In this document: piece after piece, positions 1 through 64,000 of the stretch
How positions within the stretch are numbered: the stretch's first letter is position 1
Layout of the letters: each line of letters begins with the position of its first letter
From: Thermobifida halotolerans
GTDB lineage: Bacteria > Actinomycetota > Actinomycetes > Streptosporangiales > Streptosporangiaceae
Assembly (NCBI RefSeq): GCF_003574835.2
Contig: NZ_CP063196.1
Coordinates: forward strand, 2,232,001-2,296,000
Length of the DNA stretch: 64,000 bases
Direction of reading: 5' to 3'
Notes under the pieces: generated by a model
The model's database searches: none
The model's input: only the letters and a program-made list of their open reading frames with translations
Told to the model about the DNA's origin: nothing
Position numbers and translations under genes: made by a program

Positions 1-42
1 CCACACCAGCAGCACGAACAGCCGACGTCGGGACGGGTTCAC
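1..42 (-). CDS. Partial CDS, N-terminus only
   Basis: Only the first 14 codons lie in the window, so the function cannot be told. The start is a GTG whose GTGA overlaps the stop of the DUF4417 gene, and an AAGGAG ribosome-binding site lies just upstream. The visible residues, VNPSRRRLFVLLVW, are a basic stretch followed by hydrophobic residues. That is what a signal peptide or first membrane helix looks like. The overlap implies translational coupling with the two genes upstream. Confidence 0.55.
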   Translation of the reverse strand, partial: MNPSRRRLFVLLVW

Positions 43-1148
43 GTGGTCTCCTTCGGGGTGTGGTCGGGCAGCAGCGAGGCCATGTAGCCGACCGTGGAAC
101 GGAAGGCATCAGCGGTACGGGCGTGCACCCGCCGGCGGCCTTGGGGGCCCATGACCTCGCCGTGCAGGCCGTAGGCCTGGGCGGTCTGGTTGATCAGGTG
201 CAGCCGGGTGCCGAACAACTCGACGGCGGCGCCGATGCGGTCGGGCCGCGACAGGCCGGTGAGGATCACCGGAAGCCCGGGCGGGAGTTCGGCGGCCAGC
301 CAGTGCAGGCCGGGCAGCAGCCACGACTCCCAGTCCTCACCCGAACGCATGGTCTGGGCGTTGACCGCGATCGCGGGAGGGTGGGTGTCGGCGATCCACT
401 CGCCCCACCGCGCCAGGTCCTCCAACCGGAACCAGTACACGTTGGGCACGGTGAGCAGTCCGGCTTCGGCGAACTCGGCGGCCAGGATGAGGGAGCGGCG
501 CAGGTTGAGCAGGTGCTCGGAGCGGGGCCAGTTGCCGTACACGCTGTAGTTGCAGGCCAGCACCAGATCCCAGCCCTGGGCCGCGATCCGTTCCACCAGC
601 CGGTCGCGGCGGCGCGCCGTCCACAACGCCTCCACCAGCGGGTCCGTGCCGTAACCGGACAGCACCGCCAACTGGCCCGGGCGCAGCCCCAGGAGTTCGT
701 GGGCGTCGGCGCCGTCGCTCCATCGCGGGTAGAGGCGGTGGCTGTCCGCAGAGAACACCCGGCGCAGCCCCACCGCGTAGGCGGGCCAGTCCAGGTGCGC
801 GTCCAACTCGGGAACGCCTGTGCCGTCCACCTGGGGAATGTAGGCGGGCAGCCCTTCGGGGAGTCGGCCGTGGAGTTCGATGTCGTCGAAGGTCAGTGTG
901 CCGCCGACGTCGGCCATCCACGCGCGGATGTTGTCGCGCGAGCCGCAGCGGATCGGACAGGTGCCGCACGCCCCGCTGCCCGTGGCGGCCTCGGCGCGGG
1001 CGCACCCGCAGTAGGAGCAGTCGGAGTTGCAGCCCGAGCACAGCGGCTCGACGGTGGCGGGGCCGCCACGGCCGTCTGGTCCCGTCCAGAACGCGCACGT
1101 CGAGCAGTCGCAGCCCCGGCCGGGAAGGGGAAGGCCGGTGCGGCTCAT
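39..1148 (-). CDS. DUF4417 family protein with Cys-rich N-terminus
   Basis: 369 residues. The N-terminal ~70 residues contain eleven cysteines in CxC, CxxC and CxxxC spacings (around C13-C18 and in CSGCNSDCSYCGC), which suggests a metal or Fe-S site. The central part (about residues 190-320) has the DUF4417 pattern, including ACNYSVYGNWPRSEHL and a region beginning VPNVYWFRLEDL. The biochemical role of DUF4417 is unknown; as I recall, members are common on phages and conjugative elements. It starts 4 bp inside the end of the ParB-like gene (ATGA overlap) and overlaps the next gene too, so the three form one leftward operon. Family assignment is from motif recall. Confidence 0.72.
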   Translation of the reverse strand: MSRTGLPLPGRGCDCSTCAFWTGPDGRGGPATVEPLCSGCNSDCSYCGCARAEAATGSGACGTCPIRCGSRDNIRAWMADVGGTLTFDDIELHGRLPEGLPAYIPQVDGTGVPELDAHLDWPAYAVGLRRVFSADSHRLYPRWSDGADAHELLGLRPGQLAVLSGYGTDPLVEALWTARRRDRLVERIAAQGWDLVLACNYSVYGNWPRSEHLLNLRRSLILAAEFAEAGLLTVPNVYWFRLEDLARWGEWIADTHPPAIAVNAQTMRSGEDWESWLLPGLHWLAAELPPGLPVILTGLSRPDRIGAAVELFGTRLHLINQTAQAYGLHGEVMGPQGRRRVHARTADAFRSTVGYMASLLPDHTPKETT

Positions 1149-2386
1149 GTGTTCGCCCCCTCCTCCAGCAGCGGACGCAACTCTTCCAGCAGCAGCCGCA
1201 GCGACCCGGCGGCGTAGCGGTCGAGCCTTCGACCCGCGCGGAGTCGTGCCACCAGGCGCCGCAGCGCCTCCACGGCCTCGTCCGCCTCGACGTACTCCGG
1301 TGCGGCCGACTCCCCACCGGGGACAGGCGCGTAAACCGACGAGGGTCTGTCTTCGTTCCGGGAGCGCTGATCGGACGTGGTGTCGCCGGAGGAACGCATC
1401 GCGTGGACGAGTTCGGACGGGCGGCCGGCCTCCTCGCGGCTGAGCTTGGCCGTCCGGGACTGGTTGGCCTCGTCATGAGCGGCCTCGGCCCTGTCCAGCG
1501 CCTCGTCGGCGCAGAGACCGGGGTTGTCCAGGCCGGCCTGGACCGCTGCGGCCAGCAGGTGCGGCTGTTTACGGGCTTTGACCGCGGCCCAGATCTGCTC
1601 GGCCGCCTCCGCTCGCCCCGCCAAAAGCCGGGCGAAACGGATGCGGGTGTGCAGGCGGATCTTCGCCTCGTCCATCTCCTCGCAGATGTGCCGGGGCAGT
1701 GCGCGGAACGCGGCGACGAGTTCGCGGGCCTTGCGCGGCGACAGTTGCAGCCCGAGCCGGTGCAGGACTTCCGACCACGGGGCCGCGCAGTCCACGTCCT
1801 GGCCCCGGATCCGCTCCAGGGCCTCCCACCGTGCGACCGGGTCCTCGATCGCGTCGGTCTCGGCGGGGATCGGTCTGCCCGCGCGCAGCAGTTTGCCGGT
1901 CAGCACCGCGCAGCGGTGCAGCAGCAGTGCCGCGGCCTGCTCGCCGGGCTGCAGGGGTTCGCGGGCGAGGTTCTCCACGATCTGCCAGACGCGCCGCTCC
2001 TCCGGGCTCAAAGGCCCCGGGCAGATGATCGCGGGCAGGGACGCGAAGTGCGGGTTGTCGGGCAGGTTGACCGCGCCCCACCGGCACGCCCGCAGGCGCC
2101 GCTCCCCCGCCACCAGATGCAGCGCGGGCGGACCGTGTGGGGACGTGATCTCCTCGGCCAGGACCGGTTGGAGCACTCCCACCGTGGCGATCGAGCTGAT
2201 CAGGTCCGCCAGTTCGGCCGGGGCTGTCGCCTCCCCGGGCTCGCGTCCCTGAAGCCCGGTGGCCGCGCTCCCCGGTCCCCGCAGTGGGATGGCGTCGTAG
2301 CGGCGCCGCCGCAGCCGGGAAGACCTCGGCAGCGCGGCGACTCCGATGGGCGGGAACGCACCGTACTCTTCGGGTTCGTCTAGCAC
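1145..2386 (-). CDS. ParB N-terminal domain protein
   Basis: 413 residues. Residues about 50-130 match the ParB/Srx nuclease-like fold: a segment ending VGVLQPVLAEE is followed by the hallmark GERRLRA within LVAGERRLRACRWGA. Family members bind or cut DNA or act as CTPase clamps in partition or regulation. The rest is helical, with an HTH-like middle part, and shows no known C-terminal ParB dimer domain. It is therefore an element-encoded ParB-like protein rather than chromosomal ParB. The GTG start at 2386 has no strong ribosome-binding site. It is the first gene of an operon with the DUF4417 gene. No parA is visible. Confidence 0.75.
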   Translation of the reverse strand: MLDEPEEYGAFPPIGVAALPRSSRLRRRRYDAIPLRGPGSAATGLQGREPGEATAPAELADLISSIATVGVLQPVLAEEITSPHGPPALHLVAGERRLRACRWGAVNLPDNPHFASLPAIICPGPLSPEERRVWQIVENLAREPLQPGEQAAALLLHRCAVLTGKLLRAGRPIPAETDAIEDPVARWEALERIRGQDVDCAAPWSEVLHRLGLQLSPRKARELVAAFRALPRHICEEMDEAKIRLHTRIRFARLLAGRAEAAEQIWAAVKARKQPHLLAAAVQAGLDNPGLCADEALDRAEAAHDEANQSRTAKLSREEAGRPSELVHAMRSSGDTTSDQRSRNEDRPSSVYAPVPGGESAAPEYVEADEAVEALRRLVARLRAGRRLDRYAAGSLRLLLEELRPLLEEGANT

Positions 2387-2419
2387 GACCAGAACAAGAG
2401 CCGGTCCCTGGTGAAACGT

Positions 2420-2443
2420 GACACCGGGGCGGGAGCCGGTGTC
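2420..2443. other. Hairpin upstream of ParB-like gene
   Basis: GACACCGG (2420-2427) pairs with CCGGTGTC (2436-2443) across an 8-nt loop, 34 nt upstream of the ParB-like start. It could be an operator or a 5' leader hairpin. No T-run follows on either strand, so it is not an obvious terminator. Confidence 0.3.
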
Positions 2444-2529
2444 TTGTTCCGCTCCTGGGCGGCTCCGTGTCCGTGGATGCCCGGCGCGTTGAGCGGGGAC
2501 TGGAACTGACGGTTCTCCGCTGGTCTCTT

Positions 2530-2785
2530 CTCATCGAGGTTTGATGGTCGGATTCTGCGGTGGAGACGGTTCCGCCGCCACTCCCGGTGAGGTCGAGGCA
2601 TTCCACCGAACGCTCCAGAAGCGGGACACCACCGGCTGCCGATGTCCGGACTCGGTGCCCCGGGGCGCCTTGACCAGGCGCTGCCAACCCGTGGGGGCCG
2701 CCCTGGGCGGTTGGGGTGGAATGTCCCGCCTTTCTCCGGGTTCTCCGCGAAGAACCCCTCGCCCACCGCAGAATCCAACACTCGC
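2530..2785 (+). repeat. Dispersed quasi-palindromic repeat, copy A
   Basis: Noncoding unit bounded by a perfect 14-bp inverted repeat: GGATTCTGCGGTGG at 2550-2563 and its complement at 2763-2776. A second, inner inverted pair follows (GCATTCCACC near 2598-2607, GGTGGAATG near 2715-2723). The whole block recurs in inverted orientation at 12471-12827. The reading frames through it are Pro/Gly/Arg-rich shadows and support no gene. It resembles a nonautonomous, MITE-like element, but no target duplication was recognised. Confidence 0.6.
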
Positions 2786-2910
2786 ACCCCAGTCAGACGG
2801 GTTCTCCACCACGAGGGGTCCCGGTCCGAAACAGCGCTTGAGGTTTTGTCCGGGCTCTCGGGAAGTGGGTGAGACCAGTCTCTGTGTCTTGACGGAACCG
2901 CAGGCCGTTC

Positions 2911-2999
2911 GTGCTTCCTGCGTGTGCGGGAACAACCCCCGGCGGGTTTACATCGTAGATTTCTTCTGTGTGTGGTCCCCTCGCGTGCGGGGACGTCCC
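2911..2999 (+). CRISPR. Degenerate type I-E-like CRISPR remnant
   Basis: Two 28-nt units at 2911-2938 and 2972-2999 are spaced exactly 61 bp apart, the usual type I-E period (repeat about 28-29, spacer 32-33). The second unit begins GTGGTCCCC, has the core CGTGCGGGGA and ends GTCCC, close to actinobacterial I-E repeats. The first begins GTGCTTCC with the core GTGTGCGGGA and ends CAACCC, so it is more decayed. One spacer lies between them. No further units were found 61 bp to either side and there are no I-E cas genes in the window. It is an orphan relic, unrelated to the three intact arrays. Confidence 0.5.
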
Positions 3000-3063
3000 A
3001 CTCCGCACACGACAGCGCCCCCGAAGGCAAGGAGCTGCGGGGCGTAGAACAGCGAACAACCTG

Positions 3064-3252
3064 CTACAGGCGCCCTGCCTTGATCTCCGCCAGGAACTCA
3101 GACCACGCCGACGCCGTGAAGTCCAGGGGTCCCGACTCCCGGTGCCGGGTGCCACGCACCAGCACGCCAGCGCTCCCCCGCTCAGCAAACTCAACACGGT
3201 TTCCTGAACCGCTACTGAAGCTGGACTTGCGCCAGAGCAGCTTTCCAGACAT
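3064..3252 (-). CDS. DUF397 domain protein
   Basis: 62 residues with the DUF397 signature: WRKSSFSSGSGNRVEFAE near the N-terminus, a central VRGTRHRESGPLDF, and FTASAWSEFLAEIKAG at the end. In actinomycetes DUF397 genes usually follow an XRE-DUF5753 regulator and modulate differentiation or antibiotic genes. Here the ATG sits directly against the stop codon of a 3' remnant of such a regulator, so the partner has been lost and this gene is an orphan. Its promoter is unclear and it may be unexpressed. Confidence 0.88.
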   Translation of the reverse strand: MSGKLLWRKSSFSSGSGNRVEFAERGSAGVLVRGTRHRESGPLDFTASAWSEFLAEIKAGRL

Positions 3253-3378
3253 TCAGTTCTCTCCCACTACCGCACGGATCACGTCGGCTGAAGCGGCGGT
3301 GGACAGCGCTTCGCCCTGCAGAGCACCAAAGATGGTGTCGCACCGCGATACACCGCCCGACCGGTCAGCCATCTCCCT
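3253..3378 (-). pseudogene. 3' remnant of XRE-DUF5753 regulator
   Basis: About 41 codons immediately before the DUF397 gene read as the C-terminal tail of a DUF5753 protein: CDTIFGALQGEALSTAAS followed by an ADVIRAV helix. This resembles the family pattern in which a phenylalanine-leucine helix precedes ALSPxxSxxLI. There is no HTH and no start codon for this segment. It is fused in frame to the frameshifted tail of the DUF6082-like gene upstream. I infer a deletion that removed most of the regulator and joined its tail to the neighbouring gene. The assignment rests on a short segment. Confidence 0.45.
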
Positions 3379-4178
3379 CCCAGCATGCGGTCGATACAGG
3401 CGACCGGCGGGCGGTCCCGGAAGCTCATGCCCCCTGGGAGACACAACTCCGAACGCAGCGCTGACGGCTCGCCAAGAGAGTTGCTTCCGGTACCGCCATG
3501 CCCGCCGCCACTGGCCCACCGCGTCCCTGAGCGTGGCCGCCAGACCCGGTGGGCGGGGCGGCGCCGTGGCGGCGAAGGCCGCGTCGACCTCGACGGTGAA
3601 GAAGTCCTCGGCCCGTCGCCGCCGGTCACCGCGATCCGGGCCTGCCGTGCCCCGGCCCAGAAGGCGTACATGTGCGGGCTGGTCATGAGGTGGCGGAGCG
3701 CGCCGCGCAGTTCGTCCAGTTCGATGGTCCTGGTCCCGTAGGCGACCTTCTGGAGGTTGAGGACGAGATTGCAGTAGTGGTCCCTGCGGGTCTCCCCCAC
3801 CCCCGGGTACAGCTCGGGCCAGGCCTGGAGCAGCTCCTCGTCGTCGATCGCCATCTTGACGAGGTCGGTGTGGACCTGGCGCAGCGCCACCTCGCTGCTG
3901 CGCCGCTGGTCCTCCAGGGCGACGCTCAACTGCGACTGCTGGTTGCGCAACTCCTGCTGCTGGAGGAACAGGGTCGACGCGATTCCGATGAACGCGATGC
4001 CGGAGAAGAAGACACCCACCGGGGACACGGCCTGCCCGATCTGGGACCAGCGGTTCAGCGTCTCGTCGTCGACCCGGAGCAGCAGGAGGACCGGAACCAC
4101 CAGGCCGGCCGCCACCGTCACGGCACCGAGGACGACGGCGACACCGATCGCGACGGACCGCACTCGCTTCCGGCTCAC
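3379..4178 (-). pseudogene. DUF6082-like membrane protein, frameshifted
   Basis: The N-terminal part has two hydrophobic helices (VAIGVAVVLGAVTVAAGLVV and a second near SPVGVFFSGIAFIGIASTLF) and then the typical LFLQQQELRNQQSQL helix and YGTRTIELDELRGALRHL, as in DUF6082 proteins. Function is unknown. Near 3611-3625 the reading frame shifts: the frame ending AVTGGDG continues sensibly only in another frame as AEDFFTVEVDAAFAA. A one-base deletion would explain this. The downstream part then runs without a stop into the DUF5753 remnant. The GTG at 4178 (VSRKRVRS) is preferred over the TTG at 4226, which overlaps the previous gene. A sequencing error cannot be excluded. Confidence 0.5.
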
Positions 4179-4222
4179 CCGCGCACCCCACCGTTCACTC
4201 CCCGCAGTGGCCAGACCGCGCC

Positions 4223-4816
4223 TCAAAGCCCCGCTTCCGCGAGGAAACGGTGCAGCGGCACCGCTTCGGCCCGCAGTTCCAGCGCTGTGGCCTCCAGTTC
4301 GCGCACCACTTCGGCGTCGCGGACCAGCCAGCCGCCCGTCTGCTCGCCGACCGGTCCCGGCCCGTAGTCGTGGACCAGGGCGGTGTCCCGGTCGAACAGC
4401 AGGAAGTCGAAGCAGTCGTCGCCCGGCAGCGGCGTGCCCGGTTCGGCCCGCACCACCTCGATGGTCTCGCCCATGCGAGCGCGGATCCGGTAGGCCAGCA
4501 GCTCGTAGCGCAGATAGTCGGTCAGCGGTTGGCGCAGCACCCGGATGCGCGCGAACTCGATGCCCCGCGACCGCACGTCCGCATACAGCGGCCGGTCGGC
4601 CTCGGCCTCCTCGCGCAGCAGCTCCACGGCCAGGTCATGCTCGCCTTGTTCGTAGGCGTGCTGGGAGGCGCTGTTGACGTTCTCCCGGTAGGACTGCCAG
4701 CACTCGACCTTGAGGAACCGCTTCCCCAGCCGCGCCCAGGCTCGGGAGAACGCCGAGGCGAAAGCGTCGAGGTCGAGCCGTTCCCCACGATCCACCGCCC
4801 AACCGGGTGGTCGCAC
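4223..4816 (-). CDS. DUF6879 family protein
   Basis: 197 residues. The pattern GERLDLDAFASAF followed by FLKVECWQSYRE, then EEAEADRPLYADVRSRGIEFARIRVL, is that of DUF6879, an actinomycete family with no known biochemical role. It is often found beside XRE/DUF397 genes. The C-terminal half carries FDFLLFDRDTALVHDYG. A GGAGG ribosome-binding site 5 nt upstream supports the GTG start at 4816. Its neighbours (DUF6082-like, DUF5753 tail, DUF397) form a typical regulator cassette, here partly decayed. Confidence 0.8.
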   Translation of the reverse strand: MRPPGWAVDRGERLDLDAFASAFSRAWARLGKRFLKVECWQSYRENVNSASQHAYEQGEHDLAVELLREEAEADRPLYADVRSRGIEFARIRVLRQPLTDYLRYELLAYRIRARMGETIEVVRAEPGTPLPGDDCFDFLLFDRDTALVHDYGPGPVGEQTGGWLVRDAEVVRELEATALELRAEAVPLHRFLAEAGL

Positions 4817-5090
4817 CTATTCCTCCGGAATGTCTTTCCTGGCCGCCACCAGGGTGCTACGCGGAATGCGGACGATCCGCTCGTTCGGCGCACACCTGGC
4901 GTCGGACAGCGGTGTCTCACCGAGTTCCGCGGTCACGTCCACACCGATGACCGCGCGACTGCTTCCTCAGGGGCAGGGGACCCGGTGGTCAGGGGCATGC
5001 CCCTGATGCTCGCGCGGCCAAGCCCCTCACCCGCGCGGAACCAACAAAAACTCCGTAGGCCGCTTCCGCGGGGCCGGGGCGGCGGTGGTG

Positions 5091-5855
5091 TCAGACGAGT
5101 TCGAGGCCGCCGTCGACAGTGAGGACCTGGCCGGTCAGCCAGGTGGACGCGGGGTCGGCCAGACGCAGGATCCAGACGGCGATCTCGTGGGGCTGGCCCC
5201 GGCGGCCCAGCGGGACGCGCGCGGCCTCCTCCCGCCTGATCCGTTCGATCTCGGAGTCGGACAGGCCGGCGGCCGCCAGCGCCTCGCTCTCGGTGGGGCC
5301 GGGGGCCAGCGCGTTGACCCGGACACCGTCGCCGGCGAGCTCGACCGCCCAGGTGCGGGTGAGTGACTCCAGCGCGGCCTTGGACGCGGCGTAGTGGGCG
5401 GCGCCGGGCAGGGGACGGTGGCCGTAGGTGCTGGAGACGTTGACGATGGAGCCACCACTGGAGCGCAGGTGGGGCAGGGCCGCGGCGGCCAGCAGGCTGG
5501 GCGCGGTGACGTTGAGGGAGAACAGGGCCTCCACTCGGGCCGCGTCGGTGTCCTCCAGCGGCATCACCGCGGTGACCCCGGCGTTGTTGACGAGTGTGTC
5601 GACGCGCCCCCAGCGGCGGACCGCGGCGTCGACGACTCCTGCGGCGGCGCCGGGGTCGCGCAGGTCGGCGGTGTGGACGGTGATGCGGGGGTGCAGGTCG
5701 GCGGTGGCGGCCAGGGCTTCGGGGCGGCGTCCGACGCCCAGGACGTGGGCTCCGGCGTCGGCGAGGGCGACGGCCGTGGCGCGGCCGATCCCGGATCCGG
5801 CTCCGGTGACGACGGCCACCCGGCCGGTGAGGTGGTCCTGGTGTACTCCGGTCAT
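5091..5855 (-). CDS. Short-chain dehydrogenase/reductase (SDR)
   Basis: About 254 residues. Classical SDR features are all present: the Rossmann motif VTGAGSGIGRATA (TGxxxGIG), LVNNAG, the serine in NVSSTYG, the catalytic YAASK tetrad pair, and a C-terminal GQVLTVDGG. It is therefore an NAD(P)-dependent oxidoreductase, FabG-like in sequence, of unknown substrate. The ATG at 5855 is chosen because AAGGGGG precedes it and the longer upstream reading would run through the operator palindrome. It is divergent from an ArsR-type repressor, which probably controls it through the shared palindrome at 5866-5894. Confidence 0.9.
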   Translation of the reverse strand: MTGVHQDHLTGRVAVVTGAGSGIGRATAVALADAGAHVLGVGRRPEALAATADLHPRITVHTADLRDPGAAAGVVDAAVRRWGRVDTLVNNAGVTAVMPLEDTDAARVEALFSLNVTAPSLLAAAALPHLRSSGGSIVNVSSTYGHRPLPGAAHYAASKAALESLTRTWAVELAGDGVRVNALAPGPTESEALAAAGLSDSEIERIRREEAARVPLGRRGQPHEIAVWILRLADPASTWLTGQVLTVDGGLELV

Positions 5856-5865
5856 CACAACCCCC

Positions 5866-5894
5866 TTGTTCGATGTTCGTAGAACATCGAACAA
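5866..5894. promoter_or_regulatory. Perfect palindromic operator between SDR and ArsR genes
   Basis: TTGTTCGATGTTC at 5866-5878 and its exact complement at 5882-5894 form 13-bp arms around the 3-nt centre GTA. It lies 11 nt upstream of the SDR start and 15 nt upstream of the ArsR-type ORF, in the only intergenic space between them. Binding there would cover both promoters, so autorepression with co-control of the SDR gene is the simplest reading. Confidence 0.8.
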
Positions 5895-5908
5895 ACTAGC
5901 ATGGGTGC

Positions 5909-6259
5909 ATGAGGAAGGCACACCACCCCGCGACCGAGGAACTGTCGCTGACCACGGTGATGGCAGCGCTCAGCGACCCGCTCCGCGTCGGGGTGCTGCG
6001 TGTCCTGGCCGACGGCCGCGAACGCGGCTGGGGCGAACTCCGGGCACCGGTCGCCAAGTCCACGCTCAGCCACCACCTGCGGGTCCTGCGCGACGCCGGC
6101 ATCACCCGCACCCGCCAGGAGGGCACCCGCTGCTTCGTCACCCTGCGCCGCGCCGACCTGGAGCAGCGCTTCCCGGGCCTGCTGGAGGCGGTGCTGGCGG
6201 CCGCCGCCACCGACTCGGTGGGCGACCAGGTCACCGCGGCTGCAACCGGCCACGACTAG
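5909..6259 (+). CDS. ArsR-family winged-helix transcriptional regulator
   Basis: 116 residues. LSDPLRVGVLRVLADG at residues ~20-35, then AKSTLSHHLRVLRDAGITRTRQEGTR (recognition helix and wing), is the ArsR HTH pattern. No CxC metal-binding pair is seen (ArsR type ELCVCDL is absent), so it more likely senses an organic ligand or redox state. There is no Shine-Dalgarno sequence upstream of the ATG at 5909 and only 14 nt separate it from the palindrome. Translation may therefore be leaderless or nearly so. It is divergent from the SDR gene, which is its likely target. Confidence 0.85.
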   Translation: MRKAHHPATEELSLTTVMAALSDPLRVGVLRVLADGRERGWGELRAPVAKSTLSHHLRVLRDAGITRTRQEGTRCFVTLRRADLEQRFPGLLEAVLAAAATDSVGDQVTAAATGHD

Positions 6260-6864
6260 ACCTGCGCACACGAAGGCCCCCGCGAACTCCACGGGGGCGT
6301 CCACGCGGCGCACGGCCTCGACCGCGCGGCCGCCCCACCCCGCCAACCGCCGACGGTCCCCGCCTCCCTCCGAGAACCGGGCACGGCACGGACGGCATGC
6401 GGACAGCGCCATCAGCAGCACACCGCCGACGAGCACCACCATGGTCACCACGCCCACCCCTGCCCGGCGACGCCGTAGCCGGCCCGCACGGACGCGCCGA
6501 TCCCCCACGTGCAGCAGCGCCCACAGCATGCTTCCCAGCATCGCCCCAGGGCAGGAGACGCCGGTAGGGGTAGCCCACCGTGCCCGCCAGGACCGGAACG
6601 GTCGCGTGCACCACCGCCACGAACCTCGACCCCACGATCGCCGTCCCGCCGCGCGGCCGGGCGAGGACCTCCTCGGCGTGCAGCCACCGCTCCTCCCCGA
6701 TCCAGCGGCCCACCCTGCTGCGGCGAAACCGCGCCCCCGCGTACCGGCCGATCAGATACCCGACCGTCTCCCGACGACCGCCCCCACCCGGGTCACCGCG
6801 GCGACCAGGACGAACCCCCGCAGGTCGATGACGCTCGCCCCGGCCGCCAGAACGACCGGGTCCG
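6260..6864. other. No supported gene; possible decayed membrane ORF
   Basis: No intact gene is supported. On the minus strand one frame from 6713 (FVAVVHATVPVLAGTVGYPY) and a second frame near 6380-6541 (VVTMVVLVGGVLLMALSAC) give two hydrophobic segments. These could belong to one small membrane protein broken by a frameshift near 6530. The evidence is only hydrophobicity. Confidence 0.3.
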
Positions 6865-7151
6865 CGGGATCGAGGCCGCCCTCACCGCCCGCGAACTCAA
6901 CCCCGCCCCCCGTCCTCCCCACCGAGTTCTGGACCCACCCGGCCACGTCCCAGGCGGTGACCCGCCTCGACCTGACCCCCATCACCCAGGAACAACTCGC
7001 CCGCCTCACCGGAACGACCCAGGCCACCACCTCGCGCATCGAACACGGCCACACCCGACTCCGCGACCTCGACCGGATCCGCGCCTTCCTCACCGGCCTC
7101 GGCGCCCCCATCCCCCAAGGACACCGACCCGCTGGACGGCTACCACCATGA
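6865..7151 (+). pseudogene. XRE-type HTH gene remnant, copy 1
   Basis: The frame ending at 7151 contains PTEFWTHP, then LTPITQEQLARLTGTTQATT, then SRIEHGHTRLRDLDRIRAFL: a helix-turn-helix of XRE type. The preceding N-terminal part (ALTARELNP) is in a different frame, and about 11 residues present in the second copy at 53.6 kb are missing before LTPITQEQ. There is no start codon in the HTH frame. The two copies share wording closely (TARELNP, PTEFWTHP, ITQEQLA.LTG, LRDLDRI.AFLTGLGAP), so they derive from one gene family. Both are broken. Confidence 0.6.
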
Positions 7152-7246
7152 TCCTGCACGTGCCCGCCCCGGCTGGCCTCCACCCCGATAACCCCCGGAC
7201 GCGCCAGTCCCCGCACGGGAAACCGCCGGGTGCGTCCCGTCTCCGC

Positions 7247-8248
7247 TCATTCCCCACCGGCGGCACCAGGGGTCGCCGCGCCGGAGACGGTGCCCCCTCC
7301 CCCGCCCGGGAGTGGTGCGAGGAGGAAGTCGGTCAAGGCGGCGGTGGGATGGAGCAGCGGACACCAGATGGGACGGACCGGCCCGTGCGCGCGGAGCCGG
7401 TCCAAAGTGGTGGCGCCGATGGCGAACCCTTCCCGCGCACGGTGCAGGTAGGGCAGTCCCCGGACGTAGAAGGCGAGGTCGTCGAGGCGCTGCGCGAGCC
7501 GCTCAGGCACATCACCGGTGAGGACCAGCAGGACGCGGGGGAAGCGGGGATAGATCTGCCGCCAGCCCGGAGTCAGGGAGCGGGCCGCCGAGGTCCGGTG
7601 GGCGGGCGCGGCCGAACCGGGCACGTAGTCGTGGTAGCGGGCGTAGGCGGCCAGTTTGGCGGCCAGCCTGGGGATCGGCATGGTAGCCCGGTCGACCTCG
7701 ATGAAGAACTGGACGTGGGAACGCCGTCCACTCCGAGAATCGATGGAGATGTAGTGCAGCAGTGCGTCGGCGACGAGGCGTTCACCCACGTCGCGGAGGG
7801 GGTGGGAGACCTCCGGTAGCCAGTCGAACGGGCCGCATCGGTCACCTCGGGCGCGGGCGGCCTCCACGAACGCCAGGCCGGTCTCCACCACGGCCTCGGT
7901 GTGGCGCTGCAGCGGGCCTGAGGCTTTGAACGCGGTCATCCGGTAGGGCCGGTCGATGACGTCCTTGGTGCCTTCCACGGCCCGGGCCCCGGTTTCGGTG
8001 AGGAACCAGAAGTTGGGCTTTCCCCAGCCAGCGCGGACCCGGTCGGCCAGGCCGAGGCGGTGCAGCCGCAGCAGGTTGCGGTTCAGGTACTGGGGTGGGC
8101 TGTCAGGGCGCAGCATGCGCAGCAGTTGCGGGCCCGAGACCAGGCGGTGCTGGTAGAGCAGGCTCATCGCCTCGTGGGCGATGCGCGGCAGGACCGGCAT
8201 CCGCCTGTTCTGCGCGGCGTCCGGTGGCGAGGGCGGCGGTTCGGTCAT
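7247..8248 (-). CDS. Replication-relaxation family protein
   Basis: 333 residues. The N-terminus has a winged-helix-like segment (LLYQHRLVSGPQLLRML, then LLRLHRLGLADRVR) and the body has FFIEVDRATMPIPRLAAKLAAYARYHDY, the signature of the replication-relaxation family (PF13814). That family is linked to plasmid mobilisation or replication in actinobacteria. The ATG at 8248 overlaps the stop of the coupling ATPase gene (ATGA), so the two are translationally coupled and probably act together on the transferred DNA. Longer starts up to 8257 are possible but lose the overlap. Family call is by motif recall. Confidence 0.8.
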   Translation of the reverse strand: MTEPPPSPPDAAQNRRMPVLPRIAHEAMSLLYQHRLVSGPQLLRMLRPDSPPQYLNRNLLRLHRLGLADRVRAGWGKPNFWFLTETGARAVEGTKDVIDRPYRMTAFKASGPLQRHTEAVVETGLAFVEAARARGDRCGPFDWLPEVSHPLRDVGERLVADALLHYISIDSRSGRRSHVQFFIEVDRATMPIPRLAAKLAAYARYHDYVPGSAAPAHRTSAARSLTPGWRQIYPRFPRVLLVLTGDVPERLAQRLDDLAFYVRGLPYLHRAREGFAIGATTLDRLRAHGPVRPIWCPLLHPTAALTDFLLAPLPGGGGGTVSGAATPGAAGGE

Positions 8249-10488
8249 CACAGCCACTTCGTCTCGGGCTCGTCCGGTGTCTCAGCAAAGGCGCGGTCCT
8301 CGACCGGCGCGGACAGTGGCGTGCCGCTGTTGTCGGCACGCGCCCCCATCCGCGCGGCACCGGCGCTGTCGTTGCGCGGCGGTGCGGGGGGCGGGGCACC
8401 GAGCGCGTCAAGGATGCGCTCGTCCAGGGTCTCCAGGTCAGCCAGGACGTCAGCCACGCGGCGGCGGCACAGGTTGGCGTCGATCGCCTCGCGCTGCACG
8501 TCGAGGCGGTCGTGCTGCAGGTGGTCGACGAACAGCCGGGTGAGGACCGGGCCGCGGACCTTGAACGGCGGAGTGACCTGCCCGTTGATGGTGGTGGAGA
8601 CGATGTGGTGGTACCTGGGCAGATCCACCAGCGTGTCCGCGACGACGTGGCGCTGCCACTGCTTGGTGACCACCCGCACCGCATCAATCTCCCCGGCGGT
8701 GCTGGCCAGCAGGGACTGGTTCTGCAGCAGCGCGTCCCGGGTGGGTGCGGTCAGGCGCTGGGCCATCTGCGTCATGGCGTGCAACCGCACCCCGTACTTG
8801 GCCAACTGCTCCAGGATCGCGGCCAGGTGCCCCTTGCTGGCCCCGTCAATCGCGGTCAACTCATCAACGAAGGTGTCGAATCGGCGCCGCGACTCGGGGG
8901 GCACGTCCACCCTTGAGCGTCCAGCGCGAAACAGGTCGAAGATCAGAAAACACGACACGAGGCGGCCGATGTCGCCGGGCGGGGTGCACACGAACACGAC
9001 GTTGCCCCGGTCCATCGCGGCGCGCACGTCGTAGGTGCTGGTCGAGGAGCCGAAGAACGCGCTCAGCGTCCGGGAGGCGCGCAGCCGTTCGATGACGTTG
9101 GTGATGGTGGGCACCGCATCGGCCGGATACCGGGGGAAGGTGTGCTGCCAGTAGCGGCGCAGGGAAGAGGGCAGCAGGCCCGCGACGGCTTCGCGCCACT
9201 CGGTGTCGGTGAGCAGCGTCGGGATCTGAAACAGCGTGGGCGCGGCATCGGCGGGCAGGCGCAGCGCCAGGTGGCACAGGGTCTCGCACGCCTTGGTGAG
9301 GATGGTGCGCGCCCTGGAGGCCTGGTCGGTCCACGACAGCGCCGAGGCAATGGCGGTGACCACGGCGTCCACCCGGTCCTCGATGTGCTCACGCCCCAGT
9401 CCGGCCATGGACAGCGGGTTGTAGCCGGCGATGCGGGCCTCGTTTCCGCGCACCGTCAAATCCACCTCCCACAACCGCTCCAGCACATCAGGGCGGGTGA
9501 GCAGCGGGGCGGCGCGCCGCCAGCCGTCGGCGTGCGGGTCCAAAAACCACACGCCGTGCCCGGCCAGGGCGAGCGCGACGGCCTGGGTGAGGGCCATCTC
9601 GGTCTTGCCGAACCGGGACCGGCCGATGCGGAAGCTGAAGAACAGGTCGTCCAGCGGGGTGCCCACGAGCCGGTCGGTGCCGTCGGGGCCGGTGACGTAG
9701 CCGAGCGGCATGAGGTCGCGCTGCCCGGTGTAGGTGGGCAGCTCCCGGGGCGGGGGCGGGACGACGCCGCCGGAGCGCACCACGTTGGTGTGGTGGCAGT
9801 GCCTGGTGGGGGGTTTGAGGAGCCCGGCGATCTCCCGCCCGGTCACCAGGGAGCGTTGGCGGGGCTTGAACGCGCCAGTGCGCATCCGGTGGTCGAAACC
9901 GCGCCGCCACGGCCACCAGTCCGCGCCGATGTGGACGAATCCGAGGTTCCAGCCCGCGCTCTTCCAGTAGTTGTCGCCGCGGAACATGTCGAAGGCCGCC
10001 AGCACCTGGTGCAGGTGGGCCTGGGCGCGACCGGGGATCTGCGACTCGGCTCGGAGGAGGACCTGGGCGGCGAAGACCGGCTCGCGCGGATCGGTGAACT
10101 TCACCTCCTCCCCCCTGCGAAGGGACATTCCACGATGGTGGCCGGCCTGCCTGCTCACGGGGGCGGAGCGCGGGCTGGTGCCGGGCACGACCTCGTCGAC
10201 CAACTCCAGGAGCAGACCGCCGACCTCCCGGACCAGCTCGGACAGCAGGCCACCGCCCGCACGAGCGTGGGTGTCGAGTGCCCGGCGGCGCAGACGCGCC
10301 ACCTTCGCCGGGGTCAGGGGAAGCAGGTCCACACACACCTCGACGTTCTCCCCCAGTTCGGGACGCACGTCGGCGATCGCCGCGGCGAAGTTCTGCAGCG
10401 GGTCGGGTCTCAGCGGGACCGCGCGCAACCCGTGGATGCTGTCGCGCGCCAGCACCAGTTCGGCGCGGGCCACATGGCGCCGCTTCAT
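8248..10488 (-). CDS. TraG/VirD4-like conjugation coupling ATPase
   Basis: 746 residues from the ATG at 10488, which has GGAG and AGGGGG upstream. The N-terminal ~280 residues (ARDSIHGLRAVPLRPDPLQ and onward) are typical of actinobacterial conjugation ATPases. Walker A is GRSRFGKT near residues 287-296 and Walker B is FDTFVDEL near residue 534, with a RecA/HerA-like core between. It lacks N-terminal membrane helices; a separate small membrane protein at 11.7-12.1 kb may supply them. It is the probable motor or coupling protein that feeds DNA to the type IV secretion channel encoded at 24-33 kb. Confidence 0.82.
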   Translation of the reverse strand: MKRRHVARAELVLARDSIHGLRAVPLRPDPLQNFAAAIADVRPELGENVEVCVDLLPLTPAKVARLRRRALDTHARAGGGLLSELVREVGGLLLELVDEVVPGTSPRSAPVSRQAGHHRGMSLRRGEEVKFTDPREPVFAAQVLLRAESQIPGRAQAHLHQVLAAFDMFRGDNYWKSAGWNLGFVHIGADWWPWRRGFDHRMRTGAFKPRQRSLVTGREIAGLLKPPTRHCHHTNVVRSGGVVPPPPRELPTYTGQRDLMPLGYVTGPDGTDRLVGTPLDDLFFSFRIGRSRFGKTEMALTQAVALALAGHGVWFLDPHADGWRRAAPLLTRPDVLERLWEVDLTVRGNEARIAGYNPLSMAGLGREHIEDRVDAVVTAIASALSWTDQASRARTILTKACETLCHLALRLPADAAPTLFQIPTLLTDTEWREAVAGLLPSSLRRYWQHTFPRYPADAVPTITNVIERLRASRTLSAFFGSSTSTYDVRAAMDRGNVVFVCTPPGDIGRLVSCFLIFDLFRAGRSRVDVPPESRRRFDTFVDELTAIDGASKGHLAAILEQLAKYGVRLHAMTQMAQRLTAPTRDALLQNQSLLASTAGEIDAVRVVTKQWQRHVVADTLVDLPRYHHIVSTTINGQVTPPFKVRGPVLTRLFVDHLQHDRLDVQREAIDANLCRRRVADVLADLETLDERILDALGAPPPAPPRNDSAGAARMGARADNSGTPLSAPVEDRAFAETPDEPETKWL

Positions 10489-10580
10489 CACGCCCCCTAC
10501 TCTCCGGACCGGACAACACCGGAAAGAAGGGCACCAGGAGCGGAGACTGTGACGGACCGTTCGCCGCGATGGCGGACGGA

Positions 10581-10907
10581 TCAGCGCAGGGCCCGGCTGC
10601 CGCGGGCGCGCTGCGCCTCCCAGGCCAGGATGGCGCTGCGGCGCCACATCTTGGGCACGTGCCGCGCCCCGGCGACAACCTGGAAGAGTCGGCGGACGTT
10701 GGCGGCCTCGGTGGGGTCGCTGACGACCAGTCCGAGCGGGTCCTCCTCCGGCTGGGGCAGCGGGTTGAGGTACTGGGCCCGGCGCGCCTCGTAGCTTTGG
10801 AAGGTGCTCACCTTGATGCCGAGCAGTTCGCAGATGGCGGCCGTGTTCAGCAGTTGGTCCCCGTCGGCCAGGTCGACGACGACCGGCCGGGCTGGACTGG
10901 CCCCCAT
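10581..10907 (-). CDS. Small HTH DNA-binding protein
   Basis: 108 residues. LLNTAAICELLGIKVSTFQSYEARR is a helix-turn-helix of the MerR/excisionase type (helix, turn at GIK, recognition helix). The C-terminal WRRSAILAWEAQR is the usual AlpA/Xis-like end that states the column or strand contacts. It sits between the coupling ATPase and other element genes, so regulation of excision or transfer is plausible but not shown. No integrase is visible in the window. RBS before the ATG: AGGGAGAGG. Confidence 0.65.
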   Translation of the reverse strand: MGASPARPVVVDLADGDQLLNTAAICELLGIKVSTFQSYEARRAQYLNPLPQPEEDPLGLVVSDPTEAANVRRLFQVVAGARHVPKMWRRSAILAWEAQRARGSRALR

Positions 10908-11014
10908 GGTGCCTCTCCCTGATCGCCGAACCCTCTGCGGCTCACTCTAACGACGCGGGGCGCCTGATCCAGGAGCCGCGCACGTCGCCTTCCCGGGAGG
11001 TCCTGGAAAAGCAT

Positions 11015-11054
11015 CCGCCCCTGGTTGCGGGTTGTGGCCTGCAACCAGGGGCGG
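11015..11054. terminator. Strong inverted repeat, probable terminator
   Basis: CCGCCCCTGGTTGC (11015-11028) is exactly complementary to 11041-11054, with a 12-nt loop. It lies a few bases beyond the stop codon of the leftward gene at 11059 and before the next leftward gene. There is no U-tract, as is common for actinomycete terminators. Confidence 0.6.
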
Positions 11055-11058
11055 TGGG

Positions 11059-11598
11059 CTATGCGGCCAGCACGTCGACGGGGTAGGTCTTGCGGCTGGT
11101 GAGCTGCAACTGGATGCCCGACCAGTTCTCGGGCACACCCTGCGGGTTGACCTCCAGTTCCAGCATGAGCCCCTCCACCAGTTTCGCGGCGGCCTCGTGC
11201 ACGGTCTTCCCGGACTGCCCGTGACCGGCCAGAACGCCCGCCTCCTCCTCGGTGGCCACCCACCAGGTCTGGGAGCGGTCGGCGAGTGCTGGAACCTGGA
11301 TGACGGGGCCGCTCATGTCCCCGGTCCGGGGGTGGTCGGTGACCACCGTGGAGAAGAGGCGCACCGCCGCCACCTGGTCGGCGGGCACCGGCAGCGCCCC
11401 CTTCTGGATCGTGCTCCACGCCAGGGCCGCCACGGTGTCGCGCACCTGAGTGACCGTCGCCCCGGTCACGGGCTCGGTGTTGCCCAGCGGAGCGGACCCC
11501 GCAGGCACCTCCCATCCCTTCTCTGACGCGACGATCCGCGCGGGCAGCGCCACGAGATACGTGCCGCTGTCGATCCGAGTGATGTTCCACCTGGTCAT
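11059..11598 (-). CDS. Hypothetical protein of conjugative element
   Basis: 179 residues, not recognised. It is soluble, with TRWNITRIDSGTYLVALP at the N-terminus and a C-terminal half that reads as a compact alpha/beta domain (VHEAAAKLVEGLMLELEV, then GVPENWSGIQLQLTSRKTYP). The ATG at 11598 is preferred because GAGGGGGAGAG precedes it; the longer reading to 11661 crosses the likely promoter and palindrome. It is followed by a strong hairpin. Its position between conjugation genes suggests a role in the element, but none can be named. Confidence 0.6.
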   Translation of the reverse strand: MTRWNITRIDSGTYLVALPARIVASEKGWEVPAGSAPLGNTEPVTGATVTQVRDTVAALAWSTIQKGALPVPADQVAAVRLFSTVVTDHPRTGDMSGPVIQVPALADRSQTWWVATEEEAGVLAGHGQSGKTVHEAAAKLVEGLMLELEVNPQGVPENWSGIQLQLTSRKTYPVDVLAA

Positions 11599-11649
11599 GT
11601 TTCTCTCCCCCTCGGTTTTCCAACCGGTGGCCCCGGTTGCCCTCCGTAT

Positions 11650-11671
11650 ATTACATGTCATGCCCTGTAAT
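11650..11671. promoter_or_regulatory. Candidate operator/promoter for 11598 gene
   Basis: ATTACA (11650-11655) and TGTAAT (11666-11671) form an inverted repeat with a 10-nt centre in an AT-richer patch. Read on the minus strand, TAATAT around 11650 could be a -10 box about 50 nt before the ATG at 11598. The coincidence of a dyad with a -10-like sequence suggests repressor control. Confidence 0.35.
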
Positions 11672-11720
11672 CAGGTTGGGAAACCCTGCGCAGACAGGTG
11701 TGCCAACCTTTTGACGGCAG

Positions 11721-12134
11721 TTATTCGGGAGAAGTCCTCTGCTCCCGATCCGGATCGCGCAATTCCACCTGGGGATAGGACTGGTGGCGGAGAACGGAGC
11801 CCGCGTTCACCGGCCCCCCGATGCGGAGGAGAAGTCTCCCCGACGGATCGGTGCGCATGCCCAGCCGCACACCCGCCCCGCGGCGGGGACGCAGTCGGGA
11901 CTCGGCAGGGCGTGTCCGGGTGAGCTGAGCGGCGAAGCGGGAGACATCCTCAGCGCTCGGGTCGAACGAGGTCGTGGGAAGCCAGTCGTACTCCACACGG
12001 TGGGCCAGAGCACGACGGACGAGTAGTCGTCGGGTGAGCAGAACCGTGATCCCCAGGACCGCGGCCACCACGGTGACGGTCACCGCGATCCCCCACGGAA
12101 GTCCTGTGGTGGAGAAGTCGAGCGCCTTCGGCAT
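11721..12134 (-). CDS. Single-pass membrane protein, conjugation-associated
   Basis: About 137 residues from the ATG at 12134 (MPKALDFS). A strong transmembrane segment follows (PWGIAVTVTVVAAVLGITVLL, residues about 14-34), then a basic RRLLVRRALAHR and a soluble domain. That domain has FDPSAEDVSRFAAQL and, near the end, a GPVNAGSVLRHQSYP stretch that resembles the N-terminal domain of actinobacterial conjugation ATPases. I infer that it anchors the coupling ATPase encoded downstream. The frame stays open to 12395, but that part includes an AT-rich tract and reads like a 5' leader. Start uncertain, no clear RBS. Confidence 0.55.
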   Translation of the reverse strand: MPKALDFSTTGLPWGIAVTVTVVAAVLGITVLLTRRLLVRRALAHRVEYDWLPTTSFDPSAEDVSRFAAQLTRTRPAESRLRPRRGAGVRLGMRTDPSGRLLLRIGGPVNAGSVLRHQSYPQVELRDPDREQRTSPE

Positions 12135-12470
12135 ACAGCACCCATCGGGCGCGGCCACGAGGCCACGCATCCACCATCCCGAAGTGGTCACCGCCTTCCT
12201 CCACCCAGGCTCAGGGATGCGCATTCGGGAATGTGTCGCCGCACCGGCAAAGGGTTGTCCTCCGCTCTGACCTCGGAAAACAACACTGCTGCCCTGATGT
12301 CTATTTGGAACATGAAAAGAAACATCATTCTCTCCTTCATTCTCAGCCGCATAATCAGTCGTATTGACAACCTCATATGCAACCTTCCCGCTCATGGCGC
12401 GCTTCCTTGAGACGGCTCGTCACCAAGCCGGGAAGGGCGATGGGGGCAGTGATCACCTGACTGGTGTGAG

Positions 12471-12827
12471 TGTTCGCTTCTGCGGTGGGCACGGGGGTCT
12501 GCGAAGAACCCGGGGAAGGGCGAGGCATTCCACCCCAGCCGCCCGGGGCGACCCCCACGGGTTGGCGGCGACTGGTCGAGGCACCCCGGCGCCGAGTCCG
12601 GGCGCGCCCCGCGGGCGGACCGGCCGAAGGAACACCGGCCACCCCAGGGGGCAGCGTCCTGTGGTGCGGGTGGGCGAGCCGTGTCCGGGCTCGGCGCCGG
12701 GCCACCACCGGCCACTGGCAGCCGGTGGTGGCCCACTTCTGAAGAGTTCTGCGGAACACCTCGGCCTCGCCAGGAGTGGCGGCGGAACCGCCTTCGCCGC
12801 GGAAGCAGACCATCGAACCCCGATGAG
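12471..12827 (-). repeat. Dispersed quasi-palindromic repeat, copy B (inverted)
   Basis: Reverse-complement relative of the block at 2530-2785. Shared stretches include TTCTGCGGTGGGC near 12478, GCATTCCACCCCA near 12525, CCCCCACGGGTTGGC near 12553, GGAGTGGCGGCGGAACCG near 12774 and CCATCGAACCCCGATGAG at the right end. It is about 100 bp longer because of extra GC-rich sequence in the middle. Its outer inverted repeat is less perfect than in copy A. No coding frame is supported. Confidence 0.55.
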
Positions 12828-13221
12828 TGCTCGGGGTACCCGAATACCCGTTGAGCGAGACCAACGCCATCAGGCACTCCAACCGAGCAGAAGCCAGACG
12901 GGGGCGTCTCACTGGCCGAGTCCCCTGGAATGCGGCGAGGGCACCCCAAGAACGTGTTCCCATCGACGGACGGCAGGGGCGCGGGCGCCTGCCCCGGACG
13001 ACGCCGGTGTGCGCGGAGCGGGCAACAGGGCCTCACGGTGTCTACGCCGAGGTCAAGCTCGCCGTAGGTAGTGCATAGTGAGCCCAACCGCAAAGGTGAG
13101 CGTGTCGTCTCCATGCCTTCTCTCGGCCTGTCCGTCTTGATCTAGATACCGAGGTGAAGACCTACCCACCGACAGGATGTGACAGTAAGAAAAGGGACTC
13201 CTCCCGAAGAAAGTTCAGGAT
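12828..13221. other. Noncoding stretch left of CRISPR array 1
   Basis: No gene is supported; the frames are arginine/proline-rich shadows. The last 70 bases before the first repeat are AT-richer but show none of the leader block found on the other side of the array. This fits the leader-distal end. Confidence 0.5.
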
Positions 13222-13916
13222 GCTGCTGCCCCTCGTAGGGGCGATGAGGAACGAGACCGTTCGGCACGTTCGCGCGTGCGCTCCTGTGTTGCTGCCCCTC
13301 GTAGGGGCGATGAGGAACTCGAGTCCGAGCCGTGCCCCCTGGTCCACGACAACGTGTTGCTGCCCCTCGTAGGGGCGATGAGGAACGCGCCGCCATGTCC
13401 GGCTCAGATCCGCACCGGACGTTGCTGCCCCTCGTAGGGGCGATGAGGAATCAGGGACCCCGCCCGGTCTACCTGACGCAGAGCCAGTTGCTGCCCCTCG
13501 TAGGGGCGATGAGGAATGAGGCCGCCCGGCAGGGCGGCACCCCCGCCCTCCGGTTGCTGCCCCTCGTAGGGGCGATGAGGAATGGGCAAGGCCCTCACCG
13601 CCCTGGTCGACCTCGGCATGTTGCTGCCCCTCGTAGGGGCGATGAGGAATCCGCAAGACCCGTCAGAAGGAGAACCGCGTGCACACGTTGCTGCCCCTCG
13701 TAGGGGCGATGAGGAATCGAGGTGTGCCGGTGGGCGCACGCCACCCAGGCCCGGTTGCTGCCCCTCGTAGGGGCGATGAGGAATCCAGGACGACGATGCC
13801 GGACGGCGCGCAGGCCACGCGTTGCTGCCCCTCGTAGGGGCGATGAGGAACCGTACCGGCACCACGGCGACGGCGCCCGCATCAAGTTGCTGCCCCTCGT
13901 AGGGGCGATGAGGAAC
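13222..13916 (-). CRISPR. CRISPR array 1 (11 repeats, 10 spacers)
   Basis: The plus-strand repeat begins GTTGCTGCCCCTCG and ends TAGGGGCGATGAGGAA (30 nt, followed by C or T). It starts at 13222, 13288, 13356, 13421, 13487, 13553, 13620, 13687, 13754, 13821 and 13886, giving periods of 65-68. The leftmost copy carries a mismatch (GCTGCTG), as expected of the leader-distal end. The base after the repeat is T in copies 4-9 and C in the others. The core GCCCC/GGGGC can form a 5-bp stem. Transcription is inferred to run leftward from the leader at 13917. The spacers show no eye-visible match elsewhere in the window. Confidence 0.95.
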
Positions 13917-14125
13917 CCCAGGGTAAAGTCGCTGGCCATGCCCGGTCCCAGGAACTGGTTTCGGTGAATTTTTTCAGCGAACCTCCGGTTGTGCATCCGG
14001 CCCCGGCGTGTCGCTGAAAACCGGGGTGTGCGGAGCGCCGACGAGTACATGTGCTGCTGCGTGGTTCCTCCTAGTAGACGACGTTGCAGCAGAGTAGCGA
14101 AGGGTCGCTGTCGCTGCGGCCGATC
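13917..14125 (-). promoter_or_regulatory. CRISPR leader of array 1
   Basis: GGGTAAAGTCGC lies 5 nt from the last repeat (13921-13932), exactly as at arrays 2 and 3. Farther out, TTTTCAGCGA (13971-13980) and TCGCTGAAAA (14011-14020) form an inverted repeat around ACCTCCGGTTGTGCAT. Near 14095-14122 a further GTAGCGAAG/TCGCTGCGG block matches leader 2. Over the first ~110 bp it is nearly identical to leader 2. It should hold the leftward array promoter and integration signals. Confidence 0.75.
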
Positions 14126-14291
14126 CCCTCTTCATGGTCCTCTCTGTTGCTGAAGATTCGTTCAGTCATGCCCACAACAGCGTGAATGCGAAACATGGGC
14201 GGACAGATTCATCTCCGTCCGATCTCGTGGAGAGACTTCCTGCTGTTCCTGCATGCCAGATAAGGGCACAAAGCGGCGCTTGGGGCTCTTT

Positions 14292-14324
14292 GGCCATACC
14301 GAAGACAAGAGGGTTGGTATGGCC
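14292..14324. promoter_or_regulatory. Candidate operator upstream of cmr operon
   Basis: GGCCATACC (14292-14300) and GGTATGGCC (14316-14324) are exact complements separated by 15 nt, 46 nt before the chosen cmr2 start. No other gene lies between the array 1 leader and cmr2, so this dyad probably marks the operon's promoter region. The binding protein is unknown. Confidence 0.5.
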
Positions 14325-14370
14325 CTAGATTCAGATGTCGAAGAGACGGCGTCGTGGAGGACAGGACTGG

Positions 14371-16113
14371 ATGAGCGGTGGAAAAGACTTCGTGGTGATC
14401 GGCTTGTCAGGGGTGCAGCGGTTCATCTCCGAAGCCCGGACCACCGCTGACCTGGCTAACGCCAGTGACATCATCGCGAAACTAGCCAGCGTCGCTATGG
14501 GCGAGTTCACCACGGACGAGTTGGTGATCCCCTTCCGCCTGGAGGAGGGGAGCCCGCCGAACCGGATTGTCGCCCTGGTTCCAGAGGGGACCGGTGTCCA
14601 GCGTGCCCGTGCTGCCACGCAGGCAGTACACGACCACTGGGAGAAGTGGGTCCGACAGCTCTTCGGAAGGCCGGTGGAAGTCCCCGGTTTTCCAGAGGTC
14701 TTCTGGAGCGTGGTTGGCCCCGAGGCGGGAGAGTACCTGCAGCAGTGGGAAGAGGCGCACGTGGCGCTGGCCGCGCGCAAGCGTCTGCGCGCTTTCGACG
14801 CCCCCGAATACTCAGGGGGACGCCCCTGCACCCTGGCTCCCCGCTGGGTCGCCGAGACCGAACCCCCCAAAGAGATCCCCGCGCACCAGCGCAACACGCA
14901 ACTGTCCGCTGCGGGATGGGTGAAGCGGCTCTGGCACACCGATAGGCGACTGTTCCGTTCCTCTCTCGGAACAGACGACTTCTTCTCGGGGCCGACCGGC
15001 TTCCCCTCCACATCGTCCATCGCCTCGGTGCCTTACCGGAAGGCGGTTCTGGAGCGACTCGCGGACCCCCAGGTGAACGATGCCGTGCGACGACTGCGCT
15101 CGGCCGCACGCGCGGTGATGGGCAGTGAGCGCTACCGCGCCTTGGAGGCGCCGATAGCGGCACTGCGCTGGGAAGCCAACGACCAACTGGCGATGTGGAT
15201 GGCCCGAGGCGCGGGGTGGTGGGTCTACCCGGAGGTGTGGCAGCCACAATCCCTGCGCCGCGAATACGCCGTCGCAGGACACATACTCGACGAAGACTGG
15301 GTGGACAAAGGGCGTACGGCCGCGACAGACCTGTACAAGGCCCTGGGGGCGGAAGGGCTCACCCCCTACTACGCGGTACTCGCGTCCGACCTGGACGACA
15401 TGGGAGTTTTTCTCGGTAGCAAGGGGATGAATGCCGAACGGCACCGCCAGGTCTCACAGCGCCTGGTCGACATCGCCCGTGCTCAGCGCGCGATTATCGA
15501 GGAACTGTCCGGGGTGGCCGTCTACGCGGGCGGTGACGATCTGCTCGCGTTCCTGCCCGCACGCACGGCACTGGAGGCCGCTGAGCGCTGCCGTGCCGCG
15601 ATCCCTAAGGAGGGCCTGCGCACGGCGAGTACGGCTGTGCTGTTCGCCCATTCCTACTCCTCCCTGCGCCACACGGTCGAGAAGACACGCTCACTGCTGG
15701 AAGCGGCCAAGGCGGTGCGCAAAAAGAATGCGCTGGCAACCGGTTTTGCCACCAGGTCAGGGACGTCGTTCCACACTGTGGCTCCGTGGACCGCCGACGG
15801 TTCCGAAGGACCGGGCTCCCTGCTGCGGATGTTCGTCCCAGACGGGGAAGAATCCTCGACCAGACTTTCTCCCCGGCTCGTCGCCGACCTGGAGCGAGAA
15901 CGGCGAGCACTGACCGAGCTCGTGAAGAAGACGAGCACCGTTGCCGCCTACCGGGCCGAGGTGACCCGCCTGGTGCTGCGGCATGGAGGCAGCCGAGTTG
16001 ACGCCGACGCGCTGATCTCCTGGGGAGACAACGACCGAGTGGACCGCGACGCTGTTTCGGCCCTCCTGGACGCGGCCCGAGTCGCGGTGTTCCTGCGTGG
16101 AGAGATCCAGTGA
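14371..16113 (+). CDS. cmr2: Cas10/Cmr2, type III-B large subunit without HD domain
   Basis: 580 residues. A first palm-like domain opens directly with FVVIGLSGVQRFISEARTTADL; a second palm holds the catalytic YAGGDDLLAF near residue 388, preceded by VLASDLDDMG. The GGDD motif is the cyclase site that makes cyclic oligoadenylates from ATP when target RNA is bound. There is no N-terminal HD (HxxxD) nuclease segment, so single-stranded DNA cleavage is probably absent. The ATG at 14371 is chosen for its GGAGG; an ATG at 14335 lacks one. First gene of an eight-gene operon whose genes overlap or abut. Confidence 0.92.
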   Translation: MSGGKDFVVIGLSGVQRFISEARTTADLANASDIIAKLASVAMGEFTTDELVIPFRLEEGSPPNRIVALVPEGTGVQRARAATQAVHDHWEKWVRQLFGRPVEVPGFPEVFWSVVGPEAGEYLQQWEEAHVALAARKRLRAFDAPEYSGGRPCTLAPRWVAETEPPKEIPAHQRNTQLSAAGWVKRLWHTDRRLFRSSLGTDDFFSGPTGFPSTSSIASVPYRKAVLERLADPQVNDAVRRLRSAARAVMGSERYRALEAPIAALRWEANDQLAMWMARGAGWWVYPEVWQPQSLRREYAVAGHILDEDWVDKGRTAATDLYKALGAEGLTPYYAVLASDLDDMGVFLGSKGMNAERHRQVSQRLVDIARAQRAIIEELSGVAVYAGGDDLLAFLPARTALEAAERCRAAIPKEGLRTASTAVLFAHSYSSLRHTVEKTRSLLEAAKAVRKKNALATGFATRSGTSFHTVAPWTADGSEGPGSLLRMFVPDGEESSTRLSPRLVADLERERRALTELVKKTSTVAAYRAEVTRLVLRHGGSRVDADALISWGDNDRVDRDAVSALLDAARVAVFLRGEIQ

Positions 16114-17234
16114 ACCACCAGCACAACAGCCAGCAGCCACAGGACCAACAGGTGATGTGGTTGGCGTTCAGCCCGCGTGATGCCCTGCACTTCCGTGACG
16201 GCCGCAGCTTCGAGGCAGGCGAGTCCGCTCGCACTCTGCACCCTCGACCCAGCACCATCGCGGGCGCGGTGGGAACAGCGCTGGGCCGTGAGGCCGGGAC
16301 AGTGCGTGGCCCACTTCCGGCATCGCGCCGAAAAGGCGGGAAAGACTGGAGAACGTACTTTCCTCTGCCCGCCGACATCGTCCCCGTGGAGAAAAACCCC
16401 GATCGGTGGACGCGGCTGCGCCCGACCCCCTCCTCCGCCACCACTGACCTGCACGAGCCGGGGATGCTGTGGCTGTCGGCGCCACGCGCGGGGGCGCCGG
16501 CCACCGACCGGTGGTGGAGCGCCCGAAAGTTGCAGGACTACCTGAACGGAACCGTGGTCCTAGGCGAGAAGGCGGGGGTGGAACACAGCCCGTTTGTCGT
16601 CGAACACCGCACCGGTATCGCTCGCGACGACCGCGCGGTCCTCGACACGCACCTGTACAGCAGCGAATTCCTGCGGCTGCCCGAGAGTTCCGGCAGGGAA
16701 TGGGCGGTCCTCGCCCAGTGCGTTCTGACCACCGGTCAGCGCACAGCTCCCGCCGAAGCTGTGCGTTGGGGCGGTGAAGGCCGCATGGCTGACGTGGAGG
16801 TGGTGTCTTCTCCAATCGAATGGCCGAGACCCCCAGACACCTTCCCCGACGGCCGAGTACTGGTCTACCTGGCCACACCAGGGATCTGGCGTACCCGCAC
16901 CCCTGAGGGGCGGTGGCGCACCGTCTGGCGGCCGCCCCTGCCCGCCAACGCGGTGCTGCGCGCGGCGGTCATCCCCGGAGCCGAACCCGTCGCCTCGGCA
17001 TCGCCGCAACCCGACGGGACGGTGCGCGAGGTGTGGCAGCGCTGGGCGGTGCCCGCCGGATCGGTCTACCTGATCGAGTTCGGTGGAGACGCCCCCGAAG
17101 CAGCCGCTGCGGAATGGGCCGCCCGCGTGCACGGCACAGCCCTGGGAGCCGAGTCGACCGAACCCGGGTCTGCCAGCCACAGACTGGCCACCGCCGGATT
17201 CGGACTGATCTTGACAGGAAGATGGAATGACTGA
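16110..17234 (+). CDS. cmr3: Cmr3, Cas5-like RAMP subunit
   Basis: 374 residues. FSPRDALHFRDGRSFEAGES near the N-terminus matches the Cmr3 opening (PRDxLxFRDGRPF), followed by HPRPSTIAGAVGTALG. Cmr3 caps the foot of the Cmr complex with Cmr2 and contacts the crRNA 5' handle. The C-terminus ends LATAGFGLILTGRW, the Gly-rich end typical of this RAMP. The GTG start overlaps the cmr2 stop (GTGA). An internal GTG/ATG pair near residue 15, just before WLAFSP, is an alternative start. Confidence 0.9.
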   Translation: MNHQHNSQQPQDQQVMWLAFSPRDALHFRDGRSFEAGESARTLHPRPSTIAGAVGTALGREAGTVRGPLPASRRKGGKDWRTYFPLPADIVPVEKNPDRWTRLRPTPSSATTDLHEPGMLWLSAPRAGAPATDRWWSARKLQDYLNGTVVLGEKAGVEHSPFVVEHRTGIARDDRAVLDTHLYSSEFLRLPESSGREWAVLAQCVLTTGQRTAPAEAVRWGGEGRMADVEVVSSPIEWPRPPDTFPDGRVLVYLATPGIWRTRTPEGRWRTVWRPPLPANAVLRAAVIPGAEPVASASPQPDGTVREVWQRWAVPAGSVYLIEFGGDAPEAAAAEWAARVHGTALGAESTEPGSASHRLATAGFGLILTGRWND

Positions 17235-18141
17235 ACTCCTGGCGTTCTTCTACGCCGAATCCCCCCTTCATGCCGGGGCCTCCGACAGTCTCGGCACGAT
17301 CGACCTGCCGATCCAGCGCGAGGCGCACACCGGCTATCCGGTGGTGTGGGGGCAAAGCCTCAAGGGCGCGTTGCGCCAGGCCGCCAGAGAACACCCGGAG
17401 TGGACAACCCAGGACGTCACGGCCGTGTTCGGCTCCGAGGTGTCCCAGCGTGCCGCCACCACGCCGGGCCTGCTCTCGGTGGGGGACGCCCAACTGGTGG
17501 CACTGCCGGTTCCGACACTGCGCCGCACCTTCGCCTGGGTCACCTCCGCGATCGCGTTGAGCCGCCTGGCCCGCAAGTACCGCATCGCGGGACGCGCTTC
17601 GATACCGGCAGTGCCCCGCGACCTCGCCGAGGCGGTCGCAGCCGACGACTCCTGGAGTGATGAGCAGGCACTGGGCCCTCTTGTGGTCGAGGTCGCGGCC
17701 CACCTCGACAACCAGGTCACGGCGCTGCGTTCGTGGACCGAGGCCATAGCCGGGGACGTGTTCGGCGACGATCCGGTGTTCACACCGTTTCGCGACAAGT
17801 TCACCGAGGACTTGCTGCTGGTCAAGGGCGATGTCATGGCGACGCTGGTCAAGGAGTGCACCGAGGTCACCGCTCGGGTGCAACTGGACGCTGACAAGAC
17901 CGTCGCCAACGGCCCCTTCTACAGCGAGTACCTGCCCACCGAGACGATCCTTGCCGCCTCCCTGACCCTGCGCCCACCCCACACCGGTAAGAAACCGGAA
18001 GAAGCCGCCGAACGACAGTTGCGGCTGGTGCGCACACTCCTGCACGGGGACGGAGCGGCCCTGCTGCGTGTGGGCGGTGACGAGACCCTCGGCAAGGGGC
18101 TGGTGTGGAGCCGGCTGGCCGAAGGCGGGGAGGGGCACTGA
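17227..18141 (+). CDS. cmr4: Cmr4, backbone subunit and target-RNA slicer
   Basis: 304 residues. The N-terminus, YAESPLHAGASDSLGTIDLP followed by IQREAHTGYPVVWGQSLKG, is the conserved Cmr4/Cas7 pattern. The aspartate in GTIDLP is residue 26, the position of the slicer Asp in characterised Cmr4, so periodic target RNA cleavage should be intact. Near the C-terminus LRVGGDETLGKGL is the Gly-rich loop of the fold. It overlaps cmr3 by 8 bp and shares one base with the cmr5 start. Expected in several copies along the crRNA. Confidence 0.93.
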   Translation: MTELLAFFYAESPLHAGASDSLGTIDLPIQREAHTGYPVVWGQSLKGALRQAAREHPEWTTQDVTAVFGSEVSQRAATTPGLLSVGDAQLVALPVPTLRRTFAWVTSAIALSRLARKYRIAGRASIPAVPRDLAEAVAADDSWSDEQALGPLVVEVAAHLDNQVTALRSWTEAIAGDVFGDDPVFTPFRDKFTEDLLLVKGDVMATLVKECTEVTARVQLDADKTVANGPFYSEYLPTETILAASLTLRPPHTGKKPEEAAERQLRLVRTLLHGDGAALLRVGGDETLGKGLVWSRLAEGGEGH

Positions 18142-18557
18142 TGCACCGTCTGGACCAGGGCATGGCCACCACCGCCGCGGAACTGCTGCCCGAGGTTCCC
18201 CCCGAGCACGCCAAGGAGTTGCGCACCCGGTTCCGGCAACTGCCCGTGCAGTTGCACACCTCCGGGCTGGCCGCCACCTACGCGTTTCTCGCCGCCCGTT
18301 CCAAGGCTGATGACACCGACCGGCTCAAACGTGCCTACGCCGAGGTGGCCCAGCTGATTCGCCGCCGCCTGGCCGACCAGGGACTGCTGCCCCCCGGGTT
18401 GAGAACGGTCCCCGCCCCCGAGGTGCACCGGAAGGTGCTGGCCGAACTGGGCGGTATGGACACCGACCGCTACGCGCGGGCCAGTGCCGAGACAGCACTG
18501 CTGTTCTCCTGGCTGCGCCGCCTCGCCGACGCCGTCTACGCCGAGGAACGCACGTGA
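18141..18557 (+). CDS. cmr5: Cmr5, small subunit
   Basis: 138 residues, mostly helical. The segment RFRQLPVQLHTSGLAATYAF matches Cmr5 proteins, in which a short helix is followed by HxxGLxxTLAFL. The start MHRLDQGMATTAAELL fits the family. Cmr5 forms the inner filament with Cmr4 subunits and helps hold target RNA. The ATG at 18141 immediately follows the cmr4 stop; GGGGAGGGG serves as RBS. It overlaps cmr6 by 4 bp. Confidence 0.88.
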   Translation: MHRLDQGMATTAAELLPEVPPEHAKELRTRFRQLPVQLHTSGLAATYAFLAARSKADDTDRLKRAYAEVAQLIRRRLADQGLLPPGLRTVPAPEVHRKVLAELGGMDTDRYARASAETALLFSWLRRLADAVYAEERT

Positions 18558-19609
18558 CCGAACAGCCCTCTCGCAGGCCTTCCCCCGCCCACCTGGCCCG
18601 GATCAGGCGTCCCTCACCACAGCAGGCACAACGCTCAGCCAAGCCCTCCCCACCCGTGGACCGGCAGCAGACATCACCCTCGGGTGGGAAGCCGTCTGCT
18701 CGGAAGAACGAGACAGAGCTGCGTGCCGTTGGACCACTGGGGCGGTTGGTGCGGGTGCGCCACCGGACCGATACCACGCGACCACCGTTCCTGGACGGGG
18801 TGGAGTCGGACGCGAACGCACTGATCCTGCTGCGCCGCACCGCCTTTCCGAACCTCTCCGGAGACGAGGTGGAGCTGCCGGACGAGGCGGTCACAGCCCT
18901 GACGTCCTGGGCCGCCCACAGCGGTCTGGGGCAGCGCCCGGCGGACGTGAAAGCGGTCACGGCCAGGAGGAAACTCGCTCTGGACCGGTTGCGCGCCCAA
19001 GGGTTGACCGTGCGCCACGTGACGTTGCGCCCGGAGTGGCGACTGGCGGTCGGCCTCGGGAACAAGGACAACGCCCACGAGATCGGTACCACCCTGCACG
19101 GCAGCTACGGGTGGCCGATCATCCCCGGTTCCACCCTCAAGGGTGTGACCGCCCAGTGGGTATGGGAACACGACAAACCCACTACGCCTGAGAAGGTCGC
19201 CCGGTACGTGCGTATCTTCGGCGCCCCACTGACCAAGGAACGCGCGAAGGACATGCCGGAGCAGCCCGGACCAGCCCGGGGCCGGGTACGTTTCCTCGAC
19301 GCGTTCGCCGCGGGTGCTCCCGTGACCGTCACCGTTGACGTGCTCACCCCCCACGTCAAGCCCTACTACGACCGGACCGCCGACGAGCGGACCGCAGCGC
19401 AGGCTCCCCCGCCCGCGGAACACCACCAACCGGTTCCGGTGCGCTTCCTCACCGTCTCGGCCGGACGGTTCGACGCCGCACTCGTCGGCGATGACGCGGA
19501 CGAAACCGAGCAGGCCGCCAAGTGGCTGGTGGAAGCGGTCAACGAACTGGGAGTGGGGGCCAAGACCAGCGCGGGATACGGATATCTGACTGCGGAGGAG
19601 AAGGCATGA
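18554..19609 (+). CDS. cmr6: Cmr6, terminal RAMP subunit
   Basis: 351 residues. The first ~55 residues are a proline/serine/arginine-rich tail; the RAMP fold begins near RVRHRTDTTRPPFLDGVE. The diagnostic part is WRLAVGLGNKDNAHEIGTTL, then HGSYGWPIIPGSTLKG, and the Gly-rich end GVGAKTSAGYGYL. Cmr6 sits with Cmr1 at the head of the complex, near the crRNA 3' end. The start codon overlaps the cmr5 stop, and its own stop overlaps the next start (ATGA). Confidence 0.9.
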   Translation: MTEQPSRRPSPAHLARIRRPSPQQAQRSAKPSPPVDRQQTSPSGGKPSARKNETELRAVGPLGRLVRVRHRTDTTRPPFLDGVESDANALILLRRTAFPNLSGDEVELPDEAVTALTSWAAHSGLGQRPADVKAVTARRKLALDRLRAQGLTVRHVTLRPEWRLAVGLGNKDNAHEIGTTLHGSYGWPIIPGSTLKGVTAQWVWEHDKPTTPEKVARYVRIFGAPLTKERAKDMPEQPGPARGRVRFLDAFAAGAPVTVTVDVLTPHVKPYYDRTADERTAAQAPPPAEHHQPVPVRFLTVSAGRFDAALVGDDADETEQAAKWLVEAVNELGVGAKTSAGYGYLTAEEKA

Positions 19610-20553
19610 CCGTCCACGTCATCTCCGTCGGGTTGAGCCTCGTCGACTTCTTCGAATCCCCCGACAGAGACGAACACCCCCTTCCGACCGCCACGGAAAT
19701 CAACGACCTGTGGCAGCAGGAACGGCTCGGACTGGACGAACTGGGACAGCGGTTGGAGGAGGCGTTCGGAATGAACGCCTCCGAGGAATCGGAGGCACTC
19801 ACCCGCTTCCAAGAACTCGCCGAGGAGGTCGAGGCCGACAGGTGGGCGGGACACCACGGGCTGTCCGCGGAACTGGACACGCTGCGCACGGTGGCGGATA
19901 CCCCTCTGCCGCCCACCGACACAGCGTTCCTGATCACCAGCGACACCAAGAACGGGCATGCCGCCGCGGTGTGGACCGCGATCGCCCTGGCCGCCGGGGA
20001 CGCCAGTCGGGTCTGCTACCTGCCGGACATCACCGAGGAGACACTCCTGGTGCGGGCCGAGCCCAACCGGGTGTACGTGGTGCGCATCCCCGGCCTGGAC
20101 GCAGCCTCCGACACGGCGTTCCACGCTCCCATGGAACGGATGGGACGGCTGGGCCGCCTGCTCGTGGGCGGTGACCGCACCGAACGGTTCACCCGGTCGG
20201 GCGAGCCGGTCCACTTTCACCTCTCCGGCGGCTACCGGGCCACCACCCCCTACCTGATCGCGCTGGCCGAGTGGCTGCGCAGTCTGGAACACACGCCCGG
20301 GGACGTCTCCGCCTGGGTACTGCCCGAAGACGCGAAGAGTCCCTTCCGTGTCCCGCTGCGGCGGTTGCGCCCCGAATGGGTGCGCAACGAACTCGCCGGG
20401 TTCAACCCCACCGGGTGGCGAGCCCAGCCGCCCACCGACGACCTGCTGGAAGGCTATGCCTACGAACCGAGCGACACAGGGGTACGGCTGACCGCGTTCG
20501 GTGCGGGCATGAGAGCCCTGTTCGGTGTCAACGAGGAACCGGTCGCACAGTGA
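19606..20553 (+). CDS. CARF-domain-like protein in the Cmr operon
   Basis: 315 residues. It opens HVISVGLSLVDFF, like the first strand and loop of APE2256-type CARF proteins, and has HFHLSGGYRATTPYLIALAE near residues 203-222, the usual CARF ligand loop (GGxxA). Other Rossmann-like strands are AFLITSDTKNGH and RVYVVRIPG. CARF domains bind cyclic oligoadenylates made by Cas10. The C-terminal ~75 residues are short and show no HEPN (RxxxxH), nuclease or protease motif, so it may be a sensor or regulator without its own enzyme. Start overlaps cmr6 (ATGA); stop overlaps the membrane protein gene (GTGA). Confidence 0.7.
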   Translation: MTVHVISVGLSLVDFFESPDRDEHPLPTATEINDLWQQERLGLDELGQRLEEAFGMNASEESEALTRFQELAEEVEADRWAGHHGLSAELDTLRTVADTPLPPTDTAFLITSDTKNGHAAAVWTAIALAAGDASRVCYLPDITEETLLVRAEPNRVYVVRIPGLDAASDTAFHAPMERMGRLGRLLVGGDRTERFTRSGEPVHFHLSGGYRATTPYLIALAEWLRSLEHTPGDVSAWVLPEDAKSPFRVPLRRLRPEWVRNELAGFNPTGWRAQPPTDDLLEGYAYEPSDTGVRLTAFGAGMRALFGVNEEPVAQ

Positions 20554-22148
20554 CCCCTTCAACCGGCCGCTCCACGGTTTCCCAGGTGAAGCCCGAATTC
20601 ACCGAACGGGTGCGTGCGGGGATCGGAGAAGCCCTGTACCGCGCCAGGGAAGGCGGCACAGCAGACGACGACACGCAAACCATCCAGGCGGCCGTTGACC
20701 TGCTCGACGCCTACCAGGTCATCCCCGACCTGCTGAAAAACTCCTCGGAAGGGCAGCGCTCACCCGAAGCCGTAGAAGAACACCTCGCACGGATCACCGC
20801 GGTGCTGGCCGCAAACCGCCGACTGTTCATGGCAGTGCTGTACTCGCCGTTGGTGGTGGTGGACAAGGTCAACACCCGCCACGGCGGCCACCTGGATCGG
20901 CGCCCGCAGTGGATCGCCTGGTGCTGGACCGTCGAGGCCGCGTGGCGGTGCGTGGCCCGCCTCGACGGCACGGCCCCCACCGGGTTCACCCCGATCGAAC
21001 TGGACATCCTGACCCCGGTAGCGGCCCGGCAGCGCTTCCTCGCCCTCGCCGAGGCCTACCGCACTCGCGATGATGCACCGGCGGACAGCCCAGCCGACGC
21101 CACCGACCGGGTCTTCGGTACCGGCACCCCTCACCTGTTCGCGGCCCGCAGTATCGAGGCCCGCTGGATCTGGAAAGACATCCTCGACCACGTCGAGTCC
21201 CACCCCGTCCTCGGGCAGGCCACCCCTGGGGAGCTGGAACGGGAGATCAACCTGCTGCTGTTCGACCAGGGGCGGCCCGGCGCCGTGCTCGGCATGTCCA
21301 CGAAACGCCTCAACACCCTCGCCCAGGGGAAACGCTCCCGCGTTCTGAGCAACGGCGATCGGGGGATCGTCCGCGACGTCGCCGAACGCCACCTGCTGCC
21401 GAGATTCCAGATCATGGACACGCTGCGGTCGGCGTTGGCCACCGCCCAACACCCCCGTTGCAGCCGAGTGACGGCAGCGGCCGTCGTCCTCGCCGTGTTC
21501 GCTGCTCTCGCACTGGTCATCGCAGCACTGCGCTGGAAGGAGATCGGTGGTGTCTCCGCGTTCGTCCTCGCCGCCTCGGCGGCCGCTGCCTGCTACCTGC
21601 TGGGCGGGGCGGGGATTGTTGCGCACGGCCGGGAATGGGCGTTGCCGTGGCTGCTGCGAATGCCCGCCGCTTCCGCGATCGGCCTTTTCATGCTCACCGC
21701 CATGCACCCCTCCTGGTGGAGGGCCGCGTTTCCCAAGCAGTGGCTGGAGACCGTCTCGCCTGGGAGCGCGCCACCCGACGTTTCGCTCAGCCCCGCGTGG
21801 GCGGCATGCCTGCTCGCTGTGGCCGCCTACGTCTACCTGCTGGTGACCGCCCGCAACCACGGATTGGGGTGGGGCTCGGCACCGCTGAGGGCCGTAGTGG
21901 TGTGGCTGGTCGGCGGCTGCCACGCACTACTGATCTCCCTGCTGGGCCTTGTGTGGATCGTGCCAGTGTTCAGCGAGGACGGCGCACTGCTCTACCAGGG
22001 ATGGACCGCACACAGCGCCTCGGCCGTCACCACCCTCGCCCAGGCCACCGCCTGGTGCCTCACCGCGGGCGTGTTCTCCCAGATCCTGTGGGACGACCAG
22101 CCCATCACCGCCCCGCTGACTCACACCCGATGGCACAAGGACAGGTGA
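20550..22148 (+). CDS. Six-TM membrane protein embedded in the Cmr operon
   Basis: 532 residues, family not recognised. Residues 1-300 are soluble and mostly helical, with a WIAWCWTVEAAWRCVARLDG stretch. Then come six predicted membrane helices near 305-327 (TAAAVVLAVFAALALVIAAL), 335-356, 366-388, 415-437, 447-475 and 488-512. It starts with a GTG that overlaps the CARF gene stop (GTGA), and cmr1 begins at its end, so it is firmly part of the operon. I infer a membrane effector controlled by the CARF protein or by cyclic oligoadenylate, as with other membrane ancillary proteins of type III systems. It has no CARF domain of its own and is not a CorA-type channel (no GMN motif). Confidence 0.75.
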   Translation: MTPSTGRSTVSQVKPEFTERVRAGIGEALYRAREGGTADDDTQTIQAAVDLLDAYQVIPDLLKNSSEGQRSPEAVEEHLARITAVLAANRRLFMAVLYSPLVVVDKVNTRHGGHLDRRPQWIAWCWTVEAAWRCVARLDGTAPTGFTPIELDILTPVAARQRFLALAEAYRTRDDAPADSPADATDRVFGTGTPHLFAARSIEARWIWKDILDHVESHPVLGQATPGELEREINLLLFDQGRPGAVLGMSTKRLNTLAQGKRSRVLSNGDRGIVRDVAERHLLPRFQIMDTLRSALATAQHPRCSRVTAAAVVLAVFAALALVIAALRWKEIGGVSAFVLAASAAAACYLLGGAGIVAHGREWALPWLLRMPAASAIGLFMLTAMHPSWWRAAFPKQWLETVSPGSAPPDVSLSPAWAACLLAVAAYVYLLVTARNHGLGWGSAPLRAVVVWLVGGCHALLISLLGLVWIVPVFSEDGALLYQGWTAHSASAVTTLAQATAWCLTAGVFSQILWDDQPITAPLTHTRWHKDR

Positions 22149-22153
22149 CTTCG

Positions 22154-23431
22154 ATGACGTGGACCAAACTGCACCTGACCGTCACCACCCCCGTCTTCAA
22201 CAGCGACGGCAACCGGGAGCACGCGGAGATCCGGGTGCCGTCGATCCGCGGGGCGATGCGGTTCTGGTTGCGCGCCATGGCCGGGATTATGGCCGGAAAC
22301 GACCTGCGTGCGCTCTCGGCGATCGAACACCGAGTGCTGGGTTCGACCGCCCACTCCTCCCCGGTGAAGCTCCGTATCCCACACCAGCCCGCGAGCAGCA
22401 GCAAGGAGCGTCCCGATTTCCTCAGGTCCCCCGACCACAACAAGTGGATCAGCTATCTACTCGGCCCGGGTTTGACCTCATGGTCCCCCCAAGAACGGAT
22501 GGTGCTGCTGAACCGCGCCCACATCCCGCCGGGACAGGACTTCGAACTGTGGCTGCGCTTTACCGGCGATGACACCGACGCCCACCTCACCGCCCTGGCC
22601 GCACTCTGGCTGACTTTCACCTACGGCGGCATCGGCGCGCGCACCCGCCGCGGCTTCGGTGGTATACGAATTACCGGAATCACCGACCTGCCCGAAAAGT
22701 GGTCTCCCGACTCTTTCCGCACACCTTACACTGGCTTCTACGAACGGACCCGATCTCTGTGGCCGACTGCTGGCGCCTCTGAGGGCATGCCCGCTCTGAT
22801 GAATATCGCAAAAAGTGTTGGTTTGAGCAGCATGTTCAAGTGGTCTGCCTCGCCGACTTATCCGGTGCTTTCCAAAGATCACACAGTCGCCGGGGTCAGT
22901 GGAGGAGAGGCATTCACCTCTTGGGAAGACGTACTGTGCTGGGCTGGCCGTGAACTAAGGTACTTCCGTGCGACAACGGATACTCCGGGAGTGCGGTACC
23001 ACCCCGAAGTCAAGACTCATGAATGGTTGGAAGTAGTCAACGGCCCCGAAGAAGAGTTCCCGCTCGGGGCTTTGGGTCTGCCCATTGTCTTCAAGAAGCA
23101 GATCGAGGTACATGCCGACCGAGGTAGGGGTAGCGCTGCGGAGAAATTGCGTCGCGCCTCTCCGCTATGGCTGCGACCGGTAGGACTGGGTGAGTACTGG
23201 AGACTGTTCTCGTTCGGTTTCCTCGCCGAATTTCTACCTGGTCCCGATCAGCCGACTGTTCACCTGTGGAAAGACCGCAGGCAGGATAAGAAGTTGGTAG
23301 TCGCCACCGAAGACGCTCACGCAGGAATCCGGGAATGGGTGACTGGCATGGTCGACAGAGAAGACAGGAATGGGGTCTTCTCTCAAGACCGAATAAAGGA
23401 GTGCAAAGAACCGTGTTGCTGTCCCTCGTAG
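22154..23431 (+). CDS. cmr1: Cmr1, RAMP subunit; ends inside a CRISPR repeat
   Basis: 425 residues. LTVTTPVFNSDGN, then IRVPSIRGAMRFWLRAMAG, is the Cmr1 pattern; TYGGIGARTRRGFGGI is its Gly-rich loop. Cmr1 is at the head of the complex and contacts the crRNA 3' end. The ATG at 22154 has AGGTGA upstream; an in-frame GTG at 22145 overlapping the previous stop is an alternative. The TAG stop (23429-23431) lies inside the first repeat of array 2, so the last six residues are repeat-encoded. The last third has lower GC and different codon use from the rest of the operon, which hints at recombination or a replaced end. Confidence 0.88.
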   Translation: MTWTKLHLTVTTPVFNSDGNREHAEIRVPSIRGAMRFWLRAMAGIMAGNDLRALSAIEHRVLGSTAHSSPVKLRIPHQPASSSKERPDFLRSPDHNKWISYLLGPGLTSWSPQERMVLLNRAHIPPGQDFELWLRFTGDDTDAHLTALAALWLTFTYGGIGARTRRGFGGIRITGITDLPEKWSPDSFRTPYTGFYERTRSLWPTAGASEGMPALMNIAKSVGLSSMFKWSASPTYPVLSKDHTVAGVSGGEAFTSWEDVLCWAGRELRYFRATTDTPGVRYHPEVKTHEWLEVVNGPEEEFPLGALGLPIVFKKQIEVHADRGRGSAAEKLRRASPLWLRPVGLGEYWRLFSFGFLAEFLPGPDQPTVHLWKDRRQDKKLVVATEDAHAGIREWVTGMVDREDRNGVFSQDRIKECKEPCCCPS

Positions 23432-24102
23432 GGGCGATGAGGAACACGGGCACGAGGTCCCCGCTGAGACGCTGCCCGTGGAGTTGCTGCCCCTCGTAGG
23501 GGCGATGAGGAACTCGTCGAGCCGACCGAGGAGGAGAAGGCGACCGAGTTGCTGCCCCTCGTAGGGGCGATGAGGAACTGACGAGCCCGGAGGTCAGGTC
23601 CACGGTCTGCTCGGGTTGCTGCCCCTCGTAGGGGCGATGAGGAACTTCCGGGCGTGCTTGGTGCGCGCGTCCTTCGGGTTGCTGCCCCTCGTAGGGGCGA
23701 TGAGGAACCACCGACGACACCGGCTACGAGTGGCCGCTCTACCCGTTGCTGCCCCTCGTAGGGGCGATGAGGAACGTGACGGCGTGCGCGCCCATCACCG
23801 CGCGAGAGAAGTTGCTGCCCCTCGTAGGGGCGATGAGGAACCACACCACCCCCCAAGGCGACCAGCTAGTCGTCAAGTTGCTGCCCCTCGTAGGGGCGAT
23901 GAGGAACCTGTACGTCCCGTCCCGGGACAGTCGCCATGTCAAGTTGCTGCCCCTCGTAGGGGCGATGAGGAACTCCTATGCGGAGGACATCGACGCGGCC
24001 CTATGGGGTTGCTGCCCCTCGTAGGGGCGATGAGGAACAGCACGGGAGTACTTGACCGTTCTCGCTGAAAAGTTGCTGCCCCTCGTAGGGGCGATGAGGA
24101 AC
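23415..24102 (-). CRISPR. CRISPR array 2 (11 repeats, 10 spacers)
   Basis: Same repeat as array 1. Starts are 23415, 23483, 23548, 23615, 23678, 23745, 23811, 23877, 23943, 24008 and 24072; periods 63-68. The leftmost repeat has a C-to-T change (GTCCCTCG) and hosts the cmr1 stop codon. The base after the repeat is C in every copy. As in array 1, the mutated copy is at the left and the leader block at the right, so transcription is inferred leftward, head-on to cmr1. None of its spacers was recognised in array 1. Confidence 0.95.
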
Positions 24103-24317
24103 CCGAGGGTAAAGTCGCTGGCCACCCCCAGTCCCGGGGACCGGTTTTGGTGACTTTTTTCAGCGAACCTCCGGTAGTGCATCAGACCCCGGCGTGTCGC
24201 TGAAAAACAGGGCTAGAGCGGGTGGGGAATGAAGGTGTTGTCATGGCTCCTGGCGGGGACCGGCTTCGTGGTCTCTTCTTGCTGAAGAAGCGTAGCGAAG
24301 TGCGTATCGCTGCGGGT
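24103..24317 (-). promoter_or_regulatory. CRISPR leader of array 2
   Basis: GGGTAAAGTCGC at 24107-24118 starts 5 nt from the last repeat. TTTTCAGCGA (ending 24166) and TCGCTGAAAA (24197-24206) form the same inverted repeat as in leader 1, around ACCTCCGGTAGTGCAT. The GTAGCGAAG/ATCGCTGCGG block at about 24284-24316 also matches leader 1. This block directly abuts the NlpC/P60 gene of the conjugation cluster. Confidence 0.75.
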
Positions 24318-24334
24318 GGTTGTGAGGCTTGTGA

Positions 24335-25402
24335 TCATCCTGCCGGGCGGACCGCCTTCACGAACCTCGGTGAGTAGTAGTCGCTCTGCACTGGTTCGAC
24401 GCGGATGGTGGTTCCGGTCCTCGGGGCGTTGACCATCTGGCCGTCGCCGACGTACATGGTGACGTGGCTGGGTGAGGGGCCCGACCCGGTGTCGTAGAAC
24501 AGCAGGTCGCCGGGCTGCAGTTCGTCCAACCCGACCGGGATGCCGATCCTGACCTGGTCGGTGGTGACGCGGGGGATGCTGACTCCGGCGGCGGCCCAGG
24601 CGGCCTGGGTGAGTCCCGAGCAGTCGAAGCCGTGCGGGCCGGTGCCGCCCCAGACGTAGGGCTTGCCGACCTGCTGCAGCGCCCACGCCGCGGCGGCCCG
24701 ACCCGCCTGGCTGCCCGGGCCTCCACCAACGGTGAGGGGTTGGAGGGTGGTGTAGGCGTCGATCCAGCCCAGGACGTCGGCCACGTAGGCGTCGCTGTGG
24801 TTGTAGCGGAACAGCGCCGCGGAGAGTTGGCCGCGGTCGGTGAAGTCGACCTTTTCGCCGCCGCTGACGCACAGTTCCACCGCGGTGGACAGCACCGAGT
24901 CGTAGGCGTTGTGCGGGTCGGCGACGCCGTCGTCGTTGCCGTCGCGGCCGTAGCGGTCCCAGTTGGCGGGCAGGTGCTGGGTGAGGCCGACGGCGCGGTC
25001 GTATTCGGTGTCGCCGTCCCAGCGTCCGTCGTCGGTGTCGTAGTGGGGTGTGAGGTTGCCGCCCACGCCGGAGCCGTCCAGGCGCGGGCCGACGAACGGC
25101 GGGGCCACGTCGCCGTTGGGGGCGATGTCGTGTCCGGCGCCGTGGGTGGACTCGATGCGGCCGATGCCCGCCAGGATCGCCCAGGTCATGCCGGTGCATT
25201 GGGGGTGGAGGTCGGTGAGGCGGGCCGCGCCGCGGTGGTAGGCGTCCAGGAGTACCGGCGGGATGCCGTCGACCGTCTCGGGCGGTCGCAGTTCCCCGCC
25301 GTTGGGGAGGGCGCTGGTCATGGCGATGAGCAGCACCATCGGTGGTGCGCAGCCGCCCACGACCAGCAGTAGGAGCACACCCAGCAGCAGCCACTTCTTC
25401 AC
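24335..25402 (-). CDS. NlpC/P60 peptidoglycan hydrolase of the transfer system
   Basis: 355 residues. A hydrophobic N-terminus (WLLLGVLLLLVVGG) acts as signal or anchor; a Cys follows, so lipidation is possible but not certain. A middle part (LAGIGRIESTHGAGHD, then AVGLTQHLPANWDRYG and AALFRYNHSDAYVADVL) is lytic-transglycosylase-like. The C-terminal NlpC/P60 domain has the catalytic Cys in GFDCSGL (about residue 260) and His in SHVTMYVG. Two wall-cutting domains in one secreted protein are typical of Gram-positive conjugation (VirB1/Tcp-like), where it opens the wall for the channel. Last gene of the leftward cluster before the CRISPR locus. Confidence 0.87.
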   Translation of the reverse strand: MKKWLLLGVLLLLVVGGCAPPMVLLIAMTSALPNGGELRPPETVDGIPPVLLDAYHRGAARLTDLHPQCTGMTWAILAGIGRIESTHGAGHDIAPNGDVAPPFVGPRLDGSGVGGNLTPHYDTDDGRWDGDTEYDRAVGLTQHLPANWDRYGRDGNDDGVADPHNAYDSVLSTAVELCVSGGEKVDFTDRGQLSAALFRYNHSDAYVADVLGWIDAYTTLQPLTVGGGPGSQAGRAAAAWALQQVGKPYVWGGTGPHGFDCSGLTQAAWAAAGVSIPRVTTDQVRIGIPVGLDELQPGDLLFYDTGSGPSPSHVTMYVGDGQMVNAPRTGTTIRVEPVQSDYYSPRFVKAVRPAG

Positions 25403-25417
25403 GGGTCCTCTCTGGGG

Positions 25418-27451
25418 TTATCTGCCGCCGGGGCGGCGGGGACGACGGCGGGAGCGGAGCTGTTCGCGGAGCCGCTCCGCTGTGCTCTGGCCGCCTCCGC
25501 CGTCGTGTTCCTCGGCAGGTGGGGTGGGGGAGTGCACGGTGACGGCCTCCACCGTCCTGCCGCTGTTGTTGGACCGGTGGCCCGGGTGGGCGGGGGCGTA
25601 GCGGGGGACGGGTGGGCGTTGGGAGAGCAGGTCGCGGGTGCGGGTGGCATCGGCATCAGCGGCCAGTGCGCGGGCGGTCGCGTTGCGGGCGGTGCTGATG
25701 GGCGGGACCGAACCCCAGGCGTCAGCGAGTCGCTTGGTCGTGGTGGCGGTGTTGGCCGCCGCGGTGGCGAGTTTGGTCTTGGTGGCGGCGGTGCGGGCGC
25801 GGGCCGCGGTTTTCACGGCCGCGGCGACTTTGGGCACGGCGATGGGGGCGCCGATGGTGGAGCCGAACGCGACCGTGCCCGCCACCGCCGCCGCTTTGCC
25901 CGCCCCCAACAGCAGTCGCCCGCCCCGTGACTGGGTCAGTCGACGCTGCAGCCCGCTCGCGTTCTGGGGAAGGCGGCTGTGGGCCTTACGCCGACCCGCG
26001 GCGCTGCCCGCCCACGCCTTGCCCGCCGCGCGGCCTATCGTGCGGACAGGGGCGGCGACGCGGTTGGCTTCGCTGCGGGCTTGGCGGGCCAGGCTCGTGG
26101 CTGAGACCGGGGACAGTGCTGTGGAGGAGGCGCCGGTGGGGCCCATCCAGCCTTTGCCTCGGGTGCCGCCGATGCGGGCGGCTTCCAGGCTGCGGGCCAT
26201 GCGTTGGCCGGCCCGGGAGCCGGCGTTGAGGAGTGTGCGGTGGTAGGCCAGGCCGCCCAGGGCGGCGACGACGAGCAGCGCGAATCGTCCCACCAGCGGC
26301 ATCCCGGAACTGGCGTCCATCAGCGCCTGCACGCCCAGGGTGAAGACGGCGAGAAACAGGCAGAGGGTGATGATGGACAGCACGGTTTTGACCACGCCGC
26401 CCAGCCACCGCCACAGCAGTTGGCGCCCGCCGCCGGGCAGCAGGGCCGCGACCAGCGCCACCGGGCAGCAGACGACGTAGACGCCCATGGCCAGGACGGC
26501 GATGAGCAGCACGCACACCAGCAACAGAACCAGCAGGCACACCACCGAGACCGCGCCGAGCAGCAGGTAGGCGCCGAACAGGCGGTCCATAGACGGGTCG
26601 GTGTTGTAGTCGGCCAGTGCCGCGCATTCGTCTCCGGCGGCGGTGAGACGATTCCGTGGTTCGGGATCGGTACCCCACGGCCCTTCGGCGACAAGGTCCC
26701 GGTAGGTCTGGTGGCAGGCGTGGCCTTCGTCGAGGACAAGGCCGTAGTTGAGGGCCATGTGCGGTTGCACTACGAAGGTGTGGACGAGGACCTCGTTGAG
26801 AGGTTGGGCGGCCTGCTCAGGGCTGGTGGACGCGGACTCACCGCGGGTGACGGTGATGGCGGTGAGTGCCAGGGCGGTGTCGCGGGTCTGGCCCAGCAGC
26901 CCGTTCTCGCCGAGGAGCAGGTCGGCGGGGCGGGCCAGCACGGTCGCCGCCAGGGCAGCGATGAGGACGCTGACAGCGAGTTCACCCGCGCCGCGAGAGA
27001 CGCGGCCGCGCAGCATCTGCACCCCGCACCAGGCCGCCCCGAAGAGCAGGAACACCGCGGGCAGGCCGAGCCGGTCGATCACCCCGGTTTGGAAGGTGTG
27101 GGCCACCTGGCGGGCCGGGTCGACGATCATTTCGGCGGGTGCGAAGGTGAACGCCCAGTTCAGCAGCCAGATGGTGGCGCCGATGAGCATGCGTGCGGCG
27201 GTGAACGCCCCGTTGGTGAGGGTGATGAGGAGTTTGTTGTCCCAGTCCGACCAGCCGCCCTCATCGGCGGTGATGTCGTAGTGGTCCAGCGGCACCCCGT
27301 GGGCGTCGGTGAACACGAACGGGCCGAGCAGACCTTCCGGCCGCTCGCTGTCTTCGACAACAGGATCGGCGGCTACCGAGGCAGCGGTCAGGAAGGAGAA
27401 CAGCAGTGCCAGTACGGCGCTACCCAGTAGGTGGGTGAGGAGTCGGTGCAT
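25418..27451 (-). CDS. VirB6/TrbL-like polytopic conjugation protein
   Basis: 677 residues. There is a signal peptide (VLALLFSFLTAASVAA), then several membrane segments: TAARMLIGATIWLLNWAFTF, AVFLLFGAAWCGVQML, SVLIAALAATVLA, LLLGAVSVVCLLVLLLVCVLL, AVLAMGVYVVCCPVALVAAL and a pair near SIITLCLFLAVF and FALLVVAALGGL. A long Ala/Arg/Lys-rich cytoplasmic tail of about 240 residues follows. This layout is that of the inner-channel component of type IV secretion systems in actinomycete conjugative elements. It sits between the VirB4-like ATPase and the wall hydrolase. Sequence similarity in this class is weak, so the call rests on topology and context. Confidence 0.72.
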   Translation of the reverse strand: MHRLLTHLLGSAVLALLFSFLTAASVAADPVVEDSERPEGLLGPFVFTDAHGVPLDHYDITADEGGWSDWDNKLLITLTNGAFTAARMLIGATIWLLNWAFTFAPAEMIVDPARQVAHTFQTGVIDRLGLPAVFLLFGAAWCGVQMLRGRVSRGAGELAVSVLIAALAATVLARPADLLLGENGLLGQTRDTALALTAITVTRGESASTSPEQAAQPLNEVLVHTFVVQPHMALNYGLVLDEGHACHQTYRDLVAEGPWGTDPEPRNRLTAAGDECAALADYNTDPSMDRLFGAYLLLGAVSVVCLLVLLLVCVLLIAVLAMGVYVVCCPVALVAALLPGGGRQLLWRWLGGVVKTVLSIITLCLFLAVFTLGVQALMDASSGMPLVGRFALLVVAALGGLAYHRTLLNAGSRAGQRMARSLEAARIGGTRGKGWMGPTGASSTALSPVSATSLARQARSEANRVAAPVRTIGRAAGKAWAGSAAGRRKAHSRLPQNASGLQRRLTQSRGGRLLLGAGKAAAVAGTVAFGSTIGAPIAVPKVAAAVKTAARARTAATKTKLATAAANTATTTKRLADAWGSVPPISTARNATARALAADADATRTRDLLSQRPPVPRYAPAHPGHRSNNSGRTVEAVTVHSPTPPAEEHDGGGGQSTAERLREQLRSRRRPRRPGGR

Positions 27452-27455
27452 GCGG

Positions 27456-29978
27456 TCACGCCCCGTCCGGTCGGGGCCGTCCGGGGGTGGTCAGAACCGA
27501 GGTGGCGATCCGCGGCACGGGCGGGATGACGACCCTGATGCGTCCGGTGCGGCGGCGGGTGTCCAGGAACAGGGCCTCGCCCTTGCGGGTCTGGTCGCTG
27601 ATCGGGGACAGGTTGGTGGTGACCAGGTCCACGAGCGCCCGATCGTGCGGGTCGAGGTTGAGGAACTGCAGTCCTTTGGCGGCCAGTTGCGTGTCGCGGT
27701 GGCGCAGCAGGAATCGATTGGCCAGCAGACCGCGGATGACCTCGGAGCCGAAGTCGGAGGGGTCGTGGCTGCCGAGCATGGCCCCGGCGGCGTGCTTGCG
27801 GCCGTCGCGCACCAGTTCCAGCACGAGGTCCTGGCCTTCGGTGCTGCTGGTCAGCCAGTAGCACTCGTCGAGTGCGACCGCGCAGAACTGGTCGGCGTCG
27901 GCGAAGGCCACCTCGCGGGCCACGGCGGCGACCAGGTAGAGCACCGCGCGGCCGATCAGCGTTTCCAGGGGTTGGCGCTGCATGTGGTACTCGCTGGTGA
28001 ACACCTCTTTCTTCGGCAGGGTGAGGCCGCTGGTGTGGAAGACCACGAACTCCTTGTCCAGCCGCAGCGGCGGCAGGTCGCCGAACACGATCTGGCCGAG
28101 CCGGTCGGCGGCGATGACCCGCAGCAGTCCGGCGAGTTCGCGGGCGTGTTCGGCCCGGCTCGTGGTCTTCTCGTCGTGGGCGAGGGTGTCGAGTTCGTCG
28201 ATGACCGCCCGCATGCACGGACGGGCACTGGCGGCGACCGTGTCCACCGCCTGGGCCAGCACCAGGCCGGCCGGGGACATCGCGGCCACCCCCAACTGCA
28301 GAGTCAAATACGACTTGGCGTAGCGGGCGCCGGTCTCGGGGCCGAACACCCGCAGCGGGTCCAGGCTGTGCCGGGCCCGGGCATCGGCGCGGACGATCTG
28401 GTGCTGGGTGGGGGCGGCGTGGGCGGCGAAGTGCGCCCACTCGCCCATGGGGGTGCGGTCCACCGCGATCACCCGCCCACCCCGGTCCACCAGGGCGATC
28501 TGGATCGTCTTGAGCAGCACGCTCTTGCCCGCCCCCAACTCTCCGACCACGCCCAGGGAGGCGGAGGCGTCCCGGCGGGGGGCGTCGGCCAGGTCGAGCA
28601 GCACCGGACGGGAGGTGCCGCCGTCCAGGTTCAGGCCGAGCAGCGCACCGGTGGGATCGCCCAGGTCGGTGGACGTCCACGGCATCGCCATGGCGTAGTC
28701 GGAAGCCAACTGGTACTGGGTGAACTCGCGCAGCAGCGGCCGGGACGGAGCACCGGGCAGCATGGCCTCGAACAGCGCGGCCTGCCCGCCGGTGGGGCGC
28801 ACCACCTGGTACTCGGCCGCCGCGATCGAGGTCCGCACCACCTCGGCGCGGCTCTCCGCCTCCTCGGCCGTGGTGCCCCAGGTGCACAGCACGGTGGTGG
28901 ACTGCACCTCCACCTCGGTGCGGGAACTCTGCAACCGGCCGCGCTCATCATCCAGGTCGGCGGCGGCGTCGATCAGCGCCTGCGGGATGCCGGCGGTCTC
29001 CCCGTCGTACTCGTCGGCCTGGGCGGCCAGTTCGCGGGCCTTGCGGCGGCTCTGGGCCTCGGCCTGGGCGTTGGGCACAATGGTGAGGCGGCTGGCCCAG
29101 TCGACCCCGAACGCAAAACCGTCCAGAGAGGCCAGCCATTCGGAACCGCCGGGGAAACGGAACGCCGCGGGCATCTCCGCCAACACCAGAAACGCCTGAT
29201 AGGCCTCGGCATCAGGGGTTTCGACGTGCAGCCAGCGGCGGCGCAGCAGCGACAACCGCCCCTGCTGGTGGCCGGTGTTGAGGCCGCCTTCGGTGAGGCG
29301 GACCTCGCCGAGCCCGGCCAGGCTGGGACCGCGCAGCACGCCCCCCACCAGCCGAGAACCACCCGCATGCTGGTCGGCGGTGGTGGTGTCGGCGAGCAGC
29401 GGTTCGGCCATGCCCCGGCGCACCGAGTGCGCGAAGATCCACAGGATCTCGGCCGGGCTGGCCGGACGCATTCCGGGCTGCCCGGCCAACTGGGAGCCCA
29501 GGCGGCGGGCTTTCGCCTCGTAGGAGGCCACCTCCCGGCGGGGCACCGGCGGCGGGGCGAGTCCCAGCAGTCCGGCCAGCGCGTTGGCCGTGGCCCCGGC
29601 AAGCGCGCGTAGTTCCAGCGCGGGTCGCTCCGCGGGCAGTGGCAGGCACAGCCAGTGGGTGCGCTCGGCCAACGCGAGCTCACCCAGCCAGTCCAGGGTC
29701 GCATCCGCGACTTCCACCCAGGCGGGGCAGGCCTCCAGGTCCACCCCGGTGATCATCGCCTCGACCACGTCGGCCGCCGAGGTCTGCGCGCACAGGCTCA
29801 GCAGCATCGGTTCTCCGGACAGGCGTTTGAGGAGCGCGGTGGTGGCGGCGTGCAGCTCCTGCTGGGCGCGCGGGCTGGAATGCAGATACGACAGGGGGGT
29901 GACCCGCCAGATCGCCCACACGCGGCCGTGGGTGGTCCAGGCGAGGTTGCCGCTGAGGTGCCGGATCGGAAGGCGCAC
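27456..29978 (-). CDS. VirB4-like conjugation ATPase
   Basis: 840 residues from the GTG at 29978, which has GAGGAGGAG just upstream and follows the previous stop at once. The N-terminal half is the VirB4 domain (LSGNLAWTTHGRVWAIWRV onward). Walker A is GELGAGKSVLLK near residues 477-488 and the Walker B/arginine-finger region includes CAVALDECYWLTSS. A late LGSHDPSDFG is the usual VirB4 sensor area. It powers assembly or substrate transfer of the type IV secretion channel at the membrane. Close spacing to its neighbours shows a single operon with the VirB6-like and TcpE-like genes. Confidence 0.85.
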   Translation of the reverse strand: MRLPIRHLSGNLAWTTHGRVWAIWRVTPLSYLHSSPRAQQELHAATTALLKRLSGEPMLLSLCAQTSAADVVEAMITGVDLEACPAWVEVADATLDWLGELALAERTHWLCLPLPAERPALELRALAGATANALAGLLGLAPPPVPRREVASYEAKARRLGSQLAGQPGMRPASPAEILWIFAHSVRRGMAEPLLADTTTADQHAGGSRLVGGVLRGPSLAGLGEVRLTEGGLNTGHQQGRLSLLRRRWLHVETPDAEAYQAFLVLAEMPAAFRFPGGSEWLASLDGFAFGVDWASRLTIVPNAQAEAQSRRKARELAAQADEYDGETAGIPQALIDAAADLDDERGRLQSSRTEVEVQSTTVLCTWGTTAEEAESRAEVVRTSIAAAEYQVVRPTGGQAALFEAMLPGAPSRPLLREFTQYQLASDYAMAMPWTSTDLGDPTGALLGLNLDGGTSRPVLLDLADAPRRDASASLGVVGELGAGKSVLLKTIQIALVDRGGRVIAVDRTPMGEWAHFAAHAAPTQHQIVRADARARHSLDPLRVFGPETGARYAKSYLTLQLGVAAMSPAGLVLAQAVDTVAASARPCMRAVIDELDTLAHDEKTTSRAEHARELAGLLRVIAADRLGQIVFGDLPPLRLDKEFVVFHTSGLTLPKKEVFTSEYHMQRQPLETLIGRAVLYLVAAVAREVAFADADQFCAVALDECYWLTSSTEGQDLVLELVRDGRKHAAGAMLGSHDPSDFGSEVIRGLLANRFLLRHRDTQLAAKGLQFLNLDPHDRALVDLVTTNLSPISDQTRKGEALFLDTRRRTGRIRVVIPPVPRIATSVLTTPGRPRPDGA

Positions 29979-29979
29979 G

Positions 29980-30579
29980 TCACTCCTCCTCTTCGAGGTC
30001 GGCAAGCAGGGCCCGCAGACCGGTGGGACGCGGTTGTGCCGGTTGCCGGGTCCGGGTGACCGGGCTGGTCGGGGGATGGGCGCGAGCCGCCGGCGAAGGG
30101 GTGGCCCGGGTGGGCGGTGAGGGGTTTGCCCGGGTGGGCAATGCCGACTCCGGCGGGTTTGCCCCCGGCAAACCCGCCGGTGGGGTGAGGGTGATCAGGC
30201 CGGTGAGCGTCGTGGGACGCGGCTCGCCGAGGGGGCGGCCCCGTAGCAGGCCCGTGCGGGGTGCGGTCCACAGCGCGAGGTGGCCGGCCAGGGCGCGTAG
30301 TGGCGCGCGGCCCTCGATCTGGGCGTGGCGCACCGCCCAGGTCGCGGCGAACGGCAACGCGATCACGACTGCCGCACCCACGCCGAGCCGACTCCACAGG
30401 GTGAAGGTCTGCACCAGCAGCCACAGCCCGACCGCGAGCACCCCCAACTGGGTGGCGGTGAACGGGCCCAGCGGGATGGTCCAGCCCTGGATCTTGCCGA
30501 TCACCCACGGGTGGCGTCGGGCCCGGGTGTAGGAGCGGCCGACCAGCACCGACTGGTCGGCCGCCTGCTCCTGACTCAC
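29980..30579 (-). CDS. TcpE/PrgI-like conjugation membrane protein
   Basis: 199 residues from the GTG at 30579 (GTGA overlap with the upstream stop). RSYTRARRHPWVIGKIQGW precedes two adjacent membrane helices (FTATQLGVLAVGLWLLVQ and GVGAAVVIALPFAATWAV), followed by a HLALWTAPRTGLLRG motif and a Pro/Arg-rich tail. Small two-helix proteins next to VirB4 in Gram-positive systems are TcpE/PrgI, and this fits in size and place. The stop touches the VirB4-like start. The family call is by topology and context. Confidence 0.65.
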   Translation of the reverse strand: MSQEQAADQSVLVGRSYTRARRHPWVIGKIQGWTIPLGPFTATQLGVLAVGLWLLVQTFTLWSRLGVGAAVVIALPFAATWAVRHAQIEGRAPLRALAGHLALWTAPRTGLLRGRPLGEPRPTTLTGLITLTPPAGLPGANPPESALPTRANPSPPTRATPSPAARAHPPTSPVTRTRQPAQPRPTGLRALLADLEEEE

Positions 30580-30839
30580 ATCCACTGCCAGATCACGACC
30601 GGCATGGTGGGCGCGGCGAGTTCCCCCTCGACCATGCCCGACAGCGAGGTGACGTTGGTGACGATCGCGATCACCACGGCCATCCCGATTCCGGCGATCG
30701 CGGCCTTCTTCCAACTGCGGAACGCCACGTAGGCGACCAGCACCATGAACGCGCCGATCAGCCACAGCGTGGGCGTGACCAGCGCGGTGAGCTGCTGGAG
30801 TTTCTCGTCGTACCACTGCAGGACACTGAACGGCGGCAT
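30576..30839 (-). CDS. Small two-TM membrane protein of transfer operon
   Basis: 87 residues. One helix is LWLIGAFMVLVAYVAF; a second, AAIAGIGMAVVIAIVTNVTS, follows a short basic RSWKK turn. In size and position, between TcpC- and TcpE-like genes, it resembles TcpD-like or VirB2/pilin-like small proteins, but the sequence alone does not settle it. RBS GAGAAGAGGAAGG before the ATG at 30839; overlaps the next gene. Confidence 0.65.
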   Translation of the reverse strand: MPPFSVLQWYDEKLQQLTALVTPTLWLIGAFMVLVAYVAFRSWKKAAIAGIGMAVVIAIVTNVTSLSGMVEGELAAPTMPVVIWQWM

Positions 30840-30863
30840 GCCTTCCTCTTCTCGCTCAGGGGG

Positions 30864-31898
30864 TCAGAACCCGGGGCTGGTGTTGGTGTCGGTCAGGGCG
30901 GACCCGGTCGGCGCGGTGGACGGTGCCGGCGGCACACCCGCACCGCCGGCGCTGGCTCCGGTGTTGGTGGGGGTGTCGGGGGTGAGGGCGGGGGCGGGGG
31001 CCAGGGCGCTGACTTCCCACCGGCCGCTGCGCGCGGTCAACGTCAGCGCGTACTCCAACCCCCAGGCGCGCCCCTCGGCATCGGTGGCGTGGAGGCGGGC
31101 CAGCACCTCCACCACCGCGCCATCGGCGGGAATCCCCTCGACCCGCTCCTCCTGGCCGGAGCGCACCGTGACCGAGTCGACGTCCAGGTCGGTGTAGCGG
31201 GTGGGCCACAGTGGCCGCTGGGAGAAACCGGGAGCCAGGTAGCGGTCCAGTTCGCCGTCGGCCAGCAGGTAGGCGCGCGCCCACGCCCGCACCGTCTCAC
31301 CCACCGGCCCGCGCGGCAGCGGACGCGGCTCATAATCCACCGGTACGGCCGCTTCCGGGACGGCGACCGCGACCTCGCTGGGCAGGCCGGTCGCCACCCA
31401 GCCGTCCCCGCTGGCGGCGACCCCGAGCGCGAAGTGCCGCACCGCTGGAGCCTGCGCCTCCTCGCGCGGGGCGCCGACCGCGACCGTCACCCCCCAGTAG
31501 CCGGGCGCCAACTCCTGGACACCGACCACCCCCATCCGCAGCCCCGGCCGCGGGGCGTGGGCATCGGGCAGGTCGGCGTCGGAGACGGTCGGGAAGTAGT
31601 CGCGGACCGCGTCGATGTCGCCGTCCAGGTAGGCGGCCACGGCCTGCTCGGCCCACCCCGCCGGGCCCGCCGCGGCCCACCGCGCCTCCTCGACGGTCGC
31701 CTGCGGTGCGGGCGGCGGCGGGGACGCGGTGGTGAACCAGCAGAGTGCCAGTGCCACCGGCCCGCACAGCAGGCCCGTCCACGCCCCGACCCGCGCCGCC
31801 ACCTGCCGCACACCCGCGGAGTCGGCCGGGGCGAACCATGGCCGCTCCCCCACTACGGGCGAAGGCTCGGCCGCGTCGGACCGCTCTGCCCGCCTCAC
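30864..31898 (-). CDS. TcpC-like conjugation protein
   Basis: 344 residues. A single membrane helix near residues 38-55 (TGLLCGPVALALCWFTTAS) is followed by an extracellular region with two NTF2-like repeats: WAEQAVAAYLDGDIDAV and later VRAWARAYLLADGELDRYLAPG, each with YxxVxVxxV strands. This is the fold plan of TcpC/VirB8-type proteins that link wall and membrane parts of the channel. The GTG at 31898 overlaps the upstream stop (GTGA). A Thr/Ala/Pro-rich tail ends the protein. Confidence 0.75.
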   Translation of the reverse strand: MRRAERSDAAEPSPVVGERPWFAPADSAGVRQVAARVGAWTGLLCGPVALALCWFTTASPPPPAPQATVEEARWAAAGPAGWAEQAVAAYLDGDIDAVRDYFPTVSDADLPDAHAPRPGLRMGVVGVQELAPGYWGVTVAVGAPREEAQAPAVRHFALGVAASGDGWVATGLPSEVAVAVPEAAVPVDYEPRPLPRGPVGETVRAWARAYLLADGELDRYLAPGFSQRPLWPTRYTDLDVDSVTVRSGQEERVEGIPADGAVVEVLARLHATDAEGRAWGLEYALTLTARSGRWEVSALAPAPALTPDTPTNTGASAGGAGVPPAPSTAPTGSALTDTNTSPGF

Positions 31899-32188
31899 CG
31901 GGCCTCCCCGCCGCCCAGCCCGGTCTCCACCACACGCAGCCGGGCACTCAGATACCGCGCGCCCCGGTCGCGCAGCCGCTCGAACGCGTCCACGGCCTGC
32001 CACGCCTGGCCGTCCAGGTAGTCGCGCAGTTCGGCGTAGAGGTGCCGGTCGAACGGATGCTCACCGAGCCGCTCCAGCAGAGGAACCAGCCGCAGATAGG
32101 CCAGCCCGAGCACTTTTTCGTCCTCGGTGAGCAGGTCGCGCCCGCCCAGGACCGGCGGCCCGGAAGCGTCGTCGAACGGATCATGCAT
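31895..32188 (-). CDS. Small hypothetical protein of transfer operon
   Basis: 97 residues, not recognised. It is helical and charged (LTEDEKVLGLAYLRLVPLLE, then LDGQAWQAVDAFERLRDRG). The ATG at 32188 has GGGGAGAGG before it. It overlaps the TcpC-like start, so it is translated in the same operon. It lies between a sigma-like gene and the first transfer gene and might be a small regulator or an adaptor. Confidence 0.6.
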   Translation of the reverse strand: MHDPFDDASGPPVLGGRDLLTEDEKVLGLAYLRLVPLLERLGEHPFDRHLYAELRDYLDGQAWQAVDAFERLRDRGARYLSARLRVVETGLGGGEAR

Positions 32189-32252
32189 GGGGCCTCTCCC
32201 CTGGTCGCTTACACGCCAAGCAAGAGGCCCCATCCAGAGAACCGTGACCGGG

Positions 32253-33038
32253 TCAGAACACGTTGGTCGCCACGTAGCGGGCGGCGGCCTTCGACAGCTT
32301 GCGGGCCGCGCGGCTGCACCGCTGCCGGATCGCCGCCTGACTCACCCCGCGGTCCCGGGCGAGGTCGGTGGCGTCGGCCACGCTCGTCCACGACCGCCGC
32401 TCCGGCGACTCGCTACCGTAGCGGGCCGCCAGCAGTTCCACTTCGTCTGTGCTGAGCACGCCCTCGGCCACCGCCCACGCCAGCACCTTCGCCAGTTCCT
32501 CGCTGGCGTTGACGGGCCGCTCCGGCGTTGCGTACTCGGTCGCGTCCCCCACCGGGATCTCCGCGCCCGCGGCCAGCGCGGCGCGTTTGGCGCGGGCGTG
32601 GACGTCCCAGGCCAGCCACGGAGCGATGTAGGTGGTGCGCCGGGCTGCGGGGAAGCCGCGGACGGCCTCCCACAGCGCCACGACCACCAACTGCGCGCGC
32701 TCCTCGGCGTCACGGACCAGACCGCGCAGCGCGTGCGCGGTGATCACGGCTCGGCCCAGCATCAACTGGACCATGATCCGCGCGGCCAGGTCGCCCTCTT
32801 CGCCGCGCTGCACCGCGCGTTCCAGCAGCGCCGACAGCATCAGGTCGGTGCGGTGGTCGATGGGGCGCCGGGACGCGGCCTCGATCGCCTCCAACGACTC
32901 CAGCCCGGCCAGCCGTACGTCGGCCTCGGCCCACACCGCCGCGATCCGCCCCGCGGCGGAGTCGTCGCACAACCGCTCCCACTCGCGGTTGAGCTGCCCG
33001 ACGATCGTCGCACCGGTCCACTGCTTGCGGTCGCTCAT
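32253..33038 (-). CDS. Sigma-factor-like regulator
   Basis: 261 residues. The central part (AQLVVVALWEAVRGFP, then TYIAPWLAWDVHARAKR) resembles sigma-70 region 2; the end has an HTH of region-4 type (VLSTDEVELLAARYG, then DRGVSQAAIRQRCSRAARKLSK). The N-terminal ~110 residues are divergent. I infer a transcription factor that turns on the transfer operon lying just downstream on the same strand. An ordinary HTH protein is the alternative. There is 64 bp to the next gene. Confidence 0.6.
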   Translation of the reverse strand: MSDRKQWTGATIVGQLNREWERLCDDSAAGRIAAVWAEADVRLAGLESLEAIEAASRRPIDHRTDLMLSALLERAVQRGEEGDLAARIMVQLMLGRAVITAHALRGLVRDAEERAQLVVVALWEAVRGFPAARRTTYIAPWLAWDVHARAKRAALAAGAEIPVGDATEYATPERPVNASEELAKVLAWAVAEGVLSTDEVELLAARYGSESPERRSWTSVADATDLARDRGVSQAAIRQRCSRAARKLSKAAARYVATNVF

Positions 33039-33221
33039 GAAAACCCCCAGGTCGAAGGAAATGAACGACCCGAGGCGTCACCGCTTGCCTGGGCGAGGCA
33101 AGCTGCGGGGCAACCTGCCGAAAATCGCAGGACCGTAACGACTCCAGCAGAGCGCTGAGCACATGGTTGGAAGAGTTGGGCAACTGGTTCGTAGCGAGCC
33201 GGTCTGCGCCCGGAGGGCTGG

Positions 33222-33560
33222 TCAGTCGTCGAACTCGAATCCGGTGGCTTTGGCGGATGTGACGAGCTTCCGCATCCGGTCCCCGTCCCGGGCGACGACG
33301 CTCATCAGAGCGCCGAGCTCTTGGAGCGCTGTTCGGTCGTTGCCGTACGCGCAGAACATGCCGGCCTCCGGGTCGTATGAGAAGCGTCCTTCGAGGGTGT
33401 TGACCTCTGTGCGCACGAGGAAGCGCGCGACACCTTCCCAGAAGTAGCCGTTGGGTTCGTGGCCGAGCTGCTTGATGAGTTCGTCCACTTACGTCGTCCC
33501 TGCGTCCAGCAGCAGTGAGAACGATCCGGGCTCGGTCTCGATCAGTTTCAACGGAGTCAT
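33222..33560 (-). pseudogene. Imm51-like immunity gene broken by an in-frame stop
   Basis: From the ATG at 33560, MTPLKLIETEPGSFSLLLDA and GTT are followed by TAA (33489-33491). The same frame then continues VDELIKQLGHEPNGYFWEGV and on to a normal end at 33222. Both parts together resemble Imm51 immunity proteins (about 110 residues). One base change (TAA from a sense codon) would restore it. A shortened protein from the GTG at 33488 (88 residues) is possible but has no clear RBS. No cognate toxin remains beside it, so it looks like an orphaned antitoxin decaying. Confidence 0.65.
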
Positions 33561-33851
33561 GGGCAGAGCATGGCACCCGGGTATGGCGGAGCACCGTCCG
33601 GAGGATCTGGTGCCCACCAGGAAGCCCTGAGGGGACATACCGAATGCGTGTCGAGCCCCGGAGGAAAGAGAGAAACAGCAGTTCAAGGCGGTATGGCGGA
33701 GGGACTGCAAGCCGGCCCGGCTCGCTACGGGCTGAGGTGAAGGCACCGACGCGCCGCTTCCGGTGCCGAACCTGCACTCCGGAACGGTTTGTCCTCAAAG
33801 AGTGTGGGTTCCTGCCGTGCGCTGACAGCCGGTCGCAGTTATTGTCGAAGC

Positions 33852-34100
33852 ATGGACGCGGTGGAGGCGAGCGGGCAGTTCTGGCGGGACCAGGTGCGCC
33901 AGCGATGGACCGTCGAACAAGACCGGGAGGTCTTGGCTCGCCTCATCGACTACGACGCCGACCCGTTCGAGGTCGAGTTGTACGAGCTGGCCTCCGACCC
34001 GCAAACGCTGCTCATCGACCGCGCCCAGCGACGCCAAGCTGGACAATACGAGCGGCACGTCCGTCGGTTGAAAGACCGAGGTCGGCGGGCCAGAGGGTGA
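33852..34100 (+). CDS. Small helical hypothetical protein
   Basis: 82 residues, not recognised. Highly charged and helical (VEASGQFWRDQVRQRW, LARLIDYDADPFEVELYELA, then an Arg-rich tail). The ATG at 33852 follows GTCGAAGC, a weak RBS. The first gene on the plus strand after the conjugation block; no operon partner. Confidence 0.5.
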   Translation: MDAVEASGQFWRDQVRQRWTVEQDREVLARLIDYDADPFEVELYELASDPQTLLIDRAQRRQAGQYERHVRRLKDRGRRARG

Positions 34101-34284
34101 CGGCAACCGACAGGCACCACGGGCACCACCCGCCCCCGGCAGGCGCCACGGCGGCAGGGTGGTCTCCGCTTCTGAAAAGCGGACGGTCGAGCCACCGACG
34201 TTCCCGGTGCCTGCAGAGCTCGGCCTCCACAGACCGGTTCCGAGGCAGCTAACCGGGTGACTGTAAGGATGACGCCCTGGTGTC

Positions 34285-35396
34285 CTGACTGAGTTTTGAT
34301 TGTTTGTTTCCTGGGTGGGTGTGTGCCTACTCACTTGGGAATTCTCTTGGAGGAGGGGCGTCATGGACGCCCACGACAAGCAGCAACGCCGCTTGACCGC
34401 GGCCGCCCTGTTCGAGCAGGACGAGAGGTCCGACACCCGTATCGGCGACCTGCTCGGCGTCACCGCCCGCGCGGTCAACCACTGGCGGCGTGCCCGGCAC
34501 CAGGGCGGCACCGAAGCGCTGACGAGTAAGGGCCGTACCGGCCCCAAGGGCTATCTGGACTCCGAACAACGCCGCCGACTGCGGCACCTCCTGCGCCGGG
34601 GCGCCAAGGACTACGGCTTTGCCACCGATGGCTGGACCCTGAACCGGGTGCGGCGGGTGATCGCCGAGACCTTCGGTGCCGCCTACGCCGACCCCTCAAG
34701 AGTGTGGCGGCTGTTGAAGGCGATGGGATGGTCGGTGCAGGTCCCGGTCCGTCGCGCCGTCGAACGCGACGAGGAGGCCATCGCGGCCTGGGTCGAGCAG
34801 ACCTGGCCGCGGATCGAAAAAAGGGGGCCGAGACCGGGGCCTGGATCGTCGTCGAGGACGAGGCCGGCGCGGGACTGACCGGGGCCTTGTGCCGCACCTG
34901 GGCGCCGGTCGGACAGACGCCGGTGTTGCACGTGGTCAAGGGCCGCCCGGCCACGATGTCGATGGCCGCGGTGTGCTGCTACCACCGCGGTCACGGGTCG
35001 CGGACGCTGTTTTGTACCTGCCCGGGGTGGTATCACGACCGTGACCTGGTCGTCTTCTTGGACAGGGACCACCAGGTCCTGGACGCACCGGTGATCTTGG
35101 TGGGGGACCGCCTGGCCGCCCACCGCAGTCGGTGGACGCGCGCGGCGATCGAGGCTCGGGAGTGGTTGGAGGTGGAGTACCTGCCTTCCCATACCCCGGA
35201 ACCGAACCCGGTGGAGAACGTCTGGTCCCCTCTCAAGGACACCGCGTTGGCCAACCTGGCGGCGCTGTCCTTTGCGGAGTTGGGCTCGGCGGTCCGATCG
35301 GGGCTGCGTCGACTGCGGTACCGCCCCGATCTGGTGGACGGTTTCCTCGCCCACACCGAACTTCAACTCGGAACCAAATAATCAAAACTCAGTCAG
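34285..35396 (+). mobile_element. IS630-family insertion sequence, about 1.1 kb
   Basis: Bounded by 17-bp terminal inverted repeats: CTGACTGAGTTTTGATT at 34285-34301 and its complement at 35380-35396. The single transposase gene lies between them in two overlapping frames. The expected TA target duplication is not obvious at the ends, so the exact borders may be a few bases off. Both ends and the gene look intact, suggesting a recent insertion into the accessory region. Confidence 0.88.
34363..35381 (+). CDS. IS630-type DDE transposase made by -1 frameshifting
   Basis: Frame one (34363-34878, with GGAGGAGGGGCG RBS) has an HTH domain (LTAAALFEQDERSDTRIGDLL, GVTARAVNHWRR) and IS630-type helices. 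Frame two, entered by a -1 shift at the A6G5 tract (34817-34827), has the catalytic core: DE in IVVEDEAGAG, D in VILVGDRLAAHRS, and E in PEPNPVENVW. The two frames joined make one normal IS630 transposase of about 340 residues. The homopolymer is where one expects programmed shifting, so this need not be a mutation. Confidence 0.85.
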
Positions 35397-35517
35397 TGGA
35401 CGCGGTTTTGTGGTGAGAACCGTTCCACCAAGGCTTCACGCCTGCCAGGAGTCAAGGCCCACTCACTGTCTTACCGAAATTCGAGTCATTTAGTCGGAAA
35501 ATCTTAACGAGATCAAT

Positions 35518-35898
35518 TCAGTCATTCCCCTTCAACCAGAAGCCCTCTTTCCACCAATACATGAGAGTCTTATCTCGAGGATAAGGAAGAGAATCCAAAT
35601 TCTCTCCAAAATAATCTACATCCAGATCTATCGGACGCCACCCAAAAGCAGTACACTCATACTCTACAGGTTTTCTTGTAAACTTGACAAGGTTTTCCTT
35701 ACATGCACCAAATTCCAGAAAATTCTTTTGCGCCTCAACAAGCGAAACGCCGTTCGCCCCTCCAACAAAGCACGGCCAGCGAAGTTGGACTAAATCATCT
35801 TCCCAGAGGCATATGGGGCATATCTCATGGGACCCGGGCCCCTCCGAATAGACCTTGTAACCGCAGCACGGGCAAGGAAATTTTTCCCCGGCACTCAT
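35518..35898 (-). CDS. CPCC-type Cys-rich protein, candidate immunity protein
   Basis: 126 residues. FPCPCCGYKVYSEGPGSHEI then CPICLWEDD is the CPCC cysteine-rich domain (zinc-ribbon-like pairs), found in polymorphic-toxin immunity proteins. The ATG at 35898 overlaps the stop of the RHS toxin gene (ATGA), so it is made with the toxin. This gene is clearly AT-richer than its surroundings (as is the toxin tip), a common sign of recently exchanged toxin/immunity modules. I infer that it neutralises the C-terminal toxin of the RHS protein. Confidence 0.78.
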   Translation of the reverse strand: MSAGEKFPCPCCGYKVYSEGPGSHEICPICLWEDDLVQLRWPCFVGGANGVSLVEAQKNFLEFGACKENLVKFTRKPVEYECTAFGWRPIDLDVDYFGENLDSLPYPRDKTLMYWWKEGFWLKGND

Positions 35899-38800
35899 CT
35901 ACCGACCTCGAATCCCCCCTGCCTCTCAAAATACGAAACCGCATTTTCTCCTGCATTATAATAGGTAACGATCCCCCTTTCGCTCTTGACGCCAAATTCC
36001 CCACTTTCTTCATCGAGGTAGTAAGTCGTACCATCGACGGTCCTCGTCCGAACTCCAGACCTAAGCCCATCACAGTCACACATCAAGTCTTCTGCGGCGC
36101 TCTGGTATTCAATCTGCGTCTCAAACCCCATCTCTTCCCCATGTTTTCTGTAGTGGTTGTCCAAATTCGCCTGACTGGTCCAGCTGCAATTGTGGTTAAG
36201 TACAGGCGTGGCCCCTGCCAGCGCATAGTACGTGTGCTGGTCCTGGACGGTGAGGTTGTGGACGGTGGCGGCTTGGGTCCATGCCTGGATGGCGGTGATC
36301 TGGACCCAGGTTCCTGCTGAGGTCTGCAGCCACATCCCGGGGGTCAGGTCGATGGCATCAACCCACTGGCCGAGTTCGGGGACCCAGAAGGGGTGTTCGT
36401 CGGTTGCGAGAATGACGTCGCCGGCCGCGGTCGGTCCGGGTGTTCCTTCCCGGTCGCTGTCGTCGTCCGCGGGTTTTTCGGTGGTGGCGTCCACGGTGAT
36501 CTCGACCAGGGTCTTGGCTCCCGTGCCGACGATGGTGGCCAGCACCGTCCTGGGACCCTGTTCACCGGTCTCGGGATCGGTGGCCAGTACCTGGTCGCCG
36601 GTCTTGACCTTCTCGATCGGTTTGGACGTGCCATCAGCCATCAACACCCGGGTACCGGAAACAAAACTGTTGGGCCCTCTCACCGGACACGCCGCAGCCG
36701 ACACCGCGTTGCCCGAGTCCTTCTTCATCAGCGTGTTGACCGCCGAGATGATCTCGCCGCCCAGCTTCTTGACCTTGGAGACCAGGCTGGCGAACTTGCC
36801 CCAGCGCAGCGCGTACTTGACCGCCAGCTTGGCCAGCACCCCGCCCGGCGCGAACAACGCCATCGCCACGTTCAGCGCCGTCTCACCACACGCCCCGATA
36901 TCGCCCGTGGTCAGACACTCGATGCCCGCACTGATGCCCAACTCGTCCGCGACGATCTTGGCCAACCCTGTCGCGGCCGCCGCCAACTCCTCCCGGGCCT
37001 CGTCATGACTACTCGACGAAGACGAGGGAACCGCAGAGGAACCACCACCCCGAGGCGTTCCCGTACTGATTCCGTGGTAGCGGTTGTACGCCTGGTGAGC
37101 GGCTTTTCGGGCAGCACCTCTCAGGTTGTGCCTGATTCGCCTTCCACCTGTGCTCGCGCTGACCTGTTTCTTTCCTGGCCCCTTGACCATCAGCCCGTCG
37201 GAGTCGGAGAAGGTGATGGGGCTGTTGTTGGCGTAGGCGTAGCCGTGCATCTGTTGGGAGTCGACGAAGTCGATGATCGGGTCCGCCGAGATGAAACGGC
37301 CAATGTTGGCGTCGTAGGCGCGCGCCCCCAACTGGACCAGGCCGGTTGACTCGTCGACGGTGCCGCTGACGAAGCCCTTGTCGGTGGGCCAGGTGCCGGT
37401 GCTGCCCCGGTCGGTGCCGAACGCGGTGGTGCGGCGGCGCACGGTCTGGCCGGTGAGGGCGTGCACCGCCAACTGCCCGGTGGCCTGGTGGTCGGAGAAC
37501 GTCCAGTGCACCGAGCCGTCACCGGTGCGCACCGCCACGGTCTCGCCCGCGTGCTCATAGAAGCGGGTGGCTTCCACCGAAGGCACGGTCTTGTCCAGCC
37601 GGACCTCCATGCCCGCCAGGTACAGCACCGCCTCGGTGGGGGTGTCGCGGATCAGCCGCTGGCCGTCGGCGTCGTAGCGGAACGACGTGGTGGAGCCGTC
37701 CTCCTCGGTGACCTCGACCAGTCTGCCCTCGGCGTCCCACTCCAGGTCCTGGTCGCGGGAGGCGGTGGTGCGGCCGGTCATGTTGCCGGAGGCGTCGTAG
37801 GTGTACTGCTCCAACCGGGTGCCGGTGGGGCCGGTCTGTTCGACCTGGGTGAGGGTGTGCGGTTGGGACTGGCCGGCGGTGGGGGTGGTGTAGGTGCGGA
37901 CCGTGTCGCCGCTGGCGGAGTGGCGTACCTCGGTCTCGCGGTTGCCCACCGCGTCGTAGGTGTAGGAGTGCCAGTAGGGGGAGGCGCCGCCGAGGTCGTC
38001 GACGTCCGGGGCCGCGTCGCACGCGGTCGTGCCGTGGGTGTCGGGAGTCCACACCTCGGTGAGGCGGCGCAGGTGGTCATAGGCAAAGCACTGGGTGTCG
38101 CCGGGCAGCCCGTAGGCGGTCGGGGCGTCGCTGATGCTCAGCACGTTGCCCGCGTCGTCGTAGGTGTAGCTCTGCTCCAGCAGCGATCCGGAACCGACCT
38201 GGTGCACCACGCTGCTCGACACCAGCCGGTCGGTGGCAAGGTCGTAGCCCCGGGTGGCCCAGGTCACGTCCGACCCGGAGCCGCCCAGGTCGAACGTGCG
38301 CCGCAGCAGGTTGCCGGTCCGGGAGTAGACAGTCTCATCAACGTAGACGTCGTCGCCGAAACCCTCGACCCGCACCGGCATGCCGAGCTCGTTGTAGGAG
38401 TAGATGACCGTCTCCCGACCCAGCGTGCCTCCCGCCGGGTAATCCACGCTGCGCAGGGTTCCATCGGCGTTGTACCTGTAGCCATAGCGGTAGGTTCCGG
38501 CCAGGACCCCCTCGACCGCCGGGATCTTGACCGTGCTGGCCACGACCCGGTTCATCTGGTCGTAGGCCAGTACCTCGGTGGTGTAGGCGTGGCCGTCGAT
38601 GTAACGGGTGGACGAGGTCAGGTATCCCTTGGCCTTGGTGTCGTAGATCCACGCGGCGCGCTGGGTACCCTGCGGGGAGTCGTCGAACAGGCCGGTCTTG
38701 CGGCCGAGCGCGTCGTAGGTGTAGGCCAGCGTCTCACCGCGCGCATCAGTGGTGGACACCAACTGGTCGAGGTCGTTGTAGGTGTAGGTGGTGGTCCCGG

Positions 38801-41800
38801 TGTCGGGGTCGGTGCTTGCGACCTTGCGGCCGCGCAGGTCGTAGACGGTCTCCCACACATTGCCCTCGACGTCGGTCACCGTGGCCACTCCGCCGTGTTT
38901 GGCGTAGGTGTAGGTGAGGGCGTCGTAGGCGCTGTCGGGGGTGGGGCCGTGGTGCTCACGCAGTTCCACGGTGCGCCCCCGCGCGTCCACGATGGTCGTG
39001 GTCGCGATGCCGCCCTCAGGCGGAGTGATGAGGGTCCGGTCGCCCCGGTACTCGGTGGTGGTGCGCCACTGCTCCTCACCACGCGAGACGTGGAGGACGT
39101 CGGTGGGCCGTTCCGCGCCGTCGTAGACGGTCTCGGTCTGGCGGGGGATGTCGTCGTCGTTGTTGACGACCAGCAGCGTGCCGGAGGGGTCGTTGTTGTT
39201 GAAGTAGGGTTCGCGTTCCTTGACGACCAGGCCGCGGGAGTCGTGGAAGGTGTCGGTGATCAGCCGCCCGCCGCCCACCGCAGGGCCCTGGGTCTGGCGC
39301 GGGCGCATCAGCCCGTCGAAGATCTCGTAGGTGGTGGTGTACTGGCCGTCGTTGCGAATGGTGTTGCTGACGATCACCGTGGGCTGGTCCTTGTGGACCA
39401 GGTACTCGAAGGTGGCGGTCGGTGTCGTGGTGGCCTTGTTCCGGTCGGGCAGCCACACCGAAGTGAGGCGTCCCAGCGGATCGTAGGCCAGGTCGATGCG
39501 GCGGCCGTTGGGGTCGATCTCCGCGACCGGCAGCCCTCGGGCGGGGTCGAACTCGGTGGTCGAGACGTGGCCGAGCGGGTTGGTTTCGGCCGTGGAGACG
39601 AGCAGCCCGGCGGCGTTGTGGGTGTGGGTGGTCGTGGTGGTGTTGCCCGCCGGGTCGGTGACGGTGTGCTCGCGCCCGTAGGCATCAAAGGTGGTCAGGT
39701 CGACCCGCTGGTAGACGGGCTGGCCGTTGTCGTAGGAGTCGATCTTCTCGGTCTTGGTGGGGCTGCCCTTGACCGGGGTGGCGCCGAAGGCCAGGCCGTC
39801 GTAGTGGATGCGTTCGTCGCTGATGACGTTGTCGGGTCGCGACGGCGTGGTGTCACAGTTGACGTTGACCGTCTCCGAGCGGGAGATCAGGTTCATCAGC
39901 CAGATGCCGGTGTTGCGCACGTAGTCGGTGCGGACGCACTCGTCGTCGGCGGGATCGGTGACGTCGCCGAGGTCGTTGACCTCCACCACGGCCCCGTGGT
40001 CGTCCATCGTGTTCTCGACACGGGTCTGGAGCCACTGCCCGCCGCCCAGGCTGGTGTAGGTGTGGGTGGCTGAGACTCCGAGCATGTAGGCGCGCACTGT
40101 CGCCCACGGGTGGACGTTCTCGGCGGTCTTCTTGCGCCACGGGTCGGTGATGGTTCTGGTGACCACCTCGCCGTCGACGCCGTTGCGGAGGATCTCCTCG
40201 CGCAGTGTTCCGGCGAGTTCGTTGTGGTCGGTGTGGGTGCCGCCTGTCGAGTCGGTGACGGTGACCGAGCGGGTGCCGGAGGGCTGCTTGTCGCCGTGCA
40301 TGCCGCGGAAGTACAGGTACTCGGTCTCGGAGCGCACCCCGTCGGGGTGTCCGGTGCGCATTCGGACCCGCTCGTAGCCGCGCCAGTCCGACCAGGTGCG
40401 GTACTTGTCCTTGATCAGCCCGTTGGCCTCGACGTAGCGCCAGGCCGCGCCGCCCAGGTACTCGTAGGTGGTGACCACCTCGGGCTGGTCGGCGACCAGG
40501 TCGAACTCGGCGATCTGGGTGACGACGTACTTGTGGAACCAGTCGACCATCTCCGGCTCGCCCTCGGGAGTCCACCGGACCGGGTAGCAGCGCTTGGTGT
40601 TGGCGTGCGGCTGCGGGGTGGAGCCGCGGGTGCACTCGGGTGCGGAGTAGGAGACGTCGATCTGGCCGCCGGACTCGGTGTAGATCGAGGTGATGCGGTA
40701 TTTGAGCATCGGTGCCAGGCCGTCGGCCAGCCCGTCGACCCGGTTCTCCAGCGCGGTGCCCTCGAACGTCACCTTGGGCATGGTGACGGTGCCGCCGACG
40801 TGGCCGGTGTGGGTGATGGACTTCAGCCACAGTGATGGTGTGGTGCCGTCGCCGGGGGCGGGGAAGGCGTGCTCCAGGGTCCAGGAGTCCACGTCGGTGT
40901 AGGAGGTGCCGTTGTGGATCTGGGTGGTGATCTTGTCGAGTTTCTTGCGGGTCCAGAAGGTCGGTGAGAACTGGCCGGTGCACTGGGTTCCGGCGTCGCA
41001 GTTCTGGTCGAAGGGCACATCAGGCCAGTGGGAGGCGTTGGTCGGGGTGAGCTTGGAGGGGGCGCAGTTGAAGGTGTCGGTGGGGATGCAGCGCTCGCTG
41101 ACGGTGAAGCTCACCCGGGCGGGGGCGGTGGCGTAGACGTCGTCGGAGCGCAGACCGTAGTCGATGCGCTTGAGGTAGCCGCCCCGGTCGTAGGGGGTCG
41201 GGGCGGTCTGGGCGTTGCGACCGTAGTGGTTGCGTTCCTTCTCGTACCAGTAGGTGACGACGTTGCCGTGCACGTCCACCACGTAGTCGAGGTTCCATTT
41301 GTGGGCCTGCTGGCACCAGGAGTCGGCGAAGGTGGAGCCGTGGCAGGGCTCGCCGGAGTTGTTGCCGTAGACGGGCACGGTCCACGCCGACCTGGTCTCG
41401 GGATCACCGGAGGACCAGCCGGGCAGCCGGTTGCGGCCGAAGAAGTACTGGGTGCCGTCAGGGGTGGTGACCTTCCAGTACTCGCCGTTGTTGTCGCCGT
41501 TGTTCGCGCCGGTCAGGTGCTCGATCCGGGTGCCGTCGTCGTTTTTGAGCCGGTAGCTGCCGTCTTCGTGCTTGACCAGCTCACCGGCGTGGCCCTGCAT
41601 CGACAGTGTCGCGTTGTCGGTCTTCCAGCACAGGTCGCCAGTGGTGTTGGGAGCCGTCTGGCCGTCGTCGGAGCAGGCGGTGTAGCTGCGTTCGATCGCG
41701 CCGGCGGCGTAGCTGAAGCCCTCGCCGATCCAGGAGGTCTGGTTGTTGGAGGAGGCGGTGCGTCCGTCCACGCTCTGCGCCGAGTAACCGAACCCGACCT

Positions 41801-42926
41801 GGGGGACGAGTCCGCCGGGAACAGGCGGGGCGCTCATTCCGTAGGACCAGGAGAAGTCACCGGATTGGGCGTTGACGTTCCAGGCCGCGGACTGGGAGAT
41901 CTCGCTGGCCGTGTAGTCGCCGGTGTCACCGGCCGGGGCCGCGGTCACCGCGAGCAGGGCTCCGGTTCCCGAACTGGCCGGGGCCACCGCGCTGAGGGTC
42001 ATGGCGTCGGTGTTGTTGGTGGAGTCCAACTCGGTTTGGGGTGCGCACGTGGGGGCGCTGGAGTCCAAGACGCAGTCGTCGAGGGCGACCAGGTGCAGTC
42101 GGGAGGCGTAGTCGGCGCCGAGCGCGGGGGCGAAGTCGGAGTAGTCGACCCCGATCCGGATCGGGCCGGTGGCGTCCACGCCGTCGGTGCGCGTCACCCG
42201 CAGCAGCAGACCGGTGATCCCGGCTTCCTCGGCGGTCTGCTGGTCGAGGATCTCCACGGCGGCGCTGCGCACCGGTTCCGGCTCCTGGGGGGTCGGCGCT
42301 TCCTCGGCTGCGGGCGTCTCTTCGCCGTTCTCCTCAGGGGCTTCTGCAGGCCCTTCGGTCTCTTCCGCTGGTTCGTCCGGTTCGGTCTCCTGCGGGGTGG
42401 GCTCCGGCTGGGCCGACGGTGTCGGCGTCGGGTCAGAAGCGGCGGACGGGCTGGGCTCAGGAGTGTTCTGCGTCTCCCCGCCCTCGTTGCCCTCGGCTTG
42501 GTCGCTGTCCGGGCCATCCTGGGCCAGCGGGGAGGTCCACTCCTCCAGGGTCTTCTCGTCGACCGGGGCGACGGCGACCGTCTCGCCTTCCTCTGGCTCT
42601 GCCGGAGCGTCGGCGCTCTCCGAGGCCGGAGTGGGAAGGTCGGTCTCGACAGTGTCGGGTTTCGGCCAGTCGGCCTCCCCCAGGTCAGTGACCGCGGCCT
42701 CGGTGACCTCGCCGTTCTCCTCGATCTCGGCCGCGACAAGATCCTCCCCCTCGACCGGAGTCTCCTCCTGGACGCCGGGTTCGGGATTGCGGGCGATCGC
42801 GGACGCGGGAACCGCGGCGAGCAGCCCGGCGAGCATCACCAGGGAGAGCAGGAACGACAGCAGGCTGCGCACGGGGGTGCGGCGGGTCGTGGTCGACGAA
42901 GAACCAGGTTCAGAGGTCTCAGACAT
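35895..42926 (-). CDS. Giant RHS/YD-repeat polymorphic toxin with Hint domain
   Basis: 2343 residues from the ATG at 42926 (GGAGGAG upstream). There is a signal peptide or TM near residues 15-38, then a Glu/Pro/Thr-rich stalk, a beta-rich shell with many YD repeats (YTYDAxGN, DxxGRL types), and the RHS core end with ARAYDANIGRFISADPIIDF. Then comes a Hint/intein-like protease domain (FVSGTRVLMADGT near the start, ATDEHPFWV, and a final VLNHNC). The tip is about 95 residues after that Cys-rich end (DNHYRKHGEEMGFETQIEY, GEFGVKSERGIVTYYNAG) and reads like a small RNase of the BECR type. The tip is AT-rich. It is probably secreted and acts in contact-dependent competition. Confidence 0.88.
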   Translation of the reverse strand: MSETSEPGSSSTTTRRTPVRSLLSFLLSLVMLAGLLAAVPASAIARNPEPGVQEETPVEGEDLVAAEIEENGEVTEAAVTDLGEADWPKPDTVETDLPTPASESADAPAEPEEGETVAVAPVDEKTLEEWTSPLAQDGPDSDQAEGNEGGETQNTPEPSPSAASDPTPTPSAQPEPTPQETEPDEPAEETEGPAEAPEENGEETPAAEEAPTPQEPEPVRSAAVEILDQQTAEEAGITGLLLRVTRTDGVDATGPIRIGVDYSDFAPALGADYASRLHLVALDDCVLDSSAPTCAPQTELDSTNNTDAMTLSAVAPASSGTGALLAVTAAPAGDTGDYTASEISQSAAWNVNAQSGDFSWSYGMSAPPVPGGLVPQVGFGYSAQSVDGRTASSNNQTSWIGEGFSYAAGAIERSYTACSDDGQTAPNTTGDLCWKTDNATLSMQGHAGELVKHEDGSYRLKNDDGTRIEHLTGANNGDNNGEYWKVTTPDGTQYFFGRNRLPGWSSGDPETRSAWTVPVYGNNSGEPCHGSTFADSWCQQAHKWNLDYVVDVHGNVVTYWYEKERNHYGRNAQTAPTPYDRGGYLKRIDYGLRSDDVYATAPARVSFTVSERCIPTDTFNCAPSKLTPTNASHWPDVPFDQNCDAGTQCTGQFSPTFWTRKKLDKITTQIHNGTSYTDVDSWTLEHAFPAPGDGTTPSLWLKSITHTGHVGGTVTMPKVTFEGTALENRVDGLADGLAPMLKYRITSIYTESGGQIDVSYSAPECTRGSTPQPHANTKRCYPVRWTPEGEPEMVDWFHKYVVTQIAEFDLVADQPEVVTTYEYLGGAAWRYVEANGLIKDKYRTWSDWRGYERVRMRTGHPDGVRSETEYLYFRGMHGDKQPSGTRSVTVTDSTGGTHTDHNELAGTLREEILRNGVDGEVVTRTITDPWRKKTAENVHPWATVRAYMLGVSATHTYTSLGGGQWLQTRVENTMDDHGAVVEVNDLGDVTDPADDECVRTDYVRNTGIWLMNLISRSETVNVNCDTTPSRPDNVISDERIHYDGLAFGATPVKGSPTKTEKIDSYDNGQPVYQRVDLTTFDAYGREHTVTDPAGNTTTTTHTHNAAGLLVSTAETNPLGHVSTTEFDPARGLPVAEIDPNGRRIDLAYDPLGRLTSVWLPDRNKATTTPTATFEYLVHKDQPTVIVSNTIRNDGQYTTTYEIFDGLMRPRQTQGPAVGGGRLITDTFHDSRGLVVKEREPYFNNNDPSGTLLVVNNDDDIPRQTETVYDGAERPTDVLHVSRGEEQWRTTTEYRGDRTLITPPEGGIATTTIVDARGRTVELREHHGPTPDSAYDALTYTYAKHGGVATVTDVEGNVWETVYDLRGRKVASTDPDTGTTTYTYNDLDQLVSTTDARGETLAYTYDALGRKTGLFDDSPQGTQRAAWIYDTKAKGYLTSSTRYIDGHAYTTEVLAYDQMNRVVASTVKIPAVEGVLAGTYRYGYRYNADGTLRSVDYPAGGTLGRETVIYSYNELGMPVRVEGFGDDVYVDETVYSRTGNLLRRTFDLGGSGSDVTWATRGYDLATDRLVSSSVVHQVGSGSLLEQSYTYDDAGNVLSISDAPTAYGLPGDTQCFAYDHLRRLTEVWTPDTHGTTACDAAPDVDDLGGASPYWHSYTYDAVGNRETEVRHSASGDTVRTYTTPTAGQSQPHTLTQVEQTGPTGTRLEQYTYDASGNMTGRTTASRDQDLEWDAEGRLVEVTEEDGSTTSFRYDADGQRLIRDTPTEAVLYLAGMEVRLDKTVPSVEATRFYEHAGETVAVRTGDGSVHWTFSDHQATGQLAVHALTGQTVRRRTTAFGTDRGSTGTWPTDKGFVSGTVDESTGLVQLGARAYDANIGRFISADPIIDFVDSQQMHGYAYANNSPITFSDSDGLMVKGPGKKQVSASTGGRRIRHNLRGAARKAAHQAYNRYHGISTGTPRGGGSSAVPSSSSSSHDEAREELAAAATGLAKIVADELGISAGIECLTTGDIGACGETALNVAMALFAPGGVLAKLAVKYALRWGKFASLVSKVKKLGGEIISAVNTLMKKDSGNAVSAAACPVRGPNSFVSGTRVLMADGTSKPIEKVKTGDQVLATDPETGEQGPRTVLATIVGTGAKTLVEITVDATTEKPADDDSDREGTPGPTAAGDVILATDEHPFWVPELGQWVDAIDLTPGMWLQTSAGTWVQITAIQAWTQAATVHNLTVQDQHTYYALAGATPVLNHNCSWTSQANLDNHYRKHGEEMGFETQIEYQSAAEDLMCDCDGLRSGVRTRTVDGTTYYLDEESGEFGVKSERGIVTYYNAGENAVSYFERQGGFEVGR

Positions 42927-43011
42927 GGGGGGCTCCTCCGGTCCGGCGGCTCTATCGGCCACCGGACCGTCTGTCTGGGGGGAGATCAGGGGATAAAGCG
43001 GGGCGCATTGG

Positions 43012-46000
43012 CTATTGGTGAGGCACGGCTGCTGCTCCCCAGTACACGCGTTCGATGTCGTCTTCGTTGAGGACGCCCTGGTAGACGTGGATGTCGGCGA
43101 GGTCGCCGTTCCACAGGTCGCTCAGGGCTCCCTCGAACCTGGCGGCGCCGATGCGCACTGGCCCGTCGGCGTGCCAGGGGGTGGCGTGGGTGGTGCTGCC
43201 TTCTTCGATGCCGTCCACGTACAGGGTGAGGGTGCGGGTGGTGGCGTCGAAGGTGGCGGCCAGGTGGGTCCAGGCGCCCAGTTCGGGTGGGTTGGCGGAC
43301 AGGGCTCTGGACCAGCCGGAGGCGCCGGCGGTGTCGGACGGCGGCATTTTCAGCACCCAGTTGTTCATGTCCTGGGTGTTCTGCGCGCCGAGGTAGAAGC
43401 CGCTGTGCTGGGTGCCGTCCTGGCTGAGTGCTGCGGGGTTGGTGGTGGTGGAGTCCAGGCGCACCCAGGCGGCCACGCTGAAGCTGGCGTCGGTGCGGAT
43501 CGCCGGGCCGGTGGTGGTGAAGTATTCGTCGGTGCCGTTGAGGGTGGCGCCGGGGATGTAGACCACGTCGTTGAACGCGGTGTTCCATACGGTGGCCGGG
43601 TCTCCGGTGAGGGTGGCGTCCAGTCCGTGGTCGCTGGCGTCGGTGGCCGTGGTGCCCGCGTACTCGTCGAGCAGCCAGCGTCCCTCCAGTGCCGGGAACC
43701 GGTTGGCCAGTTCCCAGGCTTCGGAGGTGCCGTTGTTCAACGGGACGTCGGTGACGAGGCGGTCGTAGAAGCGGACGTCGTCGATGCCGCCGGGCCAGTA
43801 GTAGTTCTTGGCGCCCTGGTACTTGCTGCGGCCCATGGTCACCGGGCCGCTCGCGTTCCAGGCGCTCTCGTGCACGGCGCTGCCCTGTTTCTCGCCGTTG
43901 ACGTAGAGGGCGATCTCGCCGGTGGCCGCGTCGAAGGCGCCCATCAGGTGGGTCCACACCCCGGTCCTGGCGGGTTCGGTGGACAGCGCGTAGCTCCACC
44001 CGGTGGAGCCGGAGGTGGGGGCGTCCTCGGGTGACATCTTGAACACCCAGGCGTCCTCGTTGTGCTGGTAGCCCAGGTGGAACGGGCTCTGCTGGACGCC
44101 GTCCTGGCCGATCGCGGTGTGGTGGGCGTTCTTGGCGTCCAGTTTCACCCAGGCCGCCACCGTGAACGTCTGGCTGGTGTCCACCACGGGGCCGCTGGTG
44201 GTGATCTCGTCCCACTCGGGGTCGGAGGGGACGTAGCCGTGGGTACGGACCGCGGTGCCCTCAAGGCGCGGCGAGGGGTTGGTGTTCGGGTTCTCGACCG
44301 CGCCGACCCGGCCGCGGATCCAGTCGGCTCCGGTGGAGATGGTGGCGGTCTCGCCGGGCCGTTCGGTGTCGGCGGCCACGGTTCCGGTGCCCTCGTCGAA
44401 GGGGAAGTGGGCGACCGGATCGCTGGGCGGCGCGACCAGGAAGGTGTGGACCAGCATGCACGCCGAGGAGTTGCCGTGCCCGTCGACGGTGCGCGCGTAG
44501 ACCAGGTTCGGCCCGTCGGTGCGGGGGGTGAGGGTGACAGTGACCGAGCCGCCCGGGGTGTCGGGGATGAGTACGGTGGTGCAGGAGTCGCTGTTGAGGC
44601 TGTAGTGGTAGCCGGCGGCGTCGGCCACGCCGTTGGCGGCGAAGGTGAACTCCCCCGACTGTCCGGGTGAGCCGTGGAACTGCTCGTCGTCGGGATAGTC
44701 GGTGGAGGTGACCTCGGGGCCGGTCTCGGGGTTGGTGGTGTCCACCCGCAGGTAGCACCAGGACGACCAGCCTCCCCAGGTGGTCTGGTCGTGGGCGCGG
44801 GCCCGGTAGCGGATCAGCGGCCCCTCGGGCAGCGCGTCGGTGGTGACCGAGCGTTCGCTGCCCGCGGGCCATTTGGCGACGTTGGCCGAGGTGGAGTCCT
44901 TGGTCTGGATGGTGGTGCCGTCGGACTGGATCTGGAACTGGGCCTTGAGCTTCTGCGTGGCGTACTGGGAGTCGGTGTCGCGGACCTGGGCGTACAGGCG
45001 CGGCGTGGTGGTGTTGATCAGCCGGGGCTGCGCGGAGTTGGTGGCGCAGGTGCCGCCGTGGGAGTCGCGCATGGTGGTGGTGGCCGGGGTGGCGGGCGCG
45101 TTGTTGTAGACCACCACCAGGGAGGGGTTCTTCTTGAAGCGCCGCCAGTCGTAGTTGGTGGAGGAGACGGTCTCGTTGCCGTACAGGCCCAGGATGATGT
45201 TGGACTTGTTGTAGGCGCGGCCCCACTCGTAGGCGGCGGTGGCGTCGAACTCCACGCCCGAGCCCTCACAACCGGTCCGGCCCTTGCGCACGGTCTGGGT
45301 GTCCAGGCGGGTCAGCTTGTCGGGCTGGTTGTTCCAGGTGGTGGCCGAGCTGATGTTGCCGGTACGCCACAGTTCCACCCGCGCGTTGGTGCAGCCGAAG
45401 GCGTGGGTGACCTCGGTGCGCAGGGTGGCCGACTGGATGGTCGCGTTGCGGGTGCGCTCGAAGATCGCGAACCGCCAGAAGCCGCGCTTGGTGTGGCCGT
45501 ACTGGGGTTCGTAGCCCACACCGGTGTCGGCGTCGGAGCGGTTGTAGTAGGCGGTGTTGGGAAACTTCTTGTCCACATAGGCCCAGGCCTGGCGGGTCAC
45601 CGACACCGACGGGTCGATGAACACCGGATACTCGGTGGCCGCGTCGGTGAGCAGGTCCTGGTCGGGCTCCAAAACGATCGCCTCATCCGTGAGGCGGGTG
45701 CCGAGCTGGGCCACGCGCGCGCCGGTGGCCGGAGCCAGCGCCAGCGCGCCCATATCGGTGTCCGTGCCGCCATCGGTGCCAGTCGTGTCCTCTTGGGTGC
45801 TTCCGTCCGCGTCAGCACTGGAGGAGTCCCACATGGCCGGGGCCGAGGCGGTGAAGACGCTCTCGCCGTCGGCGGTGACGGCGTTGATGTTGCCGCCCGC
45901 ATCCGAGGTGACCTGCACTCCTTCGCCGCGCAGCGGCAGTTCCAGTTCGGCCAGCTCCGGATGGGCCGCGGCCTCGGGGGTGTGCACCACCAGCACCTGG

Positions 46001-46551
46001 GCGAAGCCGTCCACCCCGGCGGTGAGCACCAGGTCCACGTCCGGCAGCACGTCCGGATAGGTGGCGCGGTCCTCTACCAGCACCGGCTCTGGGAGCGTTC
46101 CCAGCCAGCCCAGCTCGACCGAGCGGCCGCCCAGCGCGACCCGCGCCAGCGCGTCGTCGCCGCCCCCGGAGAAGGCCATGTCCACCGCCGCCGCACGCGG
46201 ACGCACCCGCCCATCAGGAGTGCGCACCAGCGTGGTGTCCACCTCCGCCCACCCCTCAGGCGTGCGCACCCGCACCGGCGAGGCGTGGGTCTCCAGGGTG
46301 AAGGTCCCGTCGGGATTGGCGAAAACCTGGGAGCGCTCATCGGTGGCCGAGGCCACCTCCACCGGCTCCCCCGACTCCGCGGCCTCGGCCAGGGCCTGCT
46401 CCTCCTCGGCCGTCAGATCCGGTTCCGCCGACTCCTCGTCGTCGGCCGAGGCCGGGGCCGCCCACAGCAGCCCCGCCGCCACCACACCGGCCAGCACACC
46501 CGCACCCGTCCTGCGCAGCACGAAACCCACCCGATCCAGCACGCGACACAT
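43012..46551 (-). CDS. Secreted LamG/DNRLRE-type protein before the RHS toxin
   Basis: 1179 residues. A signal peptide covers residues 1-37 (VLAGVVAAGLLWAAPASADD). A middle beta-rich DNRLRE-like part follows (YVDKKFPNTAYYNRSDADTG, then FWRFAIFERTRNATI). Two LamG/concanavalin-like domains come near residues 720-945 and 960-1170, marked by VAAWVKLDAKNAHHTAIGQ and VAAWVRLDSTTTNPAAL with similar endings. Proteins of this kind often precede YD-repeat toxins in actinomycetes. It sits 85 bp upstream of the RHS gene on the same strand and is probably co-transcribed. I infer a surface or adhesion role. The ATG at 46551 is the annotated start. Confidence 0.85.
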   Translation of the reverse strand: MCRVLDRVGFVLRRTGAGVLAGVVAAGLLWAAPASADDEESAEPDLTAEEEQALAEAAESGEPVEVASATDERSQVFANPDGTFTLETHASPVRVRTPEGWAEVDTTLVRTPDGRVRPRAAAVDMAFSGGGDDALARVALGGRSVELGWLGTLPEPVLVEDRATYPDVLPDVDLVLTAGVDGFAQVLVVHTPEAAAHPELAELELPLRGEGVQVTSDAGGNINAVTADGESVFTASAPAMWDSSSADADGSTQEDTTGTDGGTDTDMGALALAPATGARVAQLGTRLTDEAIVLEPDQDLLTDAATEYPVFIDPSVSVTRQAWAYVDKKFPNTAYYNRSDADTGVGYEPQYGHTKRGFWRFAIFERTRNATIQSATLRTEVTHAFGCTNARVELWRTGNISSATTWNNQPDKLTRLDTQTVRKGRTGCEGSGVEFDATAAYEWGRAYNKSNIILGLYGNETVSSTNYDWRRFKKNPSLVVVYNNAPATPATTTMRDSHGGTCATNSAQPRLINTTTPRLYAQVRDTDSQYATQKLKAQFQIQSDGTTIQTKDSTSANVAKWPAGSERSVTTDALPEGPLIRYRARAHDQTTWGGWSSWCYLRVDTTNPETGPEVTSTDYPDDEQFHGSPGQSGEFTFAANGVADAAGYHYSLNSDSCTTVLIPDTPGGSVTVTLTPRTDGPNLVYARTVDGHGNSSACMLVHTFLVAPPSDPVAHFPFDEGTGTVAADTERPGETATISTGADWIRGRVGAVENPNTNPSPRLEGTAVRTHGYVPSDPEWDEITTSGPVVDTSQTFTVAAWVKLDAKNAHHTAIGQDGVQQSPFHLGYQHNEDAWVFKMSPEDAPTSGSTGWSYALSTEPARTGVWTHLMGAFDAATGEIALYVNGEKQGSAVHESAWNASGPVTMGRSKYQGAKNYYWPGGIDDVRFYDRLVTDVPLNNGTSEAWELANRFPALEGRWLLDEYAGTTATDASDHGLDATLTGDPATVWNTAFNDVVYIPGATLNGTDEYFTTTGPAIRTDASFSVAAWVRLDSTTTNPAALSQDGTQHSGFYLGAQNTQDMNNWVLKMPPSDTAGASGWSRALSANPPELGAWTHLAATFDATTRTLTLYVDGIEEGSTTHATPWHADGPVRIGAARFEGALSDLWNGDLADIHVYQGVLNEDDIERVYWGAAAVPHQ

Positions 46552-47215
46552 CCGCCGAATCGGGGCGACCCGGCCGATATTCCGTTAAGCCGTGATCAAA
46601 CTAGCCAGACCAAGATCACGTGTAAACCACACCTAAAACCACGGAGAGTGTGACGGAACCAACAGAGGGTTCGCCAACCTGTGAAGGTTCCCTTCGCCTC
46701 AGCCGCAAACCTCGACCAATGGCCGGATCCGGCCACACGCTCCCGCACACGGCCGTGTCCGCTCCGTGTCGGCTCTCAAGTTCCGCACTCCCCCGGCACC
46801 GCACGGCACCCTCCGACACACGACGGCACCCCGAACCGCCACCTCGGTACCGCGATACCCGGAACACCCACCACACCACACGACCGGCATTCCCCACTCC
46901 ACCGGGATTTCCGCCCCGTCCCCTCCCCCGCTTCCGGAGGGCTCGCAATCCGCGGGTTAGGGTCCGCTCCCCCGACGACCCACCACACACTCCCTGTTTC
47001 ACCGGGCCGTCGCCGTGTTCGCCCCGTGCCGACTCCTGAGTCCGCGCTCTCCTCATCCCAAAGACCGCCACTTCCAAAATTCTTGGTAATGAGGGCTATC
47101 AAGAAAGCATTGGCTCTTTTCTTTGTGGAGTTGCGATTCTCGAATCCACGCTGTTCGCTGGTCACCGCGCACGAGACAGCACCCCGTCCCTTCCAGTGGT
47201 TGAGAGAGCCAAGCT
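46552..47215. other. Intergenic region with an imperfect direct repeat
   Basis: No gene is supported. The region has about 42 nt near 46750-46792 (CCGTGTCCGCTCCGTGTCGG onward) that recurs with changes near 47010-47051 (CCGTGTTCGCCCCGTGCCGA onward). The AT-richer part near 47085-47150 may hold promoters for rightward genes. Divergent promoters for the secreted protein and for the rightward genes must lie here. Confidence 0.4.
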
Positions 47216-47572
47216 ATGACCATCACCGTGCCCACCGCGGCTGCCGAAGGAATCCGACTCATCGTGGCCCCGGTCCGCACCGAGGCGATGATCGGCGCTG
47301 CGGAGCTGCTGGCCCTGCGGCAACTCGTTCCCTCATCGAAGACCGAGGAGGGCAGTCGGACCCTGGAGTACGCCCCCTGGTTCGCTGCGCCGCCATGCCG
47401 AGGGCGTGCCCTGGTTCAGCGGGTGTCCGAGTCTGTCCCCGAAGCCCGCAACGTCACCGCCTGCGCCTCCGGGGTCCTCGGCTTCGGCGGCGGCAAGGAC
47501 TCCTGTGGCCGCGTCGCCGACGCACTCCCGCACCCCGACACCGGATACGACCACAAGAGCAGCGGTTGGTAG
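47216..47572 (+). CDS. Hypothetical ORF, weak support
   Basis: 118 residues, not recognised. The ATG at 47216 is preceded by TTGAGAGAGCC, a fair RBS. It starts ITVPTAAAEGIRLIVAPVRT, plausibly a beta strand and helix; the last half is Cys/Gly-rich without a known motif. It is the first of three rightward ORFs and could be a truncated gene. I would keep it only as a candidate. Confidence 0.35.
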   Translation: MTITVPTAAAEGIRLIVAPVRTEAMIGAAELLALRQLVPSSKTEEGSRTLEYAPWFAAPPCRGRALVQRVSESVPEARNVTACASGVLGFGGGKDSCGRVADALPHPDTGYDHKSSGW

Positions 47573-47660
47573 CGCCCCACTCACCCGCGTACGGCCACTG
47601 CCGGTAGCCGTGCGGTCCCCGTCCAGAAGCATCCAAGCGGCATCCCCAGGAGCGCCACAC

Positions 47661-48209
47661 ATGCACGAAACACCTGAGTCCGGTCCAGAGCCTCGCCCCC
47701 GCAACGACCAGACACCCCCCGTTGGAGCCACGGGGCCGTCTTCAGCGCCGTTAGGCGGCACTGTGGCCAACCAGGCCCCCGTACCGCCTCCGAGACCCGT
47801 TCCCGGATGGCTTCTTCCGACCGTCACCGGTGTCGTCGGAGTCATCGTCGGCGCGGCCGGGTCCGCCCTCCTCTCCTTCGCCTCCGAAGCGGGAGCACCC
47901 GACACCTTCACCGCCGCTGTCGACGAGTGCGAACTGAACTACAAGAACTCCCTCGCGCGGATCGGCGACGAGGGCGCGAGTCTGGTCCTCGACCACCAAG
48001 GCGCAGACGAGGCCGGCGGTCTCTCCTACGCCGAGGTGAATTGTGTGCTCAACGCCTTGGAGGCGCCTGACGGCATCGTCGCGCAGATGGAGAGGACGAC
48101 CGCCCTGGACGGCCGCCAGTCCGCATCCTGGGACGGCATCACCGCCTCGTGGTCCTACCACCCCGACCGCGGGCTCGACATCGTCTTCTCTCTCGACCAA
48201 CAGCACTAA
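47661..48209 (+). CDS. Membrane-anchored hypothetical protein
   Basis: 182 residues. A Pro-rich cytoplasmic start (PESGPEPRPRNDQTPPVG) is followed by one TM helix (GWLLPTVTGVVGVIVGAAGSAL) and an outside domain with two Cys (DECELNYKNSLA, NCVLNALEAPDG) that could bond. The ATG at 47661 has CAGGAGCGC before it. Its function is unknown. It lies 45 bp before the DUF4041/GIY-YIG gene on the same strand, likely co-transcribed. Confidence 0.65.
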   Translation: MHETPESGPEPRPRNDQTPPVGATGPSSAPLGGTVANQAPVPPPRPVPGWLLPTVTGVVGVIVGAAGSALLSFASEAGAPDTFTAAVDECELNYKNSLARIGDEGASLVLDHQGADEAGGLSYAEVNCVLNALEAPDGIVAQMERTTALDGRQSASWDGITASWSYHPDRGLDIVFSLDQQH

Positions 48210-48254
48210 GACCCCGGTGTCACCGGCTGCCCGCCCCCAACCACAGGAATCCCC

Positions 48255-49868
48255 ATGTTCTATCGCTACAATCCCCCTCCGAACTGGCCGACCCCGCCCC
48301 AAGGATGGACTCCGCCGTCCGGCTGGGCCCCCGACCCCGCGTGGGGACCCGCACCGGCGGGATGGCAGTTCTGGGTTCCCGCCAGCCAGGAACCGGCTCC
48401 CCCCGGCGACACCGCCGCTCCCCGGACGACACCCCCGTACGGGTCGGCTGCCGACCACGGAGTCCACCCTCCAGCCGCCGCGCCGCTCTCCCCACACACG
48501 AGTGTCGCCGCGCCCCGACACGTCGACACCGAGATCGGTCTGTTCGGTGCGCGCGGCAAAGCCCGGGAACTGGCCCGCGAAGTGAACCGGCTCGCCGACG
48601 AGAACGCCGCGCTACGTGCGGACCTGGACCGGCTCGGCGCGTTGGACGTGGTCGAGTTGGAGCGCCGCAAGCGGCACCTGACCGAGGAGATCGAGTCCGC
48701 CCGCGCGGCGTGGGAGTCCGAGCGGCAGCGCGCGGACCGTGAACACCAGGCCCAGCACGCCCGGGCGGTTGGTGAACTCAACGCCGTCGCCTCCCAGCTC
48801 GCCGCGCTCCAACAGCAGTTGGTCGTCACCGAAGACCTGCTGATCCTCCAGGAAGCGGGCGTCTATGAATACACCCACCCCCTTGACGACTCGGTGGCCT
48901 ACAAGTCCGAACTCGCCGAACTCAAGGAGCAGACCAAGGCCATGAACCGCAAGGGCGGTGGCGCGGTCCAGGCCACCACCGCGTTCACGATGAACGGCTC
49001 CGCCGCCGAGGGCCGCAAAGTGGTCGACGAGTTCTCCAAGCTGCTGCTGCGCGCTTACAACAACGAGGCCGACAACCTCGTGCGCGGCATGAAGCCGTAC
49101 AAACTCGGCACCTCGAAGGACCGGTTGGACAAGTCGCGCGCGACGATCGAGAAGCTCGGACGGTCCATGGACATCCGCATCTCCGCCCCGTACCACTGGC
49201 TTCGGATGCGGGAGCTGGAATTGACCGCCGACCACCTCAACAAGGTCGCTGAGGAGAAGGAACGCGACCGCGAGGAGAAGGCCCGGCTGCGCGAGGAGAA
49301 GCGGGCCCAGGCCGAACTCGAACGTGAGAGGGCACGTCTAGACAAGGAACGCCACCACTACGAGAACGCGCTCGCGGCCCTGCGCGCCAAGGGCGACACC
49401 GAAGGCGTCGCCCGGATGGAGGCCCAGCTCGACGACATCGCCCAGGCCATCGACAACGTTGACTACCGGGCCGCCAACGCGCGCGCCGGGTATGTCTACG
49501 TCATCTCCAACCTCGGTTCCTTCGGCGAGCAGGTGGTCAAGGTCGGCATGACCCGCCGCCTGGACCCGATGGACCGGGTGCGTGAACTCAGCGACGCCTC
49601 TGTGCCCTTCAATTTCGACGTGCACGCCATCCACTTCTCCGATGACGCTGTCGGGGTCGAGGCCGAGATGCACCGGCGTCTGGCCGACAAGCGCGTCAAC
49701 CGGGTCAACCAGCGCCGCGAGTTCTTCTACGCCACCCCCGCCGAGGTTCGCGTTCTTCTCTCCGAGGTCGCCGGGGACATCCTCGAGTACAACGAGGTCC
49801 CCGAAGCCCTGGAGTACCGCCAGAGCCGCGGTGAGGCCGCGCCCGAGGCCCCTGCGCCCCGACGGTAG
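48255..49868 (+). CDS. DUF4041 and GIY-YIG (T5orf172-type) protein
   Basis: 537 residues. The N-terminal 90 residues are a Trp/Pro-rich low-complexity region. A coiled coil runs about 95-190, DUF4041 about 200-330 (NNEADNLVRGMKPYKLGTSK), and a second charged coiled coil about 335-390. The C-terminal domain starts GYVYVISNLGSFGEQVVKVG, a GIY-YIG-like T5orf172/Mug113 nuclease, and continues MTRRLDPMDRVRELSDAS. DUF4041/GIY-YIG proteins occur in phages and accessory islands and are thought to cut nucleic acid; the role here is unproved. A clean terminator follows at 49898. Confidence 0.82.
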   Translation: MFYRYNPPPNWPTPPQGWTPPSGWAPDPAWGPAPAGWQFWVPASQEPAPPGDTAAPRTTPPYGSAADHGVHPPAAAPLSPHTSVAAPRHVDTEIGLFGARGKARELAREVNRLADENAALRADLDRLGALDVVELERRKRHLTEEIESARAAWESERQRADREHQAQHARAVGELNAVASQLAALQQQLVVTEDLLILQEAGVYEYTHPLDDSVAYKSELAELKEQTKAMNRKGGGAVQATTAFTMNGSAAEGRKVVDEFSKLLLRAYNNEADNLVRGMKPYKLGTSKDRLDKSRATIEKLGRSMDIRISAPYHWLRMRELELTADHLNKVAEEKERDREEKARLREEKRAQAELERERARLDKERHHYENALAALRAKGDTEGVARMEAQLDDIAQAIDNVDYRAANARAGYVYVISNLGSFGEQVVKVGMTRRLDPMDRVRELSDASVPFNFDVHAIHFSDDAVGVEAEMHRRLADKRVNRVNQRREFFYATPAEVRVLLSEVAGDILEYNEVPEALEYRQSRGEAAPEAPAPRR

Positions 49869-49897
49869 GCCGAAGTGGCCACGGCCACCTGCCCGTC

Positions 49898-49929
49898 AAG
49901 CCCCCGACCGCTCCCGCGGTCGGGGGCTT
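49898..49929 (+). terminator. Rho-independent-type hairpin after DUF4041 gene
   Basis: AAGCCCCCGACCGC (49898-49911) pairs exactly with 49916-49929 across the 4-nt loop TCCC. It stands 30 nt after the stop codon of the DUF4041 gene. The stem is long and GC-rich; no extended T-run follows. Confidence 0.75.
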
Positions 49930-50504
49930 GGACGTTGGCGGAGGCGTTGCCGCGCCGCGATGCGGGTGTTCCGGTTCCTGTTCCGGTGTAGTCGTTCGAG
50001 ACCGGTCCCGGCCGCTTTCCGCGTTGTGTCGGTGGCGGGGGACTCCTGGTTCGGCGGGTTCGCCCGCGCAAACGGAGGGTGGCGGTGACCAAGCGCACGG
50101 GTGTGTGGGCGAAACTCCGGCAGGGGGCGCGTAGCGGGTCGCGGGTGCGTGGGCTGACGGCCGACGGGAGCGGGACGCGTTCGCCGCGGGACCGAACGAC
50201 GGGCCACCACCGGACGCGGGCGCGAACGTCTTCGCGGCGAACAGCCGCGGGCCGAACCAGCGGCTGACCGCCGACGCGGAGCCTACGTGGTGGAGGCGGC
50301 CGACGTCCCTACCCACTTCCGGCCTGCGGCGGAGCGGGCAGACAGAAGCGTCTGCGGGACTGCGGCCCCGCAGGCGCTCCGCCGTCCGGTTACAGCCGAT
50401 GGGCCAGGTTGTTGGTGCGCCCCCAAGGAAGCGGCCCTGACCTGGTGTAGCCGCACCGGCTCAGGGCCTTAGCCCCCAACCTGGAGAAAGCAGGTCGAGG
50501 ACTC
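49930..50504. other. No supported gene
   Basis: No coding frame with a recognisable protein. It contains a hairpin-like stretch near 50348-50376 (GCGTCTGCGGG with CCCGCAGGCGC). The rest is Arg/Pro-rich in all frames. Confidence 0.5.
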
Positions 50505-50600
50505 ATGCCCCAGGCTACTGCCCGCCCCACTCCCCCGCCCCGGCGCGCTTCCCGGGTGCGCCCCTACGTGCTGCGCTTCCTGGCGGAGGTGCAGCCGTGA
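50505..50600 (+). CDS. Tiny basic protein coupled to the RsbW-like gene
   Basis: 31 residues, MPQATARPTPPPRRASRVRP followed by YVLRFLAEVQP. The stop overlaps the GTG start of the RsbW-like gene (GTGA), so it is probably a short upstream coupled ORF. It is basic at the front with a short hydrophobic end. No known family. The coupling to a disrupted gene suggests that it is now without purpose. Confidence 0.45.
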   Translation: MPQATARPTPPPRRASRVRPYVLRFLAEVQP

Positions 50601-50764
50601 CTGTCGCGTTCACGTCGTTTCCCGGACTCCCCGCCAGCGTGGCCGCCGCGCGCCGGTTCGTGGTCGGCGCGGTCCGGTTATGCCCGCGTTCCACCGCTCC
50701 CGACGAGGTGGTGGAGCGGGCCGAGCTGATCACCTCGGAACTGGCCACGAACGCGATCCGGCAC

Positions 50765-53278
50765 GTGCGACATGAGGTCGCTCGTTTCCAGTGGTTGCAT
50801 CGAATGGAGGTTCTCATAAGAGCGATGTAATCCAGATCAGTGTTCAGGATCTGTCTCCGCCTTTGGCGTGCGCGGCCGGTAACGGCCGGGTGCGAAGCCC
50901 GAAGGAAAGCCCAAGAGCCATTCCGTTCCCGTCGGAGGCCACAGGTGAGGAGAAGACCGGGCGGGCGAACGCGAGTGAACCCTTGATGAGGCCCCGTTAT
51001 AGCGACTTCCCGGAACGGGACGCAGGGCCGGGATGCAAAGGGACCAGCCGTGGAGAGACGGCAGGCGGCGACCGCCGCGTGACGGGCGGTCGTGAGGACA
51101 CCGCTGTCCCCGGGGTATAGAGGGCGCCCACTCCGGTCGGGTCTGGAACGTGCGGAACATGGAAACCCCGACCGGGTCCACTCTGCTGTGGATTGTCAGG
51201 CGAAGTGGTAGGCCAACCGTGAGGAAGGTTCAATTCCCGAGCGGGACGAGGATGCCCATGAAGCGAACGCCGATATCTCGAAAGAGAACAGGAAGTCGGA
51301 GCGGGATTCCCCGATCTCCACGGGTGCTTCGTATAACTGGTCGGATACCGGGTCTCCCGGACGCGAAAGCGGGCTGACGTGGACAGGTGGATCGTTGAGG
51401 ACGGATTGACGAAGGCACCGGAACTGATGGGCAAGTTGGACACCCGAGAGGTGAACGGACCTGAGGGCTCCTTGGAGTGGGGCGCCCTGGACTGGCGTTT
51501 CCACGAGAAGGAAGTACGGAGACTGCGTCAGCGAATCTTCAAGGCGACACGGGAGCAGAACTGGCCTCAGGTCAGGAATCTGCAGAAACTGATGCTGCGA
51601 AGCCGGTCGAACACGTTGGTCAGTGTGCGAAGGGTGACACAGCACAACGCTGGCCGCATGACAGCTGGAATCGACGGACAGGTTGCGCTGTCCGGCGAGG
51701 ACAGAATTCGAGTCGCTGATCAGGTGGATGACAGTCGTCGTACCTGGCGGCCTCGCCCTGTCAGGCGGGTGCACATACCCAAATCCGGACGTAAGACGAG
51801 AATGCGTCCACTGGGAATTCCAGTGATCATGGACCGGTGTCATCAGGCACGGGTCCGCAACGCACTGGAACCGGAATGGGAAGCACAGTTCGAGGCCCGC
51901 TCCTACGGGTTTCGTCCTGGACGTGGTTGCCATGACGCGATCGCGTACCTGTTCTCGGTGCTCGGCAGGAGGGATGCCAAGCGCCTGTGGATACTGGATG
52001 CGGACCTGTCAGCGGCATTCGACAGGATCGACCACGGCCATCTTCTGTCGAGGATCCGGGCATTTCCTGCCCGAGACATGATCCGTCGATGGTTAAAGGC
52101 TGGAGTGATGGAAAGGAGGAAGGGATTCACTCCCACAGAGGAGGGGTCTCCCCAGGGTGGGGTGATCAGTCCTCTGCTGCTGAATGTCGCGCTACACGGA
52201 TTGGAAGAGGCTGCTGGAACCCGTCTCTACACATCCGCTTCGAGATACGGAGTGATGAAGCCGGGTAGTCCCGCCGTGGTCAGGTACGCCGATGACTTTG
52301 CTGTGTGCTGCTTCTCCCAGGAGCAGGCGGAGCAGATTCAAAGGAGGTTGGCGGAGTGGTTGAAGCCGCGAGGGTTGTCCCTGAACGAGGAGAAGACACA
52401 TGTTGTCCATGTCTCGCAGGGATTCGACTTTCTTGGCTTCACTATCCGTCGTTACCACGGCAAACTCCTGATCACGCCGAGCAAGAAAGCGGTCTCAAGA
52501 CTCCGAGAGAGGCTGAAGGCCGAGATGCACCGCCTGCGTGGCTCCAATGCGGGAGCGGTGGTCTTGGCGCTCACCCCTGTTATCCGCGGGTGGTCAGCCT
52601 ATTATCGGGGGGTGGTCTCGTCCAGGGTGTTCAAGAAACTGGACGAGTATGTGTGGTGGCTTACCTGGCGGTGGGCCAAGCGCACTCACCCCGGTAAATC
52701 AAGGTACTGGGTGAAGCAACGGTACTTCGGTAGGTTCAACAAGGTCAGGAATGACAACTGGGTGTTCGGTGACCGCGACAGCGGCGCTTACTTGGTGAAG
52801 TTCTCCTGGACTCCTATTGTCCGTCACGTGATGGTCAAGGCGGGGTCGTCGATCGACGATCCTGACCTTGCGTCGTACTGGACCCATCGGCGCAGCAAGG
52901 TTAAACCGCCATTGGACGAGTACACGCTGTCTCTGCTGTCAAGACAGGGAGGCGTATGCTCGCTATGCGGAGAGGTCCTGCTCAGCGCCGATCAGCCGCC
53001 ACAGTCTCCGAGAGAGTGGGAGCGGTGGTGGCTGGTGATCTCTCGTAAGGCGATAAGTGCTGGTTATCTCGCGTATTACGAGGGTCCTGGTCCAGCGGGC
53101 GGAAAATTCACCAGTCTTGTGCATGATTCCTGTCGTCGTGGACTGGCTGCTCAGATGCGCAGGGATACAGCGGGAAGGTTCCGTAAGTCCACGAGATCTG
53201 CTTGAGCCGGATGCTGGGAAACTGGCACGTCCGGTTCTGAGGGGGCCCTGGCGCAGCAATGTGCCAGGGCTACCCGAC
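50765..53278 (+). mobile_element. Group II intron with encoded reverse transcriptase, about 2.5 kb
   Basis: The 5' end GTGCGAC at 50765 is the usual group II start. Domain V is clear at 53204-53237 (GAGCCGG, GAAA loop, GGTTCT); domain VI (about 53241-53272) has CCCTGGC paired with GCCAGGG, and the intron ends in GAC (AY). The encoded protein runs 51379-53205. Both junctions agree with the host-gene reading (exons join as H-T). All parts look intact, so splicing and retromobility may be active. Confidence 0.88.
51379..53205 (+). CDS. ltrA: Group II intron reverse transcriptase/maturase with HNH domain
   Basis: 608 residues if read from the GTG at 51379; an ATG at 51427 (MGKLDTREVNG) is an alternative. 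The RT domain has the YADDFAVC active site, the earlier FEARSYGFRPGRG and SPQGGVISPLLLN. Domain X follows (IRGWSAYYRGVVSS, VWWLTWRWAKRTHPGKSRYW), then a C-terminal HNH-type endonuclease with CSLCGEVLL and a later HDSCRRG. The full set means it can both help splicing and drive retrohoming. It ends right before intron domain V. Confidence 0.92.
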   Translation: MDRWIVEDGLTKAPELMGKLDTREVNGPEGSLEWGALDWRFHEKEVRRLRQRIFKATREQNWPQVRNLQKLMLRSRSNTLVSVRRVTQHNAGRMTAGIDGQVALSGEDRIRVADQVDDSRRTWRPRPVRRVHIPKSGRKTRMRPLGIPVIMDRCHQARVRNALEPEWEAQFEARSYGFRPGRGCHDAIAYLFSVLGRRDAKRLWILDADLSAAFDRIDHGHLLSRIRAFPARDMIRRWLKAGVMERRKGFTPTEEGSPQGGVISPLLLNVALHGLEEAAGTRLYTSASRYGVMKPGSPAVVRYADDFAVCCFSQEQAEQIQRRLAEWLKPRGLSLNEEKTHVVHVSQGFDFLGFTIRRYHGKLLITPSKKAVSRLRERLKAEMHRLRGSNAGAVVLALTPVIRGWSAYYRGVVSSRVFKKLDEYVWWLTWRWAKRTHPGKSRYWVKQRYFGRFNKVRNDNWVFGDRDSGAYLVKFSWTPIVRHVMVKAGSSIDDPDLASYWTHRRSKVKPPLDEYTLSLLSRQGGVCSLCGEVLLSADQPPQSPREWERWWLVISRKAISAGYLAYYEGPGPAGGKFTSLVHDSCRRGLAAQMRRDTAGRFRKSTRSA

Positions 53279-53630
53279 ACCCACTCCGGCGACCCCGGTG
53301 AGTCCTTCAAAATCCGCGTGCGTATGGACGACTGGGGAGTGTGGACCCATGTGCGCACCCTGCGCCCGCGCCTGGGGCAGTCCATGCCCCAGGTACTCAA
53401 AGCCCGAGGACCCGTTCTACGAACACGGGCGCGGATTGTTCCTGGTGGATCAGCTGGCCACCGAGTGGGGCACTCTCGCCCCGTGGAAGGAGGGCGTGTA
53501 CTTCCTGCTCACCTGGCCCTGACCCTGTTGATCATGACGCCAGGAGCCGATATTCCGCGATCCTCAGCCCCCTGGTGTCGACCCCAACGCCCGCAGCCCA
53601 CTGTCCGTACTGACCCCGGGGAAGCCGCCC

Positions 53631-54132
53631 GTGCCCGCACCGATGATCACCCGCGCCGCCCTCAAGGCCGCCATCACCGCCCGCGAACTCAACCCCACCC
53701 ATCCGGTCTTTCCCACCGAGTTCTGGACTCATCCGGTCGTGGTCCGGGCCGTGGCGCGCCTGGACGTCACCACCCTCATCCGCCAGGCCCGCACGCTGAC
53801 CCCCATCACCCAGGAGCAACTCGCCCACCTCACCGGACTGACCCAGGCACGGTCTCGCGCATCGAACACGGCCGCCTCCAACTCCGCGACCTCGACCGCA
53901 TCCACGCCTTCCTCACCGGCCTGGGCGCACCGCATCCCCCGGCCCTGAGGAGCACCGACCCCCTGGGGGCTACACCATCCGCGCCGTCATCGCCGAAAAC
54001 GAAGACGGCCACCTGGTCGTCCTGCACGCCCCCACCCAGTCGGTCGCCCAAGCCCTCACCCACACCCCAGAACCCGCGGCCACACCGCTGCCCCCACCCC
54101 CCACCCGCCCCGACTGGCCCCCACCCCGATGA
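53631..54132 (+). pseudogene. XRE-type HTH gene remnant, copy 2
   Basis: It begins MPAPMITRAALKAAITAREL, then PTEFWTHP, and the HTH with LTPITQEQLAHLTGLTQ. Just after LTQA a base is missing: the continuation SRIEHGRLQLRDLDRIHAF is in another frame. A second shift follows, after which YTIRAVIAENEDGHLVVLHA and a final stop at 54132 come in a third frame. It is a relative of the fragment at 6865-7151, with the extra segment VTTLIRQAR. It ends 31 bp before CRISPR array 3. Confidence 0.65.
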
Positions 54133-54163
54133 CAGGCAGGATCGTTCTCCTGGTGGACCGTGT

Positions 54164-55957
54164 GTTGCGATCCCTCCAGGGATGATCAGCGACCCGGCCC
54201 GTCGAGGAGGCGCCGCCGCGGGTGACGGTGTTGCGATCCCTCCAGGGATGATCAGCGACGCCAGGTGGTCGGACACGTCGGCGCCGGGCCGGTGTTGCGA
54301 TCCCTCCAGGGATGATCAGCGACTGGTGCCCGCAGGCAGGGACCACAGGGTCGGTAGGCCGTGTTGCGATCCCTCCAGGGGTGATCAGCGACTCGGGAGG
54401 TCCTGTGGACAAGACCAGCTCTTCGGTGGTTGCGATCCCTCCAGGGATGATCAGCGACCATCCAGGTGACGACGTGGGACAGGTCATCGCCGTGTTGCGA
54501 TCCCTCCAGGGATGATCAGCGACGTGTGCGCGCCGCTGAGGCGCGGCGTAGGCAGGGGTTGCGATCCCTCCAGGGATGATCAGCGACCATCCAGGTGACG
54601 ACGTGGGACAGGTCATCGCCGTGTTGCGATCCCTCCAGGGATGATCAGCGACCATCCAGGTGACGACGTGGGACAGGTCATCGCCGTGTTGCGATCCCTC
54701 CAGGGATGATCAGCGACCGGGACCGGCCGCTCCCGTCGTGGGAGGAGGTCGCGTTGCGATCCCTCCAGGGATGATCAGCGACCAGCATGCTGCTGGTCGG
54801 CGCCGTCGAACTGGGGTGGTTGCGATCCCTCCAGGGATGATCAGCGACCTGGTGTGCCCAGGGCCAGCGCGGCCAGCACGGCGTTACGATCCCTCCAGGG
54901 ATGATCAGCGACCCGTAGGCGCGGGCCTTGCGGATGAGGCGTCCGGGTTGCGATCCCTCCAGGGATGATCAGCGACCCACGTCGACCTGGACGCGATCGA
55001 GGCTGAGGCCGCGTTGCGATCCCTCCAGGGATGATCAGCGACGCCAGCCCTAGCGCGCCGGGCGTCGGCCTGCCACGTTGCGATCCCTCCAGGGATGATC
55101 AGCGACGCCAGTGCCCAGCGCAGTTGAGCACGATGGACAGGTTGCGATCCCTCCAGGGATGATCAGCGACCATGGGCTGGATCAGCGACCGCCGCAGGGA
55201 GCGCGCGTTGCGATCCCTCCAGGGATGATCAGCGACGGGGGCGCACCGGCAGCGCCCGCGGCTGGCGGATGTTGCGATCCCTCCAGGGATGATCAGCGAC
55301 CGAGATGACGCCGACGGTCAGGAGGGGCACGGCCAGTTGCGATCCCTCCAGGGATGATCAGCGACGAGATGAGATGACCAGCAGATACCAGCAGGTAGCG
55401 GAGTTGCGATCCCTCCAGGGATGATCAGCGACCGGAGTACACCAGGGTGCGCATGCCAGCCCCCGAGTTGCGATCCCTCCAGGGATGATCAGCGACCCGA
55501 GGTCCTACGTCGGCGGAGGGTCACGTCACCGTTGCGATCCCTCCAGGGATGATCAGCGACTCGGTGGGTGACTCTCCAGGTTCGATCTCTCCGGGTTGCG
55601 ATCCCTCCAGGGATGATCAGCGACGGGGCAGTCCTCTGCCGGTGGGCCGGGCGGTGGCGGGTTGCGATCCCTCCAGGGATGATCAGCGACCCGGGGGAGA
55701 CCATCCCGCACCAGACGGATCTCTGGTTGCGATCCCTCCAGGGATGATCAGCGACCGCGGGAGCGGCTGCGCCGTATCGAGGCCCTGGAGGAGTTGCGAT
55801 CCCTCCAGGGATGATCAGCGACCCTGTGACCCATGAGAGGGGCGCGAGCCGCGCCCCCTGTTGCGATCCCTCCAGGGATGATCAGCGACCCGGACCAGCT
55901 CCCGGACGCGCCAGACGTCGGCGTCGTGTTGCGATCCCTCCAGGGATGATCAGCGAC
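54164..55957 (-). CRISPR. CRISPR array 3 (28 repeats, 27 spacers), type I-B
   Basis: Plus-strand repeat of 30 nt begins GTTGCGATCCCTCCAG and ends GGATGATCAGCGAC. Repeats start at 54164, 54230, 54294, 54363, 54429, 54494, 54558, 54623, 54688, 54753, 54819, 54883, 54947, 55013, 55077, 55141, 55207, 55271, 55336, 55403, 55467, 55531, 55595, 55661, 55729, 55793, 55860 and 55928. Variants: GGGGTGATC in copy 4 and GTTACG in copy 12. Spacers 5, 7 and 8 are identical (CATCCAGGTGACGACG onward). Leader and cas genes are on the right, so it is transcribed leftward. Confidence 0.97.
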
Positions 55958-56072
55958 CCCGAGGGTAAAGTCGCAGGTTGCAACCCTCTTCCCACTCCTG
56001 TGGAGAAGCTGTTCTGCAGAAGACCGCCGGTAGTGCAACATCGCAGGTCAAAAGGGTGCAGCCCTTTCACGA
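55958..56072 (-). promoter_or_regulatory. CRISPR leader of array 3
   Basis: GGGTAAAGTCGC (55963-55974) lies 5 nt from the last repeat, as at arrays 1 and 2. CGCCGGTAGTGCA near 56024-56036 matches the other leaders. The remainder differs, with a repeated TCGCAGGT (55971 and about 56041). The cas2 stop lies immediately beyond. Confidence 0.72.
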
Positions 56073-56345
56073 TCACAGCACAGGGCTGCCGCTAGAGAAC
56101 TCCTGTCCGATCGTCTCGGTCTGTACGGCGTGATGCGTCTGCATACGGTAGATGAGTACACTGTCGTACTCTAGGTCGATGACTCCCTTGACTGCTTCGG
56201 TGAAGGAGCGGTGCTGGGCTGCAGACAGTTCCCCTTGGAAAACGCTGCGTTGAACCCAGTGAAGATACTGGCGGCAGGTCTTCAGGATCTTGGGGTTGCG
56301 CTCAGCGAGCGTGTCATAGACCACGACAACGAACACGGTCACCAC
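56073..56345 (-). CDS. cas2: Cas2, adaptation nuclease-fold protein
   Basis: 90 residues. VTVFVVVVYDTLAERNPKIL holds the first-strand Asp (VYD), followed by LHWVQRSVFQGELSAAQ, the normal Cas2 pattern for type I systems. Cas2 is the dimer that bridges two Cas1 dimers during spacer integration. It overlaps the end of cas1; the second GTG (GTGACC) may be the actual start. Last gene of the operon; the leader of array 3 starts right behind it. Confidence 0.92.
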   Translation of the reverse strand: MVTVFVVVVYDTLAERNPKILKTCRQYLHWVQRSVFQGELSAAQHRSFTEAVKGVIDLEYDSVLIYRMQTHHAVQTETIGQEFSSGSPVL

Positions 56346-57319
56346 CAGGGCCGGAAGGGTTTGTAAGAAGTCCCCTCGAGACAGAGGCGGACGATCTTAA
56401 GGGCTTCGAGGTGAATCAGCTCCTCATAGCTGACCTTGCGCTTGAGGGATCGGTGGTAAACGGTGCTGGCCAGCTCGGCCCGCAGCATCTCGGCAACTTT
56501 CTTACGACCTCCCTTACTCAATGAGGCCCGCGCGACGTCGCTTTCGAAGTCGGACTGGCGGAGGGTTTTCTGTGCAGCCGCGCGGCGGAGCAGCCGCTCA
56601 GCGAAGAGCGGCTTGAAAGGTTCGGCCAGATCCAAAGCGAGGGTGTTGCGGCGGCGGTCGGTATCGGCGTGCAAAAACCCGATTGCAGGATGTAACGGTG
56701 TACAGCGCAGAGCGGTCAGCATGCGCGCGTAGACGATGGTGTTGACATAGCTGATGAAGGCGTTTCCGGCATTGGACGGCGGCCGCCGCGTGCGGCCGTT
56801 GAGGCGGAGCCAGGGCGGCAACATGGTGTCCAGTACCTCCCACGAGCTGCGCCGGAAATTACCTTCGATTCCCATGAGAGCGTTACTGTCTCCAGCGGTG
56901 GGAAGATCTTCGGTAAGACGCTTCAAAGGGGCGTCGAGCAGATCGGTGTCCAGTGCCCATTTCACGTTGGCCGCGGTGGTGGCGACGATATCGCGGGCCG
57001 CTGTGAGTCGCAGGTGCGTGTCACTGGTGACTTCGACCTGGCGGCGCAGCGCAAGAGCCGAACTCATCCCCTCGTGCGGGGTGAAAGAACCGGCGTAGTT
57101 GCCGTAGTGGTCAAGCAGGTGCACGGTGATGTCGTGCCGGTTGAGCAAGGAGACCACCGAGGTGTTCACGTCGACGTGGTCGAAGGCGACAAGGTCGCGG
57201 ATGTCGGTGATGGGGATGCGTATCGGCGTCTGATCGGGGCGTTCAATGCGAATGCTGTTGTCTTCGCGGCGGATGCGGCAGGGTTCGGTGAGCCAGTAGG
57301 TGCGCGCTGCGGCGGTCAC
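56339..57319 (-). CDS. cas1: Cas1, spacer integrase (type I-B kind)
   Basis: 326 residues. The catalytic trio is visible: E in LMGIEGNFRRSSW (about 150), H in IGFLHADTDRRRN (about 218) and the acidic ALDLAEPFKPLF region after it. It integrates new spacers at the leader end with Cas2. The GTG at 57319 overlaps the cas4 stop (GTGA). The leader motif shared by all three arrays makes this the only candidate integrase for all of them in this window. Confidence 0.95.
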   Translation of the reverse strand: MTAAARTYWLTEPCRIRREDNSIRIERPDQTPIRIPITDIRDLVAFDHVDVNTSVVSLLNRHDITVHLLDHYGNYAGSFTPHEGMSSALALRRQVEVTSDTHLRLTAARDIVATTAANVKWALDTDLLDAPLKRLTEDLPTAGDSNALMGIEGNFRRSSWEVLDTMLPPWLRLNGRTRRPPSNAGNAFISYVNTIVYARMLTALRCTPLHPAIGFLHADTDRRRNTLALDLAEPFKPLFAERLLRRAAAQKTLRQSDFESDVARASLSKGGRKKVAEMLRAELASTVYHRSLKRKVSYEELIHLEALKIVRLCLEGTSYKPFRPWW

Positions 57320-57822
57320 AGGTCTCCCCAGCAGTAGTCACGGTAGGAGCAGCCACGGCAGCGACTGCGGGGCAGGCGGGGTGCCGGTTGGTCGGCGGCG
57401 ATGACGTCTTTGGCCGCCTGCTCGGTCTTTTCGGCCTCGGCCCGGGCGAAGGCGTCCCAGGCGACCTCGGTGGTGCGGCGGACGAGGGGGTAGTGGACTA
57501 CGCCGCGGGCAATGTTGACGCCCAGCCGGGCCAAAAGCAGGCAGTAGTGCCGGACCTGGGCCTCGTGTTGCGGGGATGGGGTGCGCGAGGACTTGGTCTC
57601 GTGCACGACCGCCCCGGTGGTGACCCAGTCGATCTTGGCCTCGCCGAGGTCGATGTCACGGCGCCGTGTGTAGGTCGTGGCGTCCAGTGCCTCTCCGAAG
57701 GCAACACTGCTGTTGTTCTGCTCCGGCCGGTAACCCCGGGAATAGAGCCATAATTGGCGGGGGCAGTGGAGCAGGTACTTGATGTGCACGCCCCCGATAC
57801 CGTTGTCGGTCTCCTCGGTCAC
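57316..57822 (-). CDS. cas4: Cas4, Fe-S exonuclease
   Basis: 168 residues. The first Cys is in LLHCPRQLWLYSRG; the RecB-like core has DWVTTGAVVHETKSSR (the E-T-K of motif III) and HEAQVRHYCLLLARLG. The last three Cys are in SRCRGCSYRDYC and make the Fe-S site. Cas4 trims prespacers and sets PAM and orientation. It overlaps the Cas5-Cas3 gene (GTGA) and cas1. Confidence 0.93.
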   Translation of the reverse strand: MTEETDNGIGGVHIKYLLHCPRQLWLYSRGYRPEQNNSSVAFGEALDATTYTRRRDIDLGEAKIDWVTTGAVVHETKSSRTPSPQHEAQVRHYCLLLARLGVNIARGVVHYPLVRRTTEVAWDAFARAEAEKTEQAAKDVIAADQPAPRLPRSRCRGCSYRDYCWGDL

Positions 57823-60800
57823 AGAATCGTCCCTCCTTGCGGGCTCAAGCCCGGGCTTGGGCCTTTGGCCGCGGCCAGGTCCAGTCCGATCTCGGGGTCA
57901 TAGGGCAGGTCGGTGACCCACAGGTGCGGCCCGCCCGGGCCTGCGGCAACAGGGCGGGCGCGGCGAGCGGTTCTGATCCTCATGAACTGGGTGAAGCGAA
58001 CCGGAATAAGTAACTCGGCGGCCAACAGCGGGTCGGCGGCATAGCGCTCGAGGTAGTCTTCCTCGTCGTCAGCGTGAAGGATTTCCACCGAGTCGAACGC
58101 CTCGTCGAGTCGGGCCGCGTACTCGCTTCGGTCTTCGAAAGGCTCGGTGAAGGTGAGGAAGTCACGCATGAACTCATCCCGGGCACGCCGGGCATCACGC
58201 TCCCACTGCCGCCCCCATTCGGTGTCATAGGCCAGACGCAGCCAGTCATCGATGGTGTGCTCGGAAATCATCGGCCCGGGGACCTGATGCAGGGCATACC
58301 GGGCGGCTTCGATGGCGCCTTCCTCGTAGGGAAGGTGGTTCTCGGTCTCGTGGACCCGGAACTCCACCGGCCCCTCGGGGTGACGGCCCCGCCTGTTGAC
58401 CCGGCCTGCGCGCTGCGCCAGTGCTTCCACCGGCGCCAGTTCACTCACCCCCCGGTCGAAGTCAAGGCACAGCGAGACTTCCAGGGCTTGGGTGGCGACG
58501 ACGAGGCCACCTCGACGTCCTGGCTCTCCCTCGTCGCGTTCCGGATGGCGTCGGCGGATCCGGTGTTCGATGGCGGCGCGGTCGCAGGCACGGAAGCGTG
58601 AGTGCAGCAGCACGGCCGCGTCGGGGTCGTCCGGCAAGGATTCACGTGCCGCCGGTGCGAGCCGCCGGTAGAGGTGTTGGGCCGTGGCGACGGTATTGGC
58701 GATGGCGAGCACGCTGTGGCCCTGAGCCAGCCACTCGCTGATCCGCTGGAGTGCGGAGGGATCGGTGATGGTTTGTTCGTCCAGGACCAGGTGGTGTCGG
58801 TCAGGGGCGGTGCCGGCAGGTGTCCTGTGGACAGTCACAGGACCGGTGAGGCTCGGTGAGGCACCGTCGCTGGGCGCGTCGGAGAGGAGGGCGAGCATGG
58901 GTGGGGCCAGCGTGGCCGAAAGCACCGCGATGCGGCTGCCCAACTGCTCCCACAGTTGCATGGCCGCACAGATCCGGCCGAAGGTGACCGGATCATAGGC
59001 GTGCAGTTCGTCCAGGACGAGGAGGGCGTTGGCCTGTTCAAGCAGGAAGCTGGAGTAGCGGGGCCCGGCGATCGCTGCGCGCAGAAGCTGATGGGGGGTG
59101 GAGACCCGGACCCGCTGGACGAACAGGGACCGCATCGCCTCCGCCTGGGCTCGCGCCTTGGCCGCGGAAACCGCGGCGTCGTCGATGTCGGTCGCTCCGT
59201 CCTCGCTGGTCATCTCCGCCAGGAGGCTCTGGGCCGCGGTGGCGTGCAGCACGGCGATGTCGGGGCGTTCCTGCCCGGGAGGGGCGAGGAGGCCGCCGGC
59301 CAGGCGTCTGCGCGCGGCGTCGATGGAGGCCCGGTAGGGCAGTACCCACACCAGCCGCGGGTGGCCGCCCATGTCGTCGATCTGGCGGGAGGCCCAGGCC
59401 AGTGCGGCTTCGGTCTTTCCGCTGCCGGTGGGTGAGCACAGCACCAGATGGCCGTCGGTCTCGGCTGCGGCCTTCTGGTGGGGGTAGGGGGCTGTCAGGG
59501 TGGCGATGTAGTCGCGCGGCAGCGGCATGTGGGTCTGCAGGGCGGTGTGGGAGGAGCCGCAGTGGTCGGCCAGCGTGACCGCTCCTTGGGCCAGCACCGC
59601 CACCAGCCCTTCGTCCGGGGGGACCGGGCAAGACCAGTCGTCGCGGACTTGGGCGAAGGCGTCCCGGGCCAATTCCCATATCTTGTGTCGGCCGAGCGGT
59701 TCGGGCTCTTGACCCAACCGGTCGGCGTACCAGCCCAGCAGGGCCAGGTGTCGCTTCTTGGGGATCTGCCCCTTGGGTCGGCCTTCGGGGGCGGTCGGAT
59801 CGTGTCCGAACTTCTTCTGCCAGTCGGCTGTGGCCGGGTAGCGCTCCGCCAGCCCGCGGGGGCCGGGAAGAGGGCGGTGGTGGAAGGCCACACCGGCTGC
59901 GGCCAACTTCTGTTCCTGAGGTTTCAGGTGTCCGGTGAGTAGGTGGAGGTAGGCCAGGGAGAGCACTTCATGGCGCTCTCCCCAGCGGTCCTTCTTCGAG
60001 CGGATCTGGCGCTGGAAGCCTTCGGCGATCTTTCCCGCGTCGTGCAGGAGTGCGGCGGTCTCCACCGCGGCCCAGAATCCGGGGTGCTCGGCGAGCACTC
60101 CGGGGGAATCGATCCGGTCGGCCACGGCTCGGGCGGCTTCCTGTACCGCCTTGCTGTGTTCGGTCAGTGTCTCGGGACGTCCCAGAGCGGAGTAGGCGGC
60201 CGACTTGGCCCACACTCCGGCCAACTCTCGTCGCTGCTCTTCCTTGTACTCTCGGCTGCCGTTTCCCTCCAGCGTGTGCAACCAGACGGCCTGGTCATCG
60301 GAGGGGTCGCGGTAGGCCCCGTGGACAGGGGCCCGCCCGGCTGGTTCGGCGCACCACAGATAGTCACCGAACCGGGTCCACTGGCGGTCGGGGGTGATGG
60401 TCTCAGCCAGGCGCAGGGGGGTTGCCTGCGGGGCCTCGTGTCCCCCGGCGGGGGCCAGAGCGTGACCGATGTGTGCTTCTTCGGCGGGGTGGAGCACGGT
60501 GGGGGTGATGGAGCGGATGTGGACCAGGTCCTGGGAACGGCCCAGGCGCAGCGGCCACACCGGGCTGCGCAGGGCCGCCGCGATACGGTCGGCATCAGGA
60601 GAGGCCACCCACAGGCTCAGGTGTATGCCGGTGAGGAAGGGGCATTGGCGCAGCGTGGTGCCGCCCTTGCCGGCCTGCACCCGCCCGCCCACTGCCGGGT
60701 TGGTCCCGTTGGAGGCGATCGGGTGGTAGGTCTCGGCATCGGTGCCCTGTCCTTCGGCGTGCGCGCTCATCCCCAGGGTGACCGGCTCGGACCGTCGCCC

Positions 60801-60950
60801 GCTGGCGGCTGCCAGCATCCCTCGGACGGTGGAGGGCGGTGGGACGGGTAGGCAGCGGGTCGTCCTGGGAAACATCGGGTCGCGGAAGGAGGCCACGGGA
60901 GCGTACAGCTCGATCCGCACCGCCTCGACTGGCGCTCGCGGTGGTGTCAT
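57819..60950 (-). CDS. Cas5-Cas3 fusion (type I-B)
   Basis: 1043 residues from the ATG at 60950 (GTGAGGA RBS; 9 bp after cas7). Residues ~10-235 are Cas5: RIELYAPVASFRDPMFPRTT, then PVPPPSTVRGMLAAASG. A short linker (NGSREYKEEQRRE) precedes Cas3: HD nuclease (EHSKAVQEAA about 264, ALLHDAGKIAEGF about 300), helicase Walker A CSPTGSGKTEAAL (about 505), DExH-type VLDELHAYDP (about 645) and motif VI QRAGRVNRRG (about 843). Thus the crRNA 5'-handle subunit and the target-DNA nuclease-helicase form one chain, with no stop, start or frameshift between them. Cas3 is normally recruited only after target binding. Confidence 0.93.
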   Translation of the reverse strand: MTPPRAPVEAVRIELYAPVASFRDPMFPRTTRCLPVPPPSTVRGMLAAASGRRSEPVTLGMSAHAEGQGTDAETYHPIASNGTNPAVGGRVQAGKGGTTLRQCPFLTGIHLSLWVASPDADRIAAALRSPVWPLRLGRSQDLVHIRSITPTVLHPAEEAHIGHALAPAGGHEAPQATPLRLAETITPDRQWTRFGDYLWCAEPAGRAPVHGAYRDPSDDQAVWLHTLEGNGSREYKEEQRRELAGVWAKSAAYSALGRPETLTEHSKAVQEAARAVADRIDSPGVLAEHPGFWAAVETAALLHDAGKIAEGFQRQIRSKKDRWGERHEVLSLAYLHLLTGHLKPQEQKLAAAGVAFHHRPLPGPRGLAERYPATADWQKKFGHDPTAPEGRPKGQIPKKRHLALLGWYADRLGQEPEPLGRHKIWELARDAFAQVRDDWSCPVPPDEGLVAVLAQGAVTLADHCGSSHTALQTHMPLPRDYIATLTAPYPHQKAAAETDGHLVLCSPTGSGKTEAALAWASRQIDDMGGHPRLVWVLPYRASIDAARRRLAGGLLAPPGQERPDIAVLHATAAQSLLAEMTSEDGATDIDDAAVSAAKARAQAEAMRSLFVQRVRVSTPHQLLRAAIAGPRYSSFLLEQANALLVLDELHAYDPVTFGRICAAMQLWEQLGSRIAVLSATLAPPMLALLSDAPSDGASPSLTGPVTVHRTPAGTAPDRHHLVLDEQTITDPSALQRISEWLAQGHSVLAIANTVATAQHLYRRLAPAARESLPDDPDAAVLLHSRFRACDRAAIEHRIRRRHPERDEGEPGRRGGLVVATQALEVSLCLDFDRGVSELAPVEALAQRAGRVNRRGRHPEGPVEFRVHETENHLPYEEGAIEAARYALHQVPGPMISEHTIDDWLRLAYDTEWGRQWERDARRARDEFMRDFLTFTEPFEDRSEYAARLDEAFDSVEILHADDEEDYLERYAADPLLAAELLIPVRFTQFMRIRTARRARPVAAGPGGPHLWVTDLPYDPEIGLDLAAAKGPSPGLSPQGGTIL

Positions 60951-60958
60951 CGCCGTCC

Positions 60959-62020
60959 TCACCGCTGCGGGTCGTCGAACCAGTGGTCGCACGCCCCGGC
61001 TCGGATCTCCTCGGCCAGGCCCCTCAGCAGTGGCCGGGGGTGGTCCATGACCACCCTGCCTCCGCCGACCAGCGGGGCGGCCTGGTTGTCGAACTCCTTA
61101 CGCGCCCGGTCCCGGAAGCCCGGCCGCCAGCCGATCCGTACCGGCATTTCCCACTGTCCCTGCCAGGCCTCCAACTCCTGGGCGAGCACATCGCCGCGTA
61201 CCCGCAGCCCGGAGCCGTCTTCGGCGCCATCGACGACGAACCCCAGCGGGTTGACGCCGCCGGCCATCGGCACCAGCGCGACCAGGGCCGGAGTGCGGTC
61301 GCCGTAGTGCAGCGCCTTCTTGGCTCCTCCGGCCAGGTCCGCGATCGCCTCCAGCAGTAGGGCCACCCGCTCCCGGCGGGTCTCCAGCGGCAGACGCAGC
61401 GCCTGCTGGCCGCGGAAGGAGACCATCGTCGCCCCCGCCTCGATGGCGGCGGCGGCCTTCATCGCCTCCTGCTTGCTGAGGTAGTTGGCCTTCCCGCCTT
61501 TTTTGCCGGCCAGGGTGAAGGTGCCGACCCGGGGAAGGTCGAGCAGGAACGGCGCGGCGAGGTCGGCGGTGTAGAACTGGTGGGAGTGCAGGACCGGCTC
61601 GTCGATTCCGCGCGACATCACCCCGAAGTCCTCGGTGACGCGCACCGGTTCCACCGACATGAACGTCCCCACCATGAACGGGCTGTCCCGCAGGGTGGTG
61701 GCGTCGTCCTTGGACTTCGCGGCCGCTTTCATGTAGCCGAACAGGTCGTCGTCGGCGAATCGTGCGGGATCGGCCGCGGTGGTGGCTTTCTGCGCTTTGC
61801 CCTGGGCTTTGCCCACGCGTTCCACCGTGGAGGGGACCGATCCGGCGGCGGTCATGGTGTCGCGCACCCACCGGCGGAACGCCTGCGCCGACACATAGGG
61901 GTGGATCCGACCGCGTACCCGCGCGTACTTCACCGGGGTCGTGGTGGTGTTCTCACTCTTGCCGTTGTTGGGCGCGCCCGCTTCGACCGCGAGCACGATC
62001 TTTCCCGCCAGGTAGCTCAT
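60959..62020 (-). CDS. cas7: Cas7 (Cst2/DevR type), Cascade backbone
   Basis: 353 residues. GKIVLAVEAGAPNNGKSENT, then RIHPYVSAQAFRRWVRDTM, fits the DevR/Cst2 Cas7 pattern; the middle has LRDSPFMVGTFMSVEPVRVTE and SRGIDEPVLHSHQFYTADL. Several copies should coat the crRNA spacer in the type I-B Cascade. The ATG at 62020 overlaps the cas8 stop (ATGA). A short gap of 8 bp to the Cas5-Cas3 start. Confidence 0.92.
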   Translation of the reverse strand: MSYLAGKIVLAVEAGAPNNGKSENTTTTPVKYARVRGRIHPYVSAQAFRRWVRDTMTAAGSVPSTVERVGKAQGKAQKATTAADPARFADDDLFGYMKAAAKSKDDATTLRDSPFMVGTFMSVEPVRVTEDFGVMSRGIDEPVLHSHQFYTADLAAPFLLDLPRVGTFTLAGKKGGKANYLSKQEAMKAAAAIEAGATMVSFRGQQALRLPLETRRERVALLLEAIADLAGGAKKALHYGDRTPALVALVPMAGGVNPLGFVVDGAEDGSGLRVRGDVLAQELEAWQGQWEMPVRIGWRPGFRDRARKEFDNQAAPLVGGGRVVMDHPRPLLRGLAEEIRAGACDHWFDDPQR

Positions 62021-63447
62021 CAGACATACTCCTCGTCACGCTCGTCCACATCGGCCAACGGGTCGTCGAACCGCGTCGGTTCTTCTTCGTCGGGGTCCTC
62101 CTCGTGCCCGGACAGGGAGACGCCCAGCCGACCCAGCTCGGCCAGGACCTCGAACCACAGCAGAGCGCGCAGCCTCCACCCGTTCGCTCCGGCGGCCAGC
62201 AGGTCCTCCACCACTGCCGCCGTCACGTCGCCGGGTTCACCGCCGTCGAGGTAGAGGCGGGCGCTGACGGCCATCAGCAGCTTGTGCAGGGGGTAGGCGC
62301 TGCCGGCCACCCGGCGGTACTCGTTGAACCGTCCCCGACTGGACTCGGTGGCGATCCAGCGCGCCACCATTCGGGCGAGTGGTTTGAGTTGTTCGGTGTC
62401 CACTGCGTGCATCTCCTCCAGGTAGACGGCGACCAGGGACCGCCACGTCTCGACTTTTCTCCGCAGGACCGTCTCGACGGCGGTGCTGCGTTTGAACAGT
62501 TCAGCGACCAGGCGGTCGCGCGGTGCCAGTTGCGGGTCGAACAGGAGCCGGGCCAGGGCCGTCGTGCCGTCCACCACGGTCCTGCCCGCCGCATCGGTCC
62601 GGTGCAGTGTGCGTTTGAGGTCCTGCCACCCTTCTCGGCAGGCGGGGTCGCTCAGCATGCGCTGCAGGAACCGGGTGGTCCCGATCCTGGTGGAGACCAC
62701 CTTCAGCCACGGTTCCTGGTTGTCGTTCTTGAACATCCACAGGGTGGCGGCCACGGGGTTGTGGACCGCGTGCTCCCTCAGTGCCCGCAGTGCTACGGCT
62801 TCTGGGCCGACACCGTCGGTCAGGCGGTTGAAACCGAGTTGGCGGATACGGTTGGCACGCTTCACGTTGCGCGTGACGAAAGCCCACTCGACCTGCGGAT
62901 CCTCACAGGTCAGCACGGTGGCCGACCCCGCGGTCAGCCACGCCCCGTAGGGCAGCGCCCACATCGCCAGGCGGCACCCGTGGCAGATCGGCCACCCCAG
63001 GGTCTTCGGCGGCAGCGTGTTGATCGTCTTCGCCGTGTCGAACAGCGGCAGCGTGGATTTGGTCCACAGCACCGTGCATTCCTGACCGCAGAACACGCAC
63101 GGGTGGACCTGTCCTTCTCCGGGGTCCGGGCCGAGGATCGCAGCGGTCTGCGACCGCATCACGCCGCGGTCGCGCTGGCGACTGTGGTGGGTGGGTTTGG
63201 CGCCGGGGTAGAGCGCGAAGAGCACTTTCCACCAGTCGTAGCTGCTGTCCTCCTTGGAAGCGGCCGCCGCGATCGCGACGTCCTCGGTTATGCGCTGCGC
63301 GGCTTGCTCCAGATCTTCTGCACTCAACTGTTCGGGCCGTCGCCTGTCCGCCAGCGCGGTAAGGGCCCACGCACCGCAGCGCTGGAGCGGATGCCCGGTC
63401 AATCTCAGGGAGGGGGTGGAAGCGGGTGAGTCGATCACTTCACCCAC
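62020..63447 (-). CDS. cas8b: Cas8b (Cst1 type), Cascade large subunit
   Basis: 475 residues. LRLTGHPLQRCGAWALTALA at the N-terminus matches Cst1; CVFCGQECT and CHGCRLAMW form the zinc-finger pair typical of this subtype, near residues 117-158. The C-terminal helices (ARMVARWIATESSRGRF, LLMAVSARLYLDGG) are Cas11-like and might also be made separately. It reads PAM and opens the target duplex. The GTG at 63447 overlaps the end of cas6 by 13 bp. It defines the operon as type I-B rather than I-C or I-E. Confidence 0.88.
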   Translation of the reverse strand: MGEVIDSPASTPSLRLTGHPLQRCGAWALTALADRRRPEQLSAEDLEQAAQRITEDVAIAAAASKEDSSYDWWKVLFALYPGAKPTHHSRQRDRGVMRSQTAAILGPDPGEGQVHPCVFCGQECTVLWTKSTLPLFDTAKTINTLPPKTLGWPICHGCRLAMWALPYGAWLTAGSATVLTCEDPQVEWAFVTRNVKRANRIRQLGFNRLTDGVGPEAVALRALREHAVHNPVAATLWMFKNDNQEPWLKVVSTRIGTTRFLQRMLSDPACREGWQDLKRTLHRTDAAGRTVVDGTTALARLLFDPQLAPRDRLVAELFKRSTAVETVLRRKVETWRSLVAVYLEEMHAVDTEQLKPLARMVARWIATESSRGRFNEYRRVAGSAYPLHKLLMAVSARLYLDGGEPGDVTAAVVEDLLAAGANGWRLRALLWFEVLAELGRLGVSLSGHEEDPDEEEPTRFDDPLADVDERDEEYV

Positions 63448-64000
63448 CCGAACCCCTGGTTGTTCGCCAGCCCCAGCCCCCAGTCGTACAACGCGTCCAG
63501 CAGCGCGGGCGACGCGTGAACTCGCACGGTCAGCGGAGCTCCGATTCGAAGCCCTTTCCCCGCGCGGAACATACGGCGGTGTCCTGCTTTGAGAACCTCC
63601 ACCTCCGTTTCGGAGGCCACCCCGAGCGCATCGGCCTTGTGGCGGATGTTGTGGGCCAGTCGCTCCTCATATCCCGTGTCTTCTGGGAGCAGGAAGCGGT
63701 CGTCGTGTTTGAGTACCACCGGGGATACCGTTTCGAAGACCGCCACACCGGAGGAATGCTCAGGCGGCGCCTCCATCTGGACACCGTTGACCCGCAGCGG
63801 TGTCCTTCCCCACCGCAGTTCGTTGGCCCCTCCCAGTCCCGCCAACAGGCACGCGGCGATGCGGGGCACCGGGGACCCCAAGCGCAGCATCCCCCTGTTC
63901 GAGGTCGCATAGGTTCCCTTCTTGCGCGGCGCACCGGGAAACACCGGTGGGCAGAGCCCGAGCGGCCGCAAAGGCGTACCGTTCCAACCGATGTCGTGCA
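63435..64000 (-). CDS. cas6: Cas6, crRNA-processing endonuclease (5' end missing)
   Basis: The frame is open to the window's right edge; the first residues seen are HDIGWNGTPLRPLGL, so the true start lies beyond 64000. The C-terminal part has a RAMP fold with LTVRVHASPALLDALYDWGL and the Gly-rich GLGLANNQGFGW end that is the mark of Cas6. It would cut the CRISPR RNA at the repeat hairpin. A candidate catalytic His is not settled from this portion. It is the only cas6 in the window and may serve the Cmr arrays too. Confidence 0.85.
   Translation of the reverse strand, partial: HDIGWNGTPLRPLGLCPPVFPGAPRKKGTYATSNRGMLRLGSPVPRIAACLLAGLGGANELRWGRTPLRVNGVQMEAPPEHSSGVAVFETVSPVVLKHDDRFLLPEDTGYEERLAHNIRHKADALGVASETEVEVLKAGHRRMFRAGKGLRIGAPLTVRVHASPALLDALYDWGLGLANNQGFGWVK

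What the first reader, a model, noticed from the sequence alone, without database searches (positions are those of the whole stretch)
57819..60950. Cas5 and Cas3 fused in one polypeptide
A continuous ORF encodes a complete Cas5 (residues ~10-235) followed by a complete HD-helicase Cas3 with HD, Walker A, DELH and QRAGRVNRRG motifs. I know of Cas2-Cas3 and Cas8e-Cas3 (Cse1-Cas3) fusions, but a Cas5-Cas3 fusion is unfamiliar to me. If functional, Cas3 would be permanently tethered to Cascade near the crRNA 5' handle, so the usual conditional recruitment must be replaced by another control.
Basis: partly seen in the sequence, partly recalled or inferred. Interest (0 to 1): 0.8.

Follow-up and report, generated by a model that had tools for sequence, protein, structure and literature searches.

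The report
Cas5–Cas3 fusion in actinomycete CRISPR
In a group of actinobacteria, the DNA-shredding enzyme of a CRISPR immune system is made as one piece with a part of the guide-carrying complex instead of being called in later; the fusion is real and long conserved, but it has already been mentioned in print.

Summary
Window 57819–60950 (− strand) is one open frame of 1043 codons: complete Cas5b (residues 1–224), a 21-residue linker, and complete Cas3 (HD nuclease, helicase, C-terminal domain). It sits in a complete type I-B operon (cas6–cas8b–cas7–cas5::cas3–cas4–cas1–cas2) beside a 28-repeat array.

It is not an assembly error or recent accident. I found 18 further distinct fused genes (60–76% identical to the window's) in Nocardiopsidaceae, Streptosporangiaceae, Thermomonosporaceae and Frankiaceae. 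Catalytic motifs are kept on both sides, dN/dS is low in the five pairs tested, and the linker varies from 15 to 66 residues. The four nearest unfused relatives have two neighbouring genes divided where the fusion is joined. The tree needs one change of state, but that branch is weakly supported. The window's own genome also carries a more distant I-B locus in split form.

The fusion is not new: Altae-Tran et al. 2023 (PMC10910872) report in one sentence "a type I-B variant with a fusion of Cas5 to Cas3". I saw no characterisation of it, and could not check whether theirs is this clade.

Most likely, each Cascade carries one tethered Cas3 that stays gated by R-loop formation. This is inferred. 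Types I-A and I-G are precedents for Cascade-resident Cas3.

The parts
57819..60950 (-). cas5::cas3 fusion gene, 1043 aa
   Evidence: continuous frame; Cas5 and Cas3 family hits; fold match of both halves
60279..60950 (-). Cas5b part, residues 1-224 (ends ...QAVWL)
   Evidence: PADLOC Cas5b 9-227; fold match 7-232 to 8fcj_A; RLGRSQD in 19 of 19 fused rows
60216..60278 (-). linker, residues 225-245; 15-66 aa in the 19 fused rows, with more Asp+Glu than Lys+Arg in each
   Evidence: junction comparison
59496..60215 (-). Cas3 HD nuclease domain, residues 246-485; H265, H303-D304, H327, H357-H358, D462
   Evidence: TIGR01596; invariant in alignment A1 of three and in 19 of 19 fused rows; domain border approximate
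57822..59495 (-). Cas3 SF2 helicase and C-terminal domain, residues 486-1043 (Walker A 507-513, DELH 647-650, QRAGRVNR 846-853)
   Evidence: TIGR01587, PF22590; motif counts
60959..62020 (-). cas7 (Cst2/DevR, I-B)
   Evidence: TIGR02585 1.5e-63, above cut-off
62020..63447 (-). cas8b large subunit
   Evidence: PADLOC Cas8b 8e-15; no NCBIfam or Pfam hit at 0.001
63435..64000 (-). cas6 (runs past the window end; its open frame begins at genome position 2296130 = window 64130)
   Evidence: TIGR01877 1.4e-20, above cut-off; read with adjoining stretch L020
57316..57822 (-). cas4 (start overlaps the fusion's stop by 4 nt)
   Evidence: PF01930 9.9e-46, PADLOC Cas4b 1.7e-79
56339..57319 (-). cas1 (I-B)
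   Evidence: TIGR03641 6e-98, above cut-off
56073..56345 (-). cas2
   Evidence: TIGR01573, PF09827, both above cut-off
54164..55957 (-). CRISPR array, 28 repeats of 30 nt (Rfam matches are on the + strand; transcription with the operon, on the - strand, is presumed)
   Evidence: 28 matches to RF01325; repeats

Best explanation
The gene makes one polypeptide that is both the Cas5b subunit of a type I-B Cascade and its Cas3 nuclease-helicase. The Cas5 part caps the crRNA 5' handle next to Cas8b, so every Cascade carries one Cas3 on a short flexible tether. Target search and PAM reading proceed as in other I-B systems. When the R-loop forms, the tethered Cas3 docks on Cas8b and the displaced strand without having to be found by diffusion, then nicks and unwinds the DNA. 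The nuclease stays off until then, either because docking still needs the R-loop-induced shape of Cas8b and the displaced-strand bulge, or because HD is held inhibited as in type I-A. Shown here: the fusion, completeness of both halves, conserved catalytic residues, purifying selection in the pairs tested, a joint at the gene boundary of the split relatives. Inferred: assembly into Cascade, one-to-one stoichiometry, docking, gating.
For: Both halves are complete by family and fold. The operon holds cas6, cas8b, cas7, cas4, cas1, cas2 and an array; the next relative of either half in the genome lies about 67 kb away. There are 19 distinct fused genes including the window, 60–76% identical to it. 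The Cas5 motif, HD residues, Walker A, DELH, SATL and QRAGR motifs are kept in every row that reaches them. dN/dS in Cas5, HD and helicase is 0.05–0.38 in five chosen pairs. The linker varies in length and sequence while its flanks (AVW[LM] and V[LWF][AG]KS) are kept, as expected of a tether. No start codon is conserved at the Cas3 boundary; the valine codon there is GTG in 13 of 19 rows, GTC in 3, GTT in 2, GTA in 1. In the four nearest unfused relatives Cas5 ends 3–9 residues after QAVWL, and in three of them a possible Cas3 start overlaps the Cas5 stop by 4 nt. An engineered Cas3–Cse1 fusion entered E. coli Cascade and gave resistance (PMC3890593, passage).
Against: No protein, binding or cleavage data. 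The Synechocystis I-B Cascade is described as recruiting Cas3 in trans after R-loop formation (PMC11096372), so I-B does not need a tether. I could not place the Cas5 and Cas3 ends on a Cascade structure, so the reach of a 15-residue linker is untested. Cleavage of the linker in vivo is not excluded. A test for relaxed constraint on Cas8 (expected if docking were dispensable) was not clear: median Cas8/Cas7 distance ratio 1.71 in 111 fused pairs against 1.59 in 180 split pairs, 10–90% ranges overlapping and pairs not independent; Cas6 differed more (1.60 against 1.21), so such ratios move for other reasons. Phage matches of the array were weak (37 records at E up to 1; the 15 listed all have E 0.6), so activity of this array is not shown.
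Confidence: 0.65

Rival explanations
1. The fusion is only a translational convenience: the chain is cut in the linker, or Cas3 is also made from an internal start, so that working Cas5 and Cas3 are separate as in other I-B systems.
For: The linker is the least conserved stretch. Internal starts are known for other cas genes: PMC11096372 describes an internal ribosome-binding site in cas8b that gives Cas11. A GTG stands at the Cas3 boundary of the window gene.
Against: The GTG is not conserved (13 of 19 rows). Length and make-up of the linker change widely, so no shared cleavage site is visible. The fusion has persisted across genes down to 60% identity, where two abutting genes would serve separation just as well.
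Confidence: 0.2
2. The fusion mainly serves spacer acquisition, bringing Cas3 products or the Cas4-Cas1-Cas2 machinery to Cascade, in the manner of the Cas2-Cas3 fusion of type I-F.
For: The gene is followed by cas4, cas1 and cas2, with a 4-nt overlap to cas4; 25 of the 26 fused loci show cas1 (the other, L056, ends at a contig edge).
Against: The partner is an interference subunit, Cas5, not Cas1 or Cas2; many split relatives have the same neighbours.
Confidence: 0.08
3. Artefact or decaying gene: a missed stop, an assembly error or a pseudogene.
For: None found. One Frankia locus looked split, but the break is a run of N in the scaffold.
Against: 18 further distinct fused genes, intact motifs and low dN/dS, complete operon.
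Confidence: 0.01

Closest known systems
Type I-B variant with a Cas5–Cas3 fusion (Altae-Tran et al. 2023, PMC10910872; passages seen, not the supplement)
   Same: same subtype, same two proteins fused; the authors suggest direct loading of Cas3 at the target
   Different: no sequence, host or clade could be compared (supplement not available), so identity of the clade is unproven
Cse1–Cas3 (Cas8e–Cas3) fusion of type I-E (PMC3890593, passages: fused forms exist, and an engineered E. coli one works)
   Same: Cas3 covalently tied to a Cascade subunit
   Different: partner is the large subunit, subtype I-E; here the partner is Cas5 in I-B and Cas8b is separate
Type I-A and I-G effectors with Cas3 as a stable component (PMC11096372, passages and Discussion)
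   Same: works like: Cas3 resident in the complex before target binding (inferred here)
   Different: no covalent fusion; in the I-A structures HD and helicase are separate chains; other subtypes
Cas2–Cas3 fusion of type I-F
   Same: Cas3 fused to another Cas protein
   Different: partner belongs to adaptation; here cas2 is a separate gene
Split Cas5/Cas3 type I-B operons of actinomycetes (e.g. Micromonospora antibiotica L074, Streptomyces sp. NBRC 109706 L057)
   Same: same set of cas genes and the closest unfused Cas3 on the tree
   Different: Cas5 and Cas3 are separate genes that abut or overlap

Membership tests
Type I-B CRISPR-Cas | Cas8b large subunit with Cas7b, Cas5b, Cas6b and Cas3 | tested here: met
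   PADLOC Cas8b 8e-15, Cas7b 4.1e-64, Cas5b 1.8e-27, Cas6b 4.4e-65, Cas3b 3.9e-195
Type I-B CRISPR-Cas | I-B Cas1 and Cas4 with an array | tested here: met
   TIGR03641 above cut-off, Cas4b, 28 repeats
Cas5 family | Cas5 fold over full length with its conserved N-terminal region | tested here: met
   PF09704, TIGR02593 above cut-off; 8fcj_A Z 14.9, 190 aligned
Cas3 (single chain, HD + SF2 helicase) | HD residues, Walker A, DExH, motif VI, C-terminal domain | tested here: met
Cas3 | nuclease and helicase activity | not testable with these tools
   sequence only
Published I-B Cas5–Cas3 fusion variant (PMC10910872) | Cas5 fused to Cas3 in a I-B locus | tested here: met
   text of the paper
Published I-B Cas5–Cas3 fusion variant (PMC10910872) | same clade or sequences as the published locus | not testable with these tools
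Cse1–Cas3 fusion (I-E) | Cas3 fused to the large subunit Cas8e | tested here: not met
   partner is Cas5; Cas8b is a separate gene
Cas2–Cas3 (I-F) | Cas2 domain fused to Cas3 | tested here: not met
   cas2 is a separate gene at 56073-56345
Type I-A-like integral Cas3 | Cas3 stably bound to Cascade without target, HD autoinhibited | not testable with these tools
   needs purified complex

The most novel reading that the evidence does not exclude
A whole clade of actinomycete I-B systems has given up trans-recruitment: Cas3 is a fixed Cascade subunit and is switched on only by an allosteric R-loop signal. If so, recruitment as a checkpoint was replaced by an I-A-like activation checkpoint in one step, at a gene boundary, and has been stable since. 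Natural linkers from 15 to 66 residues give a ready-made series for testing how tight the tether may be.
Probability: 0.3. Interest if true: 0.65.

Novelty: new member of a known kind. Interest (0 to 1): 0.42.

Why it matters
In most type I subtypes Cas3 is recruited only after R-loop formation (PMC11096372), a step usually seen as a safeguard (recalled). A long-conserved natural fusion of Cas3 to the Cascade core suggests that separate recruitment is not needed in one I-B lineage, and makes the question 'is recruitment itself the checkpoint, or only activation?' testable. Split sister systems, and a more distant split I-B locus in the window's own genome, serve as comparisons. A two-in-one chain also cuts the number of parts of a I-B effector for editing tools.

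Tried and rejected
Assembly error, missed stop or pseudogene: rejected by 18 further distinct fused genes, intact motifs and low dN/dS.

Internal start for a free Cas3: no conserved start codon at the boundary; not excluded for single species.

An apparent loss of the fusion in Candidatus Frankia californiensis (L077), counted as 'split', turned out to be a run of N in the scaffold exactly in the linker. It was set to 'undetermined'.

Relaxed constraint on Cas8b in fused systems: not clear.

Proof of activity from spacers: the array against phage records gave only weak matches. Fused relatives in viral contigs: none confirmed among 19 pattern matches. In the plasmid collection 56 records match; the two that cover 80% or more of the query carry Cas5 and Cas3 as separate annotated features. 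A first scan of genome contigs with the single protein found none; the alignment found 42 loci, led by two Cas5 peptide patterns of the fused clade, so independent fusions elsewhere in bacteria could have been missed.

Rows dropped before counts: of 67 loci classified, 11 were duplicates of a locus held from another collection (8 fused, 3 split; frames identical). L087 was left out for scaffold gaps and L037 for lack of Cas5 at a contig end; with the window this gives the 55 rows. L088 (25-residue match) was not classified. L056 is fused but cut by a contig end. The L030/L048 match runs past a TAG; its Cas5 and Cas3 share one frame whose end is that of the Cas3 match.

Solved structures: 30 distinct sequences matched alignment A2, named as Cas3 or its parts, Cas5e, an anti-CRISPR/Cas2-3 entry, or other helicases; the table shows only the best stretch of each.
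Full report
What is there. The frame at 57819–60950 (− strand) is open over 1043 codons. Its neighbours on the same strand are cas6 (63435 to beyond the window edge), cas8b (62020–63447), cas7 (60959–62020), cas4 (57316–57822), cas1 (56339–57319) and cas2 (56073–56345), followed by an array of 28 repeats at 54164–55957. PADLOC assigns Cas8b, Cas7b, Cas6b, Cas5b, Cas3b, Cas4b and Cas1b, so the operon is type I-B. The first 224 codons of the gene are Cas5b, residues 225–245 a linker, and residues 246–1043 Cas3 with HD, helicase and C-terminal domain. An AlphaFold2 model built on 44 rows (mean pLDDT 86.8, pTM 0.76) matches 8fcj_A, the Cas5 of a type I-B CAST Cascade, over residues 7–232 (Z 14.9, rmsd 3.4, 190 aligned of 212) and T. 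fusca Cas3 4qqz_E over residues 240–1025 (Z 21.1, rmsd 5.1, 680 aligned). Both halves are complete.

Is it real? A search of 60 genomes, the window's own included, gave fused frames in two others (L006/L022, L007/L023) and split genes in more. A sample of 200 genomes from the window's family gave 38 with a match; 11 of the 200 carry the fusion, counting the window, and one (G118) is undetermined because its contig ends. In a sample of 296 genomes from the phylum four matched at E up to 1e-60; the three other than the window's own have frames of 791–805 aa that match only the Cas3 part. A scan of the species-genome collection with the alignment of three fused proteins gave 42 loci, all titled as actinomycetes. 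Of the 41 classified, 15 are fused, 24 split and 2 undetermined because of scaffold gaps. After removing loci held twice (frames identical), 19 distinct fused genes remain, the window included. They lie in Nocardiopsidaceae, Streptosporangiaceae, Thermomonosporaceae and Frankiaceae, some in genomes without a name, at 60–76% identity to the window. The scan was led by two Cas5 peptides of the fused clade, so it says little about independent fusions elsewhere.

Anatomy of the joint. On the left the 19 fused genes read AVWL or AVWM, on the right V[LWF][AG]KS. Between them lie 15–66 residues, 15 or 16 in 11 of 19 rows and longest in two Frankia (66 and 55) and one Actinomadura (44); Asp plus Glu outnumber Lys plus Arg in 19 of 19. 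In the four nearest unfused relatives Cas5 ends 3–9 residues after the same QAVWL. In three of the four a possible start of Cas3 overlaps the Cas5 stop by 4 nt; in the fourth (L059) the start is unclear. The fusion therefore kept both genes whole and was joined at the old gene boundary. Some more distant split loci (for example L024, L038, L039) have Cas5 and Cas3 in the same frame with a single stop codon between them, an arrangement close to fusion.

History. A tree of the Cas3 part (55 rows) puts all fused rows in one group of 24 (support 100) that also holds five rows labelled split; the labels need 2 changes against a shuffled mean of 16.0. One of those five, L077, is not split but interrupted by a scaffold gap. 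A concatenated tree of Cas5, Cas3, Cas7 and Cas1 (32 rows, L077 unlabelled) needs one change, against a mean of 9.7 for shuffled labels. The branch for a single origin is weak (68/32) and 66% of 200 bootstrap trees need only one change; what is open is mainly the place of two Micromonosporaceae. The window's genome also holds a second, split I-B locus about 67 kb away that belongs to the other large group.

Selection. In five chosen pairs dN/dS is 0.05–0.38 in Cas5, HD and helicase and 0.09–0.31 in the C-terminal part where it could be computed (four of five); the linker has too few codons or is saturated. RLGRSQD of Cas5 and the HD histidines and aspartates listed under parts are kept in 19 of 19 rows (a histidine next to the last aspartate is Arg in three). 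Walker A is PTGSGKT in 17 and PTGTGKT in 2; DELH and SATL are kept in 19 of 19, QRAGR[VI]NR in the 18 rows that reach it; L056 ends at a contig edge before it. Nothing suggests that either half is decaying.

How it most likely works. In the Synechocystis I-B Cascade, Cas5b sits at the crRNA 5' handle beside Cas8b and helps to read the PAM; the large subunit offers the surface for Cas3, which is recruited after full R-loop formation (PMC11096372, abstract, passages and Discussion). A Cas3 tied to the end of Cas5 would thus hang near its expected docking place. I propose that the tether turns a meeting of two molecules into docking within one complex, at one Cas3 per Cascade, with cutting still tied to the R-loop. 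The precedents are an engineered Cas3–Cse1 fusion that entered Cascade and gave resistance (PMC3890593, passage) and types I-A and possibly I-G, where Cas3 is a stable component activated allosterically (PMC11096372). Assembly, stoichiometry, docking and gating are inferred, not shown. A search for relaxed constraint on Cas8b, which would speak for loss of docking, was not clear.

What is known. Makarova et al. 2011 (PMC3150331, passages) describe the Cas2/Cas3 and Cas5–Cas6 fusions. PMC3890593 (passages) names Cas2–Cas3 and Cas3–Cse1. Altae-Tran et al. [quoted passage not shown] one search counted 11 and listed 10. I looked at matching passages of all 13, and in those passages none but PMC10910872 states a Cas5–Cas3 fusion; the rest give gene orders, other fusions or unrelated matters. 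One search listed seven papers on rare variants, of which I opened only PMC10910872. Only PubMed Central papers under open licences are held, and the supplement of PMC10910872 was not available. So the kind is known; its distribution, joint, history and constraint as given here are, as far as these searches reach, additional.

Verdict. A real, conserved natural fusion, already mentioned in print, with no functional study found. Interest moderate.

Noticed in passing
window 50832-53278 (+): Group II intron (Rfam RF02012 at 50832-50918, RF00029 at 53202-53278) with a reverse transcriptase/maturase of 608 aa (51379-53205, TIGR04416) about 0.9 kb from the CRISPR array.
   Followed up: no
L021 (G000:C1:2350001-2370000), about 5350-15600: Second I-B locus in the same genome, split cas5 and cas3, with a different repeat; cas1 matches only residues 1-46 and cas2 only residues 6-57, so its adaptation genes look broken; three repeat arrays of two repeat kinds lie around it.
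   Followed up: partly
L004 (G000:C1:4471665-4475852) and L005 (G000:C1:1795210-1798560): Two further Cas3-like genes in the same genome, best matched by the PRK09694 Cas3 model (290 and 277 bits, below its cut-off of 569), so the genome seems to hold at least four Cas3 genes.
   Followed up: no
L024 10374 (+), L038 2152 (reverse-strand coordinate), L039 2155 (+): Split relatives in which cas5 and cas3 are in the same frame with one stop codon (TGA or TAG) between them, 24 nt before the AKS motif: close to a fusion.
   Followed up: partly
L077 (Candidatus Frankia californiensis), between about 6750 and 7090: A run of N lies exactly in the Cas5-Cas3 linker, possibly because the linker DNA is repetitive and hard to assemble.
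   Followed up: no
CRISPR repeats of fused loci and of L059, L074, L075: The 15 distinct fused rows with an array in the held DNA have repeats with a CCCTGGAGG core (4 fused rows show no array there); the split L059, L074 and L075 have it too, while many other split loci have CCCCTNNGAGGG, so the repeat type goes with the clade rather than with the fusion.
   Followed up: partly
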